This document shows, one piece after another, positions 1 to 64,000 of a DNA stretch of 64,000 nucleotides. The DNA lies in the NCBI GenBank assembly GCA_003598085.1, contig QZKU01000127.1, positions 24,334 through 88,333 on the forward strand, in the 5' to 3' direction. Under the pieces are notes generated by a model that made no database searches, was not told where the DNA came from, and worked only from the letters and a program-made list of their open reading frames with translations. The stretch's first letter is position 1; the number at the start of each line of letters is the position of its first letter. Source of the DNA: Candidatus Abyssobacteria bacterium SURF_5. Lineage in GTDB: Bacteria; Abyssobacteria; SURF-5. The position numbers were made by a program, and so were the translations under genes.

Positions 1-957
1 ATCCACAGTTTTGCCTTCCGGCAACCTCCCTTTCCATGACATTATGAGAGGGACCTTCGTGATGTGATCATGCAAAAAGGCGCCGTGGCCGAAGACAAAA
101 TTATACCGGCTTCGCAATTCGCCCAGTGTTTCGCCGTGGTCGCCGACCAGAATGATAAACGGCTGTGTTGGACTTTTGGAGAAACGCTGATCGAGATAAT
201 CCAACAGTTTTCCGATGTAACTGTCCATGTACGAGATTTCACCGTCATAAAGAGAGACAAAATGTTCTATCTCCTCTTCCTTCCACTGCACCGATTCGGG
301 ATGGAAGCCCACAGGCTTCTTTATCTTTGATCTGATCCCCGTTCCAAAGCGGGTTGCGTAGGGATTTGGAGGATCGTACGGATAGTGAGGGTCGAAAAAA
401 TGAACCCATAAAAACAGATCGTCTGCAACATGTTCGTCTATCAGTTTGACAGCTTCGCCGTAGATCTTATCGGCTCGTTTCTCCCTCCGTTTGGGCCCAC
501 TCGCATAATCGAACCCCTTAACCTTGAGAATCTCCGGCGATAAAGCTCTCCGCGCAACAATGGCGGCGGTGAAAAATCCTTTTTTCTTGAGAAATTCGGC
601 GATGCTGACGACGTTCGGATTCGTTAATTCCATGCCGTTCTTCAGAACGCCGTGAGTGACCGGATATGCGCTCGTCAAGATCGATACGTGGGCGGGATCG
701 GTTGTGGGCATCGAGGTGTAACAATTTGTGAATTTCACCCCTCGCTCTGCCAGACGGTCTATATAAGGACTCGTTTCCCGTTTATATCCATAGCAGCTCA
801 GATGGTCGCTCCGGGTGGTGTCGAGCGTTATCAGGATAATTCGGAGTCGGTCCGCAGCCGCAGCTTTCTGAACCCGTGCATTTTGTCGCACGCTGTAGGC
901 GACCCAGCCACCGGCGACAATTAAGAGTATCGCCGCCGCCAAAACAATTTTGCGCAT
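1..957 (-). CDS. Sulfatase/alkaline phosphatase-superfamily hydrolase, C-terminus cut by window edge
   Basis: This is the first 319 codons of a sulfatase-fold (PF00884-type) hydrolase whose 3' end lies outside the window. It starts at ATG 957 behind a GGGGGG ribosome-binding site. An N-terminal hydrophobic helix (about residues 4-20, KIVLAAAILLIVAGGW) looks like a signal anchor, so the catalytic domain should be periplasmic. The metal-site motif ILITLDTTRSDHLSCYGY follows, and further in come HFFDPHYPYDPP and VGDHGETLGE, which are family motifs. The formylglycine Cys/Ser expected in C-x-P-x-R is replaced: the segment reads PTTDPAHVSILTS, placing Thr at the nucleophile. The substrate could therefore be a phosphoester or phosphodiester rather than a sulfate ester. 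It resembles the second copy at 55524-56939. Family confidence is high; substrate is unknown. Confidence 0.88.
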   Translation of the reverse strand, partial: MRKIVLAAAILLIVAGGWVAYSVRQNARVQKAAAADRLRIILITLDTTRSDHLSCYGYKRETSPYIDRLAERGVKFTNCYTSMPTTDPAHVSILTSAYPVTHGVLKNGMELTNPNVVSIAEFLKKKGFFTAAIVARRALSPEILKVKGFDYASGPKRREKRADKIYGEAVKLIDEHVADDLFLWVHFFDPHYPYDPPNPYATRFGTGIRSKIKKPVGFHPESVQWKEEEIEHFVSLYDGEISYMDSYIGKLLDYLDQRFSKSPTQPFIILVGDHGETLGELRSRYNFVFGHGAFLHDHITKVPLIMSWKGRLPEGKTVD

Positions 958-1149
958 GTTTCCCCCCGCCTCAGATCGCTCCGGTTGGAGTCACTGGAAT
1001 GTCGAAGATGGATTCACCGAAGGAGCTTGCCTCGAAGATCAATTTGTTCAGAAAGCGAATTCAACGTATCATACAACTGTTTAAAAATCAAATTTTAACC
1101 TCGCCTTTTAGAATCCGCTACATGTGCATCTTACAGGTTATGCCGGACC

Positions 1150-4100
1150 TCAGGCATCAGGAGATGATTGGCTGGAGATTTGCTTCTGCCATTCGAGGAA
1201 GGTGTTAACATATCGTTCGAGTTCGGAATGTTGCGCGTCGGGTCCTGATTCGGGAATGACGGGATCGATGATATCGACGGCGCCGAGAAAGACTTCCCCG
1301 GAGTAGCCGTCAATACTGATGATGTCGCCGGGTCCCAGTTCGAGCGAGTCAATCCGCAGAAGTTGCGCCTCCTTGTCTATCCGCAGCATCTCGCAGCCTG
1401 TAATACAGGCCTTTGCCATTCGGCGAGAATTGATCGCTGCATGTGAAGTCATGCCGCCTTCCCTCGTCAGGACACCGCAGGCCGCGGAAATGCCGCCGAT
1501 GTCGTTGGGAGTAGTGCGATCCGCCACCAGGATGAGATGCTCTCCTGAATGAGCCCGCTTGACGGCGTCTCTCGAAGTAAAGGCGAGACATCCTGTGGCC
1601 ACCCCCGGCGAGGCCGGATTCCCTTTTGCAACAATCCGCTTCGGGGCGCTGGGGTCAAAAACCGGGAGGAACAACTGCCAGAGGCCGGCCTCCTCAAGTC
1701 TGGCGACTGCCGTCGGGACATCTATCACGCCTTCGGACACGAGGTCAACCGCTATTTTCAGTGCGGCATGGTCCGTGCGTTTTGCGCGACGGGTCTGCAG
1801 GAGGAAGAGGTTCCCGTCTTCGACGGTAAATTCGATATCTTGCATGTCGCGCAGATGGAGCTCGAGCTTTTGGGCTGCGTCCTCAATTTGCTGATAAATA
1901 ACCGGATCCCATTGTTCCAGTGCCCGCGCCGGATTCGAAGCATCCTGGTACAGGCTCAGCGGCAATGGGGTGCCGGTACCGCTGACTAATATCTCGCCTT
2001 GACAACATGGCAGGTATTCTCCGAAGATGCGGCGTTCGCCCGTAATAGGGTTGCGCGAGAAAACGACACCCGAGCACGACCTCGATCCGCGGTTGCCGAA
2101 CACCATCTGCTGGACTGTTGCCGCCGTTCCTAGATGATGCGGTATATTGAATATCTGCCTGTAGGTGACGGCGCTCTCACTGCGCCAGGAAGAGAAGATC
2201 GCCTTGAGTGAGCTGACAAGCTGTACGCGCGGGTCCTGCGGAAATGCAGCCCCGATTGCCTCCTTGATACGTTCGAGCAGGAATCTCGCTTTTTCCTTCA
2301 TCTCGGCGGCTGACGCGACGCCTTCCCGTCGCGGCTGATCAAACGCCGCAGTGTCTCCGTATCCCATCACGGACGCGGCGAATTTAAAGATGAGCCTGCA
2401 GTAGCATTCATAGGCGAAAACGGGGTTCCCGGAGACCCGGCTCAATCCCTCAACCGTTTCGTCGTTCAGCCCGATGTTTAAGATCGTGTCCATCATCCCC
2501 GGCATCGAGACGCACGAGCCGGCGCGCACGGAAAGCAGCAACGGCCTTTCGGGGTCGCCAAAGATGCACCCGGTAATCTCTTCGAGCTTTGATAGACACT
2601 GGAAGAGCGATTCCCTCGTCTCGGCCCGCAGGATCCTTCCATCTTGAAAGAACGTGTTGCATACGCGCGCCGGGATCACAAATCCGGGCGGCACCCGCAC
2701 GCCCAGCTTCGCCATCTCGGTCAGGTAAGCCCCTTTCTCCCCAAGTATCGGATAATACGCGGCGCCGCCCTCGGCAAAACCGGGCCGGAAAAAATATGCA
2801 AATTTCGACGTGCTGGTCTTGGCGGAAAGAGATTTCAGGTCCTGTTTTATCTTCGTTATTTTCTTGGGCGATATCTCCCTCACCGACGGATGACGCACCC
2901 GCTTCATCAAATGCGCGATTCGGCTGCGGGAGAAGGTTAGCAGCTTGAGCGTCAATTCGGACAGGTGCTGCAGCGTCGTCTCCCGAAACAATCCGTCCAC
3001 AAACGCGCTTGCGGCCTCATCGGCATTCGGTATCTGCCGAAGCCGGAAAATCTCTCGCGTCATGTCGTAATAGATACCCACCATTTTGTCGGTTACTACG
3101 CTTATTTCCGCGTCAATACGCTCGACGATCGAATAGATCGTATAGAAGTTCAACTCGCTTGAATGTTTCAGATCGAGCAGTTGCTGCGAGTCCTTCTCGA
3201 GATCGTCCGTTCCCTGCCCTTTGGCGCGAATGTTAAGCACCATCGAGTGGATAATATCGATCGTCAGCGGAAGCGCTTCTATCGTGATCTCAGCCAGCTT
3301 CATGTTGCAGATTTCTCCAAACAGAATGTAGCCGATGCGCTCGAGCGTGAGGTCCAGCCAGATCGCCTCGAGCGTCACCGGCAGCGTCTGCGACTGGAGG
3401 AACGGGTCCTTGATCTTGCTCCTCAACAGCATTCGGATGTTGCCGAGCATGATGGCCGCCCGGAGCGAATCACCGGCGCGCAAACGCTTGATGAATTCCT
3501 CCAGCGGGTCGACCAGTGAAGGGAAAAATAGGGTAACTGCGTCACGCCGCCACGCATCGATCACCTGAACAATGTCGTCGGGGTTTCTCTTCTCGGCTCT
3601 CTCAAGCGTTGCCTTCAAATTGATGAACAGCCTGCGATAGTTGCGGTTCTCCGCCCTCTCGATGTTCTCCTGCACCATTTGCAGCAGGATCTCGAGGTTC
3701 GTCTGGATCAGCGATTCATTACCCTTCTCGATGCTTCCCATGAGATATCGAAGATAGCTGTTCACCTGCGGCGACACTATCTCCGAGATATTGCTCATGA
3801 ACTGGTAAATGTCGGTTATCCTGTCGTCGATGCTGCCCGGATGCGGCTCGAAAACATTCGCCAACTCGCGCTCGAGCTCTTGCAGGAGCTTCAGGATGCC
3901 CGCGAATTTTTCCGGCTGGTACTGGAATACTTTCTGATATTTGTTTATCTTCCGGAGCCCCTCCGACTCGCCGGTCTGCGCGTAATCGATCAAGGCGCGA
4001 ACGAGGTCGAGATTGCGGGGAGAGAGCTTGTTATGGATTTCCGCCCTGATGTCCTCCGTGATCGGGCACGGGAAGGAGTATTCGATTTCTTCGGCGAGTC

Positions 4101-4464
4101 CTCGTATCGTTCGAATTTCGTCCTGGGACGCTCCGAAAAACGGAAGGCTTTTGACCAACTGCCGGACCAACAGGTACATCTCGTCGGAAGACAGGTCGAT
4201 CGTCATCAATGCCTCGACCTTTCCGCGCATCTGCTTGGAGAGAGCAACGCTATCGGCTCGCTCGGCAAAACCGCCGCCGCGATATCCGGGCAGGCTCCCG
4301 GTTTCCACGCGCAGATTTACAGTCAATAACTTGATCAGTTCCGTATTGACCTGAGGATTTGAGACGATGTTGTCGATGCACTCGAAAACCTGGTCCCATG
4401 TCTTGATCGGCACGAGCCTGGATGCGTCCGTCCTCGCAGGCTCCGTTCTTTCCAGCCCCTGCAT
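1150..4464 (-). CDS. PPDK/PEP-synthase-like dikinase with long helical N-terminus and no C-terminal PEP-binding barrel
   Basis: The protein is about 1104 aa. Residues 1-550 are largely helical and not recognised. From about residue 558 there is a PPDK-type ATP-grasp nucleotide-binding domain (GEKGAYLTEMAKLGVRVPPG, SVRAGSCVSMPGMMDTILN, FSRNPITGE). A swivelling phosphohistidine domain follows with the motif GGMTSHAA, giving catalytic His about 1008. The protein ends about 60 residues after that domain at a SIDGYSGEVFLG-like segment. Ordinary PPDK continues for roughly 350 residues with a PEP/pyruvate TIM barrel, which is missing here. The start ATG 4464 lies four bases after the stop of the upstream GAPDH-PGK fusion; a longer frame from 4521 would overlap that gene by 53 bp and is less likely. 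It is probably co-transcribed with the fusion. The phosphoryl acceptor is unknown and could be bound by the N-terminal region. Confidence 0.85.
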   Translation of the reverse strand: MQGLERTEPARTDASRLVPIKTWDQVFECIDNIVSNPQVNTELIKLLTVNLRVETGSLPGYRGGGFAERADSVALSKQMRGKVEALMTIDLSSDEMYLLVRQLVKSLPFFGASQDEIRTIRGLAEEIEYSFPCPITEDIRAEIHNKLSPRNLDLVRALIDYAQTGESEGLRKINKYQKVFQYQPEKFAGILKLLQELERELANVFEPHPGSIDDRITDIYQFMSNISEIVSPQVNSYLRYLMGSIEKGNESLIQTNLEILLQMVQENIERAENRNYRRLFINLKATLERAEKRNPDDIVQVIDAWRRDAVTLFFPSLVDPLEEFIKRLRAGDSLRAAIMLGNIRMLLRSKIKDPFLQSQTLPVTLEAIWLDLTLERIGYILFGEICNMKLAEITIEALPLTIDIIHSMVLNIRAKGQGTDDLEKDSQQLLDLKHSSELNFYTIYSIVERIDAEISVVTDKMVGIYYDMTREIFRLRQIPNADEAASAFVDGLFRETTLQHLSELTLKLLTFSRSRIAHLMKRVRHPSVREISPKKITKIKQDLKSLSAKTSTSKFAYFFRPGFAEGGAAYYPILGEKGAYLTEMAKLGVRVPPGFVIPARVCNTFFQDGRILRAETRESLFQCLSKLEEITGCIFGDPERPLLLSVRAGSCVSMPGMMDTILNIGLNDETVEGLSRVSGNPVFAYECYCRLIFKFAASVMGYGDTAAFDQPRREGVASAAEMKEKARFLLERIKEAIGAAFPQDPRVQLVSSLKAIFSSWRSESAVTYRQIFNIPHHLGTAATVQQMVFGNRGSRSCSGVVFSRNPITGERRIFGEYLPCCQGEILVSGTGTPLPLSLYQDASNPARALEQWDPVIYQQIEDAAQKLELHLRDMQDIEFTVEDGNLFLLQTRRAKRTDHAALKIAVDLVSEGVIDVPTAVARLEEAGLWQLFLPVFDPSAPKRIVAKGNPASPGVATGCLAFTSRDAVKRAHSGEHLILVADRTTPNDIGGISAACGVLTREGGMTSHAAINSRRMAKACITGCEMLRIDKEAQLLRIDSLELGPGDIISIDGYSGEVFLGAVDIIDPVIPESGPDAQHSELERYVNTFLEWQKQISSQSSPDA

Positions 4465-4468
4465 TTTC

Positions 4469-7400
4469 CTATTCTCGTTTATTATCGAGTCCGTCAAAAG
4501 CGGAAAGCGACTGTGTCGCAAGATACTTCAGGGCGGCGCCGCCGCCGGTGCACAAATCAAACGTTTTCTCGGCTTCCTGGATTCCGCCCATGCGGCGATT
4601 GACTGCGGCAACTCCGTCACCGCCCACCACAAGCTTCAGCTCGGCGCCGCAGTCGGCAATCGTGCGGACAAGCCAGTCGTTACCGGCGGAAAATTGTTCG
4701 ACTTCATATAGGCCTACGGTCCCGTTCAGGATGACGGTCGCCGCGCCTTCCAGTATCCCCTTGATGTCGTCACCTGTTCGCGTTTGCGCATGATTGTATT
4801 CGGGCAAGATATCGTACACGTATGCGCCAAACGGGATCTCATCTGCGCAGGCCGTTTTTGACGGCACCCTCTTTTTTGGCCTGAACTTGTCGGGAACCGC
4901 CAGGCCGATGTGCAGGTCCGCCGCGATCTTCACCTCGACGTCGAATTCGGCTGCAAGTTCAAGCAATCGATGGGCCGCTGAAACTTGAGATTCAACATCA
5001 AGGGGGTCGTATCCGGAAACGGAATTGCCCGACGGGAACCCGGAGGCAACAAGGAATGCCGGAGCTGCGGTGAAAAGGCGCTGGATCGATCCGTGACGTA
5101 TCATCATTTCAACCGCGGGAATCTTCTCCGCCATTTTCATTCCGCTCACGAAGGCGGCAACCGGCTTTTTCGGGCTTTTCAGAATTTCATCGAGAAGGGA
5201 AAGCTCCTTTGCCGGAAGCAGGCCCATCACCTTGTATCCTCCGATAAGGTTCATGAGCGGCAGGAAAGACGCATGCAGCCCCCGATGTGAAGCCCCGAAG
5301 GCGCTGTTGACGTAGCTGACGCTCCGTTGCGCCGACGAGTCGAGGTGGCCGAAAAGCGTGTCGAAGAGCGCCTTCGCGAAATGCCGGCTCCCGGATTCCT
5401 CGCCATCATAGAAACGCAGGTTCTCGAGATACAGCACCTGCCCGGGCTTAAGCTCGCGCGAGAGCTTCGCGGTCTCCGCATCAATGAGACCCGAGGCCAT
5501 ACGAAAATCTTTCCCGGCATTCAGCGCCTTCCGCCGCTCGAGTATCTCCGCAAATCTTTCGCCGGCTATCTTCAGGCTGAAGGGTTCGAGCACCTGCCCG
5601 TCTTCGGATTGGAGAAATTGAAAATCCTTCTTCCTCCCGTTATGCGAAAGCACGATGACCCGCGCGTTGTTCCGGATGAGGTACTCAACGTCCGCGGCGC
5701 TCGCCATTATGCGGTGGTCGTCGCTTATGAAAGGTCGCACCTTGTTTGTGTCGGGATCGTAAAGTGGATCGACAACATTATGGTCGACTCTGATGAGCCA
5801 GTAGACTCCGTCAAAGGCCCGAGGCGGAAGATCGAGTACCGAGAGCTTGCCCTCGTACGGCCGTCTGTACGCCGTCAATCGCTCTGAAACGCCTGCAAAT
5901 CCCGCTCCCTCCCCGGCCGAAAGAAATTTCTTCTCCGCCGGCAGCATGATTTCCTCGAGGAATTCGACGTACATTTTCGAGGGACGCCATTCGTTCTCGT
6001 ACCACCCGATGAGTTGGATGATCGTCATTGGTTCGCCGGTTGGCGAGGTGAAGTGAGCAATCTCGATGCTATCCTTGCAGAGAGTCGCTCCAGCTTGCGC
6101 CAGTTCGCGCAGCAGCCTGATCTGGGTCGATCGGTCGATGTTCCTGGTCCTGAGAAACTGGAACCGCGTTTCCGCCCCGGCGCGGCATGCCTGTTCGAGC
6201 GAGGCGGCGGCGGCGTCAATGTGTTCCATCGTGTAATGGCCGCGCAACACATACGTCGGCGCCATTATCGACACTGTCTCGATCGGAAATCGAATGGAAT
6301 ATACGGGTGTATGCGAGACGCCGGCCGCATCGACGAGCGCGGTGCTGGCGCTTGCGCCTGAACTTGTTTCGAAAATGTTTCCCGTTGCGTCGGTTCCGCG
6401 GCGGATGTCTTTCCTGTACTCGATCGGATCGATGATATCCGGACCGATATGCTCGCCAGTGAGGGAATGATAGGTCGGGCCTATTCCCTCCAGCACCATC
6501 TTGGCGGCCTCATCAAAGAACTTCTCCCAGTCCATCTCCGCGTGTTTGCTCCGATACATTGCCAGTTCCACCAGCCGATTCAGGTTTGCAAGGCATCCTG
6601 TCGTGCACGAAGCAGGAGACAGAAAAAAGTGCGTGGCGGAATCGTATTTATGATCATTGATATGCCTGATGAAAGTCGCCTCGCGCCACTCGTCCTCCTT
6701 GCTCGAGCCGGGCGCGGTTATCATCGTACGGAGCGCCCCGGCGCGCCTGTGGCGGTTGACTCCGTCTACATTATTGAAGCGGCCGGTGGCGTCTATGGCC
6801 ACATGAATCGGAACACCTGCGAAAAGGAAACATTTCCAGGGATAATTGCCGGGGTCTCTGAACACAGGATGGCTGAACACCAGCATTCTGCGTCCGTCAA
6901 GTTCAATCCAGTCGACGCCGAAATCGACAGTGCCGGGAAAACGTCCCTGGACGTAGTCCTTCTCATTCAGCAGCTCGGCCAGGCGCCGAGCATCCGGTCC
7001 GCCGAGTGCGACCACGCGCAGTTTTTCACTTTTTGCGGCCAGTCGAAGCGTGCAGCTCCCCATGCGGCCGCCCGGCCCATTAATGACGATGTTATAGGTT
7101 TCAGGAGACGACGGGTGAATAATTGAATTTGGCCGGCTTATCGTCTGCCAGCGTTGCCGACTTTTATCGTACTGGTCGACGGAAACAAACGTCACTCGCT
7201 CAAACAGCTCTTTCTTGTCGTTGTAGTCGAGATGGTGAACCCGCAATGTGGCGCGAAGCTTGTCGCCGTGCTCGTAGACATCGTGAATGAGAATCTCCCA
7301 ATCGTATTCGCGGCTAAGATCGAGCGCATATCTGCGAAGCTGCGAATAATATCGTCCCATCACCTGGTGAATATTTTCGAGGGAAGCGGTCGTTAGTAGC

Positions 7401-9721
7401 GGCGTGGAGTATACTTTGTGCCGATTCTCGTGGAGGGCTACAATCGCCACCGCTTCCCCCGTTTCATCCCGAAGTACTTCCTGACGAACGACCGGCTGCG
7501 ACTCGAGGAACAACAGGCGCATCGCGTCATTCGCCAGAGTTGAATCCAGAATTGTGATATGACCGCTGCCCGGTTGAGCTGTCGAGTATTTTCGGGCGCG
7601 CCGCTTGGTCGCGACCGCCTCCGACTTCTGCGAGTATTTCTGCGCCAGGCGTGAAACGTGGCGCCGCGAAAATTCCGCCTGCTGGACCACGTCCAGCGAA
7701 TCCCAGCAGCGACACGGCAGCGGCATTCCGGCCGCAAATTGGTCCGCCGCCTTCATGTATTCCCGCTGGACTGGAAATCCCGCAATCGAGCGGAGAGCCA
7801 TATCGACGTCGGCCGCCGCTTCATCCACAAAGAACGCAATGCTCACCTGCGCGCCCGCGTCATTGTGGCTTACGTACACCTGGTTGGGATCAAAGATCAG
7901 CTTTGGGTTCCCGAAATTGAGATTCGATGTCAGTTGCACCCACCATTCCGGCAATTCAAGAATATCCAGTTCCTGTGCCTTGCTCCGAAAACGTGAGATG
8001 ATTTTCTCCCGCGATACCTTCGAATCGAGAACCGCATTTATGCGGAGGAGCTTGCCGCGCGGAATATTTGTCTTGAATTCATTTGTCGCCAGAACAATGG
8101 CAGACTCGTCAATTGCACCAACGAGCAAGGCCAGATTGCCGAATCGCGCCGGGTTCTTCTTGTGGATCACCTGATAAACGCCCGCAACGCGATACGTCGG
8201 TTGGACCACCGCAGGATCATCATGCTTCTCGACGATATCGGCTCCGACAACCAGAATTCTGCCTAACTCCGACAGAGTGGAGACGCCCAGCGCATATGCT
8301 ATGCCTTCGGATGGGGCCGCGCCCAACATGCTTCCAATGGAAGAGTCGTCCTTGATGATCCGATGAGCGGCAACATCATGATCCGCTTCAGCCCTGGCCG
8401 CGACAACTTCAACACCGGATTGCCGCAGCCGGTCACGCACGTCGGCGGTAAGCCGGCCGGCCTGGCTCTCGCCGAGCATCACACAGGTAACGCCAAATGC
8501 TTGCCAGGAAACGTTCGTCAGGGCTGCAGACGGCTCCGCCAACCAGCCGTGATAGACGGCGGCGGCGGATTTCTGACATCCGAGATACAGGAAGCCACAT
8601 TCATCCGCCCGAACGCTTTCAAAAACGCCCAACTGCGAATTGTATTTGATCCATTGCATGATATCCCGCGGCTTCTGGCCCAGAAAAACGACCACCTCCA
8701 GATTCTCAGCATACTCAGTCGTGATCTTGCGAAGTGCCGCAATGACATTCTGGTCATACCCGACGACGCCGATTCTGCGGGGCGCGGCGCCGGGAGAAAC
8801 GTGCGCCAGAACGCGCGAGCGCACCGCGGCAAGGATGCCGCGATCATGTATGGGCGATTGACCGTCTGCCATCCCGAACACATCGAAAAGTTTCTCGATG
8901 CCGGGAACCAGCTTCGTCAACTTCTCCCTTGCGGCGCCGCTCTCTTGACTTCGGCTCAACTGCTCGATGAGCCTGTCCACTTCCCGGATTTCCGCCAAGC
9001 CGGCCACCCGCATCCCTCGCTTTTCAAGGAGCATGCGCATGGATGCAAATGGCCGTTCGTTGGTCTCTTCGAGAACATATGCTTCGGCGGGAATTTCCGG
9101 AATGCGCCTCTCAATTCGCTTATGAAATGAGCTGAGCAAATGCTCGCGGCTCATTGCGTCAAAAACGAATGAAGCGGCCTCCGAGAGGATGCCATCCGGG
9201 AGATGTCGATATAACCGCCTCTGGTAGTCCTCGCAGAATTCCGCAAAGAGGTGATATATGCCATCTTCGCCCGAATCGAAATCCTGACCGTACTCGGCTT
9301 TGAATTTTTTACCGAATTCTCCGGCCTCGATCTTTTGCCGCGAAAGAAACTCCTGAAATGCCGCATCGAACAGGGGAAACAAATGCAGCCGGCGGCACAT
9401 CCATTCGATGCCTTCGTGAAAAAGCGTCCGGTTGAATACTTCAACCCGCCTGTGCCTGAAACTCTGATACACGCCCTCGGATCGGCCGCTCAACCACTCC
9501 AGAAAAGCGTAAGCGTCCACCACATCGAAAAAGATGACTCCTTTGCCGTCGCGCACCTCCGCCAGAGGGTATTTCTCAAGTGCCGGGAGGAGATCGATCT
9601 CCTCAAGCGCCCCCTCAAGCGGAACGGCTTTCGCGAACAAGGAGCGGATATGGGACAAGGAGGGCCTGTGCGCGCAGTCTCTCACGGTTCGAGGAAAGGA
9701 ACCATGCATTGGCATTTTCAT
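4469..9721 (-). CDS. Giant fusion: N-terminal region with GAPDH-like segment + GAPDH + phosphoglycerate kinase (1750 aa)
   Basis: This is one uninterrupted 1750-codon frame. Residues 1-300 are an unrecognised helical region. Residues about 314-650 look like a degenerate GAPDH fold (Rossmann start RRIGVVGYDQNVIAAL, then IKYNSQLGVFE matching the GAPDH KYDSxHGxF region) with no catalytic Cys motif. Residues about 875-1260 form a second, more canonical GAPDH: INGPGGRMG dinucleotide loop, SPASCTTGCLANL with catalytic Cys 1039, and GWYENEW near its end. Residues about 1290-1740 are phosphoglycerate kinase: LIRVDHNVVDP, VIVLSHNGRKK, YLENLRFYDGEE, FGASHRGLHASF, VVGGDGVAAVN and CTGGGAALKYLA. The product would carry both steps between glyceraldehyde-3-phosphate and 3-phosphoglycerate and so could channel 1,3-bisphosphoglycerate. 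AAGGG lies just before ATG 9721; ATG 9715 (third codon) has better spacing. The domain calls for GAPDH and PGK are firm; the N-terminal GAPDH-like call is inference. Confidence 0.88.
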   Translation of the reverse strand: MKMPMHGSFPRTVRDCAHRPSLSHIRSLFAKAVPLEGALEEIDLLPALEKYPLAEVRDGKGVIFFDVVDAYAFLEWLSGRSEGVYQSFRHRRVEVFNRTLFHEGIEWMCRRLHLFPLFDAAFQEFLSRQKIEAGEFGKKFKAEYGQDFDSGEDGIYHLFAEFCEDYQRRLYRHLPDGILSEAASFVFDAMSREHLLSSFHKRIERRIPEIPAEAYVLEETNERPFASMRMLLEKRGMRVAGLAEIREVDRLIEQLSRSQESGAAREKLTKLVPGIEKLFDVFGMADGQSPIHDRGILAAVRSRVLAHVSPGAAPRRIGVVGYDQNVIAALRKITTEYAENLEVVVFLGQKPRDIMQWIKYNSQLGVFESVRADECGFLYLGCQKSAAAVYHGWLAEPSAALTNVSWQAFGVTCVMLGESQAGRLTADVRDRLRQSGVEVVAARAEADHDVAAHRIIKDDSSIGSMLGAAPSEGIAYALGVSTLSELGRILVVGADIVEKHDDPAVVQPTYRVAGVYQVIHKKNPARFGNLALLVGAIDESAIVLATNEFKTNIPRGKLLRINAVLDSKVSREKIISRFRSKAQELDILELPEWWVQLTSNLNFGNPKLIFDPNQVYVSHNDAGAQVSIAFFVDEAAADVDMALRSIAGFPVQREYMKAADQFAAGMPLPCRCWDSLDVVQQAEFSRRHVSRLAQKYSQKSEAVATKRRARKYSTAQPGSGHITILDSTLANDAMRLLFLESQPVVRQEVLRDETGEAVAIVALHENRHKVYSTPLLTTASLENIHQVMGRYYSQLRRYALDLSREYDWEILIHDVYEHGDKLRATLRVHHLDYNDKKELFERVTFVSVDQYDKSRQRWQTISRPNSIIHPSSPETYNIVINGPGGRMGSCTLRLAAKSEKLRVVALGGPDARRLAELLNEKDYVQGRFPGTVDFGVDWIELDGRRMLVFSHPVFRDPGNYPWKCFLFAGVPIHVAIDATGRFNNVDGVNRHRRAGALRTMITAPGSSKEDEWREATFIRHINDHKYDSATHFFLSPASCTTGCLANLNRLVELAMYRSKHAEMDWEKFFDEAAKMVLEGIGPTYHSLTGEHIGPDIIDPIEYRKDIRRGTDATGNIFETSSGASASTALVDAAGVSHTPVYSIRFPIETVSIMAPTYVLRGHYTMEHIDAAAASLEQACRAGAETRFQFLRTRNIDRSTQIRLLRELAQAGATLCKDSIEIAHFTSPTGEPMTIIQLIGWYENEWRPSKMYVEFLEEIMLPAEKKFLSAGEGAGFAGVSERLTAYRRPYEGKLSVLDLPPRAFDGVYWLIRVDHNVVDPLYDPDTNKVRPFISDDHRIMASAADVEYLIRNNARVIVLSHNGRKKDFQFLQSEDGQVLEPFSLKIAGERFAEILERRKALNAGKDFRMASGLIDAETAKLSRELKPGQVLYLENLRFYDGEESGSRHFAKALFDTLFGHLDSSAQRSVSYVNSAFGASHRGLHASFLPLMNLIGGYKVMGLLPAKELSLLDEILKSPKKPVAAFVSGMKMAEKIPAVEMMIRHGSIQRLFTAAPAFLVASGFPSGNSVSGYDPLDVESQVSAAHRLLELAAEFDVEVKIAADLHIGLAVPDKFRPKKRVPSKTACADEIPFGAYVYDILPEYNHAQTRTGDDIKGILEGAATVILNGTVGLYEVEQFSAGNDWLVRTIADCGAELKLVVGGDGVAAVNRRMGGIQEAEKTFDLCTGGGAALKYLATQSLSAFDGLDNKRE

Positions 9722-9837
9722 GTCCCTTTTCTGCGGCGAGGAATCGGTTTATTCTCTACTGTCTCTGATACCAGGTGAAAGGCGGGTGCTATATGCCTAT
9801 GCCGCCCTTTGGATTGCGCGTAAGCGGGCGCCCGCGT

Positions 9838-10236
9838 TCAACCGCCGGATACAGGAAGAGTTTTTCCCTTCTCGTGGGCCTCCCGGATTCTCGCGGCCAG
9901 CATATCGAGATCACACGGCTTGGTCAGATAGTCAAAGGCGCCCGTGCGCAAGCAGTCAAGCGCAGAGGCGAATGTGCCAAAGCCAGTAAGCATGATGATC
10001 TGCATGCGGGGCCTGAGTTTCTTGATTTCGCGCAAGGTCGTGGCGCCGTCCATGCCGGGCATGCTTAGATCGAGGACAACGACATCGAAGGGAACGTTCA
10101 CGATCTCCCGGAGGGCCTCGCCGCCATTGGCGACGGCGGTCGTCTCGAATCCGCGCTGGTTCAGAACGGCTGCGGTATTCGTTCCGAACCGCAGTTCGTC
10201 ATCTACGATCAGGACCCGGATTCTATCGGTCTCCAA
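9838..10236 (-). CDS. Single-domain response regulator (REC only)
   Basis: A 132-aa receiver domain with no output domain. The acidic pair is in VLIVDDE, the phospho-acceptor Asp in VVVLDLSMPGMDG, the Thr in IIMLTGFG and the Lys in YLTKPCD, so all catalytic positions are present. The REC fills the protein apart from a short tail. It is the second of two RECs between a sensor kinase and the GAPDH-PGK fusion, with spacers of 108 bp before it and 116 bp after it and no terminator seen. It probably acts as a phosphorelay intermediate or allosteric partner rather than a DNA-binding regulator. Confidence 0.92.
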   Translation of the reverse strand: METDRIRVLIVDDELRFGTNTAAVLNQRGFETTAVANGGEALREIVNVPFDVVVLDLSMPGMDGATTLREIKKLRPRMQIIMLTGFGTFASALDCLRTGAFDYLTKPCDLDMLAARIREAHEKGKTLPVSGG

Positions 10237-10344
10237 GATGGCTGCATCCTTTCAGGAACCGGTTTAATCTCTTTGTAAGTTGCCCCAGCGGCATCTAAAG
10301 AAGGTATCTTCTGCGCCGGCCATCGCACCCGCTCTTGCTCTCGA

Positions 10345-10752
10345 TCATGACAACAAAGGCTCGCCCTCTCTCTTCACCTTGGCCTGTTTCTTGTAGAAGG
10401 CATCCTTTACCTTGAGATGCATCTCCTCGATCGAAATGGGCTTCATCAAATAGCCGGAAGCGCCAAGCTTCAACCCCTCGACTTCCGATTCAACCGAAAC
10501 ATGTCCGGTAAGCAGAATGACCTCGATATCGGGATGCTCCTCCTTGATTTTTCGGAGCGCTTCGATTCCGTCGATTCCCGGCATTTTGACGTCGAGCAGC
10601 ACGACGTCGATGGGGGATTCTTTCAGGATCCTCAAGGCATCCAGTCCATTCGTGCAGGTGGACGTGCTGATTCCCCGCTTTTCCAGCAGCTTGCGGTACG
10701 TAGCCAGAAAGCGTTCCTCGTCGTCAACGATCAAGAGGTTAATGGCGCCCAT
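10345..10752 (-). CDS. Single-domain response regulator (REC only)
   Basis: A 135-aa receiver domain with LLIVDDEE, phospho-acceptor Asp in VVLLDVKMPGIDG, VILLTGH and LMKPIS, followed by a charged tail (KKQAKVKRE). It overlaps the 3' end of the upstream histidine kinase gene by 22 bp, so the two are translationally coupled and this is the likely cognate partner. It has no effector domain. Confidence 0.93.
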   Translation of the reverse strand: MGAINLLIVDDEERFLATYRKLLEKRGISTSTCTNGLDALRILKESPIDVVLLDVKMPGIDGIEALRKIKEEHPDIEVILLTGHVSVESEVEGLKLGASGYLMKPISIEEMHLKVKDAFYKKQAKVKREGEPLLS

Positions 10753-12473
10753 TTCGGCGACTCTCCTTGCAATGTTTTCGTTCCTTTTTCGTCTCTTTCG
10801 GGCGGACCGGCAAGCGGAAGCCGGACGGTGAACACCGTGCCCACATTCAGTTCACTGCTTACCATGATCTGCCCGCCCAACCGTTCAATAATTCCATAAC
10901 AGGTGCTCAGCCCGAGGCCGGTGCCTTGCCCAACCGGTTTTGTCGTAAAGAATGGGAGAAAAATTTTTTCCATGTGTTCCGCGGGAATGCCGGTGCCGTT
11001 GTCGGTGACCGCGATTGACATCTCGTCATCGGCAGACGAAGCCGTTATGCGGATTTCTCCTCCGCGCTTGGGCTTCAACGCATCGATCGCATTATTGAGC
11101 AAGTTCAGAAACACCTGTTGCAGTTGAAGCTGATCGCTCAGGATGACCGGCAGAGATGCCTCATACTCCTGAACGATACGAATATTCTCAACCTGAGCCC
11201 GCCGCTCGATCATGCCCACCACATCCGATATCAGAGACCGGATGTCAAACGTGTCGATCTTGGTCTCGGTCTTGCGCGCGAATCCCAGCAGACCTTCGGT
11301 GATGAGTTTTCCCCGCTCCACCTGCAGTGCGATCTGGTCGATCGATTCGCGGAGCAGCCTCAGATTCTCAGCGTCCACAATTCCGCCGTTCCGCTCCGCC
11401 TCCAACAGGATGTCTTTGATGTAAGCTTCTTCTCCTTTGATCACCTGGAGCGGGTTGTTCATCTCGTGAGCGACGCCTGCGCTCATCTCGCCGACTTCCG
11501 CCAGTTTGCCTGCCATGATCAACTGGGTGCCCATCCTGCGCTTTTCCATGTCAGCCATGGCCAACTGGTTCGCGACGCCCGAGGCGAGCATGAACGCCAT
11601 GAATACCGCCAATCCGCCGCCGGCAATGATCATGATAATAGCGATAACCACCGCCCGAATGAGTGGGGCGTAGGCGTCATTCAGCCCCTGCCTGACGATC
11701 AGGAACCAGTCCATCGGCTCTATTTTTCCGGCCGCGTATATGTGGCTTTCATCTTTATAATCGACCGCGGTAAAAGCGAAGATTGTTCTTTGGTCGAAAC
11801 GGTAGATCGAATGATCCGGGTCCACCTCCAGCAGTTCGCCCCCCGACCGGCGACGGGTTTGGAAGACGCCTTCCTCATTGACAATGTACGCCTCGCCGGT
11901 CTTGCCAACGCGCACGTTTTCCACAAGGTCATTGAAGTAAAACCAGTCGATCGTCGTCCGCAGATACCACGTCCGGCTGCCCTCATCGCGGCGGACGGCA
12001 ATAATGAAATGCGGCACATTTCTATACCCGAGAAACTGGTCGGATATATAAACGTCTTTCTGCTGCACCTGAAGGAACCATGGCGCCTGCGCATACTTCC
12101 TGCCTTCAAGTTCGAACGGCCCGACATATGCCACATGGTCCCCATTCTCATTGAACAAACCAATATCGAAAAAGGCGCGCGATCTCATCTGGAGCTGCTC
12201 AAAGATCGTCGCCAGATGCTCTTTATTGCTCAATTCGTCGAAACTATTGGAGGCGGCCACATACTGAAGATCAAAACAACGCTCGCGCAGGAAACCTTCA
12301 ATCATGTTGCGGTGCGCGTCGGCCACCCGAAGCAATTGCGTCTCCACCTGCGAGCGCAGGTTCGTGGCAAAATAGTAGACCAGCGTGCAGAAAACCAAGG
12401 CAAGCGTGACGAACGGCACAAGCAATACCCGTCTCAAAATGATCCGCCGGATATTCTTGAATTCACCAGCCAT
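10731..12473 (-). CDS. Membrane sensor histidine kinase with periplasmic CACHE-like domain
   Basis: The kinase is about 580 aa. TM1 (residues about 10-32, RRVLLVPFVTLALVFCTLVYYF) is followed by a roughly 250-residue extracytoplasmic sensor of double-CACHE type (AFFDIGLFNENGDHVAYVGP, RTTIDWFYFNDLVENV, GKTGEAYIVNEEGVFQ), then TM2 (VVIAIIMIIAGGGLAVFMAFML). The HisKA H-box is GVAHEMNNPLQVI, the N-box LLNNAIDALKP, and the G-boxes VTDNGTGIP and GTGLGLSTCYGI. I place the start at ATG 12473 rather than 12542. It has GGGAG eight bases upstream, and a sigma-54 promoter at 12562-12575 would put the transcript start near 12550, too close to 12542 for a leader. It heads the operon that continues into two RECs and probably the GAPDH-PGK fusion. 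Confidence 0.92.
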   Translation of the reverse strand: MAGEFKNIRRIILRRVLLVPFVTLALVFCTLVYYFATNLRSQVETQLLRVADAHRNMIEGFLRERCFDLQYVAASNSFDELSNKEHLATIFEQLQMRSRAFFDIGLFNENGDHVAYVGPFELEGRKYAQAPWFLQVQQKDVYISDQFLGYRNVPHFIIAVRRDEGSRTWYLRTTIDWFYFNDLVENVRVGKTGEAYIVNEEGVFQTRRRSGGELLEVDPDHSIYRFDQRTIFAFTAVDYKDESHIYAAGKIEPMDWFLIVRQGLNDAYAPLIRAVVIAIIMIIAGGGLAVFMAFMLASGVANQLAMADMEKRRMGTQLIMAGKLAEVGEMSAGVAHEMNNPLQVIKGEEAYIKDILLEAERNGGIVDAENLRLLRESIDQIALQVERGKLITEGLLGFARKTETKIDTFDIRSLISDVVGMIERRAQVENIRIVQEYEASLPVILSDQLQLQQVFLNLLNNAIDALKPKRGGEIRITASSADDEMSIAVTDNGTGIPAEHMEKIFLPFFTTKPVGQGTGLGLSTCYGIIERLGGQIMVSSELNVGTVFTVRLPLAGPPERDEKGTKTLQGESPKWAPLTS

Positions 12474-12561
12474 TAACCGAACTCCCGCGTCTTGCCCGTC
12501 GGTTCGCCCGAAATTCCTGTGATCAAAAGCATGGTTCAACATCCTCTAAGAAAACTGATGA

Positions 12562-12575
12562 GCAAATGTTATGCC
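12562..12575 (-). promoter_or_regulatory. Sigma-54 (-24/-12) promoter for the kinase/GAPDH-PGK operon
   Basis: On the minus strand the sequence reads CGGCATAACATTTGCT, matching GGCA-N6-TTGCT with exact GG-N10-GC spacing. It lies about 90 bp upstream of the chosen kinase start. Its partner enhancer-like element is at 12669-12697. The same pair occurs at two other genes in the window. Confidence 0.72.
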
Positions 12576-12668
12576 GATGCCATGGCTTCTCTGGGGGGGC
12601 GAAAACAGGCGTGAATTCGCTGCTTCAGCGGCCTGAAAAGGCAGGAAAATCTTCAATGATCCGCAGGA

Positions 12669-12697
12669 ATCTTTTACATCTGTAAAGAAATCTGACA
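12669..12697 (-). promoter_or_regulatory. Conserved upstream element (copy A), candidate enhancer/activator site
   Basis: On the plus strand it contains AATC, then nine bases, then TGTAAAGAAATCTGAC. It includes the near-palindrome TTTACATCTGTAAA. Copies at 21597-21624 and 36855-36883 share the block TGTAAARAAAWCYGAC and the leading AATC. It sits about 108 bp upstream of the -24 element. The rest of the gap up to 12810 shows nothing else. Confidence 0.68.
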
Positions 12698-12810
12698 AGC
12701 CGGCTTATGGAAACACGAGAGCGACCTTTTCATCTTGAATGTCCGTCGAGAGCCGGTGGATCAAGGACAAAATTCGTGGCGGGGTTATTCGAAAAGAAGC
12801 GCGTTTTCAT

Positions 12811-14703
12811 CTAATCGAAATCCAGATCAAAGGTATAGATACCTTCGCTGAGCGTGCTTCTCATCTTCAGGCCGCTCTTTTGCAGCAATGACTGCGCCGG
12901 TTTGTTTTCTCGCAGAACCTCGGCCGTAAATCCGCTTATCCCGTTGCGCCGCGCGATCGTTACCAGATACTTCAGCAGGAAACTCCCGATTCCACGCTTC
13001 TGCCAGCTATCGCGGACAAGCAGCGCGATTTCCGCCTTGTTGGTGCGTGGGTCCAGATAGTATCGGCCGATAGCGATGATTTCATCGCCGTGCGCCTCGG
13101 GGACCGTCCCCACGAGCGAAACATCGTTTCGACGGTTGATGTACGCGAAATCCTGCATCTGCCGCTGCGGGATGCGCTTCATATGGGACATGTAACGGTA
13201 GTACATCGCCTGCTGAGAAACCGCGTAAAACAAGTCCCTGATTCGCGGCTCGTCAGTCGGGTGTATCGGACGGAAGTTGATCTGAGTTCCGTCATCCAAC
13301 AGCAGCGAGGTGCGCAAATCCTGGGGACCCAGCAGGAGCTTGCCGTCGGTATCACCCAACTCGCCCGCCAGCTCCGGACGGATATACTTCGCCTTTACCG
13401 CCTCCTGGAGCAGCTTTGCGCGAAAATCGGGATGCGAAATGCTGATCAGCGCAAGAGCGCGATCCTGAACGCTTTTCCCGTGAAGATATGCGATCCCGTA
13501 TTCCGTCACGACGTAATGGACATCGCCCCGCGTTGTAACAACTCCCGCGCCCGCGCTCAAGTGAGTGACAATCCTTGAAACTTTGCCTTCCTGCGCCGTT
13601 GAAGGAAGCGCGATAATCGCTTTCCCGCCGGGCGCCCTGGCGGCGCCTCGATTGAAGTCGACCTGCCCGCCGATCCCGGAGAAAAACTTGGTGCCCAGCG
13701 AATCCGAACAGACCTGGCCGGTCAGGTCAACCTCGAGCGCAACATTGATGGCCACCATCTTATGCTGCTGCCCGATGACAAAAACATCATTCACATATTC
13801 GGTCGGGTGAAATGAGAAGAAGGGATTGTTGTCGATGTAGTCATAAAGCTTCCGGCTCCCCATGCAGAAGCTGGCAACAATTTTCCCGCGGTCTATCGAC
13901 TTGCGTTTGCCCGTGACCGCGCCCGCCTCGATAAGATCGATCAAGGCGTCGGAGAACATCTCCGTATGAATTCCCAAATCCCTCTTCTCTCTGAGAAACT
14001 CGAGCACCGCCTGCGGAATCCGTCCGATCCCGAATTCGACCGTCGAGCCGTCCTCGATCAGAGCGGCGACGTATTCGCCGATCCTGCGCGTGACCTCGGT
14101 CGGCTGCGCCTGCGTGATCTCGTACAGCGGCTCGTCGACCGGCACCAGAATATCAAGATCATTAATATGAATAAAGCTGTCTCCCAGCGTCCGCGGCATT
14201 TGCGGGTTCACCTGCGCAATCACCAGAGCGGCGTTCTCGGCCGCGCTCTTCACGATGTCAACCGATATCCCCAGACTGCAGAGTCCCAGACGATCCGGCG
14301 GCGTCACCTGAATAAGCGCGGAATCAAGCGGCAATTGCCCCGATTTGAAAAGCTTCGGAATGTCGGAAAGGAATATCGGCGTGTAATCGCCCAGACCCTC
14401 CTGAATGATATTGCGCACGTTCTCGGCAATGAAGAAACTGTTCACCCGGAAATGCTCCGCCAGTTCTTTGTGCGCGTAGGGCGCTTCGCCAAAGGTGAGC
14501 AGGTGCACTATTTCCGTGTCGGCAAGCTCATTCGACCGGGCCGTCAGCGCGCGAACAAGCTCCTGCGGCGTCGCACAGCCCGTCCCGATAAACACTCGGT
14601 GACCGGGCATTATTTCAGCCACCGCTTCCTCGGCGGTGGCGATCATCGACCGGTACTTCTCCCGCCAATCAGGATCAAATACATATTTCCGTTGTTCCGT
14701 CAT
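12811..14703 (-). CDS. Acetyl-CoA hydrolase/CoA-transferase fused to a C-terminal GNAT acetyltransferase domain
   Basis: The protein is 630 aa. Residues about 1-450 are a class-I CoA-transferase of the acetyl-CoA hydrolase/4-hydroxybutyrate CoA-transferase family (GHRVFIGTGCATPQELVRAL, IQVTPPDRLGLCSLGISVD, VEFGIGRIPQAVL, SGIGGQVDFNRGA, YVVTEYGIAYLHGKS). Residues about 465-630 are a GNAT N-acetyltransferase (acetyl-CoA loop in DSWQKRGIGSFLLKYL, ending AQSLLQKSGL). The ATG overlaps the stop of the upstream ADP-forming acyl-CoA synthetase by four bases, so the pair is translationally coupled. The transferase half should move CoA between acetyl-CoA and another acid. The GNAT half may acetylate an acyl-CoA enzyme lysine, as in Pat/AcuA-type control of Acs, but this is inference. 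Confidence 0.9.
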   Translation of the reverse strand: MTEQRKYVFDPDWREKYRSMIATAEEAVAEIMPGHRVFIGTGCATPQELVRALTARSNELADTEIVHLLTFGEAPYAHKELAEHFRVNSFFIAENVRNIIQEGLGDYTPIFLSDIPKLFKSGQLPLDSALIQVTPPDRLGLCSLGISVDIVKSAAENAALVIAQVNPQMPRTLGDSFIHINDLDILVPVDEPLYEITQAQPTEVTRRIGEYVAALIEDGSTVEFGIGRIPQAVLEFLREKRDLGIHTEMFSDALIDLIEAGAVTGKRKSIDRGKIVASFCMGSRKLYDYIDNNPFFSFHPTEYVNDVFVIGQQHKMVAINVALEVDLTGQVCSDSLGTKFFSGIGGQVDFNRGAARAPGGKAIIALPSTAQEGKVSRIVTHLSAGAGVVTTRGDVHYVVTEYGIAYLHGKSVQDRALALISISHPDFRAKLLQEAVKAKYIRPELAGELGDTDGKLLLGPQDLRTSLLLDDGTQINFRPIHPTDEPRIRDLFYAVSQQAMYYRYMSHMKRIPQRQMQDFAYINRRNDVSLVGTVPEAHGDEIIAIGRYYLDPRTNKAEIALLVRDSWQKRGIGSFLLKYLVTIARRNGISGFTAEVLRENKPAQSLLQKSGLKMRSTLSEGIYTFDLDFD

Positions 14704-16805
14704 TGCCGAGCCTCTCTTTTCGATAAGATGATGCGCGCATCAGCAACAATGGGCTCAGTCCCGATCTCCCCGACGATCAGCGGGCTGATATCGAGCTCCT
14801 GTATCTGCGGGAAATCCGTCACCAGTTGACTTATCCGCTGAAGCCCGTTGGCGATGGCGCCCAGGTCTACGCCGGGCTGACCGCGCGTTCCTGTCAATAA
14901 CGCATACGACCGGCTTTCCGACAGCATCTGCATCGCCTCCTGAGCCGTTATCGGAGCGAGATGAAACGAGACGTCTTTCATCACCTCCACAAAGATGCCG
15001 CCGAGCCCGAACATCAGCATGGGGCCGAACTGAGGGTCGCGATTCATTCCAAGGATTACTTCGCGGCCGGGAGGACACATCTTCTCGACGTAAACGCCCT
15101 CGAGCTCCACATCGGGCATTCGCTCGCGCACGCGCAGCAACATCAGGTCGCACGCATCGCGAACGTCTTCGGGGTTCGATAGCCGCAGCTTGATCCCGCC
15201 GATATCGGATTTGTGCACGATGTGGGGCGACACGATCTTCAATGCAACGGGATAGCCCATCCGATTCGCTATCTCAACAGCTTCACTCGCGCTCATCACC
15301 ATGTGCCCTTCGGGAACGGTAAATCCATATGCCCGCAGAATCTCTTTTGTCTTCACCTCTCCCACGTACGTGCGGCCGGCTCGCAGCTGACGCGCAATAA
15401 TCCGCTCCACCCGGCGCCGGTGAACCGGGAAACGCGTCACCACGCGAGGAGGACGCCGCCTCCAGGACGCATACTCGCAGAGCGCGCGAAGCGCGGCGAC
15501 CGCGCGCTCAGGAGAAGGATAGTCCGGCAAATTCGAATTGAGCATCTCGCTCCGACCCGGCAGCTGCGCATCACTGCCGATAAAAGCAGCCAGAACGGGT
15601 TTATTCCCGCGGATGCACCCGGCAACGACGCGCGCCGTTTCGGAACAATTCGTCATAACCTTCGGCGTCAGGATGATAATGACCGCGTCAACCGCTTCAT
15701 TATCCAATGCGGCGTTCACCGCATCCTCATACCGATCGCAATCAGCGTCTCCCAAAACATCTATGGGATTATCCGCGGTCACCGAATAAGGAGCCTTCCC
15801 GCGCAATGCGGTGGAAGAACCCCGTTGCGGAGAGGCCAGCGACAGGCCGCAATGCTCGACGGCGTCGGCCGCCAGAATGCCCGGGCCGTATGCATTACTG
15901 ATAATTGCTATTCGATCACCTTTCGGGAGCGGCTGAGTGGCAAACGCGGCCGCATAATCAAGCAGTTTTTCAAAGCTGTCCGCCCGGATCACGCCCGAAC
16001 GGTTAAACGCTGCGCCATATGCGATATCCGATCCGGCCAGACTGCCCGTGTGCGAGGAAGCGGCCTTCATTCCCGCGCGTGTAGTCCCTGCTTTCAGGAT
16101 GACGACGGGCTTCATTGACGCAGCCGTCTCCGCCACTTTCACAAATTCATCGCCGGAACTGATGCTCTCAAGATATCCCACAATCACCCGGGTCTGCTCG
16201 TCCTCGGAGAATGCTTGAAGAAAATCGATTTCCGTCAGGTCCGCCCTGTTCCCGATCCCGACCATCTTCGCCAGCCCGAGATGGCTTCTCGATGCCCAAT
16301 CCATTATGGCCGTGCACACTGCGCCGGATTGAGAGATAACCGATATCCCGCCTTCGTGAGGAAAATGGGGAATGATCGAAGCGTTCAGAGAGTTGCCCGT
16401 ATTGATCAGGCCGGGACAGTTCGGCCCCAGAAGACGCACTTTTTTGGCGGCGCATATCTGCGCAATCCGGCTTTCAATCTCGGCGCCTTCAGGCGAGGCT
16501 TCTCGAAAACCGGCGGTTATCAGCGCTATCGCTTTGGCGCCCGCAAAAATCGCATCTTCAACCGCGGCCAGCACCGCGGGAACCGGAATTGCTATGACTG
16601 CAAGGTCTATGGGTATGCCGCACGTCCTGAGATTCTCACAGCACTTTATGCCCCGCACCCGATCGGCAAGCGGATTTACCGGCACGATGTTTCCCGCGTA
16701 ACCGCAGTCGATCAGGTTCGCCAAAATGTCGTGACCGACTTTGCCGGGACTGCGCGAGGCGCCGATTACGGCAACGCTCTTGGGATACAGCAACGGTTCC
16801 AGCAT
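14700..16805 (-). CDS. ADP-forming acetate/acyl-CoA synthetase, fused alpha-beta form (copy 1)
   Basis: The protein is about 701 aa. It has a CoA-binding domain (LLYPKSVAVIGASRSPGKVG), a succinyl-CoA-ligase-like region (GPNCPGLINTG, VISQSGAVCTAIMDW), the conserved phospho-His segment SSHTGSLAGSD, and a C-terminal ATP-grasp beta part (ILRAYGFTVPEGHMV, ALKIVSPHIVHKSDIGG, MFGLGGIFVEVMKDVSF). The family makes ATP from acyl-CoA, ADP and phosphate, or activates the acid in reverse. The frame opens upstream at 16883, but homology begins at ATG 16805 (MLEPLLYPKS), which I take as the start although its ribosome-binding site is weak. The 194-bp gap upstream holds no clear promoter. Confidence 0.9.
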   Translation of the reverse strand: MLEPLLYPKSVAVIGASRSPGKVGHDILANLIDCGYAGNIVPVNPLADRVRGIKCCENLRTCGIPIDLAVIAIPVPAVLAAVEDAIFAGAKAIALITAGFREASPEGAEIESRIAQICAAKKVRLLGPNCPGLINTGNSLNASIIPHFPHEGGISVISQSGAVCTAIMDWASRSHLGLAKMVGIGNRADLTEIDFLQAFSEDEQTRVIVGYLESISSGDEFVKVAETAASMKPVVILKAGTTRAGMKAASSHTGSLAGSDIAYGAAFNRSGVIRADSFEKLLDYAAAFATQPLPKGDRIAIISNAYGPGILAADAVEHCGLSLASPQRGSSTALRGKAPYSVTADNPIDVLGDADCDRYEDAVNAALDNEAVDAVIIILTPKVMTNCSETARVVAGCIRGNKPVLAAFIGSDAQLPGRSEMLNSNLPDYPSPERAVAALRALCEYASWRRRPPRVVTRFPVHRRRVERIIARQLRAGRTYVGEVKTKEILRAYGFTVPEGHMVMSASEAVEIANRMGYPVALKIVSPHIVHKSDIGGIKLRLSNPEDVRDACDLMLLRVRERMPDVELEGVYVEKMCPPGREVILGMNRDPQFGPMLMFGLGGIFVEVMKDVSFHLAPITAQEAMQMLSESRSYALLTGTRGQPGVDLGAIANGLQRISQLVTDFPQIQELDISPLIVGEIGTEPIVADARIILSKREARQ

Positions 16806-16999
16806 ATTCGTAGAATCTTTGTACCGCGGTTCCCGGGTTTGGCCCAGAAAAAAACCACCTCTTCCCCCTCCGGTGAACCGCAAAAATGTTATTATCCAGC
16901 AGATACAGGCGCTCGCCGAACAACCGCTCGAATTGTCAGCGGGTTCTTTAAGCTAAAAAGAATATATTCCGCCTTCCCACGCATGTCAAGCCAAGGGCA

Positions 17000-18241
17000 T
17001 CACGCCGCCTTCAGACCCGGCGCCACCAGTTGTTCCTCATGCGGCGCTTTCGTTACGAAGGTCAGCGCGGCCGCAACAAGCATCACGAAACCGGCAATCA
17101 CATAGGCCTGGTTAAACGAGCCGGTCGCGTCGAAAATCCTGCCGGATACGATCGGCAAAACGAGCCCGCCGACTCCCCACGCCGTGAAGACCAGGCCGTA
17201 GTTGACGCCGAAATTCTTCAGACCGTAATAGTCTTTTGTCGCCGACGGAAACAGCGACAGGCAGGCTCCGTAGTTGAAGCCGACGACCATCGAATAGGCG
17301 ACCAGCATCGCCAACTGGTCCTGCAGGCGAAGCGTAAACATCAGGACCGCCTGCACCGCAAACACGATGAGCATTGTCGCGGTTCGACCGATCCTGTCCG
17401 AGAGCACCCCGGCAATCACGCGGCCGCCCGCATTGCCCACCGCAAGCAGCGCCACCAGGACGAATCCCGCCGTGGAACCGCTCTGCAGCTCCACGATCTT
17501 CGCCAGCTTCCCGATGATCATCAGACCTGCGCCCGCCCCGCATGCGAACATGAACCAAAGCAAGTAGAACTGCGGAGTCCGCATCATTGACAGCCAATCG
17601 TATTCGTGGACGGGAGCCGCGGGTATTCCCCTATGCACCATCGAAGCCGACGAAGCCGGAACGTATTCCTTGGGCGGATTGCGCAAGAACTGCGCGAGAA
17701 CCACCACGACCAGAAGAAAAGCGATGCCGAAAATCCTCATGGCGACCTGGACGCCGAATGCCGCGATCAGATACCTGGCGAGAGGCGCCGCATACACTGA
17801 CGCCAGACCGAATCCCGCCACCACAATCCCCGCTATCAGGCCCGTCCGCTCGCGCGGAAACCACTTGACGGCGGGTGGTGTCGCCGAGGCATACCCGAAC
17901 CCGATCCCTGCTCCTGCCAACAAACCAAACCCCAGCACAAATACCGTGAGCGAAGTGCTCGCGCTCGCGAGCAAAAAGCCCAATCCGGTCAAAACACCGC
18001 CCATGGTCGCCACCTTGCGCGGGCCGATCTTATCCTGCATCCGCCCGGCAACCACCATGACAAGAGCGAAAACGATGCATGCAATCGAATAAGGGAGCGC
18101 TCGCTGAGCCTCGTTCCACCCCCATTCCTGCGGAATCGCTTTCGAGATGACACTCCACGTATAAAGAACCCCGAGAGCAAGGTTGATGCCTGTCCCGGAG
18201 AGAGCGACGGTCCATCCATAATTCCTGACGTTCTGATTCAT
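17000..18241 (-). CDS. Major facilitator superfamily transporter, OFA (oxalate/formate antiporter) family
   Basis: The protein is 413 aa with about 12 hydrophobic segments. The start NYGWTVALSGTGINLALGVLYTWSV is typical of OFA-type monocarboxylate transporters, as are the loop VVAGRMQDKIGPRKVATMGG, the motif GAGIGFGYASATPPAVKWFP, and the cytoplasmic loop at about residues 190-215. It lies directly downstream of AMP-forming acetyl-CoA synthetase, so acetate, formate or another short acid is a reasonable substrate guess. The real substrate cannot be read from the sequence. Confidence 0.88.
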   Translation of the reverse strand: MNQNVRNYGWTVALSGTGINLALGVLYTWSVISKAIPQEWGWNEAQRALPYSIACIVFALVMVVAGRMQDKIGPRKVATMGGVLTGLGFLLASASTSLTVFVLGFGLLAGAGIGFGYASATPPAVKWFPRERTGLIAGIVVAGFGLASVYAAPLARYLIAAFGVQVAMRIFGIAFLLVVVVLAQFLRNPPKEYVPASSASMVHRGIPAAPVHEYDWLSMMRTPQFYLLWFMFACGAGAGLMIIGKLAKIVELQSGSTAGFVLVALLAVGNAGGRVIAGVLSDRIGRTATMLIVFAVQAVLMFTLRLQDQLAMLVAYSMVVGFNYGACLSLFPSATKDYYGLKNFGVNYGLVFTAWGVGGLVLPIVSGRIFDATGSFNQAYVIAGFVMLVAAALTFVTKAPHEEQLVAPGLKAA

Positions 18242-18344
18242 GCCATCACCTCAAGACCGGCCCGTCGTCGGCCGGACTGGCGGCAATTGGTCGAATCCGC
18301 TTTCGCAACGGCAACCGCTGATTGCGCCGGTCCGCCACGACAGG

Positions 18345-18361
18345 AAAAAGCCGCTCCGGCT
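18345..18361 (-). terminator. Small candidate intrinsic terminator after acs
   Basis: Read on the minus strand, the acs stop codon runs into AGCCGGAGCGGCT followed by TTTTT: a 5-bp stem with a 3-nt loop and a T-run. The stem is short, so termination may be partial and leave read-through into the transporter gene. Confidence 0.4.
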
Positions 18362-20360
18362 ATTTTTTTTGCGCGGCTGCCTCGCCGCCTTTTTTTCCCT
18401 TCAGCAAGTTCTCCACAACCGAGGTGTCGGCCAGGGTCGTGGTATCACCGATCTGCTCACTGCCTTCGGCGATCTTGCGAAGGATTCGCCTCATGATCTT
18501 GCCGCTTCGCGTCTTCGGCAGACCCTCCGCGAACTGCAGTTCGTCGGGCGTCGCAATCGGACCGATCTCCTTCCTGACGTGCGCGATGAGCTGCTTCCTC
18601 ATTGATTCCGAAGCTTCCACTCCCGCCTTCAACGTCACAAAAGCGTAAATACCCTGCCCCTTGATCTCATGCGGCATCGGGACAACGGCGGCCTCCGAGA
18701 CGTTGGGGTGCGAGACCAGCGCGCTTTCAATCTCAGCGGTGCCCAGTCGATGTCCCGACACGTTGATGACGTCGTCGATCCGGCCCATCAGCCAGAAGTC
18801 GCCGTCTTCATCCTTTCTCGCGCCGTCACCCGTAAAATACAAACCGGGATACAACGTGAAATAGGTTTCCTTGAACCGCTTCGGATCGCCATAGACGCCA
18901 CGCATCATCCCGGGCCACGGCCGCTTGATTATGAGATAGCCGCCCTCATTCGGCTTCGCCGGCGAGCCATCCTCTCGTATCACCTCGGCTTCGACTCCGA
19001 AAAACGGCTTGTTTGCGGAGGCCGGTTTCAGCGTGAAGGCGCCGGGCAGCGGCGTAATCAAAATGCCGCCGGTCTCGGTTTGCCACCAGGTATCCACGAT
19101 CGGACATTTCCCCTTGCCGATCAGGTTGTAATACCACATCCAGGCTTCCGGATTGATCGGTTCGCCGACGGTTCCCAGCAGCCGCAAGCTGGACAGGTTG
19201 TTTCGCTTCGGCCACTCGTCGCCCTCCCTCATGATCGAGCGAATCGCCGTGGGGGCCGTATAGAAGATGTTGACCTTGTACTTGTCTATGATCTGCCAGA
19301 ACCTGTCTCTCTCGGGATAGAACGGCACTCCTTCGTACATCACCGACGTCACGCCCTCGCAGAGAGGCCCGTACACGATGTAGCTGTGACCGGTCACCCA
19401 GCCGATGTCGGCCGTGCACCAGAAAACATCTTCGTCGCGATAGTCGAAGATGTACCGAAACGTCTGGGCCGCATACAGCAAATAGCCGGCGGTGGTATGA
19501 AGCACTCCCTTCGGTTTTCCTGTGCTGCCGCTGGTATAGAGAATGAAGAGCGGGTCCTCCGCGTCCATTATCTCCGGCTCGCATTCGTCTTTGATATCGG
19601 GCGCGTTCATCTCCTCGTGCCACCAGCTTTCCATTCCCGGCTTCATCGATACCTGTTTGAAGGTCCGATTCACCACGATCACCTTTTCAACCGACGGGCA
19701 TTTCGTCAGCGCCTCATCTGCCGCCTTTTTCAGTTCGATGATCTTGCCGTTCCGGAAGCTGGCGTCGACGGTGATAAGCATCCTGGCGCCGCTGTCCTGG
19801 ATGCGATCGCGCAACGCGTCGGCGCTGAACCCGCCGAATACCACGCTGTGAATCGCTCCAATCCGCGTGCACGCAAGCATCGCTATCGGGAGTTCCGGAA
19901 TCATCGGCAAATAGATGCAGACGCGATCGCCCTTCTTTATCCCCTTCTTCTTCAGCACGTTCGCAAACCTGCACACCTCCCGATACAGTTGCTCGTAGGT
20001 GTACGACTTGTCCTCGCCCAGCGGCTCGCCTTCCCATTGAAGAGCGATCTTGTTCCTTCGCTTTGTCTTCAGATGTCGATCCAGACAGTTGTAGGAGACA
20101 TTCAGTTTTCCGCCCTCAAACCACCTGCATTCCGTCGTCTCTGCATTCCAATAGTGGACGCGGTCCCATTTCCTGTACCAATCCAGACTCTCGGCCAGGC
20201 GGCCCCAGAACTGGTCCGGATTTTCCAGCGATTCCCGGTACAGCCGCTCATATTCCTCCTGCGATTTGATCCGCGCCTTCTCCTGGAATTCCTTTGGCGG
20301 CGGGAATTTCCGCTGCTCGTCCATCATCGAGGTGATGCCTTTTCCAGCTTTTGTATGCAT
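18360..20360 (-). CDS. acsA: Acetyl-CoA synthetase, AMP-forming
   Basis: The protein is 666 aa, the usual Acs length. It has the ATP-binding P-loop [18 protein letters not shown], the W-W-x-T-E motif at [12 protein letters not shown], hinge/adenylate motifs [16 protein letters not shown] and [20 protein letters not shown], and the C-terminal [17 protein letters not shown], whose Lys is the acetylation-controlled catalytic residue in this family. The N-terminal ACS domain ([20 protein letters not shown]) is present. It converts acetate, ATP and CoA to acetyl-CoA, AMP and PPi in the cytoplasm. It lies upstream of the OFA transporter, fitting acetate uptake and activation. The tail is Lys/Gly-rich. 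Confidence 0.96.
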
Positions 20361-20468
20361 ATCCAGGCTCCTTGTGTATGTCTTTCCTTCAAAGAAACCG
20401 CTGCCACACTACATACAATATCATAACCACAAAAGAACCGCCTCACAAGGTTCAATAGCAGCCCCGTT

Positions 20469-21434
20469 TCAGCCGATGATATTGGCCATCTCAAACATCA
20501 GGTCCTTTTCGCGGATCACCCCGATTACCTTATCCTCGTCCATCACGAGCAGCCTCCTGACGTTCAGGGAAAGGAGCCGGTTTGTCGCCTCCAGCAGATC
20601 CGCGTCCGCATCGATCGAGGGCGGTTTATCCAGCATCAACTCGCGGACTTTCTTTTTGCCGAGCTCATGCACCATGTTCGAAAATATCTGCCCGTGAGTC
20701 CGACCCGATTCCGAAACAATCAGCGAAGGCCGCTCCGACAGCAGGCGCAGATAGGTCGACTCGAGCCCCTGCAGAAAATCGGTAAAGCTGATTATCCCAA
20801 TGATCTTGTCCGCCCGATCGCGGACCAGCACGCACCGGTGAACACCTTCATCTACGGTGGTCGTAATCACTGTCTTGCTGCCGATCACCACTTCAATCGG
20901 CTCTTCCTCGACCGAATCGGTGACAATGGTTTTCTGTCCGAGCAGTATTGCAATAGCCTCGGCAATCGTCCAGTCGTCCCGCACAGACCCAAAGGAACTG
21001 AGAGAAACCATGATGTCTCTCACGCGGCGCTCCTTCTCATACGTTCCCTTCTTCTTGTGGTAGGCTTCTCTGATCTTCACCGCGATCAAGTCGATGTCGC
21101 AGGGCTTCACCAGGTAGGCAAACGCCCCATGGCGGAGGCCGAAGGTAACCGATTCCGACGAACCGTATCCCGTGAGAATGATCACCTGGATATCGGGCCG
21201 TATCTTCTTCAGCGAATAAAGCACCTCATTCCCATCCATCCCCGGCATTTTCAGATCGAGAAGAATGACGTCGAAGCTCTCTTTCTTCACCGCTGCAATG
21301 GCCTCTGAGCCGGATGCGGCCGTCTGAATATTGAACCCGCGCTTCCTGAAGAGAGACTTTGCGTTGGCTCGAAAGTTCTCCTCATCGTCCACCAGCAGGA
21401 CATGTATTTCGTGGGTCTCCTGTGTCTTCTGCAT
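20469..21434 (-). CDS. Response regulator with REC domain and paired CBS domains
   Basis: The protein is about 321 aa. An N-terminal receiver (VLLVDDEENF, VILLDLKMPGMDG, VIILTGYG, LVKPCDI) is followed by two CBS motifs (DWTIAEAIAIL...GIISFTDFLQ and PPSIDADADLLEATNRLL...VIGVIREKDL). No DNA-binding or enzymatic output is visible, so the CBS pair, a usual adenosine-nucleotide sensor, may be the output or a second input. I start it at ATG 21434: GGAG lies seven bases upstream, and the sigma-54 promoter at 21500-21513 overlaps the longer frame's start at 21503, which therefore cannot be used. Confidence 0.9.
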   Translation of the reverse strand: MQKTQETHEIHVLLVDDEENFRANAKSLFRKRGFNIQTAASGSEAIAAVKKESFDVILLDLKMPGMDGNEVLYSLKKIRPDIQVIILTGYGSSESVTFGLRHGAFAYLVKPCDIDLIAVKIREAYHKKKGTYEKERRVRDIMVSLSSFGSVRDDWTIAEAIAILLGQKTIVTDSVEEEPIEVVIGSKTVITTTVDEGVHRCVLVRDRADKIIGIISFTDFLQGLESTYLRLLSERPSLIVSESGRTHGQIFSNMVHELGKKKVRELMLDKPPSIDADADLLEATNRLLSLNVRRLLVMDEDKVIGVIREKDLMFEMANIIG

Positions 21435-21499
21435 GATGATGCTCCTTTCCGGCCTCCAGCGGCGCATATGAAGACCGTCAACCCATGCCCGTTTTGACG

Positions 21500-21513
21500 G
21501 CAATTTCTGTGCC
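21500..21513 (-). promoter_or_regulatory. Sigma-54 promoter for the REC-CBS gene
   Basis: The minus strand reads CGGCACAGAAATTGCC: GGCAC-N5-TTGC with exact GG-N10-GC spacing, the best match of the three paired sites. The predicted transcript starts near 21488 and gives a leader of about 54 nt. Confidence 0.8.
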
Positions 21514-21596
21514 GAGTTTTGCGAAAAGAAAAACCCCTTTCTTTTCGCACCTCAATCCCGGCGGATCGAAGAACTCCCGCGCTCCCGGTTGACGGG

Positions 21597-21624
21597 AATC
21601 TTTACATTTGTAAAGAAAACCGAC
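21597..21624 (-). promoter_or_regulatory. Conserved upstream element (copy B), candidate enhancer/activator site
   Basis: On the plus strand AATC is followed by eight bases and TGTAAAGAAAACCGAC, with the palindrome CTTTACATTTGTAAAG. It lies about 98 bp upstream of the -24 element at 21512-21513, matching copies A and C in sequence and position. Confidence 0.7.
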
Positions 21625-21894
21625 GATTTCGCGCCGCCCCGCGGCGACGGTGATGCAATCTCTGCTTTCCCGATCTGGCGACATCGATAATCGCGCACTT
21701 GTCTGAGTTTGCTTATCGTTTCACCGCACGCGGCGCCGCCGCTTCCGACCACTGCCGCCCGTGATTTGATTCGGCATAGTTGTTGCTCCTAGATTGTTTA
21801 ACGCATTGTGTCATAACGGGATTGTCGAAACAACCCTTTCCGGTTGTCCCAAAAGAGGGTATGTTGCTTCTGCTGACCTCTAAGGAGATAAACC
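21625..21894. other. Rest of the divergent intergenic region before the hydrogenase operon
   Basis: No gene is seen. A hairpin-capable cluster lies at about 21818-21850, with GGGATTGT, ACAACC and GGTTGTCCC able to pair in alternative ways. It sits 45-75 bp before the first hydrogenase gene and could be an operator. No convincing -35/-10 pair for the plus-strand operon is visible. AAGGAG precedes the ATG at 21895. Confidence 0.35.
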
Positions 21895-22419
21895 ATGAAG
21901 TGCGAATGTGCTTGCGAAATGATACCCGATGAATTTACCGAGGAGCAATGGAAACGTGTCGATGAGGTTATCGCACGTTACCGCAACAAACCCGGCGCCC
22001 TGATTCCTGTGCTCGAAACGGTGCAGGGAATCACGGGTTACCTCCCGGAGTCCGTGCAGCGGCGCGTGGCAAGAGGCCTGAACATCCCGCTCTCACAAGT
22101 ATATGGCGTCGTCACATTCTACTCGTTCTTCACCATGAAGCCCCGCGGCAGACACCAGGTGCGCGTGTGCCTGGGAACCGCCTGCCATGTCAGGGGATCC
22201 CACAGGGTGCTCCGCGATATGGAGCAAAAACTGGGAATCGAGCCAGGCGAATGCACCGACGACAGGGAATTCAGCCTCGATATAGTCCGCTGCGTGGGCG
22301 CGTGCGGCTTGGCGCCCGTCATGGTTGTTGACGATGACACGCATAAACAGGTAAAGGTGGCCAGGCTCGATCAGATTCTGGATAAGTACCGCCGGCCCGC
22401 CGAGGAGCAGAAACCATGA
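21895..22419 (+). CDS. hndA: NuoE/HndA-type [2Fe-2S] subunit of bifurcating [FeFe] hydrogenase
   Basis: The protein is 174 aa. The N-terminal helical part (ALIPVLETVQGITGYLPESVQ) and thioredoxin-fold [2Fe-2S] domain are typical of the 24-kDa subunit family. The cluster ligands are C-x4-C in RVCLGTACHVRG and C-x3-C in VRCVGACGLAPVM. It passes electrons between the flavin subunit and the hydrogenase subunit. It opens the operon and overlaps the next gene by four bases (ATGA). AAGGAG is present eight bases before the ATG. Confidence 0.94.
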   Translation: MKCECACEMIPDEFTEEQWKRVDEVIARYRNKPGALIPVLETVQGITGYLPESVQRRVARGLNIPLSQVYGVVTFYSFFTMKPRGRHQVRVCLGTACHVRGSHRVLRDMEQKLGIEPGECTDDREFSLDIVRCVGACGLAPVMVVDDDTHKQVKVARLDQILDKYRRPAEEQKP

Positions 22420-25400
22420 CAAAGAAGAACATCACCACTACCGATCTGATACGCATAAAAGACGAGGTCGCGAAAGAAAGAAAAAAATATCGCCTCAGCG
22501 CCATGGTGTGCGGAGGCACCGGATGCCACGCCGGCGGGAGCAAAGCAGTCATCAGCGCCCTCCAGGAAGAAGTCCGGAAAAAGGGACTCGCTCAAGAAGT
22601 GATGGTGGTACAGACCGGGTGCAACGGCTTCTGCGCCATGGGGCCGGTCATGACCGTCCTTCCGGAATCAATTTTTTATCAGAAGCTTGCCCCCGAAGAC
22701 ATGGCGGAAGTGGTCGAACAACATTTCCTGAAAGGGCGCCCCGTCAAGCGCCTCATGTACGTTGACCCGGTAACCGGAGCCATCATCCCGCGGCTCGACG
22801 ACATTCCTTTCTTTGCCAATCAGCAATTGCGGGTGCTCCACAACAAGGGCATGATCGACCCCGAAAAGATTGAGGATTACATCTGGCGCGACGGCTACAT
22901 TGCCGCCGCCAAAGCCCTGCTCGAAATGGGTCCCCGCGAGATAATCAACGAAGTGAAACTCTCGGCCATCCGCGGGCGGGGAGGAGCCGGATTCCCCACA
23001 GGCGTTAAATGGGAATTTTGCGCTAATTCCAAGGGAGACATAAAGTACGTGCTCTGCAATGCGGACGAGGGCGATCCCGGCGCCTTCATGGACCGTAGCG
23101 TAATGGAGGCCGATCCCCATTCCATTCTGGAAGGAATGATCATCGCCGCAAAAGCGATCGGCTCGCACCAGGGCTATATCTATTGCCGCGCCGAATATCC
23201 GCTTGCGGTGCGACGGCTCACTATCGCAATCGATCAGGCGCGCGAACTCGGCCTGTTGGGCAAAAACATTCTCGGATCGGCTTTCGATTTCGACGTCGAG
23301 ATCTACCAGGGAGCCGGCGCATTTGTGTGCGGCGAAGAAACCGCCCTCATGACTTCCATCGAGGGACGCCGCGGCATGCCGCGCCCGCGCCCCCCCTTCC
23401 CGGCCATTTCCGGACTGTGGAAAAAACCGACCATCCTGAATAACGTTGAAACCTTTGCCAATATCCCGCAGATCATCCTCGAGGGCGGCGACAAATACGC
23501 GAAAATCGGAACCGAATCCTCGAAGGGCACGAAGATATTCGCGTTGACCGGCAAAGTCAACAATATCGGATTAGTCGAGGTGCCTATGGGCACCTCCATC
23601 GGACAAATCATCTTCGACATCGGCGGAGGCATCCCCGGCGGCAAAAACTTCAAAGCCGCCCAGCTCGGTGGACCCTCCGGAGGATGCATCCCCGCCGAGC
23701 ATCTGAACCTGCCGACGGATTATGAGGCCATCACCCGGGCCGGCGCTATCATGGGATCGGGCGGATTGATCGTCATGGACGAGGACAACTGCATGGTGGA
23801 CATGGCCCGCTATTTCATGGATTTCTGTCAGGACGAATCCTGCGGCAAGTGCACCCCATGCAGGATAGGCACCAAGCGGATGCTCGAAATCCTCCAGCGC
23901 ATCTGCAAGGGAGAAGGCCGGCAGGGCGACATCGAACTGCTCGAGGAACTCGCAGGCGCCATCAAGGACACCGCCCTTTGCGGCCTCGGACAAACGGCTC
24001 CCAATCCCGTTCTGAGCACGATCAGGTATTTCCGCCATGAATATGAGGCTCATATCCGCGACAAACACTGCGCCGCCGCCGTCTGCTCCGCCTTGTTCAA
24101 GAGCCCGTGCCAGCATACGTGCCCCATCGAGATGGACATCCCCGAGTACGTCGCTCTCGTCCGCGCCGAACGGATCGACGACGCCTATACGGTCCTCAAG
24201 CGAACCAACCCGTTCCCCAGCGTCTGCGGCCGCGTTTGCGGGCATCCGTGCCAGTCGAAATGCAGGCGCGGTCAGCTCGACGAACCTGTCGCAATCAAGT
24301 TCCTCAAGCGTTACGTAGCCGATAATGCCAGGAGGCCGGCCGTCGAACCGATTCCCGTAACCCAAAAGGAGCGCGTCGCAATCGTAGGGGCGGGACCGTC
24401 CGGCCTTACGGCCGCGCTCGAACTGAAGAAACGAGGATATGCCGTCACCGTCTTTGAAGAACTCCCGTACGCGGGCGGAATGCTCCGCTGGGGCATCCCG
24501 GCGTATCGCCTCCCCCGCGAAGTTCTTGACAGGGAAATCAAGGATATTATTGACACCGGCGTCCAGTTGCGGCTGAACACGCGAATCGGACGCGAAATCA
24601 GCTTCGAGGAACTGGAGCGCGAGTATGACATGATCTACCTCGCGATCGGGGCCCACAAGAGCCTCTCGCTCAATATTCCCGGAGAGGATACCGAGGGCGT
24701 ATTCGGGGCGGTCGAACTGCTGAGAATTCACAACCTGGATCGACCGGTCAAGATCGGTAAACGCGCGGCGGTCATCGGCGGCGGCAACTCGGCCATCGAC
24801 TCCGCCCGAACCGCGATCCGGCTGGGAGCCGAAAACGTAACCATTTACTATCGCCGTGAGCGAAAAGACATGCCCGCTCAGGAGGCCGAAATAAGAGCCG
24901 CCGAGGAAGAGGGCGTCCACCTCGAGTATCTGGCGGCTCCCGTGGCCGTTAAGTCCAAGAACGGCAGAGTGTCCGGCCTCGAGCTTGCGCGCATGAAGCT
25001 GGGCCTCTTTGATCGCTCCGGGCGCAAACGTCCCGAGCCGATTAAAGGCTCCGAGTTTACCGCCGAAGTCGACACCGTCATCGCCGCAATCAGTCAATCC
25101 GTCGACCTCGATTTCGTTAATGGGGACAGCGCAATTCAAATCGAGCGAGGAGCAATCAAAATAAATTCGAATCTGCAGACCGGCAACCCAAAGGTATGGG
25201 CGGGCGGAGACGCAGTCACCGGACCCGCCATGGTGATCGACGCAATCCGGGCAGGGCGCGATGCGGCCATCCGCATCGACACCGCCCTCCGGACGGCAAA
25301 CGGACAAAGACCGTGGGTCGCGCCGTCCGATGGAGCCATCGACATCCCGCTCCAGATCGATGAGGAAGTTGTCGAGAAGCCGCAGGCGGCAATGCCCGGG

Positions 25401-25514
25401 GAACCGGCTATCGAGCGGAAGAGAGATTTCCGCGAAGTCGAACTCGGCTACACCTCGAGGCTCGCTGTCGAAGAGGCGCGCCGCTGCATGCGGTGTGACG
25501 CCAAAATCGATTGA
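22416..25514 (+). CDS. NuoF/HndC-type flavin subunit fused to GltD-like NAD(P)H-binding flavoprotein
   Basis: The protein is 1032 aa. Residues about 25-120 are a thioredoxin-like [2Fe-2S] domain (VCGGTGCHAGG, TGCNGFCAMGP). Residues about 130-550 are NuoF, with NADH/FMN site GRGGAGFPTGVKW, CGEETALMTSIEGRRG, and [4Fe-4S] ligands ESCGKCTPCRIG plus ALCGLGQTAPNP. Residues about 560-1032 are a GltD-type module with Cys-rich N-terminus (CQHTCPIEMDIPEY, CGRVCGHPCQSKCRRG), FAD loop VAIVGAGPSGLTAA, NAD(P) loop VIGGGNSAIDSARTA, and C-terminal CMRCDAK. In the NuoF family this is the NADH- and bifurcation-associated subunit. The GltD module could add a second pyridine-nucleotide site, possibly NADPH, but that is inference. 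Confidence 0.93.
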   Translation: MTKKNITTTDLIRIKDEVAKERKKYRLSAMVCGGTGCHAGGSKAVISALQEEVRKKGLAQEVMVVQTGCNGFCAMGPVMTVLPESIFYQKLAPEDMAEVVEQHFLKGRPVKRLMYVDPVTGAIIPRLDDIPFFANQQLRVLHNKGMIDPEKIEDYIWRDGYIAAAKALLEMGPREIINEVKLSAIRGRGGAGFPTGVKWEFCANSKGDIKYVLCNADEGDPGAFMDRSVMEADPHSILEGMIIAAKAIGSHQGYIYCRAEYPLAVRRLTIAIDQARELGLLGKNILGSAFDFDVEIYQGAGAFVCGEETALMTSIEGRRGMPRPRPPFPAISGLWKKPTILNNVETFANIPQIILEGGDKYAKIGTESSKGTKIFALTGKVNNIGLVEVPMGTSIGQIIFDIGGGIPGGKNFKAAQLGGPSGGCIPAEHLNLPTDYEAITRAGAIMGSGGLIVMDEDNCMVDMARYFMDFCQDESCGKCTPCRIGTKRMLEILQRICKGEGRQGDIELLEELAGAIKDTALCGLGQTAPNPVLSTIRYFRHEYEAHIRDKHCAAAVCSALFKSPCQHTCPIEMDIPEYVALVRAERIDDAYTVLKRTNPFPSVCGRVCGHPCQSKCRRGQLDEPVAIKFLKRYVADNARRPAVEPIPVTQKERVAIVGAGPSGLTAALELKKRGYAVTVFEELPYAGGMLRWGIPAYRLPREVLDREIKDIIDTGVQLRLNTRIGREISFEELEREYDMIYLAIGAHKSLSLNIPGEDTEGVFGAVELLRIHNLDRPVKIGKRAAVIGGGNSAIDSARTAIRLGAENVTIYYRRERKDMPAQEAEIRAAEEEGVHLEYLAAPVAVKSKNGRVSGLELARMKLGLFDRSGRKRPEPIKGSEFTAEVDTVIAAISQSVDLDFVNGDSAIQIERGAIKINSNLQTGNPKVWAGGDAVTGPAMVIDAIRAGRDAAIRIDTALRTANGQRPWVAPSDGAIDIPLQIDEEVVEKPQAAMPGEPAIERKRDFREVELGYTSRLAVEEARRCMRCDAKID

Positions 25515-25542
25515 ATGGCGATATCGATAAAGGAGATCAGGA

Positions 25543-27270
25543 ATGGTTACGCTGACAATAGATAATCGTGAGGTGAAGGTTCCCGAAGGGACCCCCATCC
25601 TCGAGGCGGCGCGCTCGATCGGTATTCGCATACCCACCCTGTGCGCGCTCCCCGAGATTAATCATACGCCCGGCGCATGTCGCGTGTGCGTGGTCGAAGT
25701 CGATCGAAGCCGAACCCTCGTCGCCTCCTGCGTCTATCCGGTGGCCGAGGGCATGAAGGTGAAAACTAACTCGGAGCGCGTGCGCCGGGCGCGCCGGAGC
25801 GTGGTCGAATTCCTCCTGTCCGACCATCCCGCCGATTGCAACATCTGCCAGAAACACGAACACTGTGAGCTGCAGGCGGTGGCCGAGCTCGTCGGCGTGC
25901 GAACCATACGCGTCCCCCGTACCATATTCAATTCGCGCCAAGTCGACGACTCCTCTCCTTCGCTCGTTCGTGATTCCTCCAAATGCGTCAACTGTGTCAG
26001 GTGCGTCGCCGTCTGCGCGGAAGTGCAGGGAGTCAGCCTGCTGACTCCCGAGGGACGCGGATTTGAATCGAAGGTCGTGCCCGCAATGAACGCTAACCTT
26101 GCGGATTCAGCGTGCACCTACTGCGGGCAATGCTCGGTCGTGTGCCCGACCGGCGCCATCATCGAACACGATGATACTGATAAAGTGTTCGCCGCGCTCG
26201 AAGACCCGTCAAAGCATGTGATCGTGCAGGAGGCGCCGGCGATACGAGCCGCGCTCGGCGAGGAATTCGGAATGCCGCCGGGAACGCTCGTCACCGGCAA
26301 AATGATAGCCGCTCTCCGAAGGCTCGGCTTCGACAGAATCTTCGATACCAACTTCACCGCCGATCTGACTATTATCGAGGAGGGCAACGAGTTGCTCAAG
26401 CGGGTCAAGACCGGCGGAAAACTCCCGATGATAACGTCGTGCAGCCCCGGCTGGATCAAGTTCATCGAGCATTTCTATCCATCGCTCCTTCCGCATCTCA
26501 GCACCTGCAAGTCGCCCCAGCAAATGTTCGGAGCGTTGGCCAAAACGTATTACCCAAAACTCACCGGCATCGACCCGAAGGACATCTTTGTCGTCTCTAT
26601 CATGCCCTGCACCGCAAAGAAATATGAGGCTTCGCGGCCGGAAATGTGCTCGTCGGGATATCGCGACGTCGATGCCGTCCTTACCACGCGCGAACTCGGC
26701 CGCATGATCCGGCAGGCCGGAATCGATTTCGTGAATCTGCCGGACGAGCCGTACGATCCTCCCATGGGGCAATACACCGGCGCCGGCACCATTTTCGGCG
26801 CCACCGGCGGCGTCATGGAGGCCGCGCTGCGAACCGTCTACGCCGTCGTCTGCGGCCACAACATGCCGAGCCTCGACATCATGCCGGTCCGTGGCCTTGA
26901 GGGCGTGAAAGAAGCCGCCATGCAGGTCGGCCCTCTCGGCGAGGTCCGCGTCGCTGTCGCTCACGGCCTCGGCAATGCGCGCAAATTGCTGGATAAGGTG
27001 ATGGACGGCTCCGCAAATTATCATTTCATAGAGATCATGGCCTGTCCCGGCGGGTGCGTCGGCGGCGGCGGACAGCCGCTTCCCGTGAGCAATGAAAAGC
27101 GCAGCCTGCGAGCGCAGGCGCTGTACGTCGACGACGCCGAAGTCCAGCAACTCCGGCAATCGCACGAGAATCCGGCCGTTAAAGAGCTGTATGAGAAATT
27201 TCTGAAAGAACCGCTCGGTGCAATGTCTCACAAACTGCTCCACACACACTACGTCGAGCGCGACTTTTAA
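25543..27270 (+). CDS. hydA: [FeFe] hydrogenase catalytic subunit
   Basis: The protein is 575 aa. It has an N-terminal [2Fe-2S] ferredoxin domain (C residues in PTLCALPEINHTPGACRVCVVEV), a His-ligated [4Fe-4S] segment (HPADCNICQKHEHCELQ), a 2x[4Fe-4S] ferredoxin domain (KCVNCVRCVAVC, CTYCGQCSVVCPTGAI), and all three H-cluster signatures: L1 TSCSPGW, L2 MPCTAKKYEA, L3 EIMACPGGCVGGGGQP. A C-terminal small-subunit-like tail ends HTHYVERDF. It catalyses reversible H2 oxidation/proton reduction. With the two preceding genes it makes a three-subunit NAD(P)- and ferredoxin-linked bifurcating type. AAAGGAGAT precedes the ATG. Confidence 0.97.
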   Translation: MVTLTIDNREVKVPEGTPILEAARSIGIRIPTLCALPEINHTPGACRVCVVEVDRSRTLVASCVYPVAEGMKVKTNSERVRRARRSVVEFLLSDHPADCNICQKHEHCELQAVAELVGVRTIRVPRTIFNSRQVDDSSPSLVRDSSKCVNCVRCVAVCAEVQGVSLLTPEGRGFESKVVPAMNANLADSACTYCGQCSVVCPTGAIIEHDDTDKVFAALEDPSKHVIVQEAPAIRAALGEEFGMPPGTLVTGKMIAALRRLGFDRIFDTNFTADLTIIEEGNELLKRVKTGGKLPMITSCSPGWIKFIEHFYPSLLPHLSTCKSPQQMFGALAKTYYPKLTGIDPKDIFVVSIMPCTAKKYEASRPEMCSSGYRDVDAVLTTRELGRMIRQAGIDFVNLPDEPYDPPMGQYTGAGTIFGATGGVMEAALRTVYAVVCGHNMPSLDIMPVRGLEGVKEAAMQVGPLGEVRVAVAHGLGNARKLLDKVMDGSANYHFIEIMACPGGCVGGGGQPLPVSNEKRSLRAQALYVDDAEVQQLRQSHENPAVKELYEKFLKEPLGAMSHKLLHTHYVERDF

Positions 27271-27291
27271 GCTTCACAAAGGAGGGTACGC

Positions 27292-27699
27292 ATGGCTACC
27301 AATGGCAACATTCTCCTGGTCGACGACGACCGGGATATCCGGGACGCTATCCAGATCATCCTGGAGAAGCACGGCTACAAGGTTCAGACCGCTGCAAACG
27401 GACGCGAAGCGCTCGCGGCTCTGAAAGCCAAGCTCCCCGATCTCATGATCCTGGACATCATGATGAGCACCGACACCGAGGGATTCGACCTGGCATTCGA
27501 ATTGAGGGGAAAACCCGAATACGAAAATCTGCCGATCATAATGCTGACCAGTTTCCTCGAAAAGGTCAGGGGCGAGGGCCCCGACAAGTTCCAGCACATC
27601 CTCGGTGAGGAGTGGCCGGCGAAGTGGCTGTTCGAGAAGCCCGTCGATACAAAAAAGCTTCTGGACAAGATACAGGCGATTTTGGCCGAGGCTTCCTGA
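27292..27699 (+). CDS. Single-domain response regulator in the hydrogenase operon
   Basis: The protein is 135 aa with AAAGGAGGG just before its ATG, 21 bp after hydA. Receiver residues are present (ILLVDDDRD, LMILDIMMS, IIMLTSF, FEKPVD). Between the Thr/Ser and Lys positions there is an enlarged alpha-4 region (EKVRGEGPDKFQHILGEEW), longer than in ordinary RECs. There is no output domain. It probably pairs with the membrane kinase encoded at 28486-30489 in the same operon. Confidence 0.92.
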   Translation: MATNGNILLVDDDRDIRDAIQIILEKHGYKVQTAANGREALAALKAKLPDLMILDIMMSTDTEGFDLAFELRGKPEYENLPIIMLTSFLEKVRGEGPDKFQHILGEEWPAKWLFEKPVDTKKLLDKIQAILAEAS

Positions 27700-27813
27700 G
27701 AACGACTGCGCTCAGAGTCCGTGGGCGGATCTAAAAACCGTTTCCGACCGCGAACGCTTGGCACGAACTCTTTCGCTTCTCGAGGACAGCCTCCTGTAGA
27801 GGAGGCGAAACCT

Positions 27814-28203
27814 ATGAAAACCGTGACGTACGGCAAGAGAAAATATCAGGTGGATGAAGGCGGCTTCCTCCTGAACCGCGACGGGTGGGACGAATTCTTT
27901 TCCGAAGGCCTCGCGCCTGACCTCAAGATCCCGCTCCTCACAAAGGAGCATTGGCAGGTGATTCACTTCATCCGAAAAACGTGCAGACAGGAAGGCAGGT
28001 GCCCGCTGGTCTATGAAACCTGCAGGGCCAACGACCTGCGCCTCAAGGACCTCCAAAGACTTTTCCCAACCGGCTATCAAAGAGGAGCCTGCAAATTGGC
28101 GGGCATCACCTACAGGGATGCCTATCCGGAATACGTGCTTATCCCTGCGGGGGGGGTCCTCCCAAGCGCCTGTTTCAGAGATACCATCCACCAAAACGTA
28201 TGA
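27814..28203 (+). CDS. DsrC/TusE-family protein, first domain (frame exits at an 8-G run)
   Basis: The protein is 129 aa from ATG 27814 behind GAGGAGG. The fold signature of the DsrC/TusE sulfur-relay superfamily is visible: DGWDEFFSEGLA, LTKEHWQVIHFIRK, then LQRLFPTGYQRGACKLAGI. The Cys in RGACKLAG sits where the penultimate DsrC Cys lies; the C-terminal Cys of true DsrC is missing. After the 8-G run (28149-28156) the frame drifts through an unrelated tail (VLPSACFRD) to a stop at 28203. Removing one G joins it to a second similar domain. The likely role is regulatory or sulfur/redox relay near the hydrogenase; this is not established. Confidence 0.75.
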   Translation: MKTVTYGKRKYQVDEGGFLLNRDGWDEFFSEGLAPDLKIPLLTKEHWQVIHFIRKTCRQEGRCPLVYETCRANDLRLKDLQRLFPTGYQRGACKLAGITYRDAYPEYVLIPAGGVLPSACFRDTIHQNV

Positions 28204-28477
28204 AGTGGACGTACACGGCTTCCTCGTCGACCCCGATCAATGGGACGAACGATATGCCTTCATCAAATCTCTTGAAATGGGCTATGTGCGTGGACTGACA
28301 GAGCGGCATTGGGAAATCATCTACTTCATTCGCGACAGCTTCCGCAAAAATGGAGTGGTGCCGACGGTATATGAAGTCTGTGAAGCTAACCGTCTTGAAC
28401 TGGAACAGCTCGAGAAGCTCTTTCCGCATGGATATCATCGAGGCGCGGTCAAGCTTGCAGGGCTGAAAATACCCTGA
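28157..28477 (+). pseudogene. Second DsrC/TusE-like domain, out of frame with the first
   Basis: In the +1 frame after the G-run the translation reads SSQAPVSEIPSTKTYEVDVHGF and continues as DPDQWDERYAFIK, LTERHWEIIYFIRD and LEKLFPHGYHRGAVKLAGL, a clear repeat of the first domain with Val replacing its Cys. There is no start codon with a ribosome-binding site of its own, so it is either fused to the first domain (220 aa when one G is removed) or silent. It could be a sequencing error, a phase-variable tract, or a real frameshift. Confidence 0.65.
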
Positions 28478-28485
28478 GTCCCCCA

Positions 28486-30489
28486 GTGGGCAAGGTGGTT
28501 CGTGTGCTCTATACGATGCTGCTGAGAGCAATCAGCGTCCTTTCCTTTCGAACGTTCACCCAAGGGGTGCGAGAACTGGAGAGATTTCATCATCGGATCG
28601 AGACGACCACCTTGCCCATCCCCGAAGAACTCAACAAGCGCAAGCGGATCATCCTCGGTGAGCTGAGAGAACGAACATTGTGGTTCATCTCTCTGAGATG
28701 GTGGGTGCCTCCCAGCATAGCGGCGGCCTGCGCCGCAGGCTCGCTCGCGAAGGTGCAATTTGCCGCTCTGCCCGTTCTGGCTGTGGCCTTATTCATTCTC
28801 GCCTATAACGGCCTCTTCTATGCCCACAGCAAATTGATGCAACAACAACTGGAATGGCAGCCGGAGCTCGTGCAGCGCTTTACTCATTGTCAGGTTGCAC
28901 TCGATTACACCGCCATGTTTCTGCTCATCCACTTCACGGGCGGCGCTTCGAGCCCTCTCATCTTCTTCTTTATTTTCCACATCATATTCGCTTCTATCCT
29001 GCTGCGCCCGCTGACCGCTTACGGCTTCGCCTCGCTTGCCGCCGTCGGTATGACGATAATATCCGCGGCCGAATACCAGGGCTGGCTGCGGCAGTATCCG
29101 GTGATATACCGCGAAAACTTTATCAATCTGATCGATTCGCCGTTCCACCTGCTGGTTACCCTCGGCTTTTTCAGCATGTCCGTCTTTATCACCGCTTTCC
29201 TGACCACCGCCATTATGATCATGCTGCGCAAGCGCATCGTGAGCCTGGCCGAACTTTCCGAAAGGTTGACCGACCTCAACAAGAAGCTCAACAGCCTGTA
29301 CATGATGACCCAGACCATCCTCTCAACTCCTCGCCTCGATCAGGTGCTCGGCAAGGTCGTTACGGAATTGGCGCAGGTCATGAACGTGCAGGGCAGTTCG
29401 GTGAAATTGCTCAGCGAGGACGGAAAACAGCTTCGATACGCGGCCGTCCACGGACTGCCCGTCGAATGGACCAACAACAAAGTGGTGGAAGTCGACAAAA
29501 GCCCTTTGAACCGGCGCATCATTGAGGGAGAACCGTTCGTTACCGGACATGCAACCCAGCGCGAGATGTTTCAGTTCGGCGAAGACCTCGTCGCCGCGCA
29601 GTTGCAATCCGTCCTTTTCGTGCCGCTCATGGTCGAAAAACGCGTCACCGGAATTCTCGGAGCATACTGCAGGCTCCATGATCGCTTTCATGAGGAAGAC
29701 GTGGAATTTTTCCGGCAGTCGGCCGGACTGGTGGCCGTCGCTCTCGAGAACGCCCGCGCCTACGAAGCTGTGGAAAAGCTTCTGCGGGATCGCTCCTGGT
29801 TCATGATGAGGGTCGCCCACAATCTGCGCGCGCCCGTGTCGGCCATCGCCAGCATCCTCGACGTCGTCAGGAGCGGCTACCTAGGCGAATTGAACCCCGA
29901 TCAAAATGAATATCTGCGGCGCGTGGACCGCAGGGCCCGCACAATGCTCCAGATAATCGAAGAACTTATGATCCTTGCCACCAGCTCCAGACAGGAGCGA
30001 GCGTTGGCGTTCGCTTCAATCGACGTGATTGAGCTCGCCCGGAGAATCCGGCGCACGTTTCAGGATGAGGCCGCGCAAAAAGGCCTCTCATTTGCCGTTA
30101 CGGTCCCCGATCAGGCGCCGGCTATCCGCGGCGACTTCGAAATGATCGAGCAGATGCTCGAAAATCTCATCTCCAACGCGATCAAGTACTCGCCGGCCGG
30201 AGGAAATGTCAACGTCGTCTTCTCGCTCACGAATAACGACACGGTCAGGATCGAAGTCAGCGACAATGGAATCGGAATTCCCAAAGCCGATATGCCGCGC
30301 CTGTTCTCCGAATTCTTTCGCGCCGAAAACGCGCGCTCCATTGAAGAACACGGCACCGGTCTCGGACTCGCGATTGTCAAGGAGATCGTGGAACAACATG
30401 AAGGACGAATCCTTGTGGAGAGTGAAGAAGGATTTGGCACTATCTTTGTAGTGCATCTTCCTGTTGCTCGCAAGGAGGAAAAACAATGA
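28486..30489 (+). CDS. Membrane histidine kinase with GAF domain in the hydrogenase operon
   Basis: The protein is up to 667 aa from GTG 28486; ATG 28516 is an alternative start. About six hydrophobic segments at residues 70-255 (WWVPPSIAAACAAG, VLAVALFILAYNGL, AMFLLIHFTGG, LIFFFIFHIIFASILL, LVTLGFFSMSVFITAFL) form a membrane sensor without a large periplasmic loop. A GAF domain (residues about 280-425), HisKA (RVAHNLRAPVSAI) and HATPase (LENLISNAIKYSP, VSDNGIGIP, GTGLGLAIVKEI) follow. It lies eight bases after the DsrC-like frame and overlaps hydG by four bases. A membrane redox or quinone signal is plausible given its neighbours. Confidence 0.93.
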   Translation: MGKVVRVLYTMLLRAISVLSFRTFTQGVRELERFHHRIETTTLPIPEELNKRKRIILGELRERTLWFISLRWWVPPSIAAACAAGSLAKVQFAALPVLAVALFILAYNGLFYAHSKLMQQQLEWQPELVQRFTHCQVALDYTAMFLLIHFTGGASSPLIFFFIFHIIFASILLRPLTAYGFASLAAVGMTIISAAEYQGWLRQYPVIYRENFINLIDSPFHLLVTLGFFSMSVFITAFLTTAIMIMLRKRIVSLAELSERLTDLNKKLNSLYMMTQTILSTPRLDQVLGKVVTELAQVMNVQGSSVKLLSEDGKQLRYAAVHGLPVEWTNNKVVEVDKSPLNRRIIEGEPFVTGHATQREMFQFGEDLVAAQLQSVLFVPLMVEKRVTGILGAYCRLHDRFHEEDVEFFRQSAGLVAVALENARAYEAVEKLLRDRSWFMMRVAHNLRAPVSAIASILDVVRSGYLGELNPDQNEYLRRVDRRARTMLQIIEELMILATSSRQERALAFASIDVIELARRIRRTFQDEAAQKGLSFAVTVPDQAPAIRGDFEMIEQMLENLISNAIKYSPAGGNVNVVFSLTNNDTVRIEVSDNGIGIPKADMPRLFSEFFRAENARSIEEHGTGLGLAIVKEIVEQHEGRILVESEEGFGTIFVVHLPVARKEEKQ

Positions 30490-31892
30490 TCACCAGCACT
30501 AAAACCACAAATGAGTCTTTCATAGACGAGGTCGCAATACTGGAAGGCCTCGAAGCCGGCGAGCGCTCAGACGCCGGCCGCGTTCGAGACGCCATCGATA
30601 AGGCGCTTGATTTGCATGGGCTGAACCTCGAAGAAGTCGCAACCCTGCTTCAATGCGAAGAGCCGGAACTGTGCGAAGAGATGTTCGGCGCCGCCCGCAA
30701 AGCCAAGGAGTCAATATACGGCAAGCGTCTCGTCCTGTTCGCGCCGCTCTATATCTCGAATTTCTGCCAGAACAATTGCCTCTACTGCGCGTTTCGCTCA
30801 ACGAATCTGAACGTGAGACGCAGGGCGCTGACACAGCAGGAGATTGCCGCCGAAATTCGCACCCTCGAGAAGATGGGACATAAACGGATCCTGCTCGTCT
30901 CCGGGGATGCGCCTTCCCGCAACAACCTGGACTATATCTGCGAGTCGATCCAGACCATATACGAAACCCGGTGCGATCGCGGCGAGATCCGGCGAGTGAA
31001 CGTAAACATCGCACCCCTGAGCGTCGAGGAATTCCGGAGGTTGCACGCTAGCAAAATAGGAACGTACCAACTGTTCCAGGAAACCTACCACATCGGCGCC
31101 TATCGGAAAATGCACGTCTCCGGCTCGAAGACGGACTACCACTGGCGGCTCAATGCGGTCGGCCGCGCGTTTGAGGCGGGCATTAATGACGTCGGAGTCG
31201 GCGTCCTTTTCGGACTCTATGATTACCGCTTTGAGGTGCTCGCGCTGCTCCAGCACATTCGACACCTCGAACTCGTCTATGGAGTCGGGCCGCATACCAT
31301 CAGCGTTCCCCGCATCGAGCCGGCCGAAGGCTCCACCGTGGCGTCCAATCCGCCGTATCCGGTTTCCGACGAAGCCTTCAAAAAAATCGTGGCGATACTT
31401 CGCCTTGCGGTTCCCTACACCGGAATGATCATGAGCACCCGCGAGACGCCCGAGATGCGAGCGATAACCTTCGGGTTGGGCATTTCCCAAATCAGCGCCG
31501 CCAGCCGCACCGATCCCGGCGGCTATTCGGAAGGCGATCGGGTGACCGCGCAGTTCCAATTGGGTGATCACCGCAGCGTCGATGAGGTTATCCATGACCT
31601 GGTGCAGATGGGATACATCCCTTCCTTCTGCACCGCCTGCTACAGGCTCGGACGGACCGGGCAGGACTTCATGGACCTGGCCAAGCCCGGCCTCATCAAG
31701 CTGTATTGCCTGCCGAACGCCATTCTGACATTCAAGGAATACCTTGAAGATTATGCGAGTGAGACAACACGGGCAGCCGGCCTCTCAGCCATAGAGAAAC
31801 ACCTCGAGGATATCCCGTCCAAGCAACGATATGCCGAAGCCCGCAAAAGGCTCCTGAGAATCGAACGGGGTGAACGAGATATCTATTTCTGA
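30486..31892 (+). CDS. hydG: [FeFe] hydrogenase maturase HydG (radical SAM tyrosine lyase)
   Basis: The protein is 468 aa, full HydG length. The radical-SAM cluster motif C-x3-C-x2-C is in NFCQNNCLYCAFR. The HydG-specific C-terminal C-x2-C-x22-C starts at SFCTACYRLG and ends at IKLYCLP, separating it from ThiH. It cleaves tyrosine to supply CO and cyanide for the H-cluster 2Fe subsite. It overlaps the kinase gene by four bases and has AAGGAGG before its ATG, so it is translated with the signalling genes. Confidence 0.96.
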   Translation: MITSTKTTNESFIDEVAILEGLEAGERSDAGRVRDAIDKALDLHGLNLEEVATLLQCEEPELCEEMFGAARKAKESIYGKRLVLFAPLYISNFCQNNCLYCAFRSTNLNVRRRALTQQEIAAEIRTLEKMGHKRILLVSGDAPSRNNLDYICESIQTIYETRCDRGEIRRVNVNIAPLSVEEFRRLHASKIGTYQLFQETYHIGAYRKMHVSGSKTDYHWRLNAVGRAFEAGINDVGVGVLFGLYDYRFEVLALLQHIRHLELVYGVGPHTISVPRIEPAEGSTVASNPPYPVSDEAFKKIVAILRLAVPYTGMIMSTRETPEMRAITFGLGISQISAASRTDPGGYSEGDRVTAQFQLGDHRSVDEVIHDLVQMGYIPSFCTACYRLGRTGQDFMDLAKPGLIKLYCLPNAILTFKEYLEDYASETTRAAGLSAIEKHLEDIPSKQRYAEARKRLLRIERGERDIYF

Positions 31893-31934
31893 TTCGATAA
31901 CGCCTACGCCTTCCTCTTAGGCGGGTCACAGGGC

Positions 31935-31977
31935 CATCCCCCGCGCGCATCCCCCCCAATACCGCGCGCGGGGGATG
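31935..31977 (+). promoter_or_regulatory. Strong intercistronic hairpin between hydG and hydF
   Basis: A perfect 14-bp stem: CATCCCCCGCGCGC (31935-31948) pairs with GCGCGCGGGGGATG (31964-31977) across a 15-nt loop containing a C7 run. No T-run follows; instead a GAGCCGGCTC palindrome comes next. It is unlikely to be a simple terminator because hydF continues the operon. It could be an RNA processing or stability element, or an attenuator. Confidence 0.6.
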
Positions 31978-32015
31978 AGCCGGCTCGAGAACAGCATGAG
32001 CTGAAAAGGAAAACC

Positions 32016-33329
32016 ATGGGTCAACGCGCACCGAAGGGTATTAGGCTTCACATCGGTCTTTTCGGGCGGCGCAATGTGGGTAAATCCAGCCTGCTGAACG
32101 CCATCACCCGTCAACAGGTCTCTATAGTCTCCGAACAGGCCGGCACAACCACCGACCCCGTCGAAAAACCGATGGAACTCCTGCCGCTCGGCCCCGTCCT
32201 GTTTATCGATACAGCCGGCATCGACGACGTGGGCGCCCTCGGGGAATTGCGCGTCAAGAGAACGCGCCAGGTGTTCGAGCGAACGGACCTCGGTGTCCTG
32301 ATCACCGAGCCCAACACATGGGGCGCCTTCGAAGAACAACTCCTCGAGCAACTCCGGTCGCTGCATATCCCGGTCCTTGTCGTCTTCAACAAGATCGACC
32401 TCGACCAGCCCAATCCTGCGATTTTGGAGCACCTCATTTCCTCCAAAATCCCCGTAGTCAAAACGGCGGCCTCTCAAAACGTCGGAATCCTGGATTTTCG
32501 GCAGGCCCTGCTCGATGCCGCCCCGCCTGAATTCATCAATAACCCCGCTATCCTTGCCGATCTCATCGGGCCGGGTGAGATGGCGGTGCTGGTGATCCCA
32601 ATCGATAAAGAGGCGCCGAAGGGACGCTTGATTCTGCCGCAGGTGCAGGCCATCCGCGATCTGCTCGATAACGACTCGTGCTGCGTGATCGTGAAGGAGC
32701 GCGAGCTTCGCGATGCGCTCGAAAGCCTGAAACGACCGCCAAGGCTGGTAGTGACCGACTCGCAAGTTTTTCTGAAAGTAGCCGCCGACACCCCGCGCTC
32801 CATCAAATTAACTTCGTTTTCAATCCTGTTCGCGCGCTACAAAGGAAATCTGCTCGAGCAGGTTCTGGGAGCGCTGGCTATCAAAAGGCTCAAACGCGGC
32901 GACCGAATTCTCATTGCCGAAGCCTGCTCACATCACCCGATCGCGGAGGATATCGGCCGCGTCAAAATCCCGCGCTGGCTTACCCAGTTTGTCGGCGGAA
33001 AGCTTGAGTTCGATACGGTCCAAGGACACGACTTTCCCGAGAACTTGTCGATCTACAAGTTGATCGTTCATTGCGGCGCCTGCATGTTGAACCGCCGCGA
33101 GATGCTCAGTCGCCACATCAAGGCGCGACGGGCAGGCGTGCCGCTTACAAATTACGGGCTCGTCATCGCTTACTCGCTCGGCATCCTCGAGCGCGCCCTC
33201 GAGCCTTTCCCTTCCGCGCTTGACCTGTTGAATGAACACAAGGAATGCCCTCATGAACCACCAGGAAATACTCGAATGGTTGAAGGAGAAAGACCGGCGA
33301 AATCTCCGGGAACTATGGCGGCAGGCTGA
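32016..33329 (+). CDS. hydF: [FeFe] hydrogenase maturation GTPase HydF
   Basis: The protein is 437 aa. An N-terminal GTPase domain has P-loop GRRNVGKSS, G2 Thr region AGTTTDPV, G3 DTAG and G4 NKID. The C-terminal scaffold domain carries the HydF cluster ligands C-x-H (EACSHHP) and H-C-x2-C (VHCGACM). It is the scaffold that delivers the 2Fe subcluster to HydA. Its last 25 or so residues (PHEPPGNTRMVEGERP onward) are encoded inside hydE in another frame and look non-homologous, so the gene may have extended at its 3' end. AAGGAAAACC precedes the ATG. Confidence 0.95.
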   Translation: MGQRAPKGIRLHIGLFGRRNVGKSSLLNAITRQQVSIVSEQAGTTTDPVEKPMELLPLGPVLFIDTAGIDDVGALGELRVKRTRQVFERTDLGVLITEPNTWGAFEEQLLEQLRSLHIPVLVVFNKIDLDQPNPAILEHLISSKIPVVKTAASQNVGILDFRQALLDAAPPEFINNPAILADLIGPGEMAVLVIPIDKEAPKGRLILPQVQAIRDLLDNDSCCVIVKERELRDALESLKRPPRLVVTDSQVFLKVAADTPRSIKLTSFSILFARYKGNLLEQVLGALAIKRLKRGDRILIAEACSHHPIAEDIGRVKIPRWLTQFVGGKLEFDTVQGHDFPENLSIYKLIVHCGACMLNRREMLSRHIKARRAGVPLTNYGLVIAYSLGILERALEPFPSALDLLNEHKECPHEPPGNTRMVEGERPAKSPGTMAAG

Positions 33330-34302
33330 CGCAAGCAGGCGCCTGCACGTTGGCGACGAGGTGCACCTGCGCGGGCTGACCGAAATATCAAACCACTGCG
33401 TCCGCCAGTGCGGCTATTGCGGGCTGCGTGCCGGCAACTCCTACATCGAGCGCTACCGGATGAACAAGACCGAAATCATGGAGTGCGCCGGCGAATGCGT
33501 CCGGCGCGAATACGGCACGATTGTCTTGCAGGCCGGCGAAGATTACGGAATTAAAACTCCAGCCCTTTCGAACCTTATTCAAAGGATAAAAGCGGAGACC
33601 CCGCTTGCGGTCACATTGAGCATGGGCGAGCGCCCGCTTGCAGACCTCTCCGAATGGCGCAATGCGGGCGCCGACCGGTATCTGCTCCGCTTCGAGACTT
33701 CCGACCGCCACCTGTACGAGTTGATTCATCCCGCGTACAAAGGAAGAAAGTCCGACAGGATCGTGACACTGCGCGTGCTCAAATCGCTTGGCTATGAAAT
33801 CGGCGGCGGAGTCATGGTTGGCATTCCAGGCCAGACATATGAAAGTCTGGCGCGCGACATCGAGATCTTCCGCGAACTCGACCTCGACATGATCGGGATC
33901 GGCCCCTATCTGCCGCATCCGCAAACGCCGCTCGGGCGCGGAGAATGGAAACGAAATATTTCCGAAGCTGAACAGGCGCCAAATGATGAAGAAACGACGC
34001 TCAAAATGTTCGCGCTCTCCCGTATCGCCTGTCCCGAAGCGAACATCCCCGCAACCACTGCCCTCGCGACTCTTAATCCGCAGTCAGGAATCGAGGCCGG
34101 CCTCATGAGGGGCGCCAACGTGCTTATGCCCGACCTCACTCCACAGCGGTTCAGAAACAATTATCAGATATATCCCGACAGACAAGCCATCCACGACTCG
34201 CATGACCTGAGCTTGCGGCGACGCCTCGAAAACATCGACCGGCGGCCCGGCGTCGGGCCCGGCGGTCGCTTCGATCGGCTCTCCGAGATCATTGCCTTGT
34301 AG
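33253..34302 (+). CDS. hydE: [FeFe] hydrogenase maturase HydE (radical SAM)
   Basis: The protein is about 349 aa. The radical-SAM motif C-x3-C-x2-C is in NHCVRQCGYCGLR. HydE-type segments include TIVLQAGEDYG, YLLRFETSDRHLYELIHP, VGIPGQTYESLARDI and GIGPYLPHPQTPL. It takes part in building the bridging dithiolate ligand of the H-cluster. I choose ATG 33253 (AAGGA eight bases upstream) over ATG 33232. It overlaps hydF by 77 bp. It closes the hydrogenase operon; the 159-bp gap to the convergent gene shows no clear terminator. Confidence 0.95.
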   Translation: MNHQEILEWLKEKDRRNLRELWRQADASRRLHVGDEVHLRGLTEISNHCVRQCGYCGLRAGNSYIERYRMNKTEIMECAGECVRREYGTIVLQAGEDYGIKTPALSNLIQRIKAETPLAVTLSMGERPLADLSEWRNAGADRYLLRFETSDRHLYELIHPAYKGRKSDRIVTLRVLKSLGYEIGGGVMVGIPGQTYESLARDIEIFRELDLDMIGIGPYLPHPQTPLGRGEWKRNISEAEQAPNDEETTLKMFALSRIACPEANIPATTALATLNPQSGIEAGLMRGANVLMPDLTPQRFRNNYQIYPDRQAIHDSHDLSLRRRLENIDRRPGVGPGGRFDRLSEIIAL

Positions 34303-34461
34303 CAAAGGAAAGCCGCCTGTTGCCTTGGTGCAAATTGAAGGTCTACATCATTGTCATCCAGATAGATTTCTGTCTTGCGGGAAATGGCTCAGCAGATCGC
34401 CGTGAAATGGCAAGAGCAGGAGGTAATAATACTGAGAGCGTGAACGGATAAGGGGAATTTC

Positions 34462-36642
34462 TTAGGAAACCTTCACCTTTTGAAGCTCTCCGGTCGGAAT
34501 TTCCTTATCTGTGTTTTCTGTCGCGGCAACCCGCTTCAGCAGAATTCGGCTGTCCGCAACGACGCATCCCTTGCCCGCAGGATACACGATGAGCGGGTTG
34601 ATATCGAGTTCGGCGATCTCGGGATGATCGGTCACCATCTGAGAAAGCCGCAAAATGCAGTCCTTGATCGCGTCAATGTCGGATGCCGGTATCCCGCGGA
34701 TGCCGGTCAATATCCGATAGGATTTGATCGAGCGAATCATCAACTCTGCGCTGATCTCCCACATGGGCGCCAGGCGAAACGTGACGTCCTTCAGCGCCTC
34801 GACAAACGTGCCGCCCAGACCAAACATGCAGATGGGACCGAATTTTTCGTCCCTCGCAGCGCCCAGGATCACCTCGACTCCGCCGCGCGCCATGCGCTCG
34901 ATGAGAATCCCCTTGATCTCGGCTGCCGGATTCACCTTTCTTACATTAGCGAGAATCTCAGTGTATGCCTTTTGAGCCTGACGGACCGAATTGATCTTTA
35001 ATTGCACGCCGCCCGCCTCAAATTTGTGCACGATATCGGGCGAACAAATTTTCACTGCGACCGGCAAACCCACCTGATCGACCGCCGCCTCGATCTCCGA
35101 TTCGTCTTTAATAAGCACGCTCTTCAGCACCGGAAAGCCGTAGCACTGGAGTATCTCATTCGCTTCCTTTTCCGGAAGAAACGCCCTCTCTTTGTTGCGG
35201 AGTTTCCCCGCGATAATCTGCGCCGCCGTCTCGGAGTCGGCGGCGACGCGCCTGATCTCACGCTTGCCGAGTGTCAGGCGATTGCCAAACCGCTCCATTG
35301 ACGCCATCGCCCTGACGGCTTCCTCGGGGAACGCATAATTCGGAATCCCATGCTGCTCCAGATACCTCACTCCCTCGGATACGTCGACCACACCCATAAA
35401 AGAGCAAAGCACCGGTTTGTTGATTCCCTTCGTCACGCGCGGCACAATTTCAGCCGTGGCCATTATGTCCGTCATCGCCTGCGGAGTCAGAATGATGATC
35501 CCGCCGTCGACGGCCTCGTCCATCAGGATGTCGCGGATTGCAAGCTCGTACCGCTCGTGGGTCGCATCTCCGATGATATCGACCGGGTTGTTGATACACG
35601 CTGTCACCGGCAGATGCTGCCTCAATTTTTCGCAGGTCTCGGGCGACAGGGACGCAAGCTTTAATCCGTGCCGAATAGCAGCGTCGGTGGCGATAATGCC
35701 CGGCCCGCCTGCATTCGTGATCACCGCTATCCTGTTGCCCTTCGGCATCGGCTGATTTGCGAATGCAGCCGCGGTATTAAACAATTCGCTCGTGCTCTCG
35801 ACGCGCTGAATCCCGCTCTGCAGAAAGAGGGCGTCGTACGCCAGATCCGAGCCGGCAAGTGAACCCGTGTGCGAAGCAGCCGCGCGCGCACCCTCGGGAG
35901 AACGACCCGATTTCATCGCCAGGATCGGTTTGTGAGAGTCCCAGGTTATCTCACTGGCGATCTCAATGAACCGCCGGCCGTCGCTGATGTCCTCGAGGTA
36001 CATGAGGATCACATCCGTTTCCGGGTCGTCCTTGAGATACCTGAGCAGGTCCAATTCATTCACATCGGCCTTATTGCCGAAGCTGACAAACTTGGAGAAT
36101 CCGATCCCTTCGCCCTCGGCAAAATCGAGGACAGCGGTCCCCAGCGCGCCCGATTGAGAGATAAAAGCAATGTTGCCCGGCCGGGGCATCTTGCGCGCAA
36201 AACTGGCGTTCATACAGACGCTCGGGTTTGTATTTATGATCCCGAGACAATTGGGGCCGATCAGGCGCAGCCCGCGTTTCCGGACCACTTCCTTCAGCCG
36301 CACCTCAAGCTCCGCCCCACGACCAAGGACCTCCTTAAAGCCGGAGCTGATGACCACCACCCCTTTTACCCTTTTCTCGATGGCCTCCTCAACTACCGGA
36401 AGCACAGATTCGGCAGGAACAATGATAATCGCAACGTCGACTTCGTCGGGAGTATCCAGCAGGCGCGGATATGCTCTCACTCCGTGTACTGCCTTAGCCT
36501 TGGGATTTACCGGATAAAGAACGCCCTGATAACCCGCGAGCAAGTTGCTGAATATGGCGAGACCCACGCTCCCCGCCCGGTTCGTTGCTCCAACCACCGC
36601 AATGGATTTCGGATTCAATATCTGTTCCAGATCATTGCTCAT
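34462..36642 (-). CDS. ADP-forming acetate/acyl-CoA synthetase, fused alpha-beta form (copy 2)
   Basis: The protein is 726 aa with the same architecture as the copy at 14700-16805: ILNPKSIAVVGATNRAGSVG, GPNCLGIINTN, FISQSGALGTAVLDFA, phospho-His segment ASHTGSLAGSD, then ATP-grasp part ILQCYGFPVLKSVLI, AVKICSPDIVHKFEAGG and MFGLGGTFVEALKDVTF. It is likely to make ATP from acyl-CoA. It is convergent with the hydrogenase operon and has its own sigma-54 promoter, unlike copy 1. The two copies are clearly divergent from each other, so different acyl substrates are possible. Confidence 0.92.
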   Translation of the reverse strand: MSNDLEQILNPKSIAVVGATNRAGSVGLAIFSNLLAGYQGVLYPVNPKAKAVHGVRAYPRLLDTPDEVDVAIIIVPAESVLPVVEEAIEKRVKGVVVISSGFKEVLGRGAELEVRLKEVVRKRGLRLIGPNCLGIINTNPSVCMNASFARKMPRPGNIAFISQSGALGTAVLDFAEGEGIGFSKFVSFGNKADVNELDLLRYLKDDPETDVILMYLEDISDGRRFIEIASEITWDSHKPILAMKSGRSPEGARAAASHTGSLAGSDLAYDALFLQSGIQRVESTSELFNTAAAFANQPMPKGNRIAVITNAGGPGIIATDAAIRHGLKLASLSPETCEKLRQHLPVTACINNPVDIIGDATHERYELAIRDILMDEAVDGGIIILTPQAMTDIMATAEIVPRVTKGINKPVLCSFMGVVDVSEGVRYLEQHGIPNYAFPEEAVRAMASMERFGNRLTLGKREIRRVAADSETAAQIIAGKLRNKERAFLPEKEANEILQCYGFPVLKSVLIKDESEIEAAVDQVGLPVAVKICSPDIVHKFEAGGVQLKINSVRQAQKAYTEILANVRKVNPAAEIKGILIERMARGGVEVILGAARDEKFGPICMFGLGGTFVEALKDVTFRLAPMWEISAELMIRSIKSYRILTGIRGIPASDIDAIKDCILRLSQMVTDHPEIAELDINPLIVYPAGKGCVVADSRILLKRVAATENTDKEIPTGELQKVKVS

Positions 36643-36738
36643 CGGTTACTGATCCCCTTGCATTATGAAAAAACATCCACTGTACCATACACGTTGCGGC
36701 CCGGATGGTTTTGCACCCCCCAATTGTTCCTTCAAAGT

Positions 36739-36752
36739 GCAATAGCCGTGCC
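36739..36752 (-). promoter_or_regulatory. Sigma-54 promoter for the second ADP-forming synthetase
   Basis: The minus strand reads CGGCACGGCTATTGCA: GGCAC-N5-TTGCA with exact GG-N10-GC spacing, about 100 bp upstream of the gene start. Confidence 0.78.
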
Positions 36753-36854
36753 GAACTGATTTCGCTCTTTTTCCACTTAATTTTGACACAAAAACAGGCA
36801 TCTTGTGGAGGAATCCGGTGATTTTCGCCGAAATCGGGTTGGAAACTGAAAGGC

Positions 36855-36883
36855 AATCCTTCAGTCTGTAAAAAAATCCGACA
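36855..36883 (-). promoter_or_regulatory. Conserved upstream element (copy C), candidate enhancer/activator site
   Basis: On the plus strand AATC, eight bases, then TGTAAAAAAATCCGAC. It sits about 117 bp upstream of the -24 element. Its left half (CTTCAGTC) has lost the palindrome seen in copies A and B, which suggests that the TGTAAARAAAWCYGAC half carries the recognition. The rest of the 36643-36989 gap shows nothing else. Confidence 0.66.
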
Positions 36884-36989
36884 GTGGCTCGGCCGGAGAA
36901 CGAGCCCAGGGTCCGCCTCCAGCCTTTCGCTGCGCACCCCTCACGGGTTTAGCATGAACTTTCCCGCGACAGTTGACGCCCGCTTCTTT

Positions 36990-38192
36990 CTACCGTTTGG
37001 CTTCTTGGGCGTTCAGAGTCAGAGCCAGTTCCTGGTTTTTTTGCAACACCGTAATCGAGAAGCTTTCGCCCACCAGCGCGCTCCCGAATGCGGTAATTAC
37101 ATCATCGGCATTACGAATGGCCCTCGCATTCACGTGCGTAATAATGTCGCCCGCCCGCAATCCGGCTTGATCCGCGGGACTCCTCATTTCCACCGATCGC
37201 ACGAGCGCCCCGCCGGCAGGCAATCCGAGAGCGCGGGCAGTTTCTTCATCCACCGTTGCAACCGTGAAACCGAGCCACACATCACGCACTCTGCCGTACC
37301 GCTCCACTTCATCCAGTATCTTCTTCACACGGTTGATCGGGATTGCAAATCCAATGCCGAGTGAGCCGCCGCTTCGGGTGAATATGAACGTGTTGATGCC
37401 GATCGCCTCACCTTTGTAATTCACCAGTGGACCGCCGCTGTTGCCCGGATTGATGGCCGCGTCCGTCTGGATCATATCAACATAGACTCGCCCGCTGGGA
37501 TCCGGCTTGAACGATCGCATCTTGGCGCTTACCACCCCAAGCGTCACCGACGGGTGGGCGTCCTCAAGAAGATTACCGAAAGGATTTCCGATGGCGATAG
37601 CCCATTCACCCACCATCAGATCATCCGAGTCGCCCATCGCGACGTACGGCAGATTCTCCGCATCCACTTTGATAATGGCAATATCCGAGGGCTCATGCAC
37701 GCCCGCCAGTTCCCCCGTCAGCGTCAACCCATCGGGAGTCACAACGGTTATCTCCTCCGCGCCGTGGACCACATGCTCATTCGTGACAACATATCCGTCC
37801 GGCGACACGATCACGCCGGAGCCGATATTCGGAATCGCCTGCCGATATCTGTACAGCCGGCTGGGCGGCATGATATCGCCAAAAAAGAAGTGGAAAAATT
37901 CGTCGTACTCCGGGAAGTGCCCCCGCACAACCTGAGTGGTAACCACACCGATGCTGACTACGGCCGGACTCGCTTTACCGGCAGCATCCACAATCACCGT
38001 CCTCACTTCCTCCTGCGTGGGCGGCCGGCTCTGACCGGACGGTTGTGGCGGTTCAAGCGAATGCGAGTTGCGCGGCGCCTGAAGGATAAAGAGACCAGCC
38101 ACCGCCAACATCAAGAACGCCAAAGCAATGCCGCTTATGGCTCGATGAGGCGCAATCCGGCGCTTTTTCCGAAATTCTATCTTCTCGCTCAT
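36990..38192 (-). CDS. HtrA/DegP-like periplasmic serine protease with one PDZ domain
   Basis: The protein is 400 aa. An N-terminal membrane anchor (residues about 18-40, AISGIALAFLMLAVAGLFIL) precedes a trypsin-like domain with catalytic His in VVTNEHVV, Asp in PSDIAIIKVD, and Ser in INPGNSGGPLVN. One C-terminal PDZ domain follows (GGALVRSVEMRSPADQAGLRAGDIITHVN). A single PDZ and a membrane anchor fit the DegS/HtrA class of envelope-stress proteases. Its ATG shares one base with the upstream comB stop (TAATG), so the two are coupled. Confidence 0.94.
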   Translation of the reverse strand: MSEKIEFRKKRRIAPHRAISGIALAFLMLAVAGLFILQAPRNSHSLEPPQPSGQSRPPTQEEVRTVIVDAAGKASPAVVSIGVVTTQVVRGHFPEYDEFFHFFFGDIMPPSRLYRYRQAIPNIGSGVIVSPDGYVVTNEHVVHGAEEITVVTPDGLTLTGELAGVHEPSDIAIIKVDAENLPYVAMGDSDDLMVGEWAIAIGNPFGNLLEDAHPSVTLGVVSAKMRSFKPDPSGRVYVDMIQTDAAINPGNSGGPLVNYKGEAIGINTFIFTRSGGSLGIGFAIPINRVKKILDEVERYGRVRDVWLGFTVATVDEETARALGLPAGGALVRSVEMRSPADQAGLRAGDIITHVNARAIRNADDVITAFGSALVGESFSITVLQKNQELALTLNAQEAKR

Positions 38193-38923
38193 TACGACTT
38201 CCTCACTATCAGGCCGCCGTGCAAGACCGGAATAACAGAGAACTTATTGGCCTCGGCGGCGAATTCTATATCCTTCTCAAATCCCAATTCGACCAGACCC
38301 CTTCCGTGGGCGCTCTCCCTTTTCATCATGCCCGCAACATCATGCTGGTGCGCCCTCCAAAGCGCCACGGCTTCCTCGGCCCGCTCTGAAAGCTTGCGCT
38401 GCAGATCCTCAAGCAGCATTCCCGCACATGCGGTATCCTCGATGGAAGGTTCACCGCGGGTACCGGCACATACCATAAGAATCGGTTTTTCCACCGTTTT
38501 CAAAAAATCCGCAACAGCTTTTCCGTTCACAAATGCAGCCATTAATACCGTATCGGCTCCGGCGCAGGATCGGATGGCGCGCGTGCCGTTGGTCGTCGTG
38601 AAAATGATAAAGCGCCCAAAAATATTTTCGCGACTGTACTCGAGCGGCGAATTACCGAAATGAAACCCCTCTATTTTCAATCCATTGCGCTCGCCGCCAA
38701 GAAGATATTGTTTTTCCGCCGCAACCCGCCGCGCCTCCTCCGGCGTCTCCACAGGCAATATTCCCGCGCATTGGTTGGCAAGTGCGGTAACAATCGTAGT
38801 TGTCGCCCGCAGAACGTCGACCACAACGCAAACCGCCTTTTCTACCTTCTCCAGCTTCACCTCTTCGGCCGTGAGAAGAACATCCGCTCCCAAAGCCTCG
38901 ATTCCGCCTCTTGCTTTCTTCAT
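38192..38923 (-). CDS. comB: 2-phosphosulfolactate phosphatase-family protein (ComB)
   Basis: The protein is 243 aa. ComB family motifs: VVVDVLRATTTIVTAL, GERNGLKIEGFHFGNSP, FTTTNGTRAI and VCAGTRGEPSIEDTACAG. The family hydrolyses 2-phosphosulfolactate in coenzyme M synthesis, and relatives occur in many bacteria where the role is less certain. No ComA or ComC is in the window. It lies between a metallo-beta-lactamase-fold gene and htrA, an unusual setting. Confidence 0.88.
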   Translation of the reverse strand: MKKARGGIEALGADVLLTAEEVKLEKVEKAVCVVVDVLRATTTIVTALANQCAGILPVETPEEARRVAAEKQYLLGGERNGLKIEGFHFGNSPLEYSRENIFGRFIIFTTTNGTRAIRSCAGADTVLMAAFVNGKAVADFLKTVEKPILMVCAGTRGEPSIEDTACAGMLLEDLQRKLSERAEEAVALWRAHQHDVAGMMKRESAHGRGLVELGFEKDIEFAAEANKFSVIPVLHGGLIVRKS

Positions 38924-38932
38924 CCTATCTTC

Positions 38933-39697
38933 CTAAAGATTAACCGTTTGTCCCGAATATAGAATACCACATCCTATGCCATGGCTTAACAGGCGCCGCC
39001 GAAAGCGCTCCAAAGAATTCTCAAGCTCAAGGTCATATTCCGTCACCCTCTTCCCGGCAATAAGATCCACATATTTGCCGGCACAATCAAAATGCATGGG
39101 AATCACGTATTTCGGACGAATAGCCTTAGCCAGTTCTTCTGCATAATTGACGTCCATGCCGTCGGCTCCATTCAACCATGGATAGAATGCGCAGGAAACC
39201 TGAAGGATCGCGACGTCGATCGCTCGATCCTTCAGAAATTCAACGATTCCCCAGTCAAAACGGGTGTCACCACTGAAGTAAATGCTCCTCTCCCCCTCAA
39301 GAAGGTAGCCCAGTGCATTCCTTGACAATGGATGAACGGCCGGAACTCCCGTTATTGTAATATCCCCTCTCTTTATGACACCTCCCGGACTCAGATCATG
39401 AACATGGGGAACGCGCGCCCTCCGGGCCCGCAGGATTATTCCGGGCGGCCCGATGACAAGAGAATTCAGCCGGCGAGCAACCGCAAAAGCTTCTTGACAC
39501 ACATGATCGATGTGCCCGTGAGAGACCAGCATCAGGTCGCACCGTTCAATCGATTTCGCCCTCACACCGACCGGAAAAATGCGTCGGGCAAACAGCCGAT
39601 TGACAAATCCCGACGTCCCAAACCAGGGATCGGTGAATATCACCTGCCCGTTAAGCTCAAGCTTAAATGTAGAATGGCCAACCGCAAATATCTTCAT
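38933..39697 (-). CDS. Metallo-beta-lactamase-fold hydrolase, UlaG/YtkL-like
   Basis: The protein is 254 aa. Metal-binding motifs: SHGHIDHVC, the His in VPAVHPLS, the Asp in YFSGDTRFDW and the final IPMHFDC. The start MKIFAVGHSTFKLELNGQVIFTDPW is typical of the broad MBL-fold metal-dependent hydrolases (UPF0173-like). The substrate is unknown. It starts a minus-strand set with comB (9-bp gap) and htrA. Confidence 0.86.
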   Translation of the reverse strand: MKIFAVGHSTFKLELNGQVIFTDPWFGTSGFVNRLFARRIFPVGVRAKSIERCDLMLVSHGHIDHVCQEAFAVARRLNSLVIGPPGIILRARRARVPHVHDLSPGGVIKRGDITITGVPAVHPLSRNALGYLLEGERSIYFSGDTRFDWGIVEFLKDRAIDVAILQVSCAFYPWLNGADGMDVNYAEELAKAIRPKYVIPMHFDCAGKYVDLIAGKRVTEYDLELENSLERFRRRLLSHGIGCGILYSGQTVNL

Positions 39698-39775
39698 GCA
39701 TTCCTCGGTATATCGAACATTCTAATATTAACAGGCGAATTTGTATCCTTCAAGAACATTGTTCATGCCCTTAAG

Positions 39776-39804
39776 TTGCACCCCGACTGAAGGAAAGGTA
39801 TAAT
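39776..39804 (+). promoter_or_regulatory. Sigma-70-type promoter for the nucleotidyltransferase/cytochrome genes
   Basis: TTGCAC (39776-39781), a 17-bp spacer, then TATAAT (39799-39804), about 60 bp before the ATG at 39863. Confidence 0.72.
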
Positions 39805-39862
39805 AATCTGACACTTAGCTCAATCCGGACAAGCAGGCGATACATTTTATTACAATGACGCC

Positions 39863-40861
39863 ATGAACACGACCAGGAAAGTAAAAGCGGTGGTGGTTGC
39901 CGGAGATAAAGGAAAGAGCCATCCGGTTTTCGGAAAAAATAAGGCATTTCTCGAGGTTGCTGGTTTGCCCGTTGTGGCGCGCGTGATACTGGCGCTTAAC
40001 CTGGCGGATTCCGTTTCCGATATTTACGTGGTTGGGCCTAAAGAGCGTCTGGAAGAAAATTTTTCGTCTATCGATTTGCAGGCGAACCTGAAAAAACCCC
40101 TTCATGTCTATGAACAAGGAGCGACACTCTACGAGAATATCTGGAAAACCTTCTTGCAGACCATCCCTTCCTACCAACAGGGGAAGCCGGTTGAAGAAAT
40201 AATGCAAAGCAGCGAGGCGGATACGGTCGCCCTCGTGATTGCCGCCGATATGCCGCTTCTCACTTCTGCCGAAGTGGATGAATTCGTCTCAAAGTGTGAT
40301 ATGGAAAAGTATGATTATGTTGTCGGACTCACCAGTGAAGAGAATCTTAAATTTTACTACCCAGGTGACGGCAAAAAGGGAATTCGGCTCGCATACATGC
40401 ACTTTCGCGAGGGCAACTTCCGGCAAAACAACATGCATATGGTGCGTCCCTTCAAGATTAACAACCGCCATCTTGTCCAAACCATGTACGATCTTCGTTA
40501 CCAGAAGGAATTCGGGAATATTATCCGCTTCTCATGGGAAATAATAAAAAGGGAAGAAGGAAGTCTGCGGTCGTTGGGATATTATCTGCTGCTCCAGCTA
40601 TCGCTCCTGTTCGCCCGTCTCCGCTTGAGCGTTTTCTGCAATCTTATCCGCCACGCGACGCGGACCGATGCGGTGCTCAGATGTGTTTCAGACCTGCTGA
40701 AAACGCGCGTCGGCTATGCCGTTACGTCTTTTGGGGGCAGCGCGTTAGATGTCGACAAGGAGCGCGAGTACGAGGCAATAAAAGTCCGCTTCCTCGAGTG
40801 GATGAACTATCAACAGGAGAAGGGCCGGATGCATGTTTCCAGTTCGGCCCGGAATTCATGA
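39863..40861 (+). CDS. MobA/GlmU-like nucleotidyltransferase-fold protein
   Basis: The protein is 332 aa. The N-terminal half has an NTP-transferase fold: VKAVVVAGDKGKSHPVFGKNKAFLEVAG replaces the usual L-A-G-G-x-G loop, and VALVIAADMPLLTSAEVDEF supplies a metal-site Asp. The C-terminal 130 residues are helical with a hydrophobic stretch (LGYYLLLQLSLLFARLRLSVF) that may contact the membrane. The usual glycine-rich loop is degenerate (AGDKGKSH), so activity may differ. The substrate is unknown. It is followed after 61 bp by a secreted multihaem cytochrome gene. Confidence 0.75.
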   Translation: MNTTRKVKAVVVAGDKGKSHPVFGKNKAFLEVAGLPVVARVILALNLADSVSDIYVVGPKERLEENFSSIDLQANLKKPLHVYEQGATLYENIWKTFLQTIPSYQQGKPVEEIMQSSEADTVALVIAADMPLLTSAEVDEFVSKCDMEKYDYVVGLTSEENLKFYYPGDGKKGIRLAYMHFREGNFRQNNMHMVRPFKINNRHLVQTMYDLRYQKEFGNIIRFSWEIIKREEGSLRSLGYYLLLQLSLLFARLRLSVFCNLIRHATRTDAVLRCVSDLLKTRVGYAVTSFGGSALDVDKEREYEAIKVRFLEWMNYQQEKGRMHVSSSARNS

Positions 40862-40922
40862 GTTCGCCTCCGCTTCCGTTCGCATACAGGAGCGAATACC
40901 GGCACTCGTACGGGCAATTTCC

Positions 40923-42830
40923 ATGGCATTAAGGGAGAAGGCTTTTCGGGTGGTTCAATTTCCCCTGCTCTTTGCTGTATTTTTTCTTTTTTCATCTGTG
41001 GCAGGCGCAGAACAGAAAGAGGCGCAACTCAGAGGACGGGGCTGTCTCGGCTGTCACGAAGGCATCGAGTCAATCAATAGCAGGATGGCCTCCGAATGGG
41101 GCGCTGATCGAAGGTGCGAGGTCTGCCACTATGGGAATCCGGCGGGAGCCACAAAGCTGGAGGCACATGCAGATTTAATCGCTAACCCCGCAGATTTCAG
41201 AGTCATCGAGCGAACCTGCGGAAAATGCCACAGTGATTATGGAGAAATCGTGCAAGTGACGCTCAACGGGGTCGATAATCACGTTGGGCGGGTGCTTTGT
41301 TCCGTTATGGCAACCGCCGCAGGCGAAATTGCGGGCACCCGTTATCTTTGGAATGAGCAGAATACGAGGGACGCCGTCTATGCGGTTCGCGATGTCTCCG
41401 ATCTCGACCAAGCTCAGCCTCCCGGCGCCGTTCAACGCCTCCGCGAATTACCCCCGGCCTCTCATTCCGACGCTGATCATCTCCTGAGAAGTTCGTGCCT
41501 GCGGTGTCATCTCTGGACAGAAGATAAACAGAACCCCGATATTTTTCGTTCCGCGGGATGCGCAGCGTGTCATGTCCTCTACGATAAGAGTGGATTGAGC
41601 CAAACCGGCGATCCCACCATCCCAAAAGATGAACCCGGACACCCGATCCGGCACCAGATTACAACGGCTATCCCGACAGCTCAGTGCCTTATGTGTCACA
41701 ATGACGGCGGCTCGCGGATCGGCCTTAGTTATACCGGCTTGTCCGTCACCGATTCCGCCCTCGAGCGAAAACCTCCCGGGCCGACTGAGGAAACCTCCTA
41801 TGGCGCTTATCTCGTGCACGTTCCGCCGGACGTGCATTTCAGCCGCGGCATGGACTGCATAGACTGCCATGACACGATTGATATGCACGGAGACGGCAAC
41901 CTCTATTCCCGCCAGGAGTTCCAGGTCGGGATCCGCTGCGAGACATGCCACGGGACCGCTGAGAAACCGCCAGGTTTTAGGACCGAGCGCGGAGACCTCC
42001 TCAAAAACGTCGATATCGAAAACGGAAAACCGTATATGCTCACCAAGATTCACATGGAGAGACTTTCAATTCCTGTAGTGAGCTCAACGTCGGAATTCTC
42101 GTGGCTTCCCGATATATGGCATAAAGGACATCAGCGACTGGAATGCTACGCTTGCCACAGCACCGCGGCGCCCCAATGCTATACCTGCCATCTCATCCGT
42201 GATGACTCCAGGACGAGCCCCGTTGACTGGGCACAAGGCATCGGTGAAAAGCAGGCGGCTGAGCAACTGCCGGGAGCATGGAGCGGAAGAAAACTGCTGC
42301 AGGAATGGTTCGACCCGGCGCTCGGAGTCAATTCCCGCGGCCGCGTGTCTCCATTTATTCCCGGAGGCCAGTCAACTGTCTCCCACCTCGGCCCCGACGG
42401 CTCACTCAAAACCCTGAAAAAAACCTTCTCGACCGCAGCCGGCCTTTACGGCTTCTCAATGAATCCGGTGCAGCCACATACAACAAGCTCTAAGGCAAGA
42501 CCATGCTATTCCTGCCATTCCAGCCAAAAAGCGCTCGGACTCGGAACAGAAGGCTTGCTGGATTTGAAGAGATTCGGGCTCCCCGTCACCTTCCCCCCCG
42601 ATAAGATGGGCAATGAAGATGGGACAAGAATCCAGGATTCACCTCACGAAGGAGTGCGGCCCTTCTCGGGAGAAGAATTGAGAAAAATCTATCGCACAGG
42701 ATTCTGTGTCAGTTGTCATAGCGAACCGATCGAGAGAGCCACGCCCGCGAATTTGCCCGATTCGATGAAAGAAGCTGATGAATTGCATCAAAAACTGATC
42801 GAACTGCTTGTTACACCGAAAGAGGAGTAG
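40923..42830 (+). CDS. Secreted 12-haem cytochrome c
   Basis: The protein is about 635 aa from ATG 40923, chosen because it opens a good signal peptide (REKAFRVVQFPLLFAVFFLF, ending AGA before EQKE); the frame extends further upstream to 40833 over the previous gene's end. I count twelve CxxCH haem sites: CLGCH, CEVCH, CGKCH, CLRCH, CAACH, CLMCH, CIDCH, CETCH, CYACH, CYTCH, CYSCH and CVSCH. It should be exported and loaded with haem c in the periplasm. It resembles octahaem/multihaem oxidoreductase-type cytochromes, but no exact family is recognised. No quinol partner or porin is adjacent. Confidence 0.92.
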   Translation: MALREKAFRVVQFPLLFAVFFLFSSVAGAEQKEAQLRGRGCLGCHEGIESINSRMASEWGADRRCEVCHYGNPAGATKLEAHADLIANPADFRVIERTCGKCHSDYGEIVQVTLNGVDNHVGRVLCSVMATAAGEIAGTRYLWNEQNTRDAVYAVRDVSDLDQAQPPGAVQRLRELPPASHSDADHLLRSSCLRCHLWTEDKQNPDIFRSAGCAACHVLYDKSGLSQTGDPTIPKDEPGHPIRHQITTAIPTAQCLMCHNDGGSRIGLSYTGLSVTDSALERKPPGPTEETSYGAYLVHVPPDVHFSRGMDCIDCHDTIDMHGDGNLYSRQEFQVGIRCETCHGTAEKPPGFRTERGDLLKNVDIENGKPYMLTKIHMERLSIPVVSSTSEFSWLPDIWHKGHQRLECYACHSTAAPQCYTCHLIRDDSRTSPVDWAQGIGEKQAAEQLPGAWSGRKLLQEWFDPALGVNSRGRVSPFIPGGQSTVSHLGPDGSLKTLKKTFSTAAGLYGFSMNPVQPHTTSSKARPCYSCHSSQKALGLGTEGLLDLKRFGLPVTFPPDKMGNEDGTRIQDSPHEGVRPFSGEELRKIYRTGFCVSCHSEPIERATPANLPDSMKEADELHQKLIELLVTPKEE

Positions 42831-43562
42831 ATGAGATTTGCGATAATTTCCGATATACATTCCAACTTGCATGCGTTCACGGCGGTCCTGGAGGAGATAG
42901 CACAGCGGAAGGTCGAAGGCGTCTTTTTGCTCGGTGACATAGTGGGATACAACGCATTTCCCTCGGAAGTTATCGAGCTTGTCATCCGGAACAACATCCC
43001 CTCGATCATGGGAAACCATGATATCGTCTGCTGCGGCCTCGAAAATCCGATCTGGTTCAACTCGGCCGCCCGCGAAGCCTCTCTATGGACCCGTAAGCGC
43101 CTCTCCGAAGAAGAAAAGCGGTTCTTGCGCCAGATGCCGAACGAGCGGACGGTTCACGAAAATATCTTTGCCGTTCACGGCAGCCCGGTGTCCCGAGACG
43201 ACTATCTCATGGACTTGATGGACGCACTGAACAATTTCCAGCATCTGCCGAATAAAAACATCAACATCTGCTTGTACGGTCACACCCATATCCCCGCTAT
43301 CTTCAGCGATCGAGGCCCGTCTCACGACTTGGGATACGAGGGCAAACACATCCTGAATCCGCGCAACAGACACTTTATGAATCCGGGCTCCGTCGGCCAG
43401 CCCCGCGACGGCGACCCGAGGGCGTCTTTTGCCATTCTGGATCTCGAGGAGTTCTCCTTTGAGATCATTCGCATCAAATACGACATCGATTCCGCAATGC
43501 GCGCAGTCCTGAAGAGCGGGTTGCCGCAGTTTCTGGCGGAGCGACTGCAGGTTGGAGCCTGA
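42831..43562 (+). CDS. Metallophosphoesterase (calcineurin-like, YfcE/MJ0936 type)
   Basis: The protein is 243 aa. All phosphoesterase motifs are present: SDIHSNLHA, LGDIVGYNAFP, MGNHD, VHGSP and YGHTHIPA. The length and N-terminal MRFAIISDIHSN fit the small bacterial phosphodiesterase group. The ATG abuts the stop of the cytochrome gene (TAGATG), so translation is coupled. The substrate is unknown. Confidence 0.93.
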   Translation: MRFAIISDIHSNLHAFTAVLEEIAQRKVEGVFLLGDIVGYNAFPSEVIELVIRNNIPSIMGNHDIVCCGLENPIWFNSAAREASLWTRKRLSEEEKRFLRQMPNERTVHENIFAVHGSPVSRDDYLMDLMDALNNFQHLPNKNINICLYGHTHIPAIFSDRGPSHDLGYEGKHILNPRNRHFMNPGSVGQPRDGDPRASFAILDLEEFSFEIIRIKYDIDSAMRAVLKSGLPQFLAERLQVGA

Positions 43563-43612
43563 AATGCTTCCAAACCACCCAAAAAAAGAACGGTTGAAGC
43601 CTGCTTCCGCTT

Positions 43613-43642
43613 TTGTATCGATTAATGTTTTCATGATATAAT
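43613..43642 (+). promoter_or_regulatory. Sigma-70-type promoter for the signalling operon
   Basis: TTGTAT (43613-43618), an 18-bp spacer and TATAAT (43637-43642), just upstream of the hybrid kinase start at 43685. Confidence 0.6.
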
Positions 43643-43684
43643 AAATTGGTATTCACCAGCGGCAAAAAGGGGGAATTGATCGCG

Positions 43685-46192
43685 ATGCGCCGGCACATTT
43701 TCCGGTTCGGGCTCCGCTTCAAGATCACTGCATATATTTCTCTGGTCGTTATCTTAACTGCCGCCATTCTGGGCTGGTTTCTGGTTCGCCGGCAGGTCAA
43801 TGAAATAGCAGGACATTTGAAGGAGAAAGGAGCCGTCCTCGGGCGGAACGTCGCTTCCGCCAGCGAATATGGTGTATTAACTAATAATAACACCATCATC
43901 GAAAACATTATTGACGGCCTCGCCAACGAAAAAGACGTCGTCTATTGCATCATCTACGACGTCAATGGCAAACCGCTCTCCTCCACCACCAGCCTTCCCA
44001 GAGATATCGACGGCATCTCCCCCGCCGCCGCTTTTGAAGTGACCGAACGCGCCCTGAAGACCGACAGGCTCCTCATCCAGTCATTCACCGAAGACGAACG
44101 TCAAACGCCGGTATACGATATTGCCGCTCCTATCTTCACCGAAAAATCACCCTCACTTTCGGGGGAAGAAGTGCTCCTGGGATTGGGCGAAGATGACGTG
44201 GAAGCGATCCAGGAAAAAATCGGCGTCGCCCGCATCGGCATTTCCCTCGAAGAAATGAACAAGGAAATCAGGATGGCGCGCCGCACCATCGCAGAGGTTA
44301 CGCTCACCGTCGTTATTTTTGCGATCGCCGTTACCGTCTTCCTCGTTCGACTGATCGTCAACCCCGTCCGCCAACTCGCCGCCGCTACCCAGCGAGTGGC
44401 TAGCGGAGACCTTGACAAGCCCGTTGTCATCAATACAAACGACGAGATCGGCGAACTCGGAGCCTCCTTCAATAAAATGACCGAAGACCTGAAACGATAT
44501 CGGAACGAATTGAGAGAGTACAGCCGCACCCTCGAACAAAAAGTCGAGGTAAGAACCAAGGAACTCCGCCTCATAAACGAGGAGCTTCACCGCACAAACA
44601 GGCAACTCGAAGCCGTAAGCAAACTGAAATCGGAATTCCTCGCGAACATGAGCCACGAGCTCCGGACTCCGTTGAACGCTATCATCGGGTTTTCCGAAAT
44701 CCTGTGCGACCAGGCTTTCGGTGTCTTGAATGACAAACAAATGAAATACGCGCATAACGTCGTCGTCAGCGGAAAACACCTTCTGATCCTCATAAATGAA
44801 ATCCTCGATCTCGCCAAAGTCGAATCCGGCAAAATGGATCTCCACCCGGAGAGTTTCTCGGTGGAAACCGCAATGACGGAGATAATAAATTTCGCCCGCG
44901 GGCTCGCTTCGAGAAAAGATATCACGATCCGCAGGCGGTTTTCGCCGAAACTGGTCACCATCACAGCCGATCTCAAAAAGTTCAAGCAGATTTTCTATAA
45001 CCTGCTGAGCAATGCCATCAAGTTCACGCCGGAAGGCGGGACGGTCGAGGTTACCAGTGATTTGGTCGGAGACTTCGAAGCCTCCGGCGAAGAAGGATTC
45101 GTGCGAAGACGCTACGCCGAGTTCTGTGTGAAGGATAACGGAATCGGAATCGATACGGCCGACCAAGAACGCATTTTCGGCGAATTCCAACAAGTCGACG
45201 GATCGTATTCGCGCCAATACGAGGGCACCGGCCTTGGGCTCGCCCTCACAAAAAAACTGGTCGAGCTGCATGGAGGATCGATCTGGGTCGAAAGCGAAAA
45301 AGGCAAAGGAAGCGCCTTTTACTGGACTCTTCCCGTCACCGATGTCGATATCGTTGAACCCGTAAAGGAGACCACGGGAAAAAGCTCCTCCCGCACCAAC
45401 GGAAATCTGCTCAAGCCGGCGTCAACTGAGCAAAAAGCGGCGCTGGTAATCGATGACGACCCGATCTCGGCGGAATTGTTGCGAACCTACCTCGAAGAAG
45501 CCGGCTATCGCGTCCTGATCAGCGCCAGCGGCAAAGAGGGAATTGAGATCGCCCGGTCAACGCATCCTTCCGTAATCACGCTCGACCTCATTCTCCCCGA
45601 CAGCGACGGCTGGCATATATTGCGAGAGTTGAAAACTCTCAAAGAGACGGCTGATATCCCCGTCATCATCGCTTCCGTGCTTCAGGACGAGAAGGCCGGC
45701 GCTGACCTTGGCGCTTCGGGATATGTCGTGAAACCGATTTCGCGCGCTCAATTGATTGCCCGCATCGACGCCGTCCGCAACGGAAAAGAACACGAGCATG
45801 TGTCCAATGTCCTCGTCGTTGATACCGACGAACAATTCTGCGAATCCCTCGGGTCCGTCTTGGAAGATCGCGCCTTCACCGTTTCCCGAGCGCATTCCGG
45901 CGTCGAGGGAATCGAATTGATCATGAAGAATACACCCGACCTCATTTTCCTCGACATCAAACTGTCCGACATCAGCGGAATGGAATTGATCGAATTTCTG
46001 AAAATGGATGAAAAGACGAAGGATATCCCCATCATAGTCCTGAGCGACCAGGATCTCTCTAATGAGGAAAAAAATCTCCTCAGCGGAAAGGTGGAGGCAA
46101 TAGCAAAAAAGGAGCAGGGTACCAGGTGCGGATTCTTCAGTGAAGTTGACAAAGTGGAAAGCCTCATCCGATCCAGAAAGGAAATCGGGTAA
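43685..46192 (+). CDS. Hybrid histidine kinase: periplasmic sensor, HAMP, HisKA, HATPase, two REC domains
   Basis: The protein is 835 aa from ATG 43685 (an earlier TTG at 43646 lacks support). TM1 is at residues about 13-34, a 165-residue periplasmic sensor (ASASEYGVLTNNNTIIENII) follows, TM2 is at about 203-222, then HAMP (NPVRQLAAATQRVASGDLD). H-box NMSHELRTPLNAIIGFSE gives His 324; HATPase has LLSNAIKFTPEGG, VKDNGIGID and GTGLGLALTKKL. REC1 has Asp 634 in ITLDLILPDSDG; REC2 has Asp 757 in LIFLDIKLSDISG, but its Lys region (AIAKKEQG) is poorly conserved. It starts a five-gene set of phosphorelay proteins. Confidence 0.93.
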   Translation: MRRHIFRFGLRFKITAYISLVVILTAAILGWFLVRRQVNEIAGHLKEKGAVLGRNVASASEYGVLTNNNTIIENIIDGLANEKDVVYCIIYDVNGKPLSSTTSLPRDIDGISPAAAFEVTERALKTDRLLIQSFTEDERQTPVYDIAAPIFTEKSPSLSGEEVLLGLGEDDVEAIQEKIGVARIGISLEEMNKEIRMARRTIAEVTLTVVIFAIAVTVFLVRLIVNPVRQLAAATQRVASGDLDKPVVINTNDEIGELGASFNKMTEDLKRYRNELREYSRTLEQKVEVRTKELRLINEELHRTNRQLEAVSKLKSEFLANMSHELRTPLNAIIGFSEILCDQAFGVLNDKQMKYAHNVVVSGKHLLILINEILDLAKVESGKMDLHPESFSVETAMTEIINFARGLASRKDITIRRRFSPKLVTITADLKKFKQIFYNLLSNAIKFTPEGGTVEVTSDLVGDFEASGEEGFVRRRYAEFCVKDNGIGIDTADQERIFGEFQQVDGSYSRQYEGTGLGLALTKKLVELHGGSIWVESEKGKGSAFYWTLPVTDVDIVEPVKETTGKSSSRTNGNLLKPASTEQKAALVIDDDPISAELLRTYLEEAGYRVLISASGKEGIEIARSTHPSVITLDLILPDSDGWHILRELKTLKETADIPVIIASVLQDEKAGADLGASGYVVKPISRAQLIARIDAVRNGKEHEHVSNVLVVDTDEQFCESLGSVLEDRAFTVSRAHSGVEGIELIMKNTPDLIFLDIKLSDISGMELIEFLKMDEKTKDIPIIVLSDQDLSNEEKNLLSGKVEAIAKKEQGTRCGFFSEVDKVESLIRSRKEIG

Positions 46193-46197
46193 ATTCT

Positions 46198-46581
46198 ATG
46201 CAGCCTGCACGCATTCTCGTCGTCGAAGATAACCTGATGAACATGGAACTGGCAGTCGACCTGCTCACGCTTCAGGGGTACGAGGTCCTGGAGGCACACA
46301 CCGGACTGGAAGCCCTCGAAATCACCGGCAAAGAAGAGCTGGACCTCATCCTCATGGATGTTCAGTTGCCCGGCATGGACGGACTTACCCTTACCAAAAA
46401 AATCAGAGAAAACCCTAAGACACGGAATATACCGATCGTGGCGCTTACCGCACACGCCATGAAGGGCGATGAAGAACGAATCCTGCAACAGGGATGCACA
46501 GGCTATATCTCCAAACCCATCGATACCCGCGAATTCCCTAAAGCCGTCGAACGCTTCATCAGGAAACCGAAGAAAGGGTAA
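46198..46581 (+). CDS. DivK-like single-domain response regulator
   Basis: The protein is 127 aa with ILVVEDNLMNMELAVDLLTLQGYEV, LILMDVQLPGMDG, IVALTAHAMKGDE and YISKPIDTREF, the pattern of DivK/CheY-type shuttle receivers. It has no output domain. It starts five bases after the hybrid kinase and its stop overlaps the next ATG by one base. Confidence 0.94.
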   Translation: MQPARILVVEDNLMNMELAVDLLTLQGYEVLEAHTGLEALEITGKEELDLILMDVQLPGMDGLTLTKKIRENPKTRNIPIVALTAHAMKGDEERILQQGCTGYISKPIDTREFPKAVERFIRKPKKG

Positions 46582-47789
46582 TGCTCTCCATGGCGCAGAC
46601 GAATTCAGCAACTGCCGCTCGTATTCTCATCGTCGAGGACGACCCGCGAAACATCGACCTCCTCAAGGCGCAGCTCTCAGAACAGGGCTACCTCATTGAA
46701 GCGGCCGTTGACGGGGAGGACGCTTTGCAGCGCGTCACTCTCAAAAAGCCCGACTTGATCCTGCTCGACATCATGCTTCCGAAAAAAAGCGGATTCGAGG
46801 TCTGCAAGGTCATTAAGACAGGAGCCGATACCCGCTCCATTCCGGTTATCATGGTGACCGCCCTCAAAGATATGGAGAGCCGCATCAAAGGCATCACTGT
46901 CGGTGCGGACGATTTCCTTACCCGGCCCGTTGACAAATCCGAACTCGTCTCACGCGTCAAATCGATGCTGCGCATTAAAAGGCTTCACGATGAGCTGCTG
47001 AGGGAATCCGAGCACGCGCATATGGCAAGCGAACAACTCCAACTCCAGCAGCGCGTCATGAAGTCCATGTCCACTCAGCTCATGCAGGCCAGCCACCTCA
47101 AGTACGAGTTCATCGTCAATATGAGCCACGCCCTCAGAACTCCTCTGAACGTCATCATCGGCTTCTCGGAAATGATGCAGGACGAACTGGTCGGAGCGCT
47201 GAACGAACGACAGAGCAAGTACGTCAATAATGTGCTCGAGAGCGGCCGCGAGCTCCAAAAATTGATCACCAATATCGTGGATGTCTTCAAGATCGATACC
47301 GGAAAAGTGCCGCTCGAAATGACCGAATTCTCGCTTGACGACCTCATCCAATCGGCCGTCAAACAATTTGAACAAGCCGTCCGCGAGAAAAACGTCAGGG
47401 TTTCTGTCGAAGTGGCGCCCTCCGTGGCCCGCATCTATGCTGACCCGCAAAAACTCTTGACTATTTTGCATAATCTCCTCTCGAACGCCCTGAAAGTCAC
47501 TCCCCCGGGAGGACGCGTCGCGATCACCGCCCGCCGGGACGGTCCAACCGCCCTTATCTGCGTTGAAGATACGGGAATCGGGCTTTCCCCGGAAGAATGT
47601 TTAAAGGTGTTCCAGGAATTTTATAAGACACCCGACTCCGCCGCCGCCGGAGGCAGCGGGCTGGGATTAGCCATCGCCAAAAAGCTCGTCCTCCTGCAGA
47701 ACGGCGACATTTGGGCGGAAAGCAACAAGGGGAAGGGAACCAGATTCTTCTTCACCCTTCCGTGCGACCGAATAGAAACGAGAAGCTGA
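46581..47789 (+). CDS. REC-HisKA-HATPase cytoplasmic hybrid kinase
   Basis: The protein is 402 aa with an N-terminal receiver (ILIVEDDPRNIDLL, LILLDIMLPKKSG, TALKD, LTRPVDKSEL), a coiled linker, HisKA (NMSHALRTPLNVIIGFSEMM) and HATPase (LLSNALKVTPPGG, VEDTGIGLSP, GSGLGLAIAKKL). It has no membrane segment. The H-box has Ala where Glu is usual (SHALRTPL), which can lower phosphatase activity in this family. The AAAGGG site overlaps the previous gene's end. Confidence 0.92.
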   Translation: MLSMAQTNSATAARILIVEDDPRNIDLLKAQLSEQGYLIEAAVDGEDALQRVTLKKPDLILLDIMLPKKSGFEVCKVIKTGADTRSIPVIMVTALKDMESRIKGITVGADDFLTRPVDKSELVSRVKSMLRIKRLHDELLRESEHAHMASEQLQLQQRVMKSMSTQLMQASHLKYEFIVNMSHALRTPLNVIIGFSEMMQDELVGALNERQSKYVNNVLESGRELQKLITNIVDVFKIDTGKVPLEMTEFSLDDLIQSAVKQFEQAVREKNVRVSVEVAPSVARIYADPQKLLTILHNLLSNALKVTPPGGRVAITARRDGPTALICVEDTGIGLSPEECLKVFQEFYKTPDSAAAGGSGLGLAIAKKLVLLQNGDIWAESNKGKGTRFFFTLPCDRIETRS

Positions 47790-47833
47790 TCACGCGCCCC
47801 CAAAACGACTCAACAACGGGGCCGGAGAAAAAA

Positions 47834-49360
47834 ATGAATGAGCCCAAAGGAGGGGGCGCGTATTCCCCCGCGCCGGATATTCTCTCCATTCCATCACCCA
47901 AATGGATCAAGTGCATGTTCGAGTCGTTCATCGATTCGATCGATATCGGTATCTTCGTGCTGGATTGCAACGGCGTGATCAATAGAGTCAATAAATCCCT
48001 CCTGGATCAGTACCGCCTGAACACGGAAGAGCTTTTGGGGCGCAATATTTTCGAATTGATGCCCGATTTGGCGGATCTCGGAGTCGAAAAACGGTTTCGC
48101 CAGATCATCGGCGAGCGCAAAAGTTTGGAACTCACCAACGTTCAGCGGCGCGACCGCTTCGGCCGCAACATCGTGTTCAATATCAAGGGAATCCCGATCA
48201 TCGAGGACGACGACATCGTCGGCATCCTGGCTGTGATGAGCGACATTACCGAGAAACGCGCGCTGGAATCTCAGGTAGCCGAGACCGAAGAATACCTGCA
48301 CAATCTCATCGACAACGCAAATGACATCATCTACACCCTCGATCTGGATGGATATATCACCTTTCTGAACAAGATGGGACAACAGGTTACCGGCTATCAA
48401 TTTGATCCGAAAGAAAGAGCGCATTATTCCGCCTATGTCCCCGAGAATACCCTGCAAAAAAACGACCGGCATTTCCAGGAAGCGCTCGCGGGACGACCAC
48501 AGCGATATGAATCCACCATCATCGGTTCCGACGGCAAAATAGTGAATGTGCTTACCAACATTTCCACCGTCCGAAAAGATGAAAAGGTCGTCGGCGTTCT
48601 CGGGATCGCCAGAGATATCACCGAGCGCAAACAGATGGAGGCGCAATTGCTTCAGGCGGGTAAAATGGCCGCCATCGGCGAGTTGGCGGCCGGCGTCGCA
48701 CATGAAATCAATAATCCTGTCGCGATTATCAGCGGTACCGCCGAACAATTGCTCTTTCTCATGAACTACTATCGCGAGCGACCGCAGGACATGACCGAAC
48801 GACTGGCAAAACACGTCGAGACCATTCACGAACAGGCGGCCCGCTGCAAAAAAATCACGCAGGGACTGCTGAATTTCGCCCGCAAGACAGAAACTCACAC
48901 AACCATTGTGAACTTGCCGAAGCTGCTCGAAGAAACGGTGGCGCTTGTCGATAATCGTGCGCTTGCAGAAGGGAAAGCCATTCAGATGCGCCTCGACCAT
49001 GACGTCTCCACCATCGAGGCGGATCCATACCAGCTCGAGCAGGTCTTTCTCAACATGGTCAATAACGCCGTCGACGCCGTTGCGGAAAACGGCACGATCA
49101 CGCTCGAAGCGCGCAGAAAAAAGGACGCCGTCGTTGTCAAAGTAATCGACGACGGCATCGGGATATCCGAGCAGAATATCAAAAAAATTTTCGACCCCTT
49201 TTTCACCACGAAGCCGCCCGGCAAAGGCACCGGCCTCGGCTTGTCTATCTGTTTTGGCATCATCCAGAGTATGAACGGAACAATCAGCGTGAAAAGTAAA
49301 CCCGGGGCCGGAACAACCTTTACCATCACGCTGCCCATGGGAAGAAACGATCCGAAATGA
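47834..49360 (+). CDS. PAS-PAS sensor histidine kinase (NtrB-like)
   Basis: The protein is about 508 aa from ATG 47834 (GGAG seven bases upstream). The first PAS is at residues about 30-145 (GIFVLDCNGVINRVNKSLLD), the second at about 155-275 (DIIYTLDLDGYITFLNKMGQQVTGY). HisKA follows (AIGELAAGVAHEINNPVAIISG), then HATPase (NMVNNAVDAVAENG, IDDGIGIS, GTGLGLSICFGI). There is no membrane segment. Its stop overlaps the start of the sigma-54 activator gene by four bases, so it is the likely cognate kinase. Confidence 0.94.
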   Translation: MNEPKGGGAYSPAPDILSIPSPKWIKCMFESFIDSIDIGIFVLDCNGVINRVNKSLLDQYRLNTEELLGRNIFELMPDLADLGVEKRFRQIIGERKSLELTNVQRRDRFGRNIVFNIKGIPIIEDDDIVGILAVMSDITEKRALESQVAETEEYLHNLIDNANDIIYTLDLDGYITFLNKMGQQVTGYQFDPKERAHYSAYVPENTLQKNDRHFQEALAGRPQRYESTIIGSDGKIVNVLTNISTVRKDEKVVGVLGIARDITERKQMEAQLLQAGKMAAIGELAAGVAHEINNPVAIISGTAEQLLFLMNYYRERPQDMTERLAKHVETIHEQAARCKKITQGLLNFARKTETHTTIVNLPKLLEETVALVDNRALAEGKAIQMRLDHDVSTIEADPYQLEQVFLNMVNNAVDAVAENGTITLEARRKKDAVVVKVIDDGIGISEQNIKKIFDPFFTTKPPGKGTGLGLSICFGIIQSMNGTISVKSKPGAGTTFTITLPMGRNDPK

Positions 49361-50736
49361 AGAAAAGGCCGATCAAACTCCTGATTGTTGACGACGAAGA
49401 GGCCTATCGGAACCTGCTCAGCGAGCGGTTCACCATGATAGGCGATTCAGTCGCACTTGCCGCGACCGGCGAAGAGGCCATCGAGAAAATCAGGCGCGAA
49501 CCGTTTGACGTGGGAATCCTCGACCTTCGTATGCCCGGCATGGACGGCATCGACTTGTTTAAAAAACTGAAAGAGTTACAGCCGATCTCGGAAATCATCT
49601 TCCTTACCGGGCAGGCCACCGTGGACGTCGCAATCGAGGCCATGAAGTTGGGCGCCTACGATTTTCTGACCAAGCCCTGCCAACTCTCCGAACTGCAGGC
49701 GGTCGTCCACAAGGCGTATGAAAAAAAGCAGCTCGCCGAAAAAGTGCACCACCACACCGAATTGCAGATGCGAGCCGGACTCGTCAACCTTGTCGGCGAA
49801 ACCCCCGCCATGAAGAACGTAAAAGCGCTCATCACCCGCGTCGCGCCCACCGAATCAACCGTTCTCATCGAGGGCGAAAGCGGAACGGGAAAAGAAATCG
49901 TCGCCAATTCCATCCATCAGAACAGCCTCCGCAGCAAAAACCCGTTTGTCATCATCAATTGCGGCGCTGTCCCGGAAACCTTGCTCGAAAGTGAACTCTT
50001 CGGCCATGAAAAAGGAGCCTTTACCGGCGCCATCCGCCGAAAAAGCGGCCTCTTTGAAATCGCCGACTCCGGAACTCTCTTCATCGACGAAGTCAGTGAA
50101 ATGAGCCCCGGCATGCAGGTCAAACTGCTGCGCGTCCTCGAAACCGGCCGCTTCAGAAGGGTCGGCGATACCAAGGAGATCGAAGTCGACGTGCGTGTTC
50201 TATGCGCTACCAATAAAACTTTGCTCCAGGAAGCAGCCGAAGGCAGATTCCGGGAAGACCTCTTCTATAGAATCAACGTCATGAGCGTGGCGCTGTCACC
50301 CCTGCGCGAACGCCTCGAAGATATCCCGCTCCTTGTCAGACATTTCATCCGGTCATCGCGACATCCGCAATCGGAAAAGATCCGAGTCGCAGACGAGGTC
50401 ATCGAAGCGTTCCTCAATTACGATTGGCCCGGAAACGTCCGCGAACTCTCAAACGTCATCGAACGCGCCATCATCCTCTCCAACAACAACCTCATTACTC
50501 TGCGCGAAATCCCGCAGCTAAGTGCGAGCTCGAGCTCCGACTCGAACTCGACTTGCTCCCTTTCTCTTAATGAGGTGGAAAAACGCCATATCAAACTGGT
50601 GCTCCAGGCACAGAATGGAAATAAAACACGCGCGGCTAAAATCCTGGGCATCAGCAGACCCAAGTTATACCGAAAGATGCTGCGGTATGACATCCCTGAC
50701 ACCATTCAACCCCAGCACACCGCCTCCCACGACTAA
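49357..50736 (+). CDS. NtrC-family sigma-54-dependent response regulator
   Basis: The protein is 459 aa. REC (LLIVDDEEAY, VGILDLRMPGMDG, LTGQ, LTKPCQ), a linker, then the AAA+ domain with Walker A GESGTGKEIVA, the sigma-54 contact loop GAFTGA, Walker B GTLFIDEVSEM, and arginine-finger region FREDLFYRINV. A C-terminal Fis-type helix-turn-helix (NKTRAAKILGISRPKLYRKM) binds DNA. It is complete and typical of enhancer-binding proteins. It is the only sigma-54 activator in the window and thus a candidate regulator of the four sigma-54 promoter matches seen here. Confidence 0.96.
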   Translation: MKKRPIKLLIVDDEEAYRNLLSERFTMIGDSVALAATGEEAIEKIRREPFDVGILDLRMPGMDGIDLFKKLKELQPISEIIFLTGQATVDVAIEAMKLGAYDFLTKPCQLSELQAVVHKAYEKKQLAEKVHHHTELQMRAGLVNLVGETPAMKNVKALITRVAPTESTVLIEGESGTGKEIVANSIHQNSLRSKNPFVIINCGAVPETLLESELFGHEKGAFTGAIRRKSGLFEIADSGTLFIDEVSEMSPGMQVKLLRVLETGRFRRVGDTKEIEVDVRVLCATNKTLLQEAAEGRFREDLFYRINVMSVALSPLRERLEDIPLLVRHFIRSSRHPQSEKIRVADEVIEAFLNYDWPGNVRELSNVIERAIILSNNNLITLREIPQLSASSSSDSNSTCSLSLNEVEKRHIKLVLQAQNGNKTRAAKILGISRPKLYRKMLRYDIPDTIQPQHTASHD

Positions 50737-50990
50737 GCTTTTCCTCGATCCACGCTGCATTTCCAGTTCATCCGTATCAAAACGTTATAGTTGCAGCCCC
50801 TCCTGTAACTTGTTCTCAATAAAAAGCTTATACGATCACCCCAATAACTGAACTGTAACATAACATTCCACTTCCCGGGCCAATGTAATGAATCATTCGG
50901 CCTGACGAGAGACTTGTTCCGCGAGATCAAAACTTACAAACGATTCATGCGCATATACTTAGGGGTGAGAAAAAGGCAGGATTACAAGAT

Positions 50991-51006
50991 TGGCACTAGT
51001 TTTGCT
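50991..51006 (+). promoter_or_regulatory. Consensus-grade sigma-54 promoter with no obvious gene downstream
   Basis: TGGCACTAGTTTTGCT matches TGGCAC-N5-TTGCT with exact GG-N10-GC spacing. It lies 255 bp after the NtrC-type gene and points into the inverted-repeat region. The conserved upstream element of the other three promoters is not visible here. Confidence 0.6.
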
Positions 51007-51073
51007 CCTCATTACCTTCAAGTGAACCATCCCATAATGGCTCATTTGAGGAGAAAGAAGCAGTTTGCTCGAA

Positions 51074-51300
51074 GGCAGGAGGTATCCCTTTTTAAAACAC
51101 TTGCTGGGAGACAAGCGTTTTGAGAGGGCAATACATAATGGGACAAGGGATACCACCTGCCAGCACTAATTGTCCTAATCCCCTCCTAGGACAAAAGGTG
51201 AATCTGCCCCGTTACTCCTTTAGCACCTGAATATGCGGTCATAGGCAATATATATAAGTTGCACCGAACAAAGAACTTTAACGGGGCAGGTTCCCTTTTG
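51074..51300 (+). repeat. Three nested inverted repeats, REP-like or structured RNA
   Basis: IR1: GGCAGGAGGTATCCCTT (51074-51090) with AAGGGATACCACCTGCC (51145-51161), one mismatch. IR2: TTGTCCTA (51170-51177) with TAGGACAA (51187-51194). IR3: core CTGCCCCGTTA (51204-51214) with TAACGGGGCAG (51279-51289), flanked by CAAAAGG/CCTTTTG that extend the pairing to about 20 bp. This looks like a REP/MITE-type element or a structured transcript. No transposase is nearby. Confidence 0.6.
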
Positions 51301-51431
51301 AGCTTCCCACCATTTCTTCACAACAACCAGAACTGCGAAATTCCGCCTTTGCTATCCTGAGTGATTATCGATTCGGTTGACAACCCTTAACCGATAGGAT
51401 AGACTGTTCGCTGGATACCAACCGTTCCACA

Positions 51432-52073
51432 TCAAGCGAGCAGGTTAATAATTTCATCACCAGCAGCTTGAGCAGAGGTCTTCTGAAAACCGGATGTTTC
51501 CTGAGTGTCCTTGTCGGCAACGGCCTCCATCTCGGGAGCAGCCACGCGTGATTCAAACATGTTTTGCAGCCGCAGCCGGTGGATTTGACCGGCCACCGAT
51601 TCAATCTCCTGCTCCAAACGGGCACGGTCGAGTCGAACATCTATTTGGGACAGCAATGAATCGGCAAGTTCCAGACGCTTGTTCAGGGTCTCAAGCTTCC
51701 GCTCGAGCTGCTTCTGAAATGCCTCAAGTTCGCGCCCGCGAACGGTATCGGCGACCATCAGAAAGCGGAAATCTCTCACCCGCGGTTGCGGAGCCGCTTG
51801 ATTTTCAGTCGTTTCAGAAGATGGTCGATCCGCTGAAAACGAGGTGCTCGCGGAGAGCTTCGAATCGCGATCCCCTGCTATCTCGGTATTTTCAATGCGA
51901 GATGTTTGTGCAGGATATTCGGCAGGCAAACCCGTAGATGAAATATCCGGTGCATCGGTTGCCTTTGGTAATGTCTGGGCACTCGAAGGAAGGGGATTTG
52001 AAGAAGTTGTTGCGGCAACGCCGGGCCCCATTCGAGCGGCGGAACTTTCAACAGCATTCAGCCGAACGCCCAT
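51432..52073 (-). CDS. Hypothetical protein with disordered N-terminus and C-terminal coiled coil
   Basis: The protein is about 213 aa from ATG 52073. The first 110 residues are Ser/Thr/Pro/Ala-rich and probably disordered. Residues about 125-185 form a strong coiled coil (ELEAFQKQLERKLETLNKRL, RLDRARLEQEIESVAGQIHR). No signal peptide or known domain. A frame extending to 52145 is excluded because a consensus promoter at 52148-52176 would start the transcript near 52141. Function unknown; a motility or structural role is possible but not shown. Confidence 0.7.
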   Translation of the reverse strand: MGVRLNAVESSAARMGPGVAATTSSNPLPSSAQTLPKATDAPDISSTGLPAEYPAQTSRIENTEIAGDRDSKLSASTSFSADRPSSETTENQAAPQPRVRDFRFLMVADTVRGRELEAFQKQLERKLETLNKRLELADSLLSQIDVRLDRARLEQEIESVAGQIHRLRLQNMFESRVAAPEMEAVADKDTQETSGFQKTSAQAAGDEIINLLA

Positions 52074-52147
52074 AGGCTTTCTCTCGATCTGCCCAACGCT
52101 TTTTTGGAAGAAAACTACAGAAAAAACATGTGGTAACCGCTTCAAAA

Positions 52148-52176
52148 ATTATATCATCGGCTTCCAAATTTGTCAA
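52148..52176 (-). promoter_or_regulatory. Perfect consensus sigma-70 promoter for the coiled-coil protein gene
   Basis: On the minus strand: TTGACA, 17-bp spacer, TATAAT, an exact consensus match. The region also carries a weaker plus-strand TTGTCA-N17-TATGGC (52170-52198) that could serve the divergent ATPase gene, so the two promoters would overlap. Confidence 0.85.
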
Positions 52177-52212
52177 TGTTCGTCCAGGCAATTATGGCTT
52201 AAACCCTTGTCA

Positions 52213-53223
52213 ATGAACCACTTGAAAAAACCTAAGCAGTTGAACAGCGGCCTCATCGCCGCCATCGACACGGGAGGAACATCCACCCGCTGTATCATTA
52301 CGGATTCAACGGCAAAGATCGTTGCCTCCGGATCTGGCGGTCCCGGAAATATTAACTTCGTTTCTGCCCGCTCCGTCCGCCAGGCGTTTGAGCACGCCCT
52401 GATGACCGCGCTCCATTCTTTCCACGGACGGATCTCGACGGCCGTCATTGCCGGTCCGCACCTGCCAAAGGGAATGCCGGCCGCTGTCTCTGATCGGACT
52501 GGAGCCGAAAAGGTGCTTATAATCGATGAATTCTCCGCGGCCCTCGCCGCCGGCCTCGGGAAAGCAAACGGCTGGGGGATTGTGGCGATGTCGGGGACCG
52601 GCTCCTTCTGCAAGGGCCGCAATAAAGCGGGTGCTGAAGCATATTCAGGAGGATGGGGGCCTTTGATCGGAGATGAGGGAAGCGCATATGAAATCGGGCT
52701 CGAAGCGCTTCGGGCGGTGGCTCAGGCCGCTGACGCTCGGCGCCAGGAAACCTTGCTGACCGGCGTTTTGCTCACGCACTTCTCCATCGAGCGGATTTCA
52801 GAACTGAGGCGCGTTCTCTACCGGCCGCCCTTGAAGCGACACCAGATCGCGGCCATCGCGAGGCTGGTTTCGGTCGTGGCGGCAAAAGGAGACGAAACCG
52901 CAGCCGTCATTCTGACGGCGGCCGGTCAGCGACTCGCTGCGCTCGCCATCCCGGTGGCGCTCTCTCTGTTTAGAGAAGACGAGCGTTTTCCCCTTGTCCT
53001 CTCAGGAGGAGTTCTCCGGCGCAACCGGCTCGTTGCATCCGCCGCGCGCGAAGTCATTGGAACCGTTCGACCGCGCGCCCGAATAATCCTGTCGCCGCTC
53101 GAACCTGTCGCCGGAGCGGTGATCGTCGGATTGGATGCGCAAGGGATCAAGATTGACCGAAGCATGATTGATAATTTGAGAAACAGCAGATTGGCCTCAG
53201 GAAAAATGCGGAGCGATACATGA
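52213..53223 (+). CDS. BadF/BadG/BcrA/BcrD-type ATPase, N-acetylglucosamine kinase-like
   Basis: The protein is about 336 aa from ATG 52213. ASKHA-fold motifs: phosphate-1 loop AAIDTGGTSTRCIITD, IIDEFSAALAAGL, phosphate-2 MSGTGSFCKG, GGWGPLIGDEGSAYEIGL (typical of GlcNAc kinase) and LSGGVLRRNRL. It should phosphorylate an amino sugar in the cytoplasm. The gene overlaps the following SIS-domain gene by four bases, which fits a sugar-phosphate module. The frame continues upstream to 51844 over the divergent gene, but that part is not homologous. Confidence 0.9.
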   Translation: MNHLKKPKQLNSGLIAAIDTGGTSTRCIITDSTAKIVASGSGGPGNINFVSARSVRQAFEHALMTALHSFHGRISTAVIAGPHLPKGMPAAVSDRTGAEKVLIIDEFSAALAAGLGKANGWGIVAMSGTGSFCKGRNKAGAEAYSGGWGPLIGDEGSAYEIGLEALRAVAQAADARRQETLLTGVLLTHFSIERISELRRVLYRPPLKRHQIAAIARLVSVVAAKGDETAAVILTAAGQRLAALAIPVALSLFREDERFPLVLSGGVLRRNRLVASAAREVIGTVRPRARIILSPLEPVAGAVIVGLDAQGIKIDRSMIDNLRNSRLASGKMRSDT

Positions 53224-53921
53224 GCTTGTACTACGACAAAATCCTCGAATTGCTGAAGAAGATAAGCGACACGCAGGCGGGCGAGATCACACGCGCCGGA
53301 GCCACAGTCGGGAAAACAATCAAGGACGGCGGATTGGTGCATACGTTCGGAAGCGGGCATTCCGCAGCCATTGCATACGAGGCGCATGGGCGTGCCGGCG
53401 GGCTGGCCGCCGTCAGCGCCATCATCGATCCCCTGCGCGGGCTGGCCGAGAAGGTGGAAGGATACGGACGCGCATTGCTGACGCCGGTGCGGCTTCGCCC
53501 AACCGACTCGATGATCATCATCTCCAACTCCGGCCGCAACGCGCTCCCGATCGAGGTGGCGATGGTGGCTAAGGAACACGGGCTGCCCCTTATCGTTATC
53601 ACCTCGCTCGCACACTCGAAATCCGTCTCCTCCCGCCACTCGAGCGGCAAAAGACTTTTCGAGATCGCCGACATCGTTCTTGATAATCTCGGCGATCCCG
53701 GCGATGCAGCAGTCGCTCTTCCGCAGATTGATGTCCCGATGGGGCCCACCTCGACAATCACCGGCGCCTTCATCATGAATGAAATCATGATCAGCGCCGC
53801 CCAATGGTTGAGCGAGAATGGCATTCAGCCGCCCATTTTCAAGAGCGCAAATCTCGACGGCTCAAAAGATCACAACCTGCGGCTCCGCAACCTGTATGAC
53901 GCTCCGCTCAGGTTGTGGTAG
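53220..53921 (+). CDS. SIS-domain sugar isomerase-like protein (UPF0309 type)
   Basis: The protein is 233 aa. The phosphosugar-binding SIS fold is shown by GGLVHTFGSGHSAAIAYEAH and MIIISNSGRNALPIEVAMVAKEHGLPLIVIT. The length and the motif HSSGKRLFEIADIVLDNLGDPGDA match the UPF0309 group that sits with sugar kinases. With the preceding kinase it probably processes an amino-sugar phosphate, perhaps from cell-wall recycling. Confidence 0.9.
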   Translation: MSLYYDKILELLKKISDTQAGEITRAGATVGKTIKDGGLVHTFGSGHSAAIAYEAHGRAGGLAAVSAIIDPLRGLAEKVEGYGRALLTPVRLRPTDSMIIISNSGRNALPIEVAMVAKEHGLPLIVITSLAHSKSVSSRHSSGKRLFEIADIVLDNLGDPGDAAVALPQIDVPMGPTSTITGAFIMNEIMISAAQWLSENGIQPPIFKSANLDGSKDHNLRLRNLYDAPLRLW

Positions 53922-53927
53922 CACGCA

Positions 53928-55265
53928 TCATCCCAGTTCTGCCGTCAGGCGCTCGGCGCAACAGGCGACACGATTCACGTTGTCGTGCATGAAGCCTTCA
54001 AGGAGATGCTTCGCCTGATCCCGTTTCCCGCGGCCCTCCAATAACGTGGCGGCGCCTTCCATCTCAGCGGCTTGTTTCACGAATTCCGACTCCAGTTCCG
54101 CCCATGCCGACTGCACAACGAATGTGTTCGACGCATAATCAGCCGCCACCGCCTCATCCAGACGCTTGAAGAGCCACCAGACGGAATCGTTCGAGGATGC
54201 TCCACCCGCCTTTAACAGTACGCTTGGCACGCGCCCCTGCAGATAGAGCGGCAGAAAGACGCCGCAGCACGGATTGCCGAATGAAGCCCAATACGTAACA
54301 AAAGGATACTTCCTCCGAATGTGAGCCACCACGCTCGCCGCCGTCGTGCCCACCGGATCGGCATGCATGCAGATCGAATAACATCTTCCTTCCGACGGAT
54401 CGAGACCGGGCGTAAAAGTCGTCCTGCTCTCGTAATGGTCCCGCAGAAATCGCATCATGATGTCCGGCGATATTTTCCCGCGGAATTCCTGCAGCAGATT
54501 CGTCGACTGGCGCAGGCGTTCCTCGGAAATATGCGGGGGCACCATCTCGGTGCTGCGGTAAACGGCGGAAAAATCGAACTGCCTGCTCTGGTCCCACCAG
54601 CCTTTCTCTGCCGCCCGCTGCATTGCGCTTTTGGAAACCCTGTCGTAATCTGATCCAATGGCGATGTGATTCGAGATACTTCCGACCGCATCGATTTCTT
54701 TCCGCGCGTACTCGCGGCCGGCGGTCTCGAGGATATACGCCTCGGCCTGGTCCGCGATCAGAAACGAGTTGCTGTAGCCCCAGTTCAAATGTTCGTAAGC
54801 CGCCCCTCCCTGCCCGTATTCTTCGATGAGCCGCGTTATCACCTCAAGAGCCGCCCGAGCCGTTCGCCCGCGCTCGAGCCCGAGCCGCACCAGATCCATT
54901 CCAAGCAGACCTGTTTCGGAAGGTTCTTCCTTGGTGAAGACGGCCTCGTTGCCAATGGCTACGCCATACTCGTTTACGCCGTGCTCGAATCCCCACAGCC
55001 AGTGCGGGCGCGATCCGATCACCGAATACGTCTCCTCCACCTGCGGGATTTCGAGATACTGGCATTTGACCGTCGAGCCCCGCTCGTGCTTCTTGCCGAA
55101 CTCCTGGCAAAGCGGCTGGCTCTCATCGGCGGGCCGATCACTGTTTTTCCCGAAAACCACCGAGCCGTCAGCCGTTGCCGAAGCCAGCGCAACAAGCGTG
55201 TCGCACCCCGCTATATACGCCTGTCGGCATGCTTTCTTTTTATCTGGAGAGTCCGAACAGAACAT
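53928..55265 (-). CDS. Secernin/C69-family Ntn-hydrolase peptidase
   Basis: The protein is 445 aa. After a short leader the motif AGCDTLVALASATADGSVVFGKNSDR matches the C69 dipeptidase/secernin family, with Cys 21 as the likely N-terminal nucleophile exposed by self-cleavage. Other matches are WGFEHGVNEYGVAIGNEAVF, GLLGMDLVRLGLERG and a C-terminal AELESEFVKQA. The substrate is probably a small peptide. It is convergent with the SIS gene (6-bp gap). Confidence 0.9.
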   Translation of the reverse strand: MFCSDSPDKKKACRQAYIAGCDTLVALASATADGSVVFGKNSDRPADESQPLCQEFGKKHERGSTVKCQYLEIPQVEETYSVIGSRPHWLWGFEHGVNEYGVAIGNEAVFTKEEPSETGLLGMDLVRLGLERGRTARAALEVITRLIEEYGQGGAAYEHLNWGYSNSFLIADQAEAYILETAGREYARKEIDAVGSISNHIAIGSDYDRVSKSAMQRAAEKGWWDQSRQFDFSAVYRSTEMVPPHISEERLRQSTNLLQEFRGKISPDIMMRFLRDHYESRTTFTPGLDPSEGRCYSICMHADPVGTTAASVVAHIRRKYPFVTYWASFGNPCCGVFLPLYLQGRVPSVLLKAGGASSNDSVWWLFKRLDEAVAADYASNTFVVQSAWAELESEFVKQAAEMEGAATLLEGRGKRDQAKHLLEGFMHDNVNRVACCAERLTAELG

Positions 55266-55365
55266 ATTCCCCCCGCTGTTGATTCGTTCCGATAATTATC
55301 GTAACTTCGAACGCTGATGTGCCCAGCCGCACTCACTTCACTACTCGAGTGCACGGCGGGAATCC

Positions 55366-55395
55366 TTTACCTGCAATCGATTTGTATAGTATAAT
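55366..55395 (+). promoter_or_regulatory. Candidate sigma-70 promoter for the second sulfatase
   Basis: TTTACC (55366-55371), 18-bp spacer and TATAAT (55390-55395), about 130 bp before the ATG at 55524. The -35 match is weak. Confidence 0.45.
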
Positions 55396-55523
55396 CGATG
55401 CAATATTAGTCCGGCAATTCGTGGGCCGTCCTCGAACGGCGGCGGCTCTGGATGATTTTTTTTAAGCTGCTTTCCTGCAACAGCGTGCTTGCCGGACGAG
55501 GTGGAATATTCCCGGAGTAGTTG

Positions 55524-56939
55524 ATGTTTAGAAGAAGGCTCCTTATATTCATCGCAGTTGTTGCACTCCTTGTCGGAATCGGCTTTGGCGGATGGCGGAC
55601 GCTCTCGGCGAAAAAAAAGCCTTACCGCCCTAATACAATCCTCATGACGCTCGATACCACTCGAATGGATTACCTCTCCTGCTACGGGTATCCGGCCAGG
55701 ATCACGCCTGTAATCGACAAGCTCGCCGAGGAAGGCCTCAAATACGAGTTCGCGATTAGCCCAAGCTCGTGGACGCTTCCCGCTCACGCCTCCATTTTCA
55801 CCGGCATGCTTCCTTCCTACCATAGCGCGCATTACGGAAAAGGCGAAAATGCCGAAAAGGGAGTTTTGGGCGGGCCGAGCTTCTATACCCTGCATCCGGC
55901 CTTCCCGACGCTGACCGAATGCCTCAAGGAAGCCGGCTATCTGACCAAAGCGATCGTCTCCGGACCGGTGCTTCAGGAGAAATTCGGATTCGGGCAGGGA
56001 TTCGACCATTATGACGATGATTTCCCGGCGGGCATGGAACATCGCGTCGGCGATGATACAACCGACCTCGCCATCGGATACCTCACCGCCTATGTCAGAG
56101 GATTACAGCAACAACCCTTCTTTCTCTTCCTTAATTATTTCGACCCGCATAACCCCTTTTCCGCACCCGCGCCCTGGGGCACGCCGGATTTGAATCCCGA
56201 CCTCGTGAACATCGCCAGCGGCCATTACGACGACGTTTACAAAGGAAATCGTGTGCTGACCGCGGAGGAGCGCGAGCTCCTCCTGAAAGAGTACGTCAAC
56301 GAGATCAGGTTCATGGATCACCAGATCGGCAGGCTCTTCTCTTATTTGAAAGATTGCGATCTCTATGATGACGCCTTTATCGTGATAACCTCGGATCACG
56401 GAGAATGCTTCGGTGAGCATGATCACCTCGAACACGGCCACTCGCTCAATGAAGAATTGCTCCGTGTTCCGCTGATCATAAAATATCCGGCGAAACACCG
56501 GAGATCCGGCGTCGTCAAGGAAAGAGTGTCCACCGCAGGAGTCATGTCCACTATTTTAGACTACCTCAACTTGCCGGCTCCCCCCGGCGTCAAATTCGCA
56601 AGCTTCGACACCGGCGGCCATGAACTCGCCGCGGAGATATTCGAAGACCTGAACTTCGTCCAGAAATACGGGGAAAGGTATTCGAGAAACCAGAAAGCCG
56701 TCTACGACGGCACCTTCAAGTTCATCTGGAGTTCCGACGGCAAACACGAACTGTACAATATCTCAAACGATCCGCTGGAAGTCGTCAATCTTTACGGCCG
56801 GATGCCCGACCTCGAAAAGCGTCTTCAGGCAAAGCTTGACCCGCTGATATACGAGTCAAACCGAATGACTTCTCTCACCACTCCCGAACTTGACGAAGAG
56901 CTGAGGGGACGCCTCCGAGCCCTCGGCTACATCCAATAA
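55524..56939 (+). CDS. Sulfatase/alkaline phosphatase-superfamily hydrolase (copy 2)
   Basis: The protein is about 471 aa from ATG 55524 (GGAG upstream). An N-terminal hydrophobic anchor (RRLLIFIAVVALLVGIGFGG) places it outside the cytoplasm. Metal motifs: ILMTLDTTRMDYLSCYGY, FLNYFDPHNPF, VITSDHGECFGEHD and HGHSLNEELLRVPLII. The nucleophile region SSWTLPAHASIFTG has Thr in place of the formylglycine Cys/Ser and His in place of Arg, as in the copy at 1-957. The two are paralogues (shared LDTTR and LSCYGY). It may act on a phosphoester or another non-sulfate substrate. Confidence 0.92.
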   Translation: MFRRRLLIFIAVVALLVGIGFGGWRTLSAKKKPYRPNTILMTLDTTRMDYLSCYGYPARITPVIDKLAEEGLKYEFAISPSSWTLPAHASIFTGMLPSYHSAHYGKGENAEKGVLGGPSFYTLHPAFPTLTECLKEAGYLTKAIVSGPVLQEKFGFGQGFDHYDDDFPAGMEHRVGDDTTDLAIGYLTAYVRGLQQQPFFLFLNYFDPHNPFSAPAPWGTPDLNPDLVNIASGHYDDVYKGNRVLTAEERELLLKEYVNEIRFMDHQIGRLFSYLKDCDLYDDAFIVITSDHGECFGEHDHLEHGHSLNEELLRVPLIIKYPAKHRRSGVVKERVSTAGVMSTILDYLNLPAPPGVKFASFDTGGHELAAEIFEDLNFVQKYGERYSRNQKAVYDGTFKFIWSSDGKHELYNISNDPLEVVNLYGRMPDLEKRLQAKLDPLIYESNRMTSLTTPELDEELRGRLRALGYIQ

Positions 56940-57181
56940 ACGCAGCCCTTGCGGTGCGACTCCGTGTGATTGCCCTTAACTCATCCTCACAACCCGGTGG
57001 CACAGGCGTCCCGGCTGTAATTCTTGTTTTCCTCCCAAGCCCGCGGGGGAGGCTGTGGACTGTTACCTGTCTTTCTCCCCCCGGCTGTAGACAGCAAACT
57101 GCGAACCAGGGACTGCCTTTCCTCTTGGTGTCTTTGTGCCTTTGTGGTTGGTTTTATTCCTCATTTTTGCCCCAAAAACCT

Positions 57182-57209
57182 GAGGGGCGGCCCCACCGGG
57201 CCGCCCCTC
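57182..57209. terminator. Bidirectional intrinsic terminator between sulfatase and acyl-CoA dehydrogenase
   Basis: A perfect 12-bp stem GAGGGGCGGCCC/GGGCCGCCCCTC with loop CACC. It is followed on the plus side by a T-rich stretch (TATTTTTTC) and on the minus side by AGGTTTTTGG. It lies between convergent genes. Confidence 0.85.
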
Positions 57210-57237
57210 TATTACTTCTTATATTTTTTCTTGCCGC

Positions 57238-58377
57238 CTACCGCAACAGATTCGCCGCTATCACCAGCCGCTGAATCTCCGACGTGCCTTCATAAATCTC
57301 CGTGATCTTGGCGTCGCGGAAATTGCGCTCGACCGGATACTCCTTCGAGTAGCCGTAGCCGCCGTGAATCTGCACCGCTTTCGTCGCCGTCTTCATCGCC
57401 GTCTCCGACGCGAACAGTTTCGCCATCGCCGATTCGGCGCTGTGGCGCTTGCCGGTATCCTTTAACCACGCCGCACGGTAAAGCAGCATGCGCGCTGCGT
57501 CGATCTCGGTCGCCATATCCGCCAGCATCCATTGAATCGCCTGGAACTTCGCGATCGGCTGATTGAACTGAACGCGTTCGAGCGAGTACTTGACCGATTG
57601 CTCCATCGCCGCGCGCGCGATCCCGACGGCCTGCGCCGCAATCCCGATGCGGCCGGCATCGAGCGTCTGCATGGCTATCTTGAATCCTGCGCCGAGCTCG
57701 CCGAACTGGTTGATCTTGGGCACCCGACAATCTTCGAAAATGAGTTCGGCCGTTCCGGAAGCGTTGAGGCCCAGCTTCTTCTCGATTTTGCCGACGCGAT
57801 AGCCCGGCGTGCCATTCTCGACCACGAACGTGCTGATTCCCTTGGCGCCTTTGCTCTTGTCGGTGACCGCAAACACGATGGCCGTATCGGCATGACTGCC
57901 GTTCGTGATGAAGATCTTGCTCCCGTTGATCACCCAATGGTCGCCATCGAGAACGGCGGTCGTCTTCTGGTTCGCGGCATCCGAGCCGGCGCTCGGCTCG
58001 GTCAGCCCGAAGCAGCCGATCTTTTTCCCCGACGCGAGTGGCGTGAGAAATTTCTGCTTCTGTTCCTCGTTGCAGTTCTTCACCAGCGGATCGCACACGA
58101 GCGAATTATTGACCGACATGATGACGGCGGTATTCGCGCATGCAACCGAGACCTCTTCCATCGCGATCGAGTAACATACGTAGTCCATGCCGGCGCCGCC
58201 GTATTCCTCGGGAATCGCCACGCCCATCAGCCCGAGTTCGCCCATCTTCTGCGCGAGCTCGACCGGGAAACGGTGCGTCTCATCGAGTTCGGCGGCAAGC
58301 GGGGCGACTTCCTTCTCCGCGAAATTGCGCGCCATGTCCTGGATCATTCGTTGTTCATCGGTGAGTTCCAAATTCAT
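57238..58377 (-). CDS. Acyl-CoA dehydrogenase, short-chain/butyryl-CoA type
   Basis: The protein is 379 aa, the family length. FAD/substrate motifs: GCFGLTEPSAGSDAANQKT, WVINGSKIFITNGSHADTAI, the FAD-binding QIHGGYGYSKEYPVERNFRD, and the catalytic Glu in EIYEGTSEIQR. It oxidises acyl-CoA to enoyl-CoA, passing electrons to ETF or, in bifurcating clusters, to an EtfAB partner, though none is adjacent. It fits with the thiolase two genes upstream for butyrate or fatty-acid oxidation. Confidence 0.95.
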   Translation of the reverse strand: MNLELTDEQRMIQDMARNFAEKEVAPLAAELDETHRFPVELAQKMGELGLMGVAIPEEYGGAGMDYVCYSIAMEEVSVACANTAVIMSVNNSLVCDPLVKNCNEEQKQKFLTPLASGKKIGCFGLTEPSAGSDAANQKTTAVLDGDHWVINGSKIFITNGSHADTAIVFAVTDKSKGAKGISTFVVENGTPGYRVGKIEKKLGLNASGTAELIFEDCRVPKINQFGELGAGFKIAMQTLDAGRIGIAAQAVGIARAAMEQSVKYSLERVQFNQPIAKFQAIQWMLADMATEIDAARMLLYRAAWLKDTGKRHSAESAMAKLFASETAMKTATKAVQIHGGYGYSKEYPVERNFRDAKITEIYEGTSEIQRLVIAANLLR

Positions 58378-58444
58378 ATCTCACGCCTCCGGATTTCGTT
58401 TGAATTCATTCGAACCAGTCACGTCTTAAATCTTGTTACTTATG

Positions 58445-58735
58445 TCAAGGCGAATCCTTGGAACTGTGGTTAGTTCCCTTTTCAGCAAGCGTCTCAAGTC
58501 GCCGGAGTTTTTCGAGTATCTCGTGTATCGAGTCCATCACCCGAAGATTGAGGACTGATATCAATAAAGAACCCGCTAAAATTGCCAAGCTATTGAGAAA
58601 AATCTGCCCGCTCATTCTTTCCGCAATAGTATTCTCTTCTTTTATGCCCAACCGAGCATTGGCTGTTGCGAACCCGACGATAATTGCTATGAAAAAGATC
58701 GTTGCAATTTTATCTTTTGTAATTTTGAATTTCAT
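58445..58735 (-). CDS. Small hypothetical membrane protein
   Basis: The protein is 96 aa with a strong GGGAGGA ribosome-binding site seven to eight bases before its ATG. Two hydrophobic segments (IATIFFIAIIVGFATANARL and IFLNSLAILAGSLLISVLNL) are followed by a short coiled tail (HEILEKLRRLETLAEKG). No family is recognised. It lies between thiolase and acyl-CoA dehydrogenase genes. Confidence 0.65.
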   Translation of the reverse strand: MKFKITKDKIATIFFIAIIVGFATANARLGIKEENTIAERMSGQIFLNSLAILAGSLLISVLNLRVMDSIHEILEKLRRLETLAEKGTNHSSKDSP

Positions 58736-58794
58736 GTAGTCTTCCTCCCAAGCCTATGCACGCCGTCAACAACCACACAAAAGATGATTCCTGA

Positions 58795-58830
58795 TCTCCC
58801 CCTTTCCTAAGGGGGACTAAGGGGGATTTT
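58795..58830. repeat. Dispersed C5T3/A-G5 repeat, copy 1
   Basis: CTCCCCCTTTCCTAAGGGGG followed by ACTAAGGGGGATTTT. It is a hairpin-capable sequence related to the one at 63876-63905. It lies in the spacer before thiolase, which shows no gene. Confidence 0.55.
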
Positions 58831-58961
58831 AGCATCAAGCCCCTCAAAGTGAAAGGAAGACTTGCAATCAATCGGGCAATATGTTCTTATGCCAACGCCT
58901 CCTCATCTTCAAATCCAAAATCTAAAACTTCTGCTGAGCTTGTCGAAGCATCCAAAATTAA

Positions 58962-60137
58962 TTATCTTTCCACCATCAGGGCGACCGCTTCGCCGCCGCC
59001 AATGCAAAGGGTCGCAAGCCCGCGCTTCGCATTGCGCTGTTTCATCGCATACAGCAACGTCACGAAGATTCTCGCCCCGCTGGCGCCGATCGGATGCCCG
59101 AGCGCGACCGCCCCGCCCTTCACGTTCACTTTCGAGGTATCGAGCTTGAATTCCGTATTCGCCGCGATGGTGACAACCGCGAACGCTTCATTGATCTCGA
59201 ACAGGTCGACGTCGGCCGGAGTCATTTTCGTTTTCGCAAACAGTTTCTTCAGCGCGTCGACCGGCGCAATCGTAAACCATTCCGGCTCGCGGCTCGCCGT
59301 GCTGTGAGCCACAATCCGGGCAAGCGGCGTGAGGCCGTTCTTCTTTGCATAGTCGGCCGATGTGACAACGACCGCCGCCGCGCCGTCATTGATCGAGGAC
59401 GCATTCGCCGCGGTGACCGTGCCATCCTTCTTGAACGCGCCCGAAAGTTTCGGGATCTTATCCATCTTCGCGCGGCCCGGCCCCTCATCCTCGCTCACCA
59501 CGACCGGGTCTCCCTTTTTCTGAGGGATCGTTACCGGCACTATCTCCTCTTTGAAAAGGCCTTCTTTCTGCGCCTTCTGAGCGCGCGTAAAGCTCTCGAT
59601 GGCAAACGCATCCTGCATCTGCCGCGTGATGCCGAATTTCTCGGCGCACAGCTCAGCCGCATTGCCCATATGGAAATCGTTGTACACGTCCCACAGGCCA
59701 TCCTTGATCATGAGATCGTAAATCTTGCCGTCGCCCATGCGGTAGCCGCCGCGAGCACGATCAAGCGCATACGGTGCGCGCGTCATGTTCTCCATGCCGC
59801 CCGCAACAATAACCTCGGCCTCGCCCACACGAATGGCGTCAAACGCAAGCATCACCGACTTCAGGCCGGAGCCGCAGACTTTGTTGATCGTCATGCAGCC
59901 CACCTCCCGCGGAAGACCCGCTCCGATAGCGGCCTGCCGCGCGGGCGCCTGCCCCAGACCGGCGGGAAGAACGCATCCCATGATGCATTCATTCACTTCC
60001 TGCGGTGAAATGCCTGCGCGCGCGATTGCTTCCTTTATAGCAATGCTACCCAATTGAGTGGCCGGAACATCGGACAGCACTCCCTGAAAGCTGCCGACGG
60101 GCGTCCTTGCGGCTCCAACAATAACGACTTCTCTCAT
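58962..60137 (-). CDS. Acetyl-CoA acetyltransferase (thiolase)
   Basis: The protein is 391 aa from ATG 60137 (AGGAG eight bases upstream; an earlier TTG at 60143 is not needed). Thiolase active sites: nucleophilic Cys in INKVCGSGLKSVML, His in GGAVALGHPIGASGARI, and Cys in TLCIGGGEAVALMVER. It condenses or cleaves acetoacetyl-CoA. It works with the acyl-CoA dehydrogenase nearby. The other beta-oxidation genes are not in this window. Confidence 0.95.
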   Translation of the reverse strand: MREVVIVGAARTPVGSFQGVLSDVPATQLGSIAIKEAIARAGISPQEVNECIMGCVLPAGLGQAPARQAAIGAGLPREVGCMTINKVCGSGLKSVMLAFDAIRVGEAEVIVAGGMENMTRAPYALDRARGGYRMGDGKIYDLMIKDGLWDVYNDFHMGNAAELCAEKFGITRQMQDAFAIESFTRAQKAQKEGLFKEEIVPVTIPQKKGDPVVVSEDEGPGRAKMDKIPKLSGAFKKDGTVTAANASSINDGAAAVVVTSADYAKKNGLTPLARIVAHSTASREPEWFTIAPVDALKKLFAKTKMTPADVDLFEINEAFAVVTIAANTEFKLDTSKVNVKGGAVALGHPIGASGARIFVTLLYAMKQRNAKRGLATLCIGGGEAVALMVER

Positions 60138-60544
60138 TTCCAATTCTCCTGATTAACGGAAAGTACGCTCTGAAGTTTGTTGCCTGAACAATGTCCTCCT
60201 CATACGGTATTCGAGACGGGTTGATTCTTCAACTTTAAATCGCGGCCGAAAGGAGCGGCCGGCAGCGCTTGCTGATTGTTGGCTGGTTCCGCGCGATCCA
60301 AAATTCAAGATTCGACGCCGCTCGTGCGGGTTTGGGGTGAAAATCAACAGGCCAAACGCGCTGTATTCTAACAGAACCCGCCGCAGCGTGTCAACGCGCA
60401 AAACCCCAGATCTCCGCCCCTCGCCCATTGCTGTATTTTAACCCTGTCCCTAGTCCATGCCCCATTCCGGGTGTTAAACTTAAGTAGAGGTTAGATATAA
60501 TTACTCAAATATAAAATGCGCTAAACAAACGGGTAAAGGATTCC
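60138..60544. other. Intergenic region of about 400 bp between divergent genes
   Basis: No gene. Only a candidate plus-strand promoter near its right end, TTAAAC (60474-60479), 16-bp spacer and TATAAT (60496-60501), serving the gene at 60545. Confidence 0.55.
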
Positions 60545-61234
60545 ATGAACCACAAAATAATTCCGACCACTATAATTTTCGGCGCTGCCGCAGTCGCCGT
60601 ATTCATTTTCGCCCGATCCGCAGGGGCGTCAACCGTATCTTGGCCCCTCTTCCTCGCCATCCCATTCCTGTTCCCGGCGATGATGCTGTCGGGCCTTTCG
60701 CACATGCTGAGGACCAAGGCCAGCTTTGCCCTCATTATCCTCATTGCGGTTTCGTCCGGAGCCTTCCTGATCGGAAACGTGAGTGGCTGGTTCGGATATC
60801 TCACCGGCCAGCCCCACATGTGGCATGAGGTACGCCCTGCAGAGATATCGGGCCGAGAGGTTTATCTCGTCCATTTCAATATACAGAACACGGGCAAGGG
60901 ACCGCTGAGACTGCGGCTCGACGCCGTCGTCAGCCCGGAGGAAAATTCACTCATTCTGGCGAGCCAGCAATATGACGGAACTCAAAAACAGTGGGTCGCG
61001 TATCCGGCCGAAAGGCTGTTCTCCCAGCGATCGCTCGGAATGTTCCCGGCCGAGATACGTCCGGGCGGCTCGCTCCTGGTCGAGATGATCATCGAACAGA
61101 CGGATATGGCGGAGGTACCGGAAGTGGTCGACGACCGCAACATGCCCGGCAAATACGGCGTCTCGATATCGGACCCCATCCACATGAAGGTGTACCATCA
61201 CGAGATAACGGTCCCGCCATTCACTGATTCATAG
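60545..61234 (+). CDS. Hypothetical membrane-anchored protein
   Basis: The protein is 229 aa with AAAGGA just upstream. Three hydrophobic segments in the first 90 residues (IIPTTIIFGAAAVAVFIFA, WPLFLAIPFLFPAMMLSGL, SFALIILIAVSSGAFLIGNV) precede a beta-rich domain (EVYLVHFNIQNTGKGPLRLR, GGSLLVEMIIEQTDM). The domain reads like an immunoglobulin-type accessory fold. No family is recognised. Confidence 0.7.
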   Translation: MNHKIIPTTIIFGAAAVAVFIFARSAGASTVSWPLFLAIPFLFPAMMLSGLSHMLRTKASFALIILIAVSSGAFLIGNVSGWFGYLTGQPHMWHEVRPAEISGREVYLVHFNIQNTGKGPLRLRLDAVVSPEENSLILASQQYDGTQKQWVAYPAERLFSQRSLGMFPAEIRPGGSLLVEMIIEQTDMAEVPEVVDDRNMPGKYGVSISDPIHMKVYHHEITVPPFTDS

Positions 61235-61246
61235 GAGCGGCGCAGC

Positions 61247-61507
61247 CAGTCCACAGTCCACAGTCCACAGCAAGACAGTCCGATTGGCCACCTCTTCTCT
61301 TTCAGGGCAACCTTAATTCACCTTTGTAGGGGCGACTCGATGAGTCGCCGCTTCTCCCGCAGCCAGTCCACAGCAAGACAGGCACCCGCAGTTTCTTATG
61401 GTCTCGCATGATGAAATTTTCCTTCGCACCCGCTCCCTGTGGACGTAGACTGTGGACTGTGGACTGTTTCCCCGGTTCTGCTCCCTGTAGACTGTAGACT
61501 GTAGACT
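61247..61507. repeat. Heptad-repeat spacer (AGTCCAC/GTAGACT units) with a small hairpin
   Basis: Tandem AGTCCAC units at 61247-61270 end in CAAGACAG; a second copy is at 61364-61380. Inverted and varied units (TGTGGACTGTGGACTGT, CTGTAGACTGTAGACTGTAG) fill 61438-61507. A perfect hairpin GGCGACTC-GAT-GAGTCGCC lies at 61331-61349. No gene is present. Confidence 0.75.
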
Positions 61508-61515
61508 ATTTTCCC

Positions 61516-62013
61516 CTACTTCTTCTTCCGAGCGGATTTTTTGAATTGGGCGGTCAGGGAGCTGACCGTCTTTTGCGGGCTTTCGACAATCGTGCGGGTG
61601 TCGGAGAGGATATCCATGAAGCCGGCCTCATTCGGATAGCGCGGCACAATGTGCAAGTGCAGATGCTCGATGCTCGCGCCGGCCGGCCGCCGAATGTTGA
61701 AGCCGATGTTATAGCCGGCGGGACTGTACGCCGCATCGAGCACGTCCAGACACAGGTTCTGCAGCGAGATCATCTCAGCCGCCTCCGCCTTCTTGAGCGC
61801 GCGCACGTCGATCACGTGCCTCAGCGGAAACAGCAGCAGATGCCCGGCATTGTACGGGTGAAGGTTGGCCGATACGATCCAGTGTTTCCCCCGATAAATC
61901 TCCAGCTTCGAGACGCGCCGATCCCTTGCGGAGACCGCACACAGAATGCAATCGACCTCCGGCCGCTTCCCCTTCACATACGCCATTTTCGATGGCACAT
62001 ATAACTGCCTCAT
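61516..62013 (-). CDS. HIT-family nucleotide hydrolase/phosphorylase
   Basis: The protein is 165 aa. The histidine triad is in SIEHLHLHIVPR. Zinc-type Cys residues appear in VDCILC, as in the Ap4A-phosphorylase-like HIT group, and the N-terminus MRQLYVPSKMAYV matches that group's start. It probably acts on dinucleoside polyphosphates. It follows the FHA-HEAT gene after a 15-bp gap. Confidence 0.92.
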   Translation of the reverse strand: MRQLYVPSKMAYVKGKRPEVDCILCAVSARDRRVSKLEIYRGKHWIVSANLHPYNAGHLLLFPLRHVIDVRALKKAEAAEMISLQNLCLDVLDAAYSPAGYNIGFNIRRPAGASIEHLHLHIVPRYPNEAGFMDILSDTRTIVESPQKTVSSLTAQFKKSARKKK

Positions 62014-62028
62014 CAGCGCCCAACTTTC

Positions 62029-63228
62029 CTATTCAGCAGCCTGCTTCGCCCACCATTGTTCCCATGCCGCCTTGTCTTCCCTGAAAGCGCTTTTCGCCGA
62101 TCCGCTCTCATCTTCGCCGATGGCTGATATCTCTATCGTCTTGCGGACCTCGCCCGAGCGCGACGCCAGTTTGCGCTCCCTCTCAATCGCGGCTTTCAGT
62201 TTCTCGAGCGAACCGGCCGCGCACCTGCGGATTCTCGCGTCGGAATCGTCCAGCAATGGAATGAGAGCGGGCACTCCCTCTTTCAATCGCAGACGCCCGA
62301 TCCCGTCGATCGCGGCCATCCGCACCTCGACGTTGCGCTCCGCGAGCGCGCCGCTCAGAATGGGAAAAGCCTTCGGACTCTCGATCTTGCCCAGCGAATC
62401 GAGCACCCAGACGAGCGGGTACCGCTGTGTATCTTTCGCGCTCTCGATCAGCGCGTCGACCGATTGCAGGTCTCCCGAATCGCCCAAAGCCTTTACAACG
62501 GCCTCGCGAACCTCGAATGATTCGTCATCAAGCGCGCGCCGCAACTGTTTCGATGCGTGGGCTCCGCGAATCTGGCCGAGCACGTATGCCGCCAGCACCC
62601 GCACTCTCTTCTCAGCATGTTTCAGACTATGGGCGAGTTCGGTGACGGTCTTTTCGTCTGCAATTCTTATTATCGCCTTCACCACAGCGCTGCGCAAGAC
62701 TACATCCTTCGTGTCGAAAAGCGCCAGCAGCGCCTTGGCCGCCTTCGTTTCGCCCAAAAACCCGATCGCCTCCACCGCCGCGCTCTGCACCTTTACATCG
62801 GTCTCCTTGCGCAACAGCTTCATCAATGCATCGCCCGCCGCCGCGGCTCCCAACTGCCCGAGCAGGTTCGCCGCAAGCTCGCGCCGGCTCGCATCGGCAT
62901 GGCCGAGTTGCGAGATGAGCGATTCGATCGAGATCGATTCCTCGTCCGCCACAAACACCAGCATCGCCGCGCCCGCAAGAATGCGGTCGCCGTCATCGAG
63001 CACTTTCATGCTCACCTTTGTTCCGTTCGCGAAAACGCCGTTCGTGCTGTTCAGATCGTGCACGGTGCAGCGCCCGTCCTCGCACCTGATCTCGCAATGA
63101 CGGCCCGATGCGTACTTGTTCGCGAGAACGATATGATTGGCGCCCGCGCGCCCGATGGTGATTGTGCCGCCGGTAATCGGAAAACTCTTCGTCTCGTGCC
63201 CCTTCTGCTTCACCAGCAATAATGCCAT
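62029..63228 (-). CDS. FHA domain protein with HEAT-repeat array
   Basis: The protein is 399 aa. An N-terminal FHA phosphopeptide-binding domain (residues about 20-95: ITIGRAGANHIVL, SGRHCEI, DLNSTNGVFANGTKV) is followed by about seven HEAT-like repeats to residue 340 (LAANLLGQLG, AVEAIGFLGE, AAYVLGQIRG, VVKALGDSG, AIDGIGRLRL), then a charged tail ending WEQWWAKQ. This is a protein-interaction scaffold for a Thr-phosphorylated partner. No Ser/Thr kinase is in the window. Confidence 0.9.
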   Translation of the reverse strand: MALLLVKQKGHETKSFPITGGTITIGRAGANHIVLANKYASGRHCEIRCEDGRCTVHDLNSTNGVFANGTKVSMKVLDDGDRILAGAAMLVFVADEESISIESLISQLGHADASRRELAANLLGQLGAAAAGDALMKLLRKETDVKVQSAAVEAIGFLGETKAAKALLALFDTKDVVLRSAVVKAIIRIADEKTVTELAHSLKHAEKRVRVLAAYVLGQIRGAHASKQLRRALDDESFEVREAVVKALGDSGDLQSVDALIESAKDTQRYPLVWVLDSLGKIESPKAFPILSGALAERNVEVRMAAIDGIGRLRLKEGVPALIPLLDDSDARIRRCAAGSLEKLKAAIERERKLASRSGEVRKTIEISAIGEDESGSAKSAFREDKAAWEQWWAKQAAE

Positions 63229-63377
63229 GTTCTGATCCGGTCCACGCCTCTTCCGAGGCCGCTTGATTGCATTACAGTGTTGCCTGACCGGGATGAGGCT
63301 CCGGCGAATTCCGCGCCGAGAAAAGGCGTCCCTTCGTCAGGCGTGATATCCAGGTGAGCCCTGAATCGGAAAGGAGA

Positions 63378-63521
63378 TCATTTGAGCGCCTTCTGCTCGA
63401 AATCCTCAAACGTCTGGCGCTTCTGTTTCTTGGTGCCGAAGAAGTCCGACTCGTCCATCAGCCGGTATGCGCCGTAGGCCACCGCGGCCAGGATAGCGAT
63501 TATGATCAGCTTGCGAATCAT
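63378..63521 (-). CDS. Small single-pass membrane protein (47 aa)
   Basis: A short gene with AAAGGA seven bases before its ATG. It encodes one N-terminal hydrophobic helix (RKLIIIAILAAVAYGAYRL) and a charged tail (DESDFFGTKKQKRQTFEDFE). It precedes the FHA-HEAT gene by about 150 bp and may be in its operon. No family is recognised. Confidence 0.6.
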   Translation of the reverse strand: MIRKLIIIAILAAVAYGAYRLMDESDFFGTKKQKRQTFEDFEQKALK

Positions 63522-64000
63522 GAATTGTTCCTTTCCCGCTGCCCAGTATCAAACAATTTTTTCAATTATAGTAACGCGCGCGCACCGTGTCAAATGCCGT
63601 GGCCGACCGCCGGCGCAACGAATAAGACTAGCTTACAGTCCACAGCAAGACAGACCACTCGACAGTCCACAGTCCACAGCAAGACAGACTACAGCAAGAA
63701 CAATCAACACAAACGCCATCGACGACTGGCGTGAGATAGAAGTTCAGGTTTGTTTGCGGAGAGAGCGAATCAAACCATTCAACATGTTTGCTGCCTTTAT
63801 CCCTCCGGACCAAAGCCATTCATTCAAGACGAGCCCGGCTGCTTTTTGTACGGACTGCATTCTGCCGCTCTCGAAGTTCCCCCCTTTGGAAAAGGGGGAT
63901 TAAGAGAAATTCCTTTAAAGCGCCTTTTCTCCCCCTGAGGCGGAACCGTCTAAAACCGGTCACAGACTTTATCCATGCAAAGACCGGCTCTACCCGTGCG
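63522..64000. other. Right-end non-coding region with repeats
   Basis: No gene seen. Two copies of the CAGTCCACAG...CAAGACAG module lie at 63636-63653 and 63662-63687, the second with an extra heptad. A hairpin-capable CCCCCCTTT/AAAGGGGG repeat lies at 63876-63905, related to the one at 58795-58830. Confidence 0.6.

What the first reader, a model, noticed from the sequence alone, without database searches (positions are those of the whole stretch)
4469..9721. GAPDH-like + GAPDH + phosphoglycerate kinase in one 1750-aa chain
The catalytic Cys motif of GAPDH (SPASCTTGC) and a complete set of PGK motifs occur in one uninterrupted frame, after an N-terminal 870 residues that include a second, apparently degenerate GAPDH-like segment. 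Fusing consecutive glycolytic enzymes suggests channelling of 1,3-bisphosphoglycerate. I know of other glycolytic fusions (for example TPI-GAPDH and PGK-TPI) but not this arrangement. Both enzymatic parts are divergent, so the reaction may be altered or regulatory.
Basis: partly seen in the sequence, partly recalled or inferred. Interest (0 to 1): 0.85.

Follow-up and report, generated by a model that had tools for sequence, protein, structure and literature searches.

The report
Fused GAPDH-PGK with built-in pseudo-GAPDH
In an uncultured subsurface bacterium, two successive sugar-metabolism enzymes (GAPDH and PGK) are joined in one giant, conserved protein together with a dead copy of the first enzyme, next to a truncated relative of another enzyme of the same pathway; it looks like a natural test case for handing an unstable intermediate from one active site to the next.

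Summary
One intact 1750-aa frame (4469-9721, minus strand) carries a degenerate GAPDH-like segment (about 316-620), a catalytic GAPDH domain (874-1262) and a complete PGK domain (1291-1750). The same protein (1783 aa, 66% identical) lies in Ca. Abyssobacteria SURF_17, a different genus, under strong purifying selection, so it is not an assembly join. The GAPDH domain is 83% identical between the two species, more than their ordinary gap (79%). Active-site residues are kept: GAPDH Cys1039, His1085, Arg1144; all 3-phosphoglycerate ligands of PGK. The changes sit mainly in the two nucleotide pockets. The genome also has ordinary gap, pgk and PPDK. No relative of the N-terminal 870 aa was found outside this family in 386 sampled genomes. 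I found no published natural GAPDH-PGK fusion. Most likely it is a bifunctional 3-phosphoglycerate/glyceraldehyde-3-phosphate enzyme with a pseudo-GAPDH as built-in partner. Channelling, direction, cofactor and the role of the PPDK half are inferred, not shown.

The parts
4469..9721 (-). 1750-aa fusion gene (pseudo-GAPDH + GAPDH + PGK)
   Evidence: intact ORF; orthologue of 1783 aa in SURF_17, 66% identical
8852..9721 (-). residues 1-290, unknown domain, probably helical
   Evidence: no Pfam, NCBIfam or PDB match; 47% identical to SURF_17; helices only in a low-confidence model
7862..8776 (-). residues ~316-620, degenerate GAPDH unit without conserved Cys and without the GxGxxG motif
   Evidence: hhalign with permutation and real-protein controls; 12 of 61 near-invariant GAPDH residues kept
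7103..7756 (-). residues 656-873, unknown domain, 70% conserved
   Evidence: no family match; identity
5936..7102 (-). residues 874-1262, GAPDH catalytic domain: Cys1039, His1085, Thr1088, Arg1107, Arg1144, Asn1243 kept; GPGGRMG loop and Asp32-to-Gly
   Evidence: 83% identical to SURF_17
5852..5935 (-). residues 1263-1290, unconserved linker (27% identity)
4472..5851 (-). residues 1291-1750, PGK domain: all 3-phosphoglycerate ligands and both catalytic lysines kept; nucleotide pocket changed
1150..4464 (-). PPDK-half gene: ~570-aa all-helical domain + ATP-grasp and phospho-His domains, no PEP/pyruvate barrel; ATG 4 nt after the fusion's stop (longest ORF from TTG at 4521)
   Evidence: conserved in all three genomes of the family

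Best explanation
A catalytically competent bifunctional enzyme. The PGK domain phosphorylates 3-phosphoglycerate and the neighbouring GAPDH domain reduces the 1,3-bisphosphoglycerate to glyceraldehyde 3-phosphate (or the reverse), with the labile acyl phosphate passed on inside the particle. The N-terminal dead GAPDH unit most likely packs against the live one as a built-in partner, replacing subunits of the usual GAPDH tetramer and perhaps serving as a regulatory site. The coenzyme is probably NADP(H) or both, and the direction assimilatory. The closely linked PPDK-half protein is probably its partner or regulator. Shown: domains, residues, purifying selection, gene pair. Inferred: activity, channelling, pseudo-dimer, coenzyme, direction, partnership.
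For: Catalytic and phosphate-site residues of GAPDH (S148, C149, T150, H176, T179, R231, N313 in standard numbering) are kept, 37 of 61 near-invariant columns in all. PGK keeps 50 of 66, with R1311, D1313, N1315, R1337, H1360, R1363, R1436, R1480, K1529, K1533, E1673 and TGGG1725-1728 (ligand roles from PMC7729029). The GAPDH domain is more conserved than ordinary gap between the same two species, 83% against 79%: the mark of a working enzyme. N31-D32 has become G907-G908; changes at D32 and 187-188 let NAD-GAPDHs use NADP (PMC9145139). The pseudo-GAPDH is homologous over nearly its whole length. Enzyme families of three gluconeogenic steps (PPDK, PGK, GAPDH) meet in the two genes, and Acs, acyl-CoA synthetase and CoA-transferase genes lie upstream on the same strand in this genome.
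Against: No assay. No usable structure model of the N-terminal half. The PGK nucleotide pocket has lost the GGG loop (3-residue deletion), the NGPxG proline and the first glycine of GGGD, so ATP use may be altered. Ordinary gap, pgk and PPDK are present, so a housekeeping role is not needed. The acetate-gene neighbourhood could not be confirmed in relatives: the SURF_17 contig ends just upstream, and the histidine kinase-regulator pair lies elsewhere in both relatives. G001 keeps the PPDK half without a detectable fusion gene, so the pairing is not obligatory, or that assembly is incomplete.
Confidence: 0.45

Rival explanations
1. Altered carboxylate reductase: kinase plus acyl-phosphate reductase working on another phosphorylated acid, in the manner of P5CS (glutamate kinase fused to glutamyl-phosphate reductase), with new specificity after the ancient divergence.
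For: Both domains sit on very long branches outside the ordinary enzymes sampled (GAPDH 3.9 + 2.1, PGK 2.1 + 1.2 changes per site); the S-loop of GAPDH has a 5-residue insertion and R196 is lost; the ordinary enzymes are also present.
Against: Every named 3-phosphoglycerate ligand of PGK and the phosphate-site residues of GAPDH are kept.
Confidence: 0.2
2. Regulatory protein: the domains bind triose phosphates and nucleotides as a sensor that controls the ordinary enzymes or the PPDK-half kinase, with little turnover.
For: Dead GAPDH unit; changed nucleotide pockets in both catalytic domains; a sensor kinase and two receiver proteins directly upstream in this genome; inactive multidomain PGK-like proteins are known from kinetoplastids (PMC7729029).
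Against: Catalytic Cys, His and Lys kept and the GAPDH domain more conserved than the ordinary enzyme; the kinase-regulator pair is not with the fusion in relatives.
Confidence: 0.17
3. An extra ordinary glycolytic isozyme whose fusion has no special role.
For: Glycolytic fusions occur sporadically (TPI-GAPDH, PGK-TIM).
Against: A dead GAPDH unit and two unknown domains are kept by selection (47-70% identity, dN far below dS); divergence too deep for a recent duplicate.
Confidence: 0.12
4. The phosphohistidine swivel of the PPDK-half docks on the PGK-like domain and phosphorylates 3-phosphoglycerate in place of ATP, making the pair a dikinase for 1,3-bisphosphoglycerate driven by ATP to AMP + PPi.
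For: The PPDK half keeps its ATP-grasp and His motifs but has no acceptor barrel, and the genome has no stand-alone barrel; genes 4 nt apart; the PGK nucleotide pocket is what has changed.
Against: PGK still keeps Lys, Asp and TGGG residues that hold the ATP phosphates; G001 has the PPDK half without the fusion; no precedent known to me.
Confidence: 0.06

Closest known systems
PGK-TIM fusion of Thermotoga (PMC7729029; NF010569)
   Same: PGK in a bifunctional glycolytic polypeptide, with an ordinary PGK also made
   Different: the partner is TIM, which does not act next to PGK; here the partner is GAPDH placed in front, plus ~870 extra residues
TPI-GAPDH fusion of stramenopiles (PMC3527533)
   Same: GAPDH fused to the enzyme of an adjacent step
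   Different: eukaryotic, mitochondrial, other partner, no pseudo-GAPDH
GAPDH-enolase transcriptional fusion of dinoflagellates (cited in PMC3527533)
   Same: GAPDH joined to another glycolytic enzyme
   Different: non-adjacent step, eukaryotic
P5CS (glutamate kinase-glutamyl-phosphate reductase; own knowledge)
   Same: kinase and acyl-phosphate reductase in one chain around a labile acyl phosphate
   Different: unrelated folds, other substrate, reverse domain order
Multidomain and inactive PGK-like proteins of kinetoplastids (PMC7729029)
   Same: PGK fused to extra domains alongside ordinary PGKs
   Different: no GAPDH; some have lost substrate residues, kept here
Pyruvate phosphate dikinase (downstream gene)
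   Same: ATP-grasp and phospho-His domains with their motifs
   Different: no PEP/pyruvate barrel; ~570-aa helical domain in front

Membership tests
Type-I GAPDH (residues 874-1262) | Pfam NAD-binding domain above cut-off | tested here: met
   41.5 bits against 31.7
Type-I GAPDH (residues 874-1262) | Pfam C-terminal domain above cut-off | tested here: not met
   17.0 against 24.4 bits
Type-I GAPDH (residues 874-1262) | NCBIfam equivalog score (TIGR01534) | tested here: not met
   111.6 against 367.2 bits: related by homology, not filed as an equivalog
Type-I GAPDH (residues 874-1262) | catalytic Cys149, His176 and phosphate-site residues | tested here: met
   C1039, H1085, S1038, T1040, T1088, R1144
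Type-I GAPDH (residues 874-1262) | NGFGRIG coenzyme loop and Asp32 | tested here: not met
   NGPGGRMG; N31-D32 replaced by G907-G908
Type-I GAPDH (residues 316-620) | sequence homology to GAPDH | tested here: met
   score 45.6 against at most 26.5 in controls
Type-I GAPDH (residues 316-620) | catalytic Cys and coenzyme motif | tested here: not met
   no Cys conserved between the two orthologues
Type-I GAPDH (residues 316-620) | GAPDH fold | tested here: inconclusive
   model of pLDDT 35
Phosphoglycerate kinase (residues 1291-1750) | Pfam PGK above cut-off | tested here: met
   183.9 against 27 bits
Phosphoglycerate kinase (residues 1291-1750) | 3-phosphoglycerate ligands (D23, N25, H62, R65, R122, R170) and catalytic lysines | tested here: met
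   roles of the ligands in PMC7729029
Phosphoglycerate kinase (residues 1291-1750) | nucleotide-binding motifs GGxK, GGGMA, NGPxG, GGGD | tested here: not met
   SGxK, 3-residue deletion, NGTVG, VGGD
Phosphoglycerate kinase (residues 1291-1750) | kinase activity | not testable with these tools
   needs an assay
PGK-TIM or TPI-GAPDH fusion | TIM domain in the chain | tested here: not met
   no TIM match; the NF010569 match covers only its PGK part
Pyruvate phosphate dikinase (downstream gene) | ATP-grasp and phospho-His motifs | tested here: met
   alignment with the genome's complete PPDK, GGMTSHAA present
Pyruvate phosphate dikinase (downstream gene) | PEP/pyruvate-binding barrel | tested here: not met
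   match stops at 514 of 865; barrel absent in alignment

The most novel reading that the evidence does not exclude
The two genes form one machine in which the PPDK-half's phosphohistidine, charged from ATP with release of AMP and PPi, supplies the phosphoryl group for 3-phosphoglycerate in the PGK-like domain, and the GAPDH domain reduces the bound 1,3-bisphosphoglycerate at once: an irreversible 'dikinase' route from 3-phosphoglycerate to triose phosphate.
Probability: 0.05. Interest if true: 0.92.

Novelty: new variant of a known kind. Interest (0 to 1): 0.62.

Why it matters
Whether 1,3-bisphosphoglycerate passes directly between GAPDH and PGK is an old question about separate enzymes. A natural covalent GAPDH-PGK with conserved active sites would let it be tested on one defined molecule. 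The protein also carries a dead GAPDH unit held by selection inside the same chain, a possible natural case of a pseudoenzyme acting as built-in subunit, and it is coupled to a PPDK relative without its substrate barrel, so the acceptor of that phosphohistidine is an open question.

Tried and rejected
(1) Assembly artefact: rejected, an independent orthologue in another genus is in one frame over the same length. (2) Plain GAPDH-PGK fusions in other phyla: one search listed several 730-800-aa open frames holding both matches; on reading, those examined are adjacent separate gap and pgk genes, and every match over both genes outside the family has stops inside. (3) AlphaFold2 of residues 1-876: pLDDT 35, unusable; no fold search was run on it. 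(4) Fold of the PPDK-like N-terminus: helical, pLDDT 61, no PDB match at E 0.001 or better. (5) Dead and live GAPDH units as a recent tandem copy: no direct profile similarity between them, so an old duplication or separate origin. (6) Shared domain between the fusion's N-terminus and the partner's helical part: none detected. (7) Viral contigs: no relative. (8) Conserved upstream context: HK-RR orthologues lie elsewhere in relatives. (9) Two phylum searches at E 1e-60 around top-scoring genomes: nothing. (10) Promoter scan: no sigma-70-like site in the region, uninformative.

Full report
What is there. The frame at 4469-9721 on the minus strand encodes 1750 aa without interruption. Pfam and NCBIfam place a PGK domain at 1308-1735 and a type-I GAPDH domain at about 877-1250, both clearly homologous but divergent: the GAPDH C-terminal Pfam model and the GAPDH equivalog model fall below their cut-offs. 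PDB sequence searches agree. Residues 1-870 match no family and no solved structure.

Origin. The window lies in a 5.1-Mb draft genome, 98% complete. The only full-length relative found in a scan of genome contigs is Ca. Abyssobacteria SURF_17, which is also the same-family genome G002. NCBI puts Ca. Abyssobacteria in Ca. Hydrogenedentota; the lineage was described from the deep subsurface, with Wood-Ljungdahl pathway, glycolysis and TCA genes (PMC6121073).

Real gene. The SURF_17 copy is 1783 aa, 66% identical, in one frame. Identity by part: 1-290 47%, 291-655 62%, 656-873 70%, GAPDH 83%, linker 27%, PGK 68%; synonymous sites are saturated, and nonsynonymous divergence is well below that in every part (0.10-0.45; 0.8 in the short linker). 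Ordinary gap is 79% and ordinary pgk 73% identical between the same two genomes. The fused GAPDH is thus at least as constrained as the housekeeping enzyme.

The second GAPDH-like segment. Profile comparison of 316-620 (two sequences) with 32 ordinary GAPDHs gives score 45.6 and a colinear alignment to positions 2-300 of 332. The best of 300 column permutations is 26.5, and the best of 46 segments of unrelated ORFs is 26.5. Most of the signal comes from the first ~100 residues (score 46.6 alone). The SURF_17 sequence alone scores 47.4, while the window sequence alone is not significant (23.8), so the homology rests on the pair. Only 12 of 61 near-invariant GAPDH residues remain; Cys, His and the coenzyme motif are gone. 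The fold is untested, because AlphaFold2 failed with two sequences.

Active sites. Of 61 near-invariant GAPDH columns, 37 are kept in both fusion copies, among them S1038-C1039-T1040-T1041, H1085, T1088, R1107, G1122, R1144, Y1241, N1243 and E1244. The NGFGRIG loop is NGPGGRMG, N31-D32 is G907-G908, and the S-loop carries a 5-residue insertion. Substitutions at D32 and 187-188 let NAD-GAPDHs use NADP (PMC9145139), so NADP use is a reasonable but untested inference. Of 66 near-invariant PGK columns 50 are kept, including every residue named as a 3-phosphoglycerate ligand in PMC7729029. The losses cluster in the nucleotide domain: GGxK to SGxK, a 3-residue deletion in the GGGMA loop, NGPxG to NGTVG, GGGD to VGGD.

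Phylogeny. Each fused domain leaves on a very long, fully supported branch and is not nested among the ordinary Abyssobacteria enzymes. With so few sequences the placement is open; the depth of divergence is clear.

Genome context. Ordinary gap and pgk are adjacent on C55, a second gap lies on C128, and a complete 927-aa PPDK on C104. Four bases after the fusion's stop starts the PPDK-half gene: an all-helical N-terminal ~570 aa, then ATP-grasp and phospho-His domains with intact motifs, ending before the PEP/pyruvate barrel. The genome's only barrels belong to a 594-aa protein of PTS enzyme I size on C53 and to the full PPDK. The PPDK-half is in all three genomes of the family (65-68% identical); the fusion is in two. 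In the third, the PPDK-half lies near a contig end, the ~600 nt upstream code for nothing similar, and no other contig holds the fusion. Upstream of the fusion in this genome, same strand, are two receiver proteins, a dCache histidine kinase, an acetyl-CoA hydrolase/transferase with GNAT domain, an acyl-CoA synthetase (ADP-forming type), an MFS transporter and acetyl-CoA synthetase; this context could not be confirmed in relatives.

Distribution. The N-terminal 873 aa match only G000 and G002 among 386 genomes, and the partner's N-terminal domain only the three family members among 372. The GAPDH-PGK part finds, outside the family, only adjacent separate genes with stops between. These are samples of public genomes at limited sensitivity; metagenomes were not searched. 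A survey of archaeal fusions reports fissions in glycolysis and no fusion in the RHP pathway, to which its Fig. 5 assigns Pgk and Gap (PMC11237513). Searches of the open literature found TPI-GAPDH, PGK-TIM and GAPDH-enolase, not GAPDH-PGK. Subscription papers and protein-architecture databases were not searchable, so priority is not certain.

Mechanism. Best supported: a working bifunctional enzyme between 3-phosphoglycerate and glyceraldehyde 3-phosphate, with a pseudo-GAPDH as intramolecular partner. Channelling is the natural reason to join two enzymes that share a labile acyl phosphate, but nothing here demonstrates it. The assimilatory direction rests on the coenzyme inference, the PPDK-related partner and the acetate genes upstream, each weak alone. 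Altered specificity, a regulatory role and a phosphohistidine-driven variant are kept as rivals.

Noticed in passing
window 22416-34302 (+): By reading the ORFs: NuoF-like flavoprotein fused to a GltD-like domain, an [FeFe]-hydrogenase catalytic subunit, a histidine kinase and HydG-, HydF- and HydE-like maturases, an apparently complete hydrogenase cluster.
   Followed up: no
window 12811-20360 (-): Acs, MFS transporter, acyl-CoA synthetase (ADP-forming type) and an acetyl-CoA hydrolase/transferase carrying a GNAT domain in a row, probably for activation of acetate or other short acids; a second such synthetase (43% identical) lies at 34462-36642.
   Followed up: partly
window 10731-12542 and 10345-10752 (-): dCache histidine kinase and receiver protein are conserved as a pair (about 60% identical) in both relatives, but apart from the fusion gene there.
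   Followed up: partly
L044 8114-8716 (relative G001): Upstream of the PPDK-half, about 600 nt without coding similarity, up to the contig end, with repeated segments visible in translation; the fusion gene is absent there.
   Followed up: partly
window 40833-42830 (+): A 665-aa ORF with many CxxCH motifs, probably a multihaem cytochrome c.
   Followed up: no
window 7103-7756 (-), residues 656-873 of the fusion: Unknown ~200-aa domain between the dead and live GAPDH units, slightly more conserved (70%) than the PGK domain (68%); no family match.
   Followed up: partly

Follow-up and report, generated by a model that had tools for sequence, protein, structure and literature searches.

A probable inverted-repeat enhancer shared by sigma-54 promoters in a Candidatus Abyssobacteria genome, with a likely NtrC-type activator and recurrence in other phyla

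The closest described counterpart of the promoters studied here is found upstream of proteobacterial PEP-CTERM genes, where the text of Haft et al. (2006, PMC1569441) describes, in large intergenic regions, a 17-nt motif 1 with TTTACA at its end and, beyond a spacer of 32-92 nt (mean, 62.8), a sigma-54 motif (motif 2). PrsR is the predicted binder of motif 1 in that account, which reports the motif from Proteobacteria only. Sigma-54-dependent two-component enhancer-binding proteins (EBPs) with palindromic sites have also been described in the sulfate reducer Desulfovibrio vulgaris, in which their regulons control lactate, acetate, alcohol, and acetyl-CoA genes (Rajeev et al. 2011, PMC3333781); the likeness of our locus to these regulons is one of description.

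The window, a stretch of 64,000 nt, belongs to the genome of Candidatus Abyssobacteria bacterium SURF_5, an organism of the deep subsurface (hereafter G000; 5.1 Mb, 98.5% complete). At three of three minus-strand promoters in the window, GTCRGNTTTYTTTACA was located upstream of GGCAY-N5-TTGC, with a gap of 95, 105, or 114 bp between the end of the left half-site and the GG of the box. A sequence-only reading had pointed to three GG-N10-GC boxes with a common block upstream, and all three were recovered at their positions on the minus strand, each preceded by the element. The AATC and 8-9 bases that this reading placed before the block are indeed present, but they constitute the other arm of an imperfect inverted repeat of 34-35 bp. 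The full form is GTCRGNNTTYYTTACA-N2/3-TGTAARRAANNCYGAC, of which the right arm is weaker; it is clearest at 21591-21624 (plus-strand arms, GACGGGAATCTTTACA / TGTAAAGAAAACCGAC) and in the relatives. The elements and boxes are as follows.

12663-12696, minus strand: enhancer element of site 1, intergenic; left half-site GTCAGATTTCTTTACA (12696-12681), 2-bp spacer, right half-site TGTAAAAGATTCCTGC
12562-12575, minus strand: sigma-54 -24/-12 box of site 1, GGCATAACATTTGC (12575-12562), 105 bp downstream of the left half-site
21591-21624, minus strand: enhancer element of site 2, GTCGGTTTTCTTTACA-AA-TGTAAAGATTCCCGTC (left half-site, 21624-21609), the best inverted repeat of the three
21500-21513, minus strand: sigma-54 -24/-12 box of site 2, GGCACAGAAATTGC (21513-21500), 95 bp downstream; identical in the relative G001 (TCGGCACAGAAATTGCC)
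36848-36882, minus strand: enhancer element of site 3, GTCGGATTTTTTTACA (36882-36867), right arm degenerate
36739-36752, minus strand: sigma-54 -24/-12 box of site 3, GGCACGGCTATTGC (36752-36739), 114 bp downstream

The view that this recurrence is hard to explain by chance was borne out by genome-wide counts. Across the 5.1-Mb genome, the 16-mer GTCNGNTTTYTTTACA is matched exactly at three places and no others, namely the window sites, against an expectation of approximately 0.08 (our estimate for uniform bases). A paired model of element and box, trained only on the sites of other lineages, scored the window sites at 43-46 bits and returned exactly five paired sites (36-46 bits) in approximately 0.21 Mb of long stretches of G000, with none in the remaining candidate loci examined. 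At a threshold of 26 bits, the same model matched nothing in reversed sequence or in G000 sequence after Markov shuffling (3.19 Mb). The five promoters are all intergenic, and all carry GGCAY-N5-TTGC. A paired pattern search in three genomes of the phylum (G000 and its relatives G001 and G002) recovered the window sites, two promoters on contig C114 of G000, and the REC-CBS promoters of both relatives, to which a weight-matrix scan added sites on G001:C97 and on C76 of G041, a genome from outside the phylum. Elsewhere in G000, two-mismatch matches to the element on both strands lacked a paired sigma-54 box except for the two on C114, and a search with an N6 spacer, which acted as a control, gave unrelated matches only. 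RpoN itself is encoded in G000 (PF04552 at G000:C31:5654-6127, 221.9 bits). What had been described as a three-gene regulon comprises at least five promoters, plus a probable sixth that faces a hydrogenase operon.

The genes behind the three elements, together with the divergent hydrogenase side of site 2, are listed below.

10731-12542, minus strand: dCache-HisKA-HATPase histidine kinase, target of site 1
4469-9721, minus strand: 1750-aa protein with GAPDH-like and PGK domains, probably in the site-1 operon by gene order
1150-4521, minus strand: PPDK-like protein, 1123 aa, probably in the site-1 operon by gene order
20469-21434, minus strand: REC-CBS protein (receiver plus CBS), target of site 2; ATG and Shine-Dalgarno read in the sequence
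18360-20360, minus strand: AMP-forming acetyl-CoA synthetase family protein, downstream of REC-CBS in the putative operon
17000-18241, minus strand: MFS transporter, downstream of REC-CBS in the putative operon
14700-16883, minus strand: NDP-forming acyl-CoA synthetase (CoA-binding/Succ_CoA_lig/ATP-grasp_5), downstream of REC-CBS in the putative operon
12811-14703, minus strand: acetyl-CoA hydrolase/transferase-GNAT fusion, downstream of REC-CBS in the putative operon
34462-36642, minus strand: ADP-forming (NDP-forming) acyl-CoA synthetase (ACD), target of site 3
21772-21787, plus strand: divergent sigma-54 box facing the [FeFe]-hydrogenase operon, CGGCATAGTTGTTGCT; conserved in G001 (CGGCACGGTTGTTGCT)
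21895-27270, plus strand: NuoE/F-like subunits and group A6 [FeFe] hydrogenase, probable divergent target

The kinase, REC-CBS, and acyl-CoA synthetase genes named earlier are the predicted targets; the GAPDH-PGK and PPDK genes are joined to the first of these by gene order. In the 1750-aa protein, the GAPDH-like and PGK domains occupy the C-terminal half and are preceded by approximately 870 residues without a Pfam match; the PPDK-like protein likewise has a long N-terminus without a match. The maturases HydG and HydF and another radical SAM protein are encoded further downstream of the [FeFe] hydrogenase, which is probably under the control of the shared element, and the hydrogenase side in G001 has its own additional plus-strand half-site (L124:18124-18247). 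On C114, the predicted targets are a second dCache kinase, a receiver-SLC13 transporter fusion, and a GlgC-like nucleotidyltransferase. The element precedes both the site-1 kinase and its C114 paralogue (61% identical), as well as homologues in G001:C97 and G041:C76. Conservation was also evident at orthologous genes, the element being kept at the REC-CBS promoter in both G001 and G002. No element was found, even with relaxed thresholds, upstream of the closest site-3 orthologue (G041, 68%) or of the C106 kinase paralogue.

The gene order on C114 points to a candidate activator. A histidine kinase, an EBP, the element, a sigma-54 box, and the dCache kinase follow one another there, and the same order is present in G001:C97 and G041:C76. 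The EBP (G000:C114:41111-42541; 476 aa, REC-AAA+-HTH, NtrC-type) ends 21 bp before the element in G000:C114, and its counterparts end 94 bp before it in G001:C97, 34 bp in G002:C129, and 29 bp in G041:C76; genes of its family end 50-56 bp before the element in Desulfatitalea and two Desulfotignum genomes. Among 12 Desulfobacterota genomes selected because they carry the element, nine encode orthologues with 60-69% identity (620-710 bits; the next best EBP reaches approximately 45%); the family is absent from the other three, in which the pattern matches may be due to chance or served by another EBP. The three PEP-CTERM proteobacteria included in the same search possess PrsR and lack this family. 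The best-scoring NCBIfam model for the candidate was NtrC (TIGR01818; 496.9 bits), with the same domain order, although this score falls below the cut-off of 558.6. The NtrC site is TGCACC-N5-GGTGCA, which the window element does not match.

The recognition helix further connects this family with the element. The core RPT[LF] occurred in 13 of 13 family members, in five of five PrsRs, and in none of 57 other EBPs (75 distinct EBPs, a sample of top matches rather than of every EBP per genome), and the candidate and PrsR have the core SRPTL in common. In a FastTree phylogeny, the candidate family (support, 1.0) and PrsR (0.984) nevertheless formed separate supported clades that were not sisters. 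That two families not closely related have a site and a helix core in common suggests either that they converged or that an old specificity was kept. The EBP on C114 is likely the best candidate for the activator and the predicted binder of the element.

Considered as a whole, the observations are best explained by a sigma-54 regulon with an inverted-repeat enhancer and the C114 EBP as its likely activator, a reading to which we assign a probability of about 0.75. A dimer or oligomer of this two-component EBP, phosphorylated by a putative partner, the histidine kinase whose gene directly precedes its own, would bind GTCRGNNTTYYTTACA-N2/3-TGTAARRAANNCYGAC approximately 95-117 bp upstream, on roughly the same helical face throughout, and would loop the DNA to activate RpoN polymerase at GGCAY-N5-TTGC. 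Its family, which appears orthologous with that of the Desulfobacterota and apart from PrsR, would read essentially the same DNA as PrsR.

The activator proposed by the sequence-only reading was a different protein, encoded within the window.

49357-50736, plus strand: NtrC-type EBP, recognition helix SRPKLYRKM; weaker candidate

Its location in the window, its orthologues in G001 and G002 (77-80%; RPKL core in all three), and the closeness of its helix to SRPTL would make binding to the element conceivable, and the similarity of the SRPKL core means that cross-talk with the C114 EBP is possible. However, the best relative in G041 is only 45% identical, though G041 has the element; the gene is part of a separate kinase operon, near which no element was found; and the protein shares approximately 41% identity with the EBP family that accompanies the element across genomes, from which it forms a separate clade. 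We therefore regard this EBP as an unlikely activator of the three promoters. Another EBP, G001:C208:5972-7318, was considered for linkage to the site in G001 and dropped because its helix differs (SRRTLKYQM). The genome of G000 encodes very many histidine kinases, receivers, and EBPs, with 81 matches to one kinase query and 85 to the PrsR model.

Since the element is palindromic, and many dimeric regulators could bind a sequence such as TTTACA-N2/3-TGTAAA, it might instead be the operator of a dimeric repressor or of some other factor that lies upstream of sigma-54 promoters by chance. The geometry argues otherwise. At the nine sites of Abyssubacteria type or from G041 that have a clear box, the gaps were 95, 105, 114, 114, 116, 117, 117, 117, and 148 bp, so the constant distance claimed at the outset gives way to a set of values; no clear sigma-54 box was found at G002:C129, where the element adjoins the EBP gene. 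Gaps in the pan-genome set cluster near 96-97, 106-109, and 117-119 bp, approximately one helical turn apart, a count that overstates independence because many of these sites come from related Desulfobacula. The distances between element and box thus take values near helical-turn steps, which is enhancer geometry. Given a strong sigma-54 box 95-148 bp away in almost all cases, near whole helical turns, and an EBP gene adjoining the element, the operator explanation seems very improbable. The three window sites are instead predicted to be a real enhancer of a known kind, a reading well supported by their intergenic position, pairing with boxes, conservation in two relatives, and recurrence in other phyla.

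That kind is the one set out for PEP-CTERM genes in exopolysaccharide/PEP-CTERM bacteria. As with motif 1 and motif 2 in the description by Haft et al. (2006, PMC1569441), the window element ends in TTTACA, is intergenic, and lies upstream of a sigma-54 box, with an NtrC-like EBP as the predicted binder. Unlike the 32-92 nt described there, however, the spacing here is 95-117 bp, with one gap of 148 bp, and the G000 element has a clear second half-site and precedes kinase, REC-CBS, ACD, and GlgC-like genes. Because this description and the PEP-CTERM genes recovered in our searches agree, we treat the element as being of the motif 1 kind, matched by description; the sequence-only reading had not recognised in it the site of a named regulator.

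A scan of the GTDB collection, using a strict two-part pattern that was derived from the window and from its relatives and admitted long gaps only, matched 54 stretches against approximately one expected (our estimate for uniform bases; more in AT-rich genomes). Likeness among these sites is partly a product of selection, as they were found with a window-derived pattern, and a few of the matches (L189 among them) seem to be due to chance. The next gene in Beta- and Alphaproteobacteria and a Verrucomicrobiales metagenome-assembled genome (MAG) mostly encodes a PEP-CTERM protein (12 by a C-terminal rule; L158 by eye). In the other group, comprising Desulfobacula, Desulfotignum, Desulfatitalea, Desulfobacter, and others, the next gene encodes a CBS protein (n = 10), a receiver (n = 6, including two Abyssubacteria-like REC-CBS proteins), a universal stress protein (USP; n = 5), or a histidine kinase (n = 3). 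Whether it was made from only the PEP-CTERM sites or only the Desulfobacterota sites, a matrix ranked the three window sites top in the window, a check that is partly circular because those sites had been selected with the pattern of this lineage.

The fit to motif 1 and the occurrence of the same pair before proteobacterial PEP-CTERM genes might suggest that G000 simply has an ordinary PEP-CTERM/PrsK-PrsR regulon as in Haft et al. This explanation is largely refuted, its probability being minimal. No exosortase (PF09721) was matched in G000 or G041, although both G001 and G002 have one, and no PEP-CTERM protein was present among the downstream genes examined. The PrsR cut-off (TIGR02915; 502.6 bits) was reached by no EBP in G000, G001, G002, or G041, the best score in the G000 scan being 428.9 bits and that of the whole candidate EBP 444.9, whereas it was passed in five of five PEP-CTERM genomes with an exosortase that were tested. 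PrsR was accordingly rejected as the cognate regulator in G000. The Verrucomicrobiales MAG (L158, G072) encodes a PrsR above the cut-off and exosortases, and in it the element precedes the gene for a PEP-CTERM-like protein. That one promoter was recently duplicated together with its gene, an event to which the 61% identity of the two kinases and the abundance of kinase and REC paralogues could be ascribed, is hardly credible, since the REC-CBS, ACD, and GlgC-like targets are unrelated and the promoters lack alignable sequence beyond the element and the -24/-12 box, which speaks against simple promoter duplication.

The gene classes recurring beside the element and the candidate EBP family across phyla are dCache kinases, REC, REC-CBS, ACD, PPDK, USP, and CBS proteins. 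In Desulfotignum, the EBP-adjacent element precedes a CBS gene, two USP genes, and an acyl-CoA synthetase-GNAT gene whose product is a homologue of the site-3 target (CBS-USP-USP operon; L285, L288), and PPDK-like genes follow the element in Desulfomonile (L180) and adjoin the candidate EBP in L282. The predicted regulon would accordingly cover acetyl-CoA/acetate interconversion, PPDK, GAPDH-PGK, dCache kinases, receiver/CBS proteins, and probably the divergent [FeFe] hydrogenase, and that of the sulfate reducers would additionally take in universal stress proteins. It looks like an energy- or carbon-supply response; the overlap of target classes suggests that acetyl-CoA, acetate, or energy supply is sensed, the signal being our guess.

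We give roughly even odds to the broader proposal that two separate EBP families, PrsR and a still unnamed family of NtrC type from Desulfobacterota and from Abyssubacteria-like bacteria, use the same enhancer, and that the second runs an undescribed cross-phylum energy/acetyl-CoA/stress regulon. No report of such a second, non-PEP-CTERM regulon was found in the open-access papers searched. If the proposal holds, the element would mark a further regulon, served by a separate EBP family and common to sulfate reducers and an uncultured subsurface lineage; the unnamed regulator would gain a predicted binding site and a target list; and acetate/acetyl-CoA metabolism, [FeFe] hydrogenase, PPDK, USP, and CBS proteins would be linked by a single two-component system. 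The regulon is open to testing in cultured hosts, Desulfobacter vibrioformis being one, and the two families would offer a natural case of how the residues of the recognition helix (SRPT) determine which site a Fis-type HTH domain reads.

GNAT fusions of two kinds lie behind the element, one with an acetyl-CoA hydrolase/transferase (window, 12811-14703) and one with an NDP-forming acyl-CoA synthetase (Desulfotignum, L285:4672-7431), the latter resembling Pat-type protein acetyltransferases. A receiver fused to an SLC13-type (Na+/sulfate symporter) transporter is also encoded beside the regulator locus in two phyla (L130:6995-9109, L284:16085-18148).
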